DNA from: a virus
DNA: 25,363 bases
Reading direction: 5' to 3' (one strand)
IMG/VR virus record: IMGVR_UViG_3300034272_000558
Coordinates: 1 to 25,363 of that record
Part shown: positions 1 through 25,363 of the stretch, piece after piece
Layout: every line of letters starts with the position of its first letter
Position numbering within the stretch: the stretch's first letter is position 1
The notes under the pieces: model-generated
Seen by the model: only the letters and a program-made list of their open reading frames with translations
Told to the model about the DNA's origin: nothing
Databases searched by the model: none
Translations under genes and position numbers: made by a program

Positions 1-1154
1 GGAGCGCGGCGCGTTCCGACAATCGTATTAGGCGTACCCCAACCGTTCTTTTTAACCGTCATGTCGTAATCGGCTAGAATGTTGCCGATGACTGTCGCCG
101 GAGACTTATAGCGGTTCTCCGGTCGCATCTTCACGGTGTCGTAAATCTCAGCGACTTCACGGCGGAACTTCGGATCGACCGCTTCATCAAGCCCGGTTGC
201 ATCGCCAACCATCTGATCGAGGTAATAGTCAAACTTCGCCTGCCCGTCCGGCGTTTGCGGAATACCGCTATTCGCCGCCGATACAGCCGGGCTTCCTTGC
301 GCTTGGCGCTGACCAACCATCTGATCGGTGCGGTAAATGCTAGAGTTATATTGATCGGTGTTGCGCGCCACGTTTGTAGCGTTTGTTTGATCGCCAAGGT
401 ACTTGCGCAAATCGAGCGTTCGGCCATGCCGCCCGGTAATCGCGTCTTGCACCATCTGCGTTGCGGCAAGTTTTGTTTGAGAGTTAAATTCCGCTTTCGA
501 CAAATCGTGAGCGCGTTGTGCGTCCTGAGCTTTCTCTGCACCGGGCAACGTATAACGCTGGCCGACTGGCGTTGACTTCCCTTGCATTGCCGCCGCTTTA
601 AAGGCTTCGGCCTCATTGCCATAACCGCCCATCAGAGAGGCGATCATTTCCACGATAGGGTTGTAGAGTTTATTGGGATCGCCATTGTTAACGCCAAGGC
701 GGACCATGCCGTTGATCGCCGTCTGCACATCCTCCGGCGCAACGGCGGGAGCCACCTTCACAGTCGGCAATATACCGCTTGAATTAATGCCCGGCACAAA
801 GCTGTCGCCGCCCTCCGCGACCACGCCCGGCGCATATTCCGTTGGCGCTGCAAATTGCTCCGCAGTTGGACGCCTTGGCGGTTCAGGCACGTTCATATCA
901 GCCGGAGACGCCACTTGCGGAACAAGCGGGTTCAGCATTTTGAAAAATGTTTGCGCCAATTCAGGAACGGCGGCTTCCGCCGCCTGCGCCTGATTGTTCT
1001 GCAATATCTGACCCTGCGTCCTAGCGCGGGTATAAGCGCGCTGATCGCCTACACGCTCGCCCTGCTCTATCGCACCAGCAGCCCCGTAAACTTGTTGCCC
1101 GAGGTTTTGTAATTGCTGATTGATTGCGCCGACATTGTAAGTCTGACCGCTCAT
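1..1154 (-). CDS. Large internal virion / ejection protein, N-terminal part (runs off left edge)
   Basis: I translated this frame by hand from the ATG at 1154 to base 1 and found it open throughout: 384 codons, with the C-terminus outside the window. The start is preceded by AAGGAG eight bases upstream and lies 12 bases after the stop of the gp14-like gene. The product begins MSGQTYNVGAINQQLQNLGQ. It is rich in Gln, Ala and Asn, with a Pro-rich stretch near residues 70-85 and no membrane helix or catalytic motif that I can recognise. Its position, last after gp13- and gp14-like genes, is where podoviruses keep the big DNA-ejection proteins (T7 gp15/gp16, P22 gp20/gp16). Assignment to that role is inference from order and composition. 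The gene is certain; the function is not. Confidence 0.8.
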   Translation of the reverse strand, partial: MSGQTYNVGAINQQLQNLGQQVYGAAGAIEQGERVGDQRAYTRARTQGQILQNNQAQAAEAAVPELAQTFFKMLNPLVPQVASPADMNVPEPPRRPTAEQFAAPTEYAPGVVAEGGDSFVPGINSSGILPTVKVAPAVAPEDVQTAINGMVRLGVNNGDPNKLYNPIVEMIASLMGGYGNEAEAFKAAAMQGKSTPVGQRYTLPGAEKAQDAQRAHDLSKAEFNSQTKLAATQMVQDAITGRHGRTLDLRKYLGDQTNATNVARNTDQYNSSIYRTDQMVGQRQAQGSPAVSAANSGIPQTPDGQAKFDYYLDQMVGDATGLDEAVDPKFRREVAEIYDTVKMRPENRYKSPATVIGNILADYDMTVKKNGWGTPNTIVGTRRA

Positions 1155-1166
1155 TGCCTGCGCTCC

Positions 1167-1877
1167 TTATACGAACAGTCCAGTAACCTTTGGCCCCAAT
1201 CCGCCGGAAGCCGCGCTACCAGCTAACTGACCAAGGCCGGAAATACCCTGACCCGCTGCAAGCATGTTTGTTTGCGGCGCAATCACCGTGCTTTTCGCCA
1301 CGTTGTCAAACAGGTTTAGGCCAGTCTCAGCGACGGCCAATGAACCCTTACGGAAATTGTTGCCCATGTTGATTTTCTCAGCGACCTTATCCATGAGCAT
1401 CCCTCGCTCACCAGCCGCCAATTCATACGCACCGATTTTCGCCATTGACTGAATGCGCTTCCGGCTATCCTTCGCCGCATTGGCAAGGCGCGTCTTGTAA
1501 TCGCTTTCAGCAACCACGTTGCCTGTCGATTGGCTTTCAATAATGCCAGCAACATCAGCCGTTGCGTCTTTAACGTCATTTGTAATCTGATCGACGTTCT
1601 TGATCGTGTCGCCTTCGGCCTTTTCAAGTTGCTTCGCTCGCGCTTCGGCAGTGAGGTTTTTTTCGCCCTCAAGCAAAGCTTTTTGCTGCTCTTTTTTAAG
1701 CGCATCTTGCCGGAGCAATTCGTCCTGCCGCATCTTGCGGTTGCGGTCCATCATCTGCCGCTGAAATTCGTTTTGCTGCTTTACCTGAGTGTTCATGGCG
1801 TTTGAGGACACCATGCCACCAGCCGCGCTCAACGCGGCAGAGGTAGCCATAAGGGCAATAGTACCAAGCTCGCACAT
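1167..1877 (-). CDS. Internal virion protein, T7 gp14-like
   Basis: This 236-residue protein starts MCELGTIALMATSAALSAAG, a short hydrophobic Ala/Gly-rich segment, then continues as a long polar helical region (about residues 28-110) full of Gln, Lys and Glu. The C-terminus returns to Gly/Ala-rich sequence (about 200-236). T7 gp14 and its relatives have the same plan: an MC- start, an N-terminal hydrophobic stretch, then an amphipathic coiled-coil body. They leave the capsid with the DNA and insert into the outer membrane. The gene sits three bases after its upstream neighbour and 12 bases before the large ejection protein, which matches the gp14-gp15-gp16 order. The call rests on composition, length and context. 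Confidence 0.65.
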   Translation of the reverse strand: MCELGTIALMATSAALSAAGGMVSSNAMNTQVKQQNEFQRQMMDRNRKMRQDELLRQDALKKEQQKALLEGEKNLTAEARAKQLEKAEGDTIKNVDQITNDVKDATADVAGIIESQSTGNVVAESDYKTRLANAAKDSRKRIQSMAKIGAYELAAGERGMLMDKVAEKINMGNNFRKGSLAVAETGLNLFDNVAKSTVIAPQTNMLAAGQGISGLGQLAGSAASGGLGPKVTGLFV

Positions 1878-1880
1878 TGT

Positions 1881-2843
1881 TTATGGCTTTCCTACAATAC
1901 GTTCGTTTGCAGATTGACTGTACCAAGCTGACGGACTATCCGGCGTCACCTTGCCAGCGTTCACATTATTGAGATAGCCAAGACCCTGACTAAACCCGCC
2001 AAGCACAGCGCCAAAAACGTCACCGATAGGCGAGTAAGACGGCTTGTCCTGCATCATCAGGGTTTTGTTTGTCATCGCCGTGTTGGCGGCGAGGTCGGGG
2101 TTTTGTGTGGCGTAGAGTTGGTTCAGCGCGGTTTGACGTTCGCTTTCGACCGCCTGCCGCTGCTTCTGGACGGCTTGCGCCGCCTGAATACCAATCTTAG
2201 CAGCGCCCTCGTCGCGCGCCGTTTCAAGGTCAACACGGCCATCATTTGCAGCCGAGCTAACAAGCAAGCCGGATCGCGCTAGTTGGTATTGAAGGTTCTC
2301 ACGCGCACGGTTGAATTGCTGCGTCAGATCGGACGTACCGAGCGCCTTAATGTTGTCGGCAACTCCGGTGTAATAGCTTTCCGGTATGCCGCCCGTCCTC
2401 TCGCCCGTGTCGTACTTTTCCTTACCGGGCAGCGTTGCGGCCCAATGAATATGATCGGTGTTATCGACTTCTTGCGTTTGAAGATTACCGGCAGGATCAT
2501 AGATGCCGTATTTCTTCATGGTCGTAGTGATCGGCTCCTGCCACCATTCATAGGCCGCATCCCCCGTGCCGCCATTGCTGACGTACTGACCGGGGGTTGT
2601 AGTCGTTACATCGCGGCCAGCCACCTTCCACCCTTCGGGGAGGTTGTTCTGGTTATAGCCGATCATCGCATCCCGGTAGTCATAGACTGGAGCGCCGAAA
2701 AAAAGCTCATTGATCCGCTGCGCGCCTGCCTTAATTTCAGCTTGGCGTTGTTCCTCGCGGGCACGGGCGGCAGCAGCCTCATCGGCTGCGCGCTGCGCTT
2801 CCATCGACGCCAGACGCGCAGAAGTGTTTGACGTTTTAAACAT
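1881..2843 (-). CDS. Virion-associated protein of unknown function, probably internal
   Basis: The product is 320 residues. Residues 1-45 form a charged, Ala/Arg/Glu-rich helix; a mixed region with many Tyr, Trp, Gly and Thr follows (50-165); residues 170-250 are again helical and Gln/Ala-rich; and there is a Gly-rich patch near 275-295 (FGAVLGGFSQGLG). I see no enzyme motif and no signal peptide. It lies between a gp13-like gene (four bases upstream) and a gp14-like gene (three bases downstream), inside what looks like the ejection-protein cluster. I therefore infer a virion component, perhaps an ejectosome or tail accessory subunit. I do not recognise the family. Confidence 0.6.
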   Translation of the reverse strand: MFKTSNTSARLASMEAQRAADEAAAARAREEQRQAEIKAGAQRINELFFGAPVYDYRDAMIGYNQNNLPEGWKVAGRDVTTTTPGQYVSNGGTGDAAYEWWQEPITTTMKKYGIYDPAGNLQTQEVDNTDHIHWAATLPGKEKYDTGERTGGIPESYYTGVADNIKALGTSDLTQQFNRARENLQYQLARSGLLVSSAANDGRVDLETARDEGAAKIGIQAAQAVQKQRQAVESERQTALNQLYATQNPDLAANTAMTNKTLMMQDKPSYSPIGDVFGAVLGGFSQGLGYLNNVNAGKVTPDSPSAWYSQSANERIVGKP

Positions 2844-2847
2844 AGAC

Positions 2848-3318
2848 TTACGGCCTCCAAACGGTCAGGGCGAAATCCTCGCCGTTCTTTCCAAAATTGG
2901 GGATGACCGCCACTTCTCTAGCGCCGAAACCAGCAAGCCACTTTCGGGCTTGGTGGTATTCCGTCCAGACCATCGCCTGAACTTGCTTTGCGCCGGTAGC
3001 CAGCAACGAGGGCAATATACCCTTTCTAATGAACCGTGTCAGGCCAATAGCGACCTTGTGGAAATTTTCATTAGCAAAGGCAAAAGCACCCCAAACCCCC
3101 GGCGAAACAGGGTGAAGCCCCATGACGCCAACCGGGTTACGGTCGTCGTCGTAGATCATCCAAGCAGAACCGATTAGGTTCATCGTTGTTTCGGCTAGGT
3201 CCTCCGGTTCGCTGTCAAACCGGACGGCAAAAATCTCAGTCTTGTCTTGCGGGCGGAGGTTCTGGCAGATCGTCAAGACATCCTGCCGGTGCCCCTCGTC
3301 CAAAGCTTCCAAAATCAT
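2848..3318 (-). CDS. GNAT-fold phage protein, T7 gp13-like
   Basis: The 156-residue product has the layout of an N-acetyltransferase fold: an N-terminal helix (LDEGHRQDVLTICQNL), a central strand pair that reads like the GNAT beta4-beta5 region (NPVGVMGLHPVSPGVWGAFA), a helix with FHKVAIGLTRFIRKG, and a late AMVWTEYHQARKWLAGFGA segment. Phage T7 gp13 and its relatives have this fold, lack a proven acetyltransferase role and are needed for assembly of the internal core. The start overlaps the stop of the gp10-like gene by ATGA, so translation is probably coupled. A true acetyltransferase cannot be excluded, but its place beside gp14-like genes favours the structural role. Confidence 0.65.
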   Translation of the reverse strand: MILEALDEGHRQDVLTICQNLRPQDKTEIFAVRFDSEPEDLAETTMNLIGSAWMIYDDDRNPVGVMGLHPVSPGVWGAFAFANENFHKVAIGLTRFIRKGILPSLLATGAKQVQAMVWTEYHQARKWLAGFGAREVAVIPNFGKNGEDFALTVWRP

Positions 3319-4700
3319 TCCGCGCTCCTCCCCTCAAAATGAACGACAAGGGAACTAATCCTCGCCCTGCCGTTGAAGGTCGAACGTAACTCAAGCGCGA
3401 TATGCGTCCCGACACCCTGCATCGGTAGCCGCCCAAGCGTGTACGTTTCGCCCTGCAATGTGGCGGTCTTAGACCAAGCGTCAGGGCGGTATGGGTTCAA
3501 ATTGTACCGAACGTCCCATGTCCCTTCGACAGACGCATCAAAGCCTTGAAACACTTTGACCGTCGCTGGCTTTGTCGCATCGAGGTAAGGCGTTTGAACA
3601 ACCACCTCGCAGTTATCAAAAGCCGATTGATTGTAGTCGCCGCCATAAATGTAAATGTCATCGCCGCAGCGCAATGCCAGCGCATAGTCATTGGTAGCGA
3701 TGTAGTCGACCTTGCCGGGCGCATCGAAGATCGACCAAGCCGAAACCTTTGAAGACGGGAAGAACGACAAGACCATAATTTCACTGCCGAGCGGCAACCA
3801 GAACGCGCCGGTCTTCGGCTCAACCACACCGTTGATCAGATCGAGCGTCTCGTAGTCCATGTATCTGATCTTGTCACGAATATAGGTATCGACTGGCGAG
3901 CCTACGTCCGTTGTCATCGCATAGTTAGAGGCGTCACGGGCGCGTAGGCTGCGGACGCCTGTTTGAGCCAGATAAAGAACGTCGCCATTGGCAAACGGAG
4001 AGATTGCGTTAGGTGCGAAGATGCCGGTATTACCGAGCGCCTGAGTGAGCTTATTTAACTTAGGATCGGGATCGACAGACCAAAGTTGAATGTTGCTCAT
4101 GCCAAAAACGGCAAGGTAATCGTAATAACGCTCAACCGCCAAAATACGATTTCCAAACAATTCGGCTTTCGTAACGTCGATAAAGCCAGCGCCTTGGTTG
4201 GGTTCGGTGGTAGCGTCCCACTTGCTAGGGTCAAGAATGTCAGAAAACCGAAGGTTAGGGCCATCGGCCAAGTACATTTTTGAGCCAAACAGACGACTAT
4301 AAGAACCATTAACGCTAACGCGACTGCCTTTGTAATAGGCTTCTTGCGTGCCGCTCATGTTCTTAAATGTCGTGAAATACCCTTGATCGGACGGCTGCGC
4401 GCTGGACAGCGACTTAAAACCGGAGCCAGAAATTCCATACTTTTTGACGTAAGGCGTAATGTCCTGCCTTTGCCCGGCAGAGCCGCCCGGTTGAAACACG
4501 ACAAACTCATTGCCATCGCCGTAAAGTCCGATTGTTCCGGGCGCGGTACAATGCTTCACAAACGCACGGCGCTTCTCGATTTCAGAGCCAGCGTTGATGA
4601 TACCGTTTTTCAGAACGCGCAAACTATCGGCGGGGGCCGTGATAGGCGACTTCCGCAGATCAAGACCGATTGAGAATTTATCGAGGACAAGGTAGGCCAT
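3315..4700 (-). CDS. Tail hub / packaged-DNA stabilisation protein, P22 gp10-like
   Basis: I place the start at the ATG at 4700, which overlaps the upstream stop as TAATG, giving 461 residues; the longer reading to 4739 would lie inside the adaptor gene. The sequence is nearly all beta strand with Gly and aromatic turns. It includes YDYLAVFGMSNIQLWSVD, then GNTGIFAPNAISPFANGDVL and a C-terminal strand RISSLVVHFE. P22 gp10 (about 472 residues) has matching stretches: a DFIVCFG...IEYFS strand, a GIAGTYCKTPFADSYAFISH segment and a similar ending. This protein plugs the portal-tail channel below gp4. Position directly after a gp4-sized adaptor supports the call. I compared the two from memory, not by alignment. 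Confidence 0.7.
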   Translation of the reverse strand: MAYLVLDKFSIGLDLRKSPITAPADSLRVLKNGIINAGSEIEKRRAFVKHCTAPGTIGLYGDGNEFVVFQPGGSAGQRQDITPYVKKYGISGSGFKSLSSAQPSDQGYFTTFKNMSGTQEAYYKGSRVSVNGSYSRLFGSKMYLADGPNLRFSDILDPSKWDATTEPNQGAGFIDVTKAELFGNRILAVERYYDYLAVFGMSNIQLWSVDPDPKLNKLTQALGNTGIFAPNAISPFANGDVLYLAQTGVRSLRARDASNYAMTTDVGSPVDTYIRDKIRYMDYETLDLINGVVEPKTGAFWLPLGSEIMVLSFFPSSKVSAWSIFDAPGKVDYIATNDYALALRCGDDIYIYGGDYNQSAFDNCEVVVQTPYLDATKPATVKVFQGFDASVEGTWDVRYNLNPYRPDAWSKTATLQGETYTLGRLPMQGVGTHIALELRSTFNGRARISSLVVHFEGRSAE

Positions 4701-5386
4701 TAAAAGACCCCGCCTTCCAGATAGCCCCGCGACACCCACGGACGCCGTTTGTTTGCACCCTGCCGGGCGCGCAGGCGATTGAGGATTTGTTGCGCCCTTG
4801 AGAGTTGCAGTTCCGCATCCTTGTTGCCGTTGCGGATCATCATTTGCGCCGCATAGGTCGCAATGATGAGATCGCTATCCAGCGTGCAAACATCGAAGTC
4901 GGAGACAAGCGGCTTGAGAACGCAGCGACCGACAAAAAGAACCTGACACGATTGATTAGGAATAGGCCAAACTTCAATCCCGCTAGGGTCTTCATTCGTC
5001 GGCTGGTATTTTTTGATCGGAAAAGATGTTTGTTGAAGATCGCTATCAGTCTGGTTCAAATCATCAGGCGTAATGCCATATTCTAATTCGAGCCAGCTAC
5101 CGCCCGTTGTTACCGGGTTAGGTTCATTCCGCGCATAGACCGCGTTGATATGGTTAAAATCCATATCGCCGGGGATCAGGACATAGCGCGATCCCTTTTG
5201 CAAAGTCTTTTGGCTTTGCTGGATCAGCATAGGCCAATCGTGCATAACCCAAAGATCAGTTTGAGTGCGGCGCAACCCTTCGCGTAGCGCCGCCTCTTGA
5301 TCGACGCCGAAAGCGGGGTTCAGCGAGTAGCCAAGAATGGCCCTCGTCTGTTGCGACATTTCAGAAAGCGTAACCCCTACCGGCAT
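4700..5386 (-). CDS. Head-tail adaptor, P22 gp4 / T7 gp11 type
   Basis: This is a 228-residue protein starting MPVGVTLSEMSQQTRAILGY. The first 55 residues are helical and contain REGLRRTQTDLWVMHDWPML, a segment typical of podovirus portal-ring adaptors. The middle is beta-rich with a Tyr/Trp-containing surface region. The C-terminal part returns to a helix (LSRAQQILNRLRARQG) and a basic end (ANKRRPW). Such proteins form a dodecameric ring under the portal and hold the hub protein, which here is encoded directly downstream with a one-base overlap. The ATG at 5386 has GAGGA about eight bases upstream. Fold-level homology is inferred from order, size and pattern. Confidence 0.65.
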   Translation of the reverse strand: MPVGVTLSEMSQQTRAILGYSLNPAFGVDQEAALREGLRRTQTDLWVMHDWPMLIQQSQKTLQKGSRYVLIPGDMDFNHINAVYARNEPNPVTTGGSWLELEYGITPDDLNQTDSDLQQTSFPIKKYQPTNEDPSGIEVWPIPNQSCQVLFVGRCVLKPLVSDFDVCTLDSDLIIATYAAQMMIRNGNKDAELQLSRAQQILNRLRARQGANKRRPWVSRGYLEGGVF

Positions 5387-5396
5387 GGCTTAATCC

Positions 5397-5744
5397 TCAG
5401 AGAAGATCGGCGGTTTTGTTTTGCGCAACCGGCTCAGGCTTTTTGGCATGAGCGGCCTTTGGCGCTTCGCGCTCGATATAATCGGGCGCTTCAAATTTAA
5501 TGTTCGGATTAGCGCCCGGATAAAGCGCCTGCACCGCATGGGGCGGATAGGTAAAGCGCATACGGTCAATTTCCGCGCGCATATCAACTTCTCCGGTATG
5601 AGTGACAACGATATTGCTTACGGCATTTTCGCCGTGCAATTCGCTCATCACGCAGACTTCCGGCCAAGTGAGATTAGTGGCGTGTAGGACGTTGCGCAGA
5701 TCGCCTCCCAAAGCGACGTCACACTTGCAGTAATCGGCTTTCAT
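5397..5744 (-). CDS. Small protein after the capsid gene, unknown function
   Basis: I start this gene at the ATG at 5744, which has AGGAG seven bases upstream (115 residues), and not at an upstream in-frame codon that would cut through the post-capsid hairpin. The product begins MKADYCKCDVALGGDLRNVL and has a beta-rich middle including NIVVTHTGEVDMRAEIDRMR. It ends in an Ala/Lys/Pro/Glu-rich tail. The CxC pair at residues 6-8 could bind metal, but nothing else supports that. Genes in this slot of related phages encode head-completion or decoration proteins, but I do not recognise this one. It ends ten bases before the adaptor start. Confidence 0.7.
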   Translation of the reverse strand: MKADYCKCDVALGGDLRNVLHATNLTWPEVCVMSELHGENAVSNIVVTHTGEVDMRAEIDRMRFTYPPHAVQALYPGANPNIKFEAPDYIEREAPKAAHAKKPEPVAQNKTADLL

Positions 5745-5759
5745 TCTCTCTCTCCTTTG

Positions 5760-5792
5760 TGAATAAGGGGGGCTGTCTGACGACAATCCCCC
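5760..5792 (-). terminator. Hairpin just after the capsid gene (partial terminator or mRNA stabiliser)
   Basis: Read on the minus strand, GGGGG (5792-5788) pairs with CCCCC (5772-5768), and inside it TGTC pairs with GACA around a four-base loop. The sequence after it is CTTATTC, not a clean run of T. It begins eight bases after the capsid stop codon and ends before the Shine-Dalgarno of the next gene. Phages often place such stems after the capsid gene to lower downstream expression or protect the mRNA 3' end. Whether it terminates is uncertain. Confidence 0.45.
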
Positions 5793-5800
5793 TCTGTCGG

Positions 5801-6916
5801 TTACGCGATGTCGATAACCAAGGCAGCATTAAGCTGTTGAGCCGCAATCTGCCCCGTGTACGTCAGCGACTTATACATTGCGTAGCTGTCGGTCGGACGC
5901 GGCGGGGAGTGAGGCTTCGCCCATTCCTGTTCCATAGCCACAAGGTAAATGTGGTTCGGGTCCCAGATATAGGCGCGCTTCGCCAAACCGAGATCATCGA
6001 GAGACGGATCATAAACGATCTCGATACCGTCCCAAATGATCTTGCCGATGGACAGATCACGGTTGCCCGTGAAGCCGTTCATCGAGTACAGGCCGCCAGC
6101 ACGGAGTTCCTTTTCCATTTCGGCGTAAAATTCAGCGCCCGCGAAGAATTTCTTCGGGTTGCCGCCATAACGACGCAACTGACGAAACTCTTTCTGGAGC
6201 GTTTGGACGAGCGGCGAGGCTTCCTGTGCCGTCTTAGAAACGTCAACCGGAGAGCCGCCCCAAGCAGCGAGCGTGCCGTCCTTTGCAATGGCAGCAGCCA
6301 TAGCAGCGGTATAAGCACGGTTGCGCCACCACTTCGTCTTAGAGCGGTCAAGACCGCCGTAAGTACCCTGCGACGGATCATCGACAATCGCAGCGCGAAT
6401 GCCAGCGAGAGCCTTCGGGTCGGTTGCGCCATTGCCCCACATGAGGCCGTTCATGGTACGAGCGTACTGCTCACCAAGGTCGAACAGCTTTTCTTCAAAG
6501 ATGTTCGCCAACATGGTCTTTTCACGGCCCGAATGACGCGAGGTAGCGTCTGCCGGGTTCGCATCGTCGGTGATCGAGATACCGTCGATTTTCAGTTCCG
6601 TGTAAGTCATGGTGATACCAATGTGGTGTTCACGCCACGGATATGCAGCGCGCATCACATTGGACGGGGTGTAGTAACCCACAGTGTCGTTATGGGTGTA
6701 ACCCTTAACGCCGTCGTTCACGCCGCCAGCGCCAAAGTCACCTTTTACGCCGAGGGAGATGTCGCCCTTACCGCCGGGGAATTGCTTTTTCGTAGCTTCG
6801 AAAAATTCGAGCAGCGGCTTGGACTGAATGGACTGCTTATAAACAGTGCCACGGTTGAGGTAGAAATCGAGAGCCGAGTTGGCAATCGACTGAATTTCGC
6901 CGGGCGTAAAAGCCAT
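5801..6916 (-). CDS. Major capsid protein
   Basis: The 371-residue product starts MAFTPGEIQSIANSALDFYL, followed by an N-arm-like region (KPLLEFFEATKKQFPGGKGD). It then shows capsid features: YPWREHHIGITMTYTELKID, a helix with REKTMLANIFEEKLFDLGEQ, the YGGLDRSKTKWWRNR segment shared by many podovirus coat proteins, and a C-terminal strand region (RAYIWDPNHIYLV). I infer an HK97-type fold. It follows the scaffold gene by 19 bases and has a strong site (AGGAG seven bases upstream) within the GGAGTTGACC motif noted elsewhere. Order portal-scaffold-coat is standard. P22 coat is longer (430), so the insertion domain of P22 is probably absent or small here. Confidence 0.9.
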   Translation of the reverse strand: MAFTPGEIQSIANSALDFYLNRGTVYKQSIQSKPLLEFFEATKKQFPGGKGDISLGVKGDFGAGGVNDGVKGYTHNDTVGYYTPSNVMRAAYPWREHHIGITMTYTELKIDGISITDDANPADATSRHSGREKTMLANIFEEKLFDLGEQYARTMNGLMWGNGATDPKALAGIRAAIVDDPSQGTYGGLDRSKTKWWRNRAYTAAMAAAIAKDGTLAAWGGSPVDVSKTAQEASPLVQTLQKEFRQLRRYGGNPKKFFAGAEFYAEMEKELRAGGLYSMNGFTGNRDLSIGKIIWDGIEIVYDPSLDDLGLAKRAYIWDPNHIYLVAMEQEWAKPHSPPRPTDSYAMYKSLTYTGQIAAQQLNAALVIDIA

Positions 6917-6917
6917 C

Positions 6918-6927
6918 GGTCAACTCC
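6918..6927 (-). promoter_or_regulatory. Extended ribosome-binding motif GGAGTTGACC before the capsid gene
   Basis: GGAGTTGACC sits one base before the capsid ATG, so the GGAG core is seven bases from the start. The same ten bases precede the scaffold and terminase genes. Confidence 0.7.
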
Positions 6928-6935
6928 TGTCGCAT

Positions 6936-7994
6936 TTATGTGCGCGATAAACCGGCCTCGATTGCTTCGAGCATGTTTGAGGGTGCGGCGCGCACGTTTC
7001 CAGACGGGCGTTGTGAGCCGGACGGAGTAGGACGGGTTGGGTTGCGAGGGATCGCTTTTGAGAACACCGTATTGGCGAAATCGTAAGCTGCCTTTGCAAT
7101 CGCAACTGCGTCTTGCGGAGATTGAGGAACACCGTTCGCACGGATGATCCGTTCCGTTTCCCGTTCGATCACTTCGCGTTTAATGGCGTAATCCGGGTCG
7201 CGGCTTCGCAGGTTTTCTTCATATTGCCGAACACCGTCCAAGATCGCTTGATTGCGAGCTTGAGCCTCTTGTTCCGCAATGTGGTTTCTGGCGTTATCGG
7301 CCCGCGACTTCTCGATGGACGCTGCATGTCGCGCCTTCGCAAGTTCAGCGGCAATCTCAGGCGTCGTGTAACCCTCGTCCACTTTCTCTTGGAGATCGGC
7401 AGGAAGTTTTTTCCCGGCCAATTCCTGACAAAGTTCGACGTAGGGCATAACGCCTTCAAGGAACGTATTAGCGTCCCCTTTTTGGAGCGCCTGCCCAAGT
7501 GCGATGAGGATGTTTAGGTCCTCGTTGCGCAAGCCGGATTGCTGGATCGTTTCAGCATACGGCTTGTACTGTTCGACTTGAGACTGTAGCTCCCGCCGTT
7601 GCGCCCGGAACCATTCGATCCGTTCTCTCGTCTTCGGAGCTAGAGACTTCCATTCCTTACGGGAGAAATGACCGGGGTCAGTTTCTTCCTTTGGAGTTTC
7701 AGCCTGCGTGTCCTCTGACGCTGAGTCCGTCTCAGGGTCCTGCTCGTCACCGGATGAGGGGGGTTCGTCCTCAGAAGCCTTGGCCTCAACTGTCTCGGCT
7801 TTCGCCTCGTCAATCTTGTCCACTGCCTCGCTGACCACATCCAAAATCGAAGTCGGACCGTCGCCCTCTTTCGTCTCGGCTGTCTCAGCACCCGCATTAG
7901 CGCCCGCCGTTGCGCCTTCGGTTTCGACGGTATCGCCACCCTGAGCCTCGACAGGATCAGGTGCGTTATCTTCATTGTTAAGCGTGTCTGTCAT
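6936..7994 (-). CDS. Capsid scaffolding protein
   Basis: I start at the ATG at 7994 (352 residues), with GGGAG nine bases upstream; an in-frame TTG at 8024 would add ten residues but has a weaker claim. The first 110 residues are strongly acidic and low in complexity (Glu, Asp, Ala, Thr). A switch to helical coil occurs at WKSLAPKTRERIEWFRAQRR, and the helices continue through a long Ala/Glu/Arg-rich segment to about 310. The C-terminus is Pro/Ser/Arg-rich (NPTRPTPSGSQRPSGN) then a short helix, which is where scaffolds usually bind coat protein. Location between portal and coat, acidic helical composition and a length close to P22 gp8 (303) all fit an internal assembly scaffold lost on maturation. 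Confidence 0.8.
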   Translation of the reverse strand: MTDTLNNEDNAPDPVEAQGGDTVETEGATAGANAGAETAETKEGDGPTSILDVVSEAVDKIDEAKAETVEAKASEDEPPSSGDEQDPETDSASEDTQAETPKEETDPGHFSRKEWKSLAPKTRERIEWFRAQRRELQSQVEQYKPYAETIQQSGLRNEDLNILIALGQALQKGDANTFLEGVMPYVELCQELAGKKLPADLQEKVDEGYTTPEIAAELAKARHAASIEKSRADNARNHIAEQEAQARNQAILDGVRQYEENLRSRDPDYAIKREVIERETERIIRANGVPQSPQDAVAIAKAAYDFANTVFSKAIPRNPTRPTPSGSQRPSGNVRAAPSNMLEAIEAGLSRT

Positions 7995-7997
7995 TTT

Positions 7998-8028
7998 GGT
8001 CAACTCCCTCTCTTTATTGGTCAATTCC
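7998..8028 (-). promoter_or_regulatory. Two copies of the GGARTTGACC motif before the scaffold gene
   Basis: GGAGTTGACC (8007-7998) lies three bases before the scaffold ATG. A near copy, GGAATTGACC, lies at 8028-8019 and contains the alternative TTG start. The upstream copy shares ACAGGA plus TTGACC with the site before the capsid gene. Confidence 0.6.
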
Positions 8029-8047
8029 TGTCACGATTGCGGGCAAG

Positions 8048-10252
8048 CTAAACCGCCTGCCCGCCCGTGAAGTCATTGAGCTTCGGCGGTGGAACCGCCA
8101 TATCCCCGCCCTGTCCGCCATCGGTTGACGGAGCGTTGTTTGCCCCTTGCGCCCCTTGCGCCGCCGGATCGCCCTTGCGGGCTGCGGCGGCAGGGGAAGT
8201 CCCCGGCCCGCCTGCGCCCTTCGCCGTTGCCGTGTTCTGGCCTTGGATGGAGGGCAACCCGGCTGTAAACGCATCCTCAAACGGCAGGCGGTCATCGAGC
8301 CTGCGGAGAAGGTCGCGCACCACAAATTCAGGGTTCACGCCGGGAAGTTGGAGCAGATAGGGGTAAAGGCGTTCCGCGTTGGCAATGTCCAAAGCCTGAT
8401 TGGGGCGTCCGGTCGATCCGGCCTCAATCTCAAGGAACACCATGTCAGCGATTTGCTGGTGGCTCATCTGCGGCCAGACAGCGCCCGGACCGGCAATCTT
8501 TTGAACCGTCTCTAGGGCCAGATTGCCAAGCAAAATCTCCCCAGACGTTTTAGCCATCTCGGTCAACATCTCGGTTAGGTCGTCGATGTTGGACGCCATC
8601 TGCGTCATGCGGGAGCTTTCAGCGATGGAGCTTTCCGTCGCCGTCCCCTTCCCTACGCCGCCAAGATTGGCTTCCTGCACGCCGACCGTGCGCTCAATGT
8701 CCTGAAACGCTTGGCTCACATCGTAAAGGTTCGGGTCAATGCCCGGCATCCTGAATGGCTGCAAAAGGTCCTCGACCTTTTGGCCGGGCTGCAAGCCGGT
8801 TAGCTCGATGACGGCATTTGCCGGATGAGTTTTGAGTTTTTCAACATCCTCATCATCGAGCAGGCCAGCCGCCACAGCCGTCTTAGGCCGGTTGGCAATG
8901 CGATGCTCACGCAAACCCTGCCGCGCCCGGTTAATCTCCAACTGCATATCCATCATCAGACGGACATCGGACGGCGGAAAAATCTTTTCGTAGTGCGGGC
9001 AGTCATTCAGCGTGAGGGTGAACCACGGCCAGAACCGCGCCGTATAAACGTCCGGCGGGGTCGGCTCAGACAGGAAGTCGGGATAGCCGTCACAGACGAC
9101 ATACACCAAGCCATCCTTCTTATTGTAAATCTCCCACACGACACAGAAGACGCGATTGCGGTCGTCGCGTTGCGTCCCTGCAAACAGAGCCGACATCGTT
9201 TCATTCGACCCTTTGTCGTTAAACTGCGTCATGCCGCCGTTCTGACGGTTCAGCACGCCATCGACCGACGAATAGGCGATGAAGGAATTGCCAACGTCGA
9301 TCCCGTAAATCTCCTGCACCGCTTCGGGGAGAAGGACATATTCTTCGGCCACCCAATCCGCGCCGACAAAGCCGCGCAGATTGCGACACTTCGGATCAGG
9401 AATGATCGACGTACACTCAGGATAGCCGACCGTTAGGCCCTCGCGCAATACCACTTCCTCGCGCTGCAACCCTTGGATCGCAAGCTTGAGTTGCTCCGCG
9501 CCCGCGCCTTCCTCATCAATCTTCTTATCCGCCAAGTCGGCAGATAGGCGCTCGATGGTCGCAAGTTGCTGCGAATAGTCGTTGATCTTTTCTTGAGCCT
9601 CTGGCGTCAGCTTCATAATCCGTTGGAAGCCGACCTTCGCGTAGCCCACGCCGGTCACAATCGCCTGCCGCACCATACGCTTCATGCCTTGCTTGAAGTC
9701 GTATTGCTGTTCTTCGATGTTCTGGTCATAGACAATTTCGAGCGTTTGCCCGATCTTATCCATCATTTCTTGCTGCTCTTTTACAGCATTGTAATCCTGA
9801 ATGATTTGCGCGGCCTGCATGTCTCCGGGGTTCTGCGAAAACTTTTGCATAGCCAGCATGACAGTCTGCATGGAGCCGTCCCACACAGTCGCCATGAGTT
9901 GCTTTTTGCGCGTAGCCTTAATGCGAGGATTGCGAGCGTACAGACCCGCCGTCTTCTGGTTAACATGGCGCAGAATGACGTTAGCGACATAGCGATCCGC
10001 GTCGTGGCGGAATTTGCCTTTAGAGAACCATTGCTTGCCAGCGGCAAAGTCCATGTCCTCGCGCATCCGCTCAAAATCTTTGTAGTAATAGTTTTTGGCC
10101 CGCCGGACGTTCAGCATCCAGTAATTGACAAGCGAGGCCCGCCCCGGTGCCGGGACAGGAATTTCACGCTTTACAATCTCGCCTGTCTCAGCCTGCCCCA
10201 TGCCGGACGGCTCAAGAATTTCCTCAGAGGCTTCGTAATTTTTCATATCCAT
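8048..10252 (-). CDS. Portal protein
   Basis: This is a 734-residue portal, close to P22 gp1 (725). The N-terminal wing region has NYYYKDFERMREDMDFAAGK and QWFSKGKF, followed by a long helical region with coiled-coil character (about 110-255). A crown/stem region includes YPECTSIIPDPKCRNLRGFV and WVAEEYVLLPEAVQEIYGID, then a helix-rich zone with MMDMQLEINRARQGLREHRI. Residues 671-734 form a Gly/Ala/Gln/Pro-rich tail that is probably disordered. Portals form the dodecameric ring through which the terminase pumps DNA and on which the tail hub is built. The start is one base past the terminase stop; an ATG two codons later is an alternative. P22-type assignment is by length and gene order, so sequence homology needs an alignment. 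Confidence 0.85.
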   Translation of the reverse strand: MDMKNYEASEEILEPSGMGQAETGEIVKREIPVPAPGRASLVNYWMLNVRRAKNYYYKDFERMREDMDFAAGKQWFSKGKFRHDADRYVANVILRHVNQKTAGLYARNPRIKATRKKQLMATVWDGSMQTVMLAMQKFSQNPGDMQAAQIIQDYNAVKEQQEMMDKIGQTLEIVYDQNIEEQQYDFKQGMKRMVRQAIVTGVGYAKVGFQRIMKLTPEAQEKINDYSQQLATIERLSADLADKKIDEEGAGAEQLKLAIQGLQREEVVLREGLTVGYPECTSIIPDPKCRNLRGFVGADWVAEEYVLLPEAVQEIYGIDVGNSFIAYSSVDGVLNRQNGGMTQFNDKGSNETMSALFAGTQRDDRNRVFCVVWEIYNKKDGLVYVVCDGYPDFLSEPTPPDVYTARFWPWFTLTLNDCPHYEKIFPPSDVRLMMDMQLEINRARQGLREHRIANRPKTAVAAGLLDDEDVEKLKTHPANAVIELTGLQPGQKVEDLLQPFRMPGIDPNLYDVSQAFQDIERTVGVQEANLGGVGKGTATESSIAESSRMTQMASNIDDLTEMLTEMAKTSGEILLGNLALETVQKIAGPGAVWPQMSHQQIADMVFLEIEAGSTGRPNQALDIANAERLYPYLLQLPGVNPEFVVRDLLRRLDDRLPFEDAFTAGLPSIQGQNTATAKGAGGPGTSPAAAARKGDPAAQGAQGANNAPSTDGGQGGDMAVPPPKLNDFTGGQAV

Positions 10253-10253
10253 G

Positions 10254-11807
10254 TCACCAACCCTCGGAGCTTGAGGCCATCGAAATCATGCGGTTCTGAC
10301 GTTTAGTTTGCTGTTTCAGCCAACCAAACGTGCCGGGCTTGTCTATCTGCACAGGGGCAGACTGCCCCTTCGGCACATGCAGCTTCATCAAACCCATACC
10401 GATCAAAGACAGCGCATCCACAAAATCGTCGTGCGCCACTTGCGGGAATTTCAGGATTTGATCTTTGGCGTTCGGCCACCAAGGCGCGTACACCGGAAAG
10501 AAAACTTTGTTCATCGCCATGCGGCCAGAAATAGACGCAGCACGCGCCTGCTTATCGACGGCAGGGTGCGTCTCATCTATCGGCGCAAACGCGCCACGTT
10601 CCAGCATCCTCTTGCGAATGAACGGACCAAGAGACTTGGCAATCTGCCCCTTCTCGCCCCAGACCATCAGCGGCTTGTACTTGGCGACCAGATTAACGAA
10701 TGCCTCGACTACTTGCTCTGAATTACCGTGGTGCCACCAAACATCCGGCATGATCCAAATGTTCTGTTTCTCGTCGATCCCAACCGGCATGATGCAAGTC
10801 TTGTCTCGGTCCGATCCCGACGAGACAGCGAAGTCGGTCGATATGTAATAGCGGAGGTTTTGCGGTAGATCGGCAGGCTTATACTCTTGCAGCCAATCCA
10901 ACTGAAAGAACGCGCCTTCCTCCGGCGACGGACGGCACTGATAAAGAGCCGAGAAGCCGCGAGGATCGCCGCGCCGCATGTTCTCTAGGAAGTCAACGCC
11001 GAACCGGCTTTCCCACAACACTTCGCCCGGCTTGCGCCCAAGCGGGTCATCGTCCATCGCAAAAGCCGGAAGGTCGATCACTTCCCACTGATCAGCCTCG
11101 TCCTTGTCGTAATAAGAATTGGTCGGATCAGTCAGACGCCCCACCACATCGTCCGGGTGCCAGCGCGTCGTAATAATCATAATCGAACCGCGATCATCCA
11201 TGAGGCGGGTCTTCAACACTTGGTTGAACCACACCCACATCTTATCGCGCTCCAACTGGCTATCGGCCTGTTGGCGATCCTTAATCAAGTCGTCGCAGAT
11301 AATGCAGTGACCACCACGGCCAGTCAGCGAGCCGCCGACGCCGGTAAACACCAGAAGACCGCCGCCAGCCATTTCAAGCCGGTTAGCCGACATCGCGCCT
11401 TTCTTCGGCTTGGCGTCGGGGAAGATTTGTTTGTACGCCGGTAGCTTCATAAAATTGCGAACGGCGCGTCCAAAGTCGTATGAGAACCTTTCGTTGTAGG
11501 TCGAAAGGATAAGAGAACGATCAGGAAAGCGGCCAGCCATCCATGCCGGGAATATCTTAGACGACATCTCGGTTTTGCCGGAACGAGGAGGCATGTTGAC
11601 GATCAGGCGCTTAATCTCACCCTTCGCCACGGCTTCCAATTTCTCAGCAAGATAAACGTGGTGCTTCGCCGTCTCGTAGGTGGACAGGCGCGGATCAGCC
11701 TCACTGCCAGCAACAGGCTTCATCAGCTTGGCGAACGTAATCAGGTCCGTCTTAGCTTGACCGATTGCTTCAAGGCGCAGTTGCGCGAGTTCAATACGAT
11801 CATTCAT
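10254..11807 (-). CDS. terL: Terminase large subunit
   Basis: The 517-residue protein shows the complete two-domain terminase plan. The ATPase has Walker A at residues 72-80 (MPPRSGKTE), Walker B at 168-173 (CIICDD) and the coupling motif at 211-216 (IITTRW). The nuclease domain has its acidic residues at D325 (YISTDFAVSS), E385 (VWGEKGQ) and D461/D464 (HDDFVDALS). It drives DNA into the prohead through the portal encoded next and cuts the genome. The ATG overlaps the upstream stop as ATGA and has the GGAGTTGACC motif five bases before it. No small subunit is encoded directly upstream, which is unusual; candidates are the two small proteins at the right end of the window. Confidence 0.95.
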   Translation of the reverse strand: MNDRIELAQLRLEAIGQAKTDLITFAKLMKPVAGSEADPRLSTYETAKHHVYLAEKLEAVAKGEIKRLIVNMPPRSGKTEMSSKIFPAWMAGRFPDRSLILSTYNERFSYDFGRAVRNFMKLPAYKQIFPDAKPKKGAMSANRLEMAGGGLLVFTGVGGSLTGRGGHCIICDDLIKDRQQADSQLERDKMWVWFNQVLKTRLMDDRGSIMIITTRWHPDDVVGRLTDPTNSYYDKDEADQWEVIDLPAFAMDDDPLGRKPGEVLWESRFGVDFLENMRRGDPRGFSALYQCRPSPEEGAFFQLDWLQEYKPADLPQNLRYYISTDFAVSSGSDRDKTCIMPVGIDEKQNIWIMPDVWWHHGNSEQVVEAFVNLVAKYKPLMVWGEKGQIAKSLGPFIRKRMLERGAFAPIDETHPAVDKQARAASISGRMAMNKVFFPVYAPWWPNAKDQILKFPQVAHDDFVDALSLIGMGLMKLHVPKGQSAPVQIDKPGTFGWLKQQTKRQNRMISMASSSEGW

Positions 11808-12439
11808 CGGATGGTCAACTCCGACGATGCTTCGGCCAGCGCCCGCAGCGCGGCTTGCTCCACATATTGATCCGGCTTTTCAAGCCATAGAATGTGCATC
11901 AGGCCGACCCAAGCGCCGAGGCCGTTAGGGATCGAAGTCGCGCAAATCCATTTCACGCCGTCCTTCGCCATTGTCTGGTGCGGAACCTCGTTGCTATCGT
12001 TTGGGTCAAAGCAAATGCTCTGACCGTTCATCAGCGCCGCCGCGATCTTAATGTTCGAGCCTACCGATATGATCGGCCATGTCAGGCCAATGTCGATGCT
12101 CTTGAGATTTTCGCCCGAGAAGTCTGTCGTGTTCACCACTGTCTGCAAATTGTTATGCAGATCGACTGACCAGAGAATGCCGAATTTAGCACGGCTTTCC
12201 CGCACGACGCGGACAAGAACCTTCTGCCCGTTCTTCATATCGAGCTTCGGGCTTTTCAGGCTTTTCAAAACGTAGGTCGCAATCGCCTCACGTTCCACAT
12301 AAGTCATCACCCCGCCGAACGCGAGGACGGCAAGGAACACAAGCCCGGCAAACTGCCACGGGCTTGCTGCATAAGTCAGGACGGAGCTAACAATAGAAGC
12401 CGCCGCCCCCGGAGCGCCTTCTAGGTTCTCGTCATTCAT
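11804..12439 (-). CDS. Single-pass membrane protein of unknown function, between lysis genes and terminase
   Basis: I take the ATG at 12439 (211 residues) because it overlaps the stop of the 32-residue peptide and has GGAG just upstream; an earlier in-frame codon at 12463 adds eight residues. One clear membrane helix spans about residues 27-47 (WQFAGLVFLAVLAFGGVMTY). A beta-rich soluble domain of roughly 150 residues follows, with VLVRVVRESRAKFGILWSVD and two Cys (SICFDP, WICATS) that could form a disulphide if periplasmic. The end of the gene encodes the terminase ribosome-binding site and overlaps it by four bases. I do not recognise the family. Options include a lysis accessory factor or a superinfection-exclusion protein; neither is shown by the sequence. 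Confidence 0.75.
   Translation of the reverse strand: MNDENLEGAPGAAASIVSSVLTYAASPWQFAGLVFLAVLAFGGVMTYVEREAIATYVLKSLKSPKLDMKNGQKVLVRVVRESRAKFGILWSVDLHNNLQTVVNTTDFSGENLKSIDIGLTWPIISVGSNIKIAAALMNGQSICFDPNDSNEVPHQTMAKDGVKWICATSIPNGLGAWVGLMHILWLEKPDQYVEQAALRALAEASSELTIR
11813..11822 (-). promoter_or_regulatory. Extended ribosome-binding motif GGAGTTGACC before terminase
   Basis: The motif lies inside the last codons of the membrane protein gene, five bases before the terminase ATG. It is identical to the copies before the capsid and scaffold genes. Confidence 0.65.
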
Positions 12440-12530
12440 CCCCAATCTCCCGCCAAATAACATTTGCCAGAGCGAAAGCTAAAGCCGCCACTATCAACAT
12501 CGTCCCAATGAAAATCCCGACTATTTCCAT
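12432..12530 (-). CDS. 32-residue one-helix membrane peptide in the lysis cassette
   Basis: This frame was read by hand. It encodes MEIVGIFIGTMLIVAALAFA, then LANVIWREIGDE and a stop. Residues 3-25 are a single uncharged membrane helix and the tail is acidic. The start overlaps the endolysin stop by ten bases and the stop overlaps the next ATG by three (eight bases from that ATG to this stop), so the peptide links the lysis genes to the terminase operon without a gap. No other obvious holin is present in the cassette, so this peptide or the 211-residue protein could help pore formation or holin control. It is small for a holin. Gene reality is supported by the interlocked overlaps and the clean helix; the function is inference. 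Confidence 0.6.
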   Translation of the reverse strand: MEIVGIFIGTMLIVAALAFALANVIWREIGDE

Positions 12531-13150
12531 AGCTGCCACCAATGATGTTTTGGCGGTACGTCATCGTCGGGATGCTCGTATGGAGTCTCAGCGTCCGGCT
12601 TCTTTGCCGCCGTCAGCGCATTGGCGAAACAGCGATAATAGGAAGCAATAAGGTCGGCTCGGTCGCTGCCATTGATAATGTGGCGAGCGCCAACTGGATC
12701 ATCTCGATTGTCATTGAAATAGTCCGCTAGTTTCTTGCCGGTAAACCAGCCGTCTTTCATCCCTTCACAAATGATCTTAGCCGCGTAATCGCAGTGGAGA
12801 GCGAGTTCAGGGTGAGAAGCCAGATCAAAGCCGCATATTCCGCCAGCTTTTTCATAATTTGCCTTCCATGTTAGCTGGCAAAAGCCGCGACCGTAGTAGG
12901 TCATGCCGTTGCTTTCAGGCACGCCATACGGTCGGCCCTTGCCGTGTCCATATTCTTCAATCGGCTGCATGGTGTGAGCCGTTTCGTGATAGGCGGTGGC
13001 AAGCACATAGGCCAGCCACCGCGTATCGTCCTTAGACCGCTCTCTTTCCCACTCATCGAGGATCGCGCCCGTCCCTTCGACCTGATTGTTTGTCAGAACG
13101 TGGAATAGGCTCTGCCTTATGTTGTCGAAGAAGATTTTACGGTCGATCAT
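12521..13150 (-). CDS. Endolysin, GH19 chitinase-like muramidase family
   Basis: The 209-residue protein carries the GH19 (class I chitinase-like) signature of many phage endolysins: LAYVLATAYHETAHTMQPIE at about residues 46-65, with Glu56 as the likely general acid and Glu65/66 as the second acid, then YYGRGFCQLTWKANYEKAGG at 85-104. This family cleaves the peptidoglycan glycan chain. There is no signal peptide or membrane anchor at the N-terminus, so export should depend on a holin. The C-terminus (PPKHHWWQLWK) is His/Trp/Lys-rich and might touch membrane or lipopolysaccharide. The ATG overlaps the o-spanin stop (ATGA) and its end overlaps the 32-residue peptide. Confidence 0.9.
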   Translation of the reverse strand: MIDRKIFFDNIRQSLFHVLTNNQVEGTGAILDEWERERSKDDTRWLAYVLATAYHETAHTMQPIEEYGHGKGRPYGVPESNGMTYYGRGFCQLTWKANYEKAGGICGFDLASHPELALHCDYAAKIICEGMKDGWFTGKKLADYFNDNRDDPVGARHIINGSDRADLIASYYRCFANALTAAKKPDAETPYEHPDDDVPPKHHWWQLWK

Positions 13151-13389
13151 TTGTTAGGCTTCCAGCCGCAGACATTCATACCGATGTCGTTATGAATGCG
13201 GATTTCAATTCGCGTTTGCTGCGTATCGCGGTCGCTGTCGTAAATCGGCTGAAACAATTTACACTCAGCGTCGGATGAAAGGGTCGTTTTGGAGCAGTTT
13301 GTCAGGATCAGAAGCGCCATCACGCCGACGCACATCCTCAGCGCGGCCCTTTGCTTCGTTGTCATGTTGCTGCTGCTTTTGAATGGCAT
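13147..13389 (-). CDS. o-spanin-like outer-membrane lipoprotein (Rz1-like role)
   Basis: I start at the ATG at 13389, which has a very strong GGGGGAGG site just upstream (80 residues); an in-frame codon at 13458 is less likely. The N-terminus MPFKSSSNMTTKQRAALRMC is basic and is followed by a hydrophobic stretch and the lipobox LTNC, so the mature protein would be a lipoprotein. The mature part is short with two Cys and fits the CxLFxPIxxSxxDTxxT...HN...CGW pattern that I know from small lipoproteins encoded beside endolysins in alphaproteobacterial phages. It overlaps the i-spanin frame by 125 bases, a nested arrangement typical of Rz/Rz1. Together they would fuse inner and outer membranes at the end of lysis. 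Confidence 0.8.
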   Translation of the reverse strand: MPFKSSSNMTTKQRAALRMCVGVMALLILTNCSKTTLSSDAECKLFQPIYDSDRDTQQTRIEIRIHNDIGMNVCGWKPNK

Positions 13390-13492
13390 GTTCCTCCCCC
13401 TTTGAATAAGCGTGCCAATAGAATGCGCCGACTGCGGCGAGGATAACCCCCGCCGCAATCACATAGCGAAGCGCGTAAAGAGCCGGAAACAT
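13265..13492 (-). CDS. i-spanin-like inner-membrane protein (Rz-like role)
   Basis: The 75-residue product has one membrane helix near the start (YVIAAGVILAAVGAFYWHAY, residues 10-29), then a charged Gln/Lys/Glu/Arg-rich stretch (KGEEHAIQKQQQHDNEAKGR) suited to a periplasmic helix. It ends KLLQNDPFIRR. An N-terminal anchor plus a helical periplasmic tail, with a lipoprotein gene overlapping its second half in another frame, is the Rz/Rz1 plan. It is short against lambda Rz (153 residues). The ATG directly follows the TGA of the hydrolase gene with no separate strong ribosome site, so it is probably translated by coupling. A holin of this topology is a second possibility. Confidence 0.7.
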   Translation of the reverse strand: MFPALYALRYVIAAGVILAAVGAFYWHAYSKGEEHAIQKQQQHDNEAKGRAEDVRRRDGASDPDKLLQNDPFIRR

Positions 13493-14431
13493 TCAGGCAG
13501 CGTCCGCTTCTTCGCGCAGGCTTTCGACTTCCGAGAAGTTCAACTCGGGCACGCGCCTGATCCAAAGCATCGGCTTCTTCGTGTCCTTGTCGAGATACTT
13601 GACGGTTGTCCAAAGAGTTTCGTCCTGACCCGTCACATCGGCGGGCCAACCCTTCGATGTCTGTGTGCCGTAAAGCGTATGAGCCATGCCAATCAGGTTT
13701 GCGGCCTTAGCGACCACGTTCTTGTCCGTCACGTCTTTGGCGTATGCCTTGTTAAGCGATAGACGGATGAAACGATCCGGCGAGCCATTGCCGCCGGGAA
13801 CGCCGAGGAAGCCATTGCCGTGACCGATCTTGTCGAAATCGGCGTTGACCCAAGTGCGTTTTTCTTCGCCCTGCGGGTTCACGTTGAGATAATTGCGGAG
13901 GTTCGTCATGTGCCACGAATATTCGGGACCGTTCGTCATAACGCCAAGCGGGCAGTTATAAACAGTCGGGATGCCATCGTGAAACTCGATCACGATTGCA
14001 GCGCCGCTCGTGTCAGTGAAAAAGAAATGGCAAGTCGCCTGCATGTTGGCCGGACCCTTGAAGATCGGCTTTTCGCTGGCAAGACGGTCCTGTACTTCCT
14101 TAACCGAACCGCATTCCGACATGACGTAAATCGGCCAAGTCAGAACGTCAGTCGTGCCGCCGCTCTTAGCCATTGAATTGTCGATGTTGTAGAGGAGCGA
14201 GAACGAGAGGCCAGACTGATTGATTGCTTCCTGCACGCCGCAGATAATCAAGGCTTCGACGTTGCAGACAGCCTTCACGTCCTGCTTGAACGTGTAGAGT
14301 TTGCCAAGGATCGAATGGCCTGTGCCCGAACGGAAGTTTCGGACAGCGTCGCCCACGAGGGTGATGTTGAAGTCCATCGTGCGGGCCACTGCCTGCACCT
14401 TGTCGCCTTTAAGAGAGATAACGCTGCACAT
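13493..14431 (-). CDS. Choloylglycine hydrolase / penicillin V acylase family Ntn-hydrolase
   Basis: I start at the ATG at 14431 (312 residues, AGGAG eight bases upstream), which gives MCSVISLKGD. After Met removal Cys2 is the N-terminal nucleophile of this family. The rest of the site is present: Arg17 and Asp20 in ARTMDF, Asn71 in INQSGL, Asn167 in VMTNGPEYSWHMTNLRNYL, and Arg220 in VPGGNGSPDRFIRL. Members cleave linear amide bonds: bile-salt conjugates, penicillin V, N-acyl homoserine lactones, N-acyl amides. No signal peptide is visible, so it should fold in the cytoplasm and leave at lysis or in the virion. It lies two bases after a fibre gene and abuts the i-spanin gene. The substrate cannot be read from sequence. 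The family call is strong; its biology in a phage is open. Confidence 0.88.
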   Translation of the reverse strand: MCSVISLKGDKVQAVARTMDFNITLVGDAVRNFRSGTGHSILGKLYTFKQDVKAVCNVEALIICGVQEAINQSGLSFSLLYNIDNSMAKSGGTTDVLTWPIYVMSECGSVKEVQDRLASEKPIFKGPANMQATCHFFFTDTSGAAIVIEFHDGIPTVYNCPLGVMTNGPEYSWHMTNLRNYLNVNPQGEEKRTWVNADFDKIGHGNGFLGVPGGNGSPDRFIRLSLNKAYAKDVTDKNVVAKAANLIGMAHTLYGTQTSKGWPADVTGQDETLWTTVKYLDKDTKKPMLWIRRVPELNFSEVESLREEADAA

Positions 14432-14433
14432 TT

Positions 14434-17400
14434 TCAAGTCTCCTGTGGGATATAAATGTTCATTGAATTACCCCAAGGACCAAGGTTGTGCTTGTAGTCA
14501 TTGCGGCCAAACACTGTGTAAGAGCCCGGTCCCTTGAGTTGCAGAACCATCGAACCGGCAGGCATTTTTACGCGGTCCGTGGTTGTCGTTCCGCATTGCG
14601 CTGCGATTTCGATGAAGTCGGCTTGCCCCATCACTTGCCATTCAACGAGCAGCTTGTAGCCGGGCTGCGCTGTCAGCTTGAGGATTTTGGGCGGCGTCAG
14701 ATCGAAGTTTTTAACCGTGACAGCGACCTTATCGCTTTGACCAGACGGCAGACCATCGCGCACACTTTCAATCGTGACGGTGTAATCGCCGGGATAAATG
14801 TCCGGCGGGTATGTAACGTCAGGGTCTTGCGAAACCCATTTCAGCGTATCGCCGTCAAACTCTTTGACAGTGGTGCTGCCAGACGAAAGAGCCGTGATCC
14901 GCAAAATGTATTTCTCGATCTTCGGCTCATCCGTTGACCAAGCAACCGCCATCTGCCACGGCTTCGGACACATGGCATAATCGAGCTTTGGCGGCTTTGG
15001 TGCCTTCGTCTCAGGAATGTCAAAGCGCACAACGCTAGAGGCGTTGTAGTCCCACCCGAGAGCATCGACGTAGGCGAAATAGACGCCACCGGGGAGCGGG
15101 TCATCTGTCCGATAGACAAGCGGCTCTGCGTCCGTGCTTGTGCGCTGCGTCATCAGGATATTGCCGTGGCCGTCCTTAACGACAAAGCCGTAGCCAAAGT
15201 AATCCTGATAATCCTGATCGGGGCTGGCGCTTTCCCATTCGACGGTAAAGCTGTGCGCGTCGTAATAGGATTTGCGGATGATCGGCTTCTCAGGCGGGGG
15301 CGGTTCGTCAGGAACCGTCTCGTCATTCGAGATCATCCACGAATAGCCGCCAGCGCCTTCCTTCGTCTGGAAGTCGAAAATGATGATGTAATGGCGACCG
15401 TCCTGCCATTGCTCAAGATTGAACGAGGCACGGAACGTATCGCCTTCCTCAGTGAAATTGAGGTTAGTGATTTGCTGCGGCCAGAAATCCTCTGGGTCAT
15501 CAGCCGGTCCGGTATAGGTGAACACAATCGCATAGAGGTTCGTCACTTCCTCGTGCGTCAGCAACGCAATGTCGAGAAGTACGTCCATCTTGCCGGTCGC
15601 TGGATCGAACTTATTGTAGCTGACAACAGGGCGACGAAGCGGCGCTTGCGCGTTAGGCTTCACACGGATCGCGCCACCGGGCTTGCCTTTGACGCCATCT
15701 GTGCTGATACCGCCAAACCGCACAAAGTATTCCGTGCCGTTGTCTAGCTGTAGGTTTTCTGTCAGCGATTTATTGAGAGGCGCGAAGAACGGCAGGCCCT
15801 CATCGTCGATCCCGTCAACGTCGAAGTAATACTCCCAACCTCGCGTTGTCAGCTCGCGTGTCTCGCCGCCCTCAACAGGCGTGATTTGAGCGTATAGCTC
15901 CTGATACTGCGAAGCATCGACAAAGGCCGGAAGGCGAACGTGCGCCTTAAAGCCGTCATAGGTCGGCATCGAGCGAATGACAATCGGAGGCGGAATGTCG
16001 CCCTTGTCGAAGATCGCAATGGTGCGCGTGTCGCCAGCATGGTTGTAGAAATTGAACCCATACTGCTCAATGCGAAGCTCATACTCGCCAGCGCGAACAG
16101 GAACCCTAAACTCGCAATCCCATTGGCCGGGGTTGCCGTAAAGCACTTCCTCAATCGGCTCGCTCAACAGATCGCCAGAGATCGTGCAGCGCGTCCAGAA
16201 TACTTGCTCATGTGGGTCTTTGTTCGTCCAAGAGACGGAAATGCCCTTGGTGGTCGCATCGACCGTGGAAATGGTCGGGCCATAGATGACCGGCGCAAGC
16301 GGCGGGTCGAAACAATAAATGCTCTCCGGCGAGGAACCGTCAGCCGTCTCGAACGACAGCCAGAAATACGACTTCCAGCCATCGCGCTTGTACGGCTCAG
16401 GAAAGACGCCAACAATTTCATCGCCGTCAATCGCCCATTTCACATCGCCAGAAACGCCAATGCCGACTTCATGGAGGAACGGCAGCGCCTCGCTTTCATC
16501 GTAAAACAGGACGTAATAGGTAACAGATTTCAGATCGGCAGGCTTCACACCGTCCGGCAGCGTGAAATGTACCGTGTAGCGTTCTTCGTCCTTTTCCCAA
16601 CGCAAGACGTTAGGCGAGTGCAGCGGAGCCTTATCAGAAGGCGTTACCGTCACGCTCTGCCCGTATGGCGACATGCGTTGCTGCTTGCTATTCGTATAAG
16701 GTTTCCATGTGACAGGCTTGCCGTTCTCGAACTTGCCCGTCCCTAGATTGTCAGGACCGAACTTCTTGCGCCATGCCTGATTGTAAAACAGAAGATCGTC
16801 GGGCTCGTATTCATCATCGACGCCAATCTGAATGAAGCGCCACGAATAGCCGACCTCTGCAATGAAGGTTGCGCCCTTAGTCGAACTTTCAAAGCCCCAT
16901 GTTTCGACATTCTCAATGAACGTGCCTGCCTGCGGCTTAAAGAAAAACCGGAAGCCGCCATTCATCGGGATTGCCCGCGTGATGACAGGCGGCGGGGGCA
17001 TTGGAACCGGATAAACCGGCGTCTTCACAAAACCCCAAATCGCAACGCGGATCGGGATGCTGGTAATTGTCGAAGTCTGGATCGCCTTCAACACAATCGC
17101 ATCGCGGGTCGGCGTCAGGGTCGCCGTGACCGTCCAGCCGTTGATCGGGATATTGCCACCGCGATTAGCCTCAAGTGTCGCAGATGCTTGAAACGCATCG
17201 GTGAACTTCGGATTATCTGTCAGAGGCAGAAGCAATTTGACTTGAACACCTTGCGTCGTGTTCAAAGCAGTCGCGTCCGTAATGACCTTCACCACTTGCA
17301 ACGCAAGCGAAACGCCATTTTTGCCGGGGAAAATCTGGTAAAATTGCCCCGTTCCGTCCACGACCTTCTGCATCGTGGAATTGTTCAGCATCGTGCCGAA

Positions 17401-17940
17401 CAACTCATCGGCTGTCAGCGCAACGTCCTCATAGCCTTGGCTCATGCCGACCAAAGCAGCCGGAGGATAGAGCGTATCAGGCGGCAAACGCTCCCAACTG
17501 GCGATCCCGTCAGCGCCACCACCGCCACCGCCGGTCGCGTTGATCGTGCCGTCGCGGTCGATGAACACATTGCGTCCCGGCTTCACGCCGCCGACGCGAT
17601 CAACAGATGCAATGACAGGAGGAAATTCAAGCGGCTTGTTCTTAATGTCAGCCCAATCAGGCGAACCGCCCTCGCCGCCCTCGCCGTTCAGCGTGCCGTC
17701 TTTGTCGATAGACAGATTGCGGCCAACCTTGATGCCGCCAAGCGTGTCCTTCGATGCAATCGGAGGCGGGAAATTCTCAGGCTTGTTGCGAACGTCTTTC
17801 CAATCGGGAGGAAGTTGGATCACTTCCCAACTGTCACCGTCCCATTGGAAAGCCTTGCCGTTCGGCGCAATGAAAATGTCGCCAATCTTCGGATCGGTCG
17901 GGAATACGATTTCACCTGCCTGTCCCATACCGATCCTCAT
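14434..17940 (-). CDS. Large beta-sandwich repeat fibre / adhesin-like virion protein
   Basis: The product is 1168 residues. Residues 15-40 ([20 protein letters not shown]) resemble the short capping motif common in phage fibres. Two copies of a DW..I.NKP..FPP.IAS module follow (45-89 and 94-138), then a Gly-rich linker and a region (150-305) of unknown fold. From about 315 to the end I count eight Pro-introduced beta-rich segments of roughly 100 residues, starting near 315, 438, 546, 650, 766, 880, 980 and 1081, each with a VxW or similar strand, consistent with fibronectin III/Ig-like domains. Such repeats are typical of host-recognition fibres. The ATG overlaps the collagen-fibre stop as ATGA; an ATG four codons later (17928) has a better-placed GAGG. 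A hub-attached second fibre is the best reading. Confidence 0.8.
17527..17808 (-). repeat. Two tandem DW/NKP fibre modules in the 1168-residue protein
   Basis: Residues 45-89 and 94-138 align with the pattern DW..I.NKP..FPP.IAS...GG.K.GRN..ID.DGT.N. The third relative is in the collagen fibre at 19203-19337. Each copy ends in a Gly-rich linker. Confidence 0.8.
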
Positions 17941-20900
17941 TTCTTCATCGCATCGACTTCCGCCTTCAAGGCGGCAAGCTGCAAGCGCATTTCTTCCATC
18001 TCGATTTTGGCGTGCTTCGCCGCATTCACGAGTGCATAGACAACCGCAGTCGCATCGACGGTTTTAACCTTCGTCACTTCCTGCGTGTCTGGATTAACCC
18101 AATCGCGCTCGCCAACGCACCATTCCGCGAATGGCGTTTTCAGCAATTCATCAGCAATGAAGCCGACATAAAGTTTGCCGTTGTCAGGCGTGTCGTATTC
18201 ACCGTTGAATTGGTAGATTTTTGGGTTTGTCAAAAACAGCGCATCTGCACCCAAATCAAACGGGACGATGCTATCGGCTTGCTTGGTGCGAATGTCGGAG
18301 CTATCCGCCCACATGCCGCCGCCCGGTTGATACCCTTTTGAGCCGAGCGTCAGGTTATAGCCGCCGCGAATGGTTTTATCGGCCTGAACAACAAGCGAAA
18401 GCTGGTTGTTGTAGAAAATGCCCCATTCATTTGCGCTGACAGCGCCCATCGTGACGTTGTTAGAAAACTTCAACCCTTGCGGGACGTAAGGCGTGTTGTT
18501 GAGCGTGATCGTTCCGCTGGCGGTCAATCCAGCATTAAACGTAGCGGAATTGCCAAACGTCGCCGCGCCATTGTGCTGCGTTGCGGCAAAAGTCGTTTGT
18601 TGCTGGAACGTATTTGTTTGCGAGAAAATGTTTGCCGCGCTTTTCAGCGCCGCATCTGTCACCTTCTGCAAGGCGCTGTCAGCATTCGTCTTAGCCTGAT
18701 TGGCTGTCGAATAAGCCTGATCGGCCTTTGAATTGACGGAATTGAGATCAGCCTGCGAAGCCGCCTCAACATCAACCGCTTTCAGCACAACATCGCCGGT
18801 CTTGCCGTTGACCGACTTCACGCCGCTCGATGAACCGCTCGGTGTTTCCCACCGCCCGTCACCGCGCAGATAAGTCGCCGCGCTTGGTGTGCCGCCAGCC
18901 TCGATGTCAGCCGTGGTGTGCGTATGCTTCGTCGCAGCCGCGCCAACATCAGCATTGTTCAACTGCACAACGCCGATCTTGCCGTTGACCGACACAACCG
19001 CATTCGCTGGCAGCTTTGTCCAGACGCCCGTGCCGTCGAGATAATCGCCAGCCTCCGGTACGCCGGTCCCCAATCGCGCAGGCGGGAAAACGCCAGCCGT
19101 AATGTCGTTCGCAACGTGCGTGTGAACCTTCAAGGCCGCGCCAACATCGCCAGCGCCAAGCGTCACATCGCCGGTCTTTTGGTTGACGCTCGTAACACCA
19201 ACATCGACCGACGCGCTGATCACGCCGTTCGTGTCAATGTCGATGTTCGGGCCAGCCTTAACGCCGCCGACAACGGTTGAAGACGCAATAACCGGCGGGA
19301 ATTTCGTCGGCTTATTCGTGATCTGCGTCCAATCAGTCGTGCCGGGATCGCCCTTGTCGCCCTTCGGACCCTGCTCGCCTTGCGGACCCTGCACGCCTTG
19401 GTCGCCCTTCGGACCTTCCGGCCCACGGTCGCCCTTCAAGCCTTGCGGGCCTTGATCGCCTTTCGGACCTTCTGAGCCTGTATCGCCTTTTGGGCCTTGC
19501 TCGCCGGGGTCGCCCTTCGGCCCCAACGGCCCTTGCTTGCCCTGCGGGCCTTCCGGTCCAACGTCGCCCTGCGGGCCCGTCTCACCGGGATCACCTTTCG
19601 TACCGGCAGGACCCTGCTTACCAGCCGGACCCTGATCGCCCGGGTCGCCTTTCGGGCCTGTCTCGCCGGAGTCGCCTTTCGGACCAGCCGGTCCTTGAAT
19701 GCCTTGCGGACCCTGATCGCCACGGTCGCCCTGTGCGCCGGGATCGCCCTTATCGCCGCGCGGACCCTGATCGCCCTGCTTGCCTTGGATGCCTTGGTCG
19801 CCCTTCGGCCCCTGAATGCCCTGCTCGCCCTTCGGGCCGGGGTCGCCTTGGTCGCCCTTAGCGCCAGTATCGCCTTTCGGACCCTGAATGCCTTGCGGGC
19901 CTTCCTTGCCTTCCGGCCCCTGCTTGCCTTCCGGCCCTTGCGGACCGTCAGCGCCAGTGTCGCCTTTCAGGCCGCGCTCGCCCTGATCGCCCTTCGGCCC
20001 TTGGATGCCTTGCGGACCCTGCTTGCCCTCAGCGCCCGTATCGCCTTTCGGCCCTTGAATACCCTGAGCGCCCGTATCGCCCTTGTCGCCCTTGTCGCCT
20101 TTCGCGCCCTGAATGTCGCCAAGATCAGCCCATCCGTCAGCGTCGAAATTGCCGTCCTCTTTCACGCCAGCGACAGCGCCGACGAAATTGAACACATGGC
20201 CCCAAAGGGGGTCTTGCCGGTTTGCAGGCTGGAACACCAACGCCTGCCCGACTTTCAGCGTAATATCCGCTGCCGGATTGCCCGGACTATCCCAATCCTT
20301 CGGGAAGAAGCCGTTTTTCGGCAGATCGCTCGGCTTCTTGCTCACGCCGAACGTGCCGATGATCACCGTCGAGGTGCCAGCATCGCCCTTGTCGCCCTTC
20401 GGACCTTGGATACCCTGCGGACCCTGCTTGCCTTCGATGCCTTGAGGACCTTGCTTACCGTCAGCGCCGGTCGGTCCTTGAATGCCTTGCTCACCCTTCG
20501 GACCCTGATCACCCTTCGGACCCGGCTCACCCTGAGCGCCAGTGTCACCCTTCTGACCCTGAGAACCGGGATCGCCCTTCGGACCCTGCGAGCCAGTGTC
20601 GCCCTTAACGCCTTGCGGCCCTACGTCACCCTGAATACCACGATCACCCTGATCGCCTTTCGGACCCTGAGCGCCTACAGCACCATCGTCACCCTTAGGC
20701 CCTTGAATGCCCGGATCACCTTTCGGACCAGCCGGGCCAACGTCACCCTGCAAACCGCGCTCGCCAGCCGGACCAACCGGACCCTGCTCGCCCTGCTTGC
20801 CGTCCGGGCCAATCGGACCTTGCTTGCCTTCCGGCCCTTGATCGCCTTTCGGACCCTGCTCGCCCTGAATGCCCTGCTCGCCGCGCTGGCCCTGATCGCC

Positions 20901-23900
20901 CTTAGCGCCAGCCGGTCCCTGAATCCCTTGGTCGCCCTTATCGCCCTTCGGACCCTGAATATCGCCAATGTCAGACCAGCCGTTCACGGCCCATTGATCG
21001 CCGTTCCGGTTCTGCGTCCCAACATAATTGAAGACATGCTTGTAGAGCGGGTCAGCCGTATTAGCCGGGACATAAACAAGCCCCTCGCCAACCGTGAATT
21101 GGATCGGCTTAGGCGGCTTGCCAGCCCCTTCCCAATCTTGCGGGATCAAACCATTCGCAGGCAGATCGCTCGGCTTCTTAACCGAACCAAACGTCCCAAC
21201 AATGTACGAGGAAGCGCCCGGATCGCCCTTGTCACCCTTCGGTCCAGCCGGACCCTGCGGCCCATCAGGACCCTGCGGGCCAACGTCACCATCAGGTCCA
21301 GCCGGACCCTGATCGCCCTTAGGACCCGGATCGCCCTGCTTTCCTTGAATACCCTGATCGCCCTTAGGACCTTGCGGCCCCTGATCGCCCTTCGGCCCCG
21401 TAGGACCCGGATCGCCCTGCGGTCCAATCTCGCCCTGATCACCCTTCGGTCCCGTCTCGCCAGCCGGTCCCTGTGGACCCTGCTCGCCCGTATCACCCTT
21501 CGGACCATCAGGCCCAATATCGCCCTGCGGACCAGCCGGACCAACTGGCCCCTGCTCGCCCGTATCACCCTTCGGTCCTGCCGGACCCTCTGGCCCTTTC
21601 GGACCCTGTTCGCCCTGATCACCTTTCGGTCCTACCGGACCCGGATCACCTTGCGGACCAGCATCGCCCTGATCACCCTGCGCCCCACGCTCGCCCGGAT
21701 CACCCTTCGCTCCCGCTTCCCCCTGCGGCCCCGGATCGCCTTTCGGACCAGCCGGTCCTACGTCACCCTGATCGCCCTTAGCGCCAGCCGGACCCTGAAT
21801 GCCCTGCTCACCGCGCTCACCCTGCGGACCCTGCGGACCAATCGGACCCTGAATACCCGGATCGCCCTTATCACCCTTCGGCCCCTGAATGTCCCCAATG
21901 TCAGACCAGCCATTAACCGCCCATTGGACGCCACGAATCTGGACCCCAACATAGTTAAACACATGGCCGTAAAGCGGATCGCCGCTGTCAGCCGGGATAT
22001 AAACCAACCCCTCACCAACAACGAACTGGATCGGCTTAGGCGGCTTGCCCGGACCATCCCAATCTTGCGGAATAAGGCCGTCCGGCGGCAAATCAGCAGG
22101 CGTCTTCGTGTCGCCAAACGTGCCGACAATATAGGATGATGTACCCGGATCGCCCTGATCGCCCTTCGGCCCCAAAGGACCCTGCGGACCCTGCGGACCC
22201 TGCGGACCTACATCACCGTCCGGCCCAATCGGCCCTTGCTCACCCTGCGGACCAACATCGCCCTTCGGCCCTGTCGGACCGGGATCACCCTTGGGACCCG
22301 TTTGGCCCTGATCACCTTTAGGACCAACGCTGCCCGTATCACCCTTCGGCCCAATCGGACCCTGATCCCCCTTGGGACCCGTTTGACCAGTTTGACCAGC
22401 CGGACCCGTCGAACCCGTATCTCCCTTGGGACCCGTAGGACCCGGATCACCCTGCGGCCCGCGCTGACCAGCATCCCCCTTCGGACCCGTCTCACCCTGA
22501 TCGCCCTTAATGCCCTGCGGTCCCTGCGGACCAGCATCGCCCTTCTGACCGGGAGGACCCGTTTCACCAGCCGGTCCCGTAGGACCGGGATCGCCGCGAT
22601 CACCCTTAATACCCTGCGGCCCTGCCGGACCACGCTGGCCCTCCGGCCCCTGTGGCCCTTGCGGGCCAGCATCACCCTGCTTGCCCTGTGGACCAGCCGG
22701 ACCCGTATCGCCCTTCGGCCCTAATGGACCCTCCGGCCCTGCCGGACCCTGATCCCCCTGATCACCTTTCGGACCTTCCGGCCCCGTCTTACCCTGCGGG
22801 CCGACCGGACCCTCAATCCCCTGCGGCCCAATCGGACCATCATCGCCCTTCGGCCCACGCGGTCCAACCGGCCCAACAGGACCCGTCTCACCAGCCGGAC
22901 CCGGAGGACCCTGCAAGCCCATCGGACCAATCGGCCCCTGCGGACCTTCCGGCCCCTCAGCCCCCGATACACCAACCCAATTCGCAAACTCAGGCGAGGA
23001 ACCGTAAAGGACGAACATCGCAAGGTTCGTGCTTTTCAGCCAGAGAGTGCCGATGGGAACGCCTGTCGGCGGGCTCATCGAAATATATAACTGCGCGCCC
23101 GGCTTAATCGTCTTAATCGCCGCATCAACGATGCTGTTCACCTGACTGACATTCGTCGCGCTGTCGCTCGTAAAGCCAGCCGGAACCCTCACCGTCCCAC
23201 TAAATTGCGGGCTATCAAGGTCAGCCTTGAGGTCGTATTTGTCGTTAAAGTCGAGGATTTGGTCAGTCGTGTGCGTGTGCTTCGTTGGTGCAGCGCCAAC
23301 GTCAAAGTAGTTTAAGACAACATCGCCAACCTTGCCGTTGACAGACGTAACCGCTCCGCCGCCACCGCCGCTCGAAACTAGCTCAATCCACCGCGAGCCG
23401 TCCCAAACATACATAAACTTCGCGTTGAGATTGAAATACAACGCGCCAGCCTCAAGCGGCCTGCCGCGATTGTCCGTGCTAGGGGCTGTCGTTTTCGCGC
23501 CCAAATACCGCTTGTCAAAATCGCTGACCAACTCCTCAATATGCGCGATTTTCTCGTTAATATCCTGAGCCGTCTGATCCGCCTGATTAGCCCAAAACTT
23601 GGCCGACCAGTGATCGCCAGTCACACCCATGACAGCAAGGATGTTCGGCGGAATTTTCCCCGGCAGATACTCCGCCCATGCCTGACAAACTAACGCCCAA
23701 TCTTGCGCTTCGGCGGAGACTTCCTCGGCGGCTTGGCGATGCTCTTTGGTTTGCCGCTTGCCCTCGTCGATTTCGACGATGACCCTTTGGGCCGCTTCGA
23801 CGGCGACGGCAATCCTGCCGAGCGCGCTGTCAGCCTCTCCCTTAATAAAGTCCACATCCGCCGTAACACTTGCATAAACAGCCTCCGTCCCAATCCTCGC

Positions 23901-24230
23901 AGCCTCAGCATTGTCCTTCGACCGCTTCGCGTCCTGCGCCGCCCCTCGCGCATTCACAACCATCGGGTTAAGACGGCCCTGCAATTCCTTCTCAATGTCG
24001 TCCAGAATTTCAGGCTTTAACTGATCCGCGCCAATAACCTCCGCAGCCAGCGCGCCGTCCTCACGAAGCAACGGTTGCAGCGCGTCAACAAGGCTACTGA
24101 TCGCCTCGGCATGGTTGTTAAACTGCGCGTCCAATGCAGGACCGGGCGTCTGCTCGCCACTGTGGTCCCGGCTAAATTCAGTGAAATTAAACTTCCGCTG
24201 CGGGGGCTTGATAACAGTGGGTCCCGGCAC
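17937..24230 (-). CDS. Giant collagen-like tail fibre with S74 chaperone domain
   Basis: This is 2097 residues, starting with GTG at 24230 (AGGAG nine bases upstream). Residues 1-80 form an attachment-like N-terminus ([20 protein letters not shown]), followed by coiled helices to about 240 and fibre motifs ([20 protein letters not shown]). Four uninterrupted Gly-X-Y blocks (91, 74, 64 and 85 triplets) are separated by three copies of an 88-residue module. After residue 1630 come a DW/NKP module, four SVNGK..DV.L...DVGA motifs (three with HTH, including the N-terminal one near 294), a beta-rich tip region and a peptidase S74-type domain with SSDIRTK (Ser1978-Asp1979) and GFIADEL. S74 domains trimerise fibres and usually cleave themselves off. 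It is probably the main receptor-binding fibre, with a collagen triple-helix shaft. Confidence 0.92.
17940..18317 (-). other. Peptidase S74-type intramolecular chaperone domain of the fibre
   Basis: Residues 1972-2097 carry the SD.R.K hallmark (S1978, D1979, R1981, K1983), a NPKIYQFN strand, the GFIADEL motif and a closing coiled coil ([20 protein letters not shown]). Family members release the domain by self-cleavage near this Ser after trimerisation. Confidence 0.8.
19203..19337 (-). repeat. DW/NKP module shared with the neighbouring fibre protein
   Basis: Fibre residues 1632-1676 ([33 protein letters not shown]) match both modules at 17527-17808 in the next gene. The module sits right after the last collagen block. 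Confidence 0.8.
19344..20108 (-). repeat. Collagen block 4: 85 Gly-X-Y triplets
   Basis: Residues 1375-1629 keep glycine at every third position without a break. GPKGD, GPQGIQ and GDKGDPG are frequent. Confidence 0.95.
20109..20378 (-). repeat. Globular module C between collagen blocks
   Basis: Residues 1285-1374. It is the most diverged of three copies: [37 protein letters not shown], and [11 protein letters not shown] at the end. Confidence 0.85.
20379..20954 (-). repeat. Collagen block 3: 64 Gly-X-Y triplets
   Basis: Residues 1093-1284 are continuous Gly-X-Y with no phase break. This is the shortest block. Confidence 0.95.
20955..21218 (-). repeat. Globular module B between collagen blocks
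   Basis: Residues 1005-1092, very close to module [67 protein letters not shown]. Confidence 0.88.
21219..21884 (-). repeat. Collagen block 2: 74 Gly-X-Y triplets
   Basis: Residues 783-1004 are continuous Gly-X-Y and rich in charged KGD, GER and GEQ triplets, which can stabilise bacterial collagen without hydroxyproline. Confidence 0.95.
21885..22145 (-). repeat. Globular module A between collagen blocks
   Basis: Residues 696-782: [61 protein letters not shown]. Similar modules occur in other collagen-containing phage fibres. Confidence 0.88.
22146..22964 (-). repeat. Collagen block 1: 91 Gly-X-Y triplets
   Basis: Residues 423-695 are continuous Gly-X-Y and form the longest block. The N-terminal half is richer in GPV/GPI/GPQ triplets, the C-terminal half in GPKGD. 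Confidence 0.95.
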
Positions 24231-24261
24231 GGCGGCGCACTCCTGCTGGCAGATAGGACAG

Positions 24262-24290
24262 GAATTAACCGATTTGGCCTACGTTTGCAA
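24262..24290 (-). promoter_or_regulatory. Possible promoter for the fibre/late operon
   Basis: On the minus strand TTGCAA (24290-24285) is followed after 17 bases by TAATTC (24267-24262). Both match sigma-70-type boxes only partly. The -35 would overlap the inner dyad, so a dyad-binding protein could control it. Confidence 0.3.
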
Positions 24291-24321
24291 TAGTGCAATC
24301 AGGCAGTTTGCAACCTTGCAA
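24285..24321. promoter_or_regulatory. Pair of TTGCA-N4-TGCAA dyads, upstream of the fibre gene
   Basis: Two perfect 14-bp dyads: TTGCAATAGTGCAA (24285-24298) and TTGCAACCTTGCAA (24308-24321), 23 bases from start to start. They look like operators for a dimeric regulator. The same spacing recurs at 24924-24960. Confidence 0.7.
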
Positions 24322-24325
24322 GAAT

Positions 24326-24360
24326 GGGCGAGGGGAAATCCACCGTATTACCCCTCGCCC
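24326..24360. other. Perfect 10-bp inverted repeat
   Basis: GGGCGAGGGG (24326-24335) and CCCCTCGCCC (24351-24360) flank a 15-base loop. No T-run follows on either strand, so it is not a standard intrinsic terminator. It may attenuate read-through from the right or act as a protein or packaging site. Confidence 0.6.
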
Positions 24361-24380
24361 GTTGCTCAACGTGACGGAAA

Positions 24381-24398
24381 GTCTCTCTCTGTAGAGAC
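24381..24398. other. Small inverted repeat GTCTCT / AGAGAC
   Basis: Six-base arms (24381-24386 and 24393-24398) flank a six-base loop. This is weak, but it lies close to the larger hairpin. Confidence 0.35.
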
Positions 24399-24543
24399 AG
24401 TCGTATTGTAGGGATGTTGGGCTGTCGGTCAAGTTGTGTCGTGGGGGGGGCAAAAACTCCGCAACGCCAAATTTTATCAGAACGTCAATCAAGGTAAGAC
24501 GGCTGCGCGCCGGAGGGGGCCGGGAGGGGACTTTTTGCCTTGT

Positions 24544-24614
24544 GCGCTGCACCATTTACGCTGCGCTGCACCATGCCTGCCGCGCTGCACAATGGCTCGC
24601 GCTCCATGCCTGCC
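24544..24614. repeat. 19-bp tandem repeat, three clear copies
   Basis: The core GCGCTGCACCAT occurs at 24544 and 24563 and as GCGCTGCACAAT at 24582, exactly 19 bases apart each time. A decayed fourth unit (GCTCCATGCCTGCC) follows from 24601, sharing CCATGCCTGCC with unit two. It lies in non-coding DNA, so iteron- or pac-like use is possible. Confidence 0.6.
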
Positions 24615-24682
24615 GTGCCGTTACTCACCAGCGATGCAGCACCGGGCTTGCTAAGTAATTGATAGGCCGGGAGTTGATTTGT

Positions 24683-24919
24683 TTAGGTAGGAGTCGGACC
24701 GCGCGCGGCCTCTAATTCCGCCTTCAATTCCTCCGGCGAAAGCTCCGTCAGGTCGCGTAATTCCCTCTCGCGCATCGAAACCGAGCCGCGCCCCAGATCG
24801 CCCACTAGCTCGAGCAGGCTGCGCGCCGCCGCCTGCCGGGCTGCGGCTGGCGCTTCCTGATCGCTGGCGACATCTAACAGCGCGTTGAGCGCAACGGCTC
24901 TAATCGACCTGCTGGACAT
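24683..24919 (-). CDS. 78-residue helical protein, possible small terminase or DNA-binding protein
   Basis: I start at the ATG at 24919, with AAGGA about ten bases upstream; the longer reading from a TTG at 24937 would place its codons inside the dyad. The product MSSRSIRAVALNALLDVASD continues as Ala/Leu/Arg-rich helices (APAAARQAAARSLLELVGDL) and ends with an acidic helix (LSPEELKAELEAARG). It has no recognised enzyme motif. Small helical proteins of this make-up sit next to packaging genes in some alphaproteobacterial phages, so a small terminase subunit is one guess. It is far from terL, separated by the fibre and lysis block, which weakens that idea. The gene is likely; its role is unknown. 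Confidence 0.65.
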   Translation of the reverse strand: MSSRSIRAVALNALLDVASDQEAPAAARQAAARSLLELVGDLGRGSVSMRERELRDLTELSPEELKAELEAARGPTPT

Positions 24920-24923
24920 ATCT

Positions 24924-24960
24924 TTGCATCCTTGCAAACATCATCTTTGCATTTTTGCAA
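24924..24960. promoter_or_regulatory. Pair of TTGCA-N4-TGCAA dyads, upstream of the 78-residue gene
   Basis: Two perfect dyads: TTGCATCCTTGCAA (24924-24937) and TTGCATTTTTGCAA (24947-24960), again 23 bases apart. The inner one contains the AGGA ribosome site of the next gene as its spacer, and the outer ends two bases before the stop codon of the HGG gene. Confidence 0.75.
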
Positions 24961-24962
24961 AG

Positions 24963-25349
24963 TTATTCGATCCCCAACTCTGCCAGAATATCAGCGCGCC
25001 CGACGGCCATGATCCGCGACCGATAGCGTGCCGCCACGGTCCGCCGCATGGCTTGATAGGTTCTTGGATCGCCATGCTCCTGCGCCGCCTGCCACGCTTC
25101 CCCGAGCATGACGCGCCCGGCGACTGGAACGACGCCCGCTAGATCATCCTGAAAGCCTGCCTGATAGAGCGCCCGACAATTAGCGCGCCATTGCAGCCAT
25201 ACCGCCCGCGCTGCTTTCGCCGCTGGCCCGCCACCATGCCGACAGCAGAGCCGGGAACCTGTTGCCCGCACCGCCCGGCACTGTTCCCCATTCCGCTTGA
25301 TCTTCTCACACTGCAACTCAGGACGCCCGCGCCCGAATGAATACCGCAT
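24963..25349 (-). CDS. HGG-motif cysteine-rich small phage protein
   Basis: The 128-residue product has a basic N-terminus and a compact Cys/His cluster: C14, C24, C35, C36 and H38 within QCEKIKRNGEQCRAVRATG and RLCCRHGG. This C...C...C..HGG arrangement is a recognised small-protein family in rhizobial and other alphaproteobacterial phages, often close to terminase genes, and looks like a zinc ribbon or knuckle. The remainder is helical and Arg/Ala-rich (residues 45-128). The ATG has GGGAGGG six bases upstream. A DNA-binding or packaging role is plausible but unproven. It ends just before the dyad pair. Confidence 0.8.
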   Translation of the reverse strand: MRYSFGRGRPELQCEKIKRNGEQCRAVRATGSRLCCRHGGGPAAKAARAVWLQWRANCRALYQAGFQDDLAGVVPVAGRVMLGEAWQAAQEHGDPRTYQAMRRTVAARYRSRIMAVGRADILAELGIE

Positions 25350-25363
25350 AACGCACCCTCCCG

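Follow-up and report, generated by a model that had tools for sequence, protein, structure and literature searches.

The locus and its late operon

The stretch of viral DNA analysed here, hereafter the window, is a virus contig of 25,363 bases (IMGVR_UViG_3300034272_000558) that carries an intact gene for a member of the choloylglycine hydrolase (CGH) family within a late operon (Table 1). The operon runs from a 2097-aa fibre through a 1168-aa fibre-like protein, the CGH-family amidase, an i-/o-spanin pair, a GH19 endolysin and a 219-aa protein to the terminase, portal, scaffold and capsid genes. As a spanin pair with a lipobox is a mark of a Gram-negative host, the host of this phage is taken to be Gram-negative.

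Table 1. Coordinates in the window of the amidase gene, its start region and the neighbouring late genes
Feature	Position	Strand	Basis
2097-aa collagen-repeat tail fibre	17937..24230	-	profile and PHROG search
1168-aa fibre-like protein, adjoining the amidase upstream	14434..17940	-	weak PHROG matches; fibre role inferred from position
Start region: Shine-Dalgarno AGGAG, fibre TGA (14434-14436), amidase ATG (14429-14431)	14429..14445	-	
CGH-family (PF02275) N-terminal-nucleophile amidase, 312 aa, Met-Cys start, without signal peptide	13493..14431	-	profile, alignment, model
i-spanin-like gene, N-terminal membrane segment	13265..13492	-	inferred from position and overlap
o-spanin, Rz1-like, lipobox LTNC, overlaps the i-spanin gene	13147..13458	-	
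Endolysin, GH19 chitinase-like	12521..13150	-	profile and PHROG search
219-aa protein, hydrophobic N-terminal segment, phrog_31287	11804..12463	-	
Terminase large subunit	10254..11807	-	49.5% to Microcystis phage Mae-Yong1326-1; marks the phage group

The amidase gene reads on the minus strand from an ATG at 14431 to a stop at 13493, giving 312 aa, and the ATG is preferred as the start over an in-frame TTG further upstream because of the placement of an AGGAG 8 nt ahead of it, within the final codons of the fibre gene. The TGA of the fibre gene ends 2 nt ahead of the amidase ATG, and the ATG that opens the i-spanin-like gene comes immediately after the amidase TGA. The initial annotation had singled out the interval 13493-14431, which does correspond exactly to the intact CGH reading frame, on the minus strand, the plus strand having stops there. 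Its placement of the gene between fibre and spanin genes agrees with the 1168-aa fibre-like gene upstream and the i-spanin-like gene downstream, and the 'overlapping late operon' that it described is indeed a late operon, but one that is tight and non-overlapping at the amidase, the ATGA overlap lying between the two fibre genes. In a scan of the amidase region for promoters and terminators, matches were no more numerous than in shuffles.

On both sides the amidase gene shares a unit with same-strand phage genes no more than 2 nt away, its GC content is uniform with that of the neighbouring genes, and its codons are phage-like, with an adaptation to the phage core of 0.81 that only the capsid gene exceeds (0.83). 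Operon spacing, codon use and synteny together back the earlier claim that this is a phage gene and not a chance insertion. An assembly chimera or a misclassified bacterial contig might be suspected from a single metagenomic contig of which the viral-contig scans found no second copy, but this is extremely improbable in view of the close spacing to phage genes, the uniform GC and about ten other genes that share their order with homologues in known phages.

Elsewhere in the window, the 2097-aa fibre contains a non-collagen module (YIVGTFG...PKPIQF...HVFNYVG) in three copies between collagen stretches. The gene at 2848-3318, in the head/tail module, matches the 'internal virion protein' family phrog_308 and is conserved across related phages, its counterpart in the Microcystis phage being annotated as an N-acetyltransferase.

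Family membership and predicted fold

The protein matches the Pfam family CBAH (PF02275; MEROPS C59) over residues 2-282 with an E-value of 7e-33 and 115 bits, the curated cut-off being 20.4, and a chance match is thereby excluded. It lies far below the cut-offs of two NCBIfam equivalogs, scoring 102.5 bits against 350 for the bile salt hydrolase (BSH) equivalog NF038245 and 97.6 bits against 600 for the YxeL-type penicillin V amidase equivalog NF058572. Its best match in a sequence search of the PDB is the penicillin V acylase (PVA) of B. sphaericus (1e-21). An AlphaFold2 model of the amidase (mean pLDDT 85.6, pTM 0.87) gives Z of about 31, with 278-291 residues aligned, against structures of PVAs and BSHs, including the B. 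subtilis PVA (Z 31.5 over 278 residues) and the B. longum BSH (Z 31.4 over 288 residues).

The amidase is thus a divergent phage member of a known enzyme family, and its identity as a CGH-family N-terminal-nucleophile (Ntn) hydrolase, which draws on the predicted structure, is very probable. The initial annotation's assignment to choloylglycine hydrolase and penicillin V acylase homologues is upheld by the PF02275 match, the catalytic set and the predicted Ntn fold. Two outcomes had been named as speaking against it, the lack of an Ntn fold and membership of a non-enzymatic family without the catalytic Cys; what was found is the predicted fold, Cys2 in place and matches that are enzymatic.

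The active site

All six residues listed for the family site at the outset, namely Cys2, Arg17, Asp20, Asn71, Asn167 and Arg220, are found at those places, and the remark that the gene shows no decay holds, the reading frame being intact and every catalytic residue present; Asn71, however, is not the oxyanion residue. In an alignment of 60 sequences (A6), comprising the amidase and 59 bacterial and phage homologues, C2, R17, N71, G74, H135, N167, W173 and R220 never vary, and position 20 holds either Asp or Glu. The catalytic residues of the C. perfringens BSH are Cys2, Arg18, Asp21, Asn81, Asn175 and Arg228, and PVAs have an aromatic residue in place of the BSH Asn81 (PMC8066178). The equivalents in the amidase are Cys2, Arg17, Asp20, Tyr81, Asn167 and Arg220, the oxyanion position being assigned to Tyr81 by alignment to 3pva and occupied by an aromatic residue in 57 of the 60 sequences. 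The amidase therefore has, in Tyr81, the aromatic oxyanion residue of a PVA, and its active site is PVA-like at this single discriminating residue. An assignment as a bile salt hydrolase was rejected, since Tyr81 stands where BSHs have Asn.

Compared with most relatives, the amidase is shorter in the loops that follow Tyr81 and precede His135. Model confidence is low in the pocket loops (residues 85-92 and about 121-130), and for this reason the substrate pocket is not readable from the model. Segment 181-213 is of full length, as it is in the enzymes of Gram-positive type that carry the tetramer assembly motif (rule from PMC8066178). The N-terminus has no hydrophobic stretch or signal peptide, unlike the relatives from Salmonella and from a second viral contig, L017 (IMGVR_UViG_3300032561_002131).

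Relatedness and origin of the gene

Among sampled relatives, identity to the amidase reaches about 30%. The amidase sits on a very long tree branch (3.44), and its placement within the family is ambiguous. In a tree test, grouping with the Gram-positive PVA clade received a p-AU of 0.63 and grouping with the L017/Gram-negative set one of 0.216, neither being rejected for this long branch. No donor was found among 385 alphaproteobacterial genomes, in which the best identity was 34-36% over part of the protein only; in a prophage search for a host, four of these 385 genomes held a related terminase, at 36-39%.

The terminase and capsid led to relatives of the phage itself, among them dozens of IMG/VR contigs as well as Microcystis phage Mae-Yong1326-1 and Rhizobium phage RHph_N65. 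In 50 of these related records no PF02275 match was present, a count limited by fragments, 17 of the records being 44-53 kb long. In one related phage (L169), the fibre gene directly abuts an endolysin homologous to that of the amidase phage with nothing between them, which identifies the amidase as added to a slot whose content varies. The IMG/VR relative with the closest terminase (L002) has, between its fibre genes and the terminase, a gene at 6565-7413 for a 282-aa protein with a PEP-CTERM sorting motif at its end; this motif is a signal for surface sorting in bacteria and is unusual for a phage.

Carriage as a passive cargo gene (moron) taken from a bacterium and having no effect on the phage would accord with its absence from those 50 related records and the occurrence of this version in one phage, but the phage-like codon use, the exact fit to the operon and an active site kept intact despite extreme divergence from the sampled bacterial relatives make it very unlikely. 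A recent passive capture is disfavoured because it predicts a close donor and a foreign composition. Judging from these sequence features, the gene looks long resident in the phage.

Distribution among other viruses

Single-sequence pattern scans of viral contigs returned no close relative of the amidase, and a scan of 2.9 million viral contigs with five CGH alignments yielded one other record, L017, a rarity that is indicative only, as the scans require exact short motifs. In L017, a cargo island at 5674-11363, between scaffold and capsid genes, holds a secretory lipase (PF03583), a DUF1275 membrane protein, two CGHs and a small secreted protein. The amidase is without a match in PHROGs, and its best match in the BFVD structure library is a giant-virus TANGO2-like protein at TM 0.44, which is no real counterpart. 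A search of openly available papers found no bacteriophage CGH, PVA or acylase described as an auxiliary gene. The absence of a PHROG match and of a BFVD counterpart, with none in the 50 related records, fits the initial impression that the gene belongs to no standard phage module.

Nine matches in a 'Phages' collection, eight of them from a single series of Turkish wastewater records and the ninth a faecal scaffold, were not counted as phage CGHs; they are unannotated and flagged UNVERIFIED, and their CGHs group with bacterial enzymes. The OR84xxxx/OR85xxxx 'phage' records of GenBank from Turkish wastewater resemble bacterial contigs and call for caution in counts of phage genes.

Proposed function

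Enzymes of the CGH family use Cys2 to attack the carbonyl of an N-acyl amide, releasing an acid and an amine. Our preferred reading, which we hold tentatively and rate somewhat short of an even chance, is a functional CGH amidase carried as adapted cargo, a late cytosolic N-acyl-amide hydrolase with N-acyl homoserine lactones (AHLs) as the first candidate substrates. The phage lineage would have taken up the amidase as cargo, in the slot of varying content that separates fibre from lysis genes, where it later became adapted. A host aminopeptidase would take off Met1, exposing Cys2 as the nucleophile. The chemistry expected by homology is activation of Cys2 by Arg17 and Asp20, an oxyanion hole made up of Asn167 and the backbone of Tyr81, stabilization of the transition state by Arg220, and splitting of an N-acyl amide into acid and amine. 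Late and probably strong synthesis without a signal peptide should let the enzyme build up in the Gram-negative cytosol, from which it would be spilled when spanins and endolysin lyse the cell. The likeliest substrates may be small N-acyl amides of the host population, AHLs first, whose loss could lessen quorum-sensing-dependent defence or receptor change in the infected cell and its neighbours.

The absence of an export signal, unlike in the sampled Gram-negative relatives, points to targets in the cytosol or the lysate. The cytosol is where AHLs are both made and sensed. Their cleavage by some CGHs is documented for AtPVA, PaPVA, Slac1/2 and L. plantarum PVAs (PMC8066178). Being cytosolic and cut by several CGHs, AHLs are the leading substrate candidates. 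The narrower proposal, that a signal-less PVA-type CGH quenches AHLs in the cytosol and then in the lysate, disarming the quorum-regulated anti-phage defence of neighbouring cells, we judge unlikely; no rule for telling AHL-active CGHs from others by sequence is known to us. Against the preferred reading, release by lysis only would help other phages equally, and the amidase is strongly divergent (branch 3.44, identity about 30%), this version occurring in one phage only.

The position of the gene directly after two fibre genes, in one operon with them, suits a different role, in which the amidase would be packaged with or bound to the fibres and would act at adsorption or entry, either extracellularly or in the periplasm, for example on envelope N-acyl lipids or capsule N-acyl groups. 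A further point in its favour is A284L of the Chlorella virus PBCV-1, annotated as a choloylglycine hydrolase and listed as a virion protein (PMC3281028). Association with the virion is nevertheless quite unlikely, given that the amidase has no fibre-binding or structural domain beyond the CGH domain, model matches covering residues 2-310. CGH enzymes, moreover, act on small amides, and to our knowledge none has a polymer substrate.

The missing signal peptide and the PVA-type Tyr81 would equally suit a cytosolic metabolic role apart from signalling, in which fatty acids or amines are freed from host N-acyl amino acids or lipoamino acids, or an N-acyl antibiotic is detoxified. Late lytic genes, however, seldom serve metabolism, and we consider such a role rather unlikely. 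As to detoxification, beta-lactams act in the periplasm, away from a signal-less enzyme, although CGH enzymes with beta-lactam activity exist (PMC9207391).

If AHLs are cleaved, the phage would possess in the amidase a natural enzyme that counters quorum-regulated phage defence; if AHLs are not the substrate, some other N-acyl metabolite would matter during infection. The CGH family is well known from gut and soil bacteria. Here it appears as a well-adapted late phage gene, with one other carrier contig among the 2.9 million scanned.

Comparison with known systems

Among characterized enzymes, the PVAs of Bacillus and Lysinibacillus (3pva, 2oqc; MEROPS C59) share with the amidase nearly the whole-chain fold (Z about 31), the Met-Cys start without a signal peptide, Asp20, the oxyanion Tyr and the length of the assembly region; the amidase differs in its identity of about 24% to them, its shorter loops after Tyr81 and before His135, and its carriage by a phage. 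The BSHs of B. longum (2hez) and C. perfringens (2bjf) have the same fold and Cys/Arg/Asp/Asn/Arg set, but the amidase has Tyr81 in place of their Asn and falls under the BSH cut-off. The Gram-negative CGHs (PaPVA 4wl2, AtPVA 5j9r and Shewanella 5x8z) share the superfamily fold at a lower Z of 26.7-27.8 and match the amidase more weakly in sequence, and the Gram-negative CGH relatives sampled have N-terminal export signals, whereas the amidase has none.

Among viruses, L017 likewise carries CGHs in a genuine tailed phage, with terminase, capsid, holin and endolysin, but its CGHs are a tandem pair with signal peptides on another tree branch, and the phage is unrelated to the one described here. 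A284L of PBCV-1 belongs to a eukaryotic algal virus, is likened to the amidase by its annotation and gave no clear BFVD match. The phage anti-quorum-sensing proteins Aqs1 and Qst (PMC12988980) are not of the CGH family and target the proteins LasR or PqsD; they resemble the amidase in the outcome proposed for it, the lowering of host quorum sensing.
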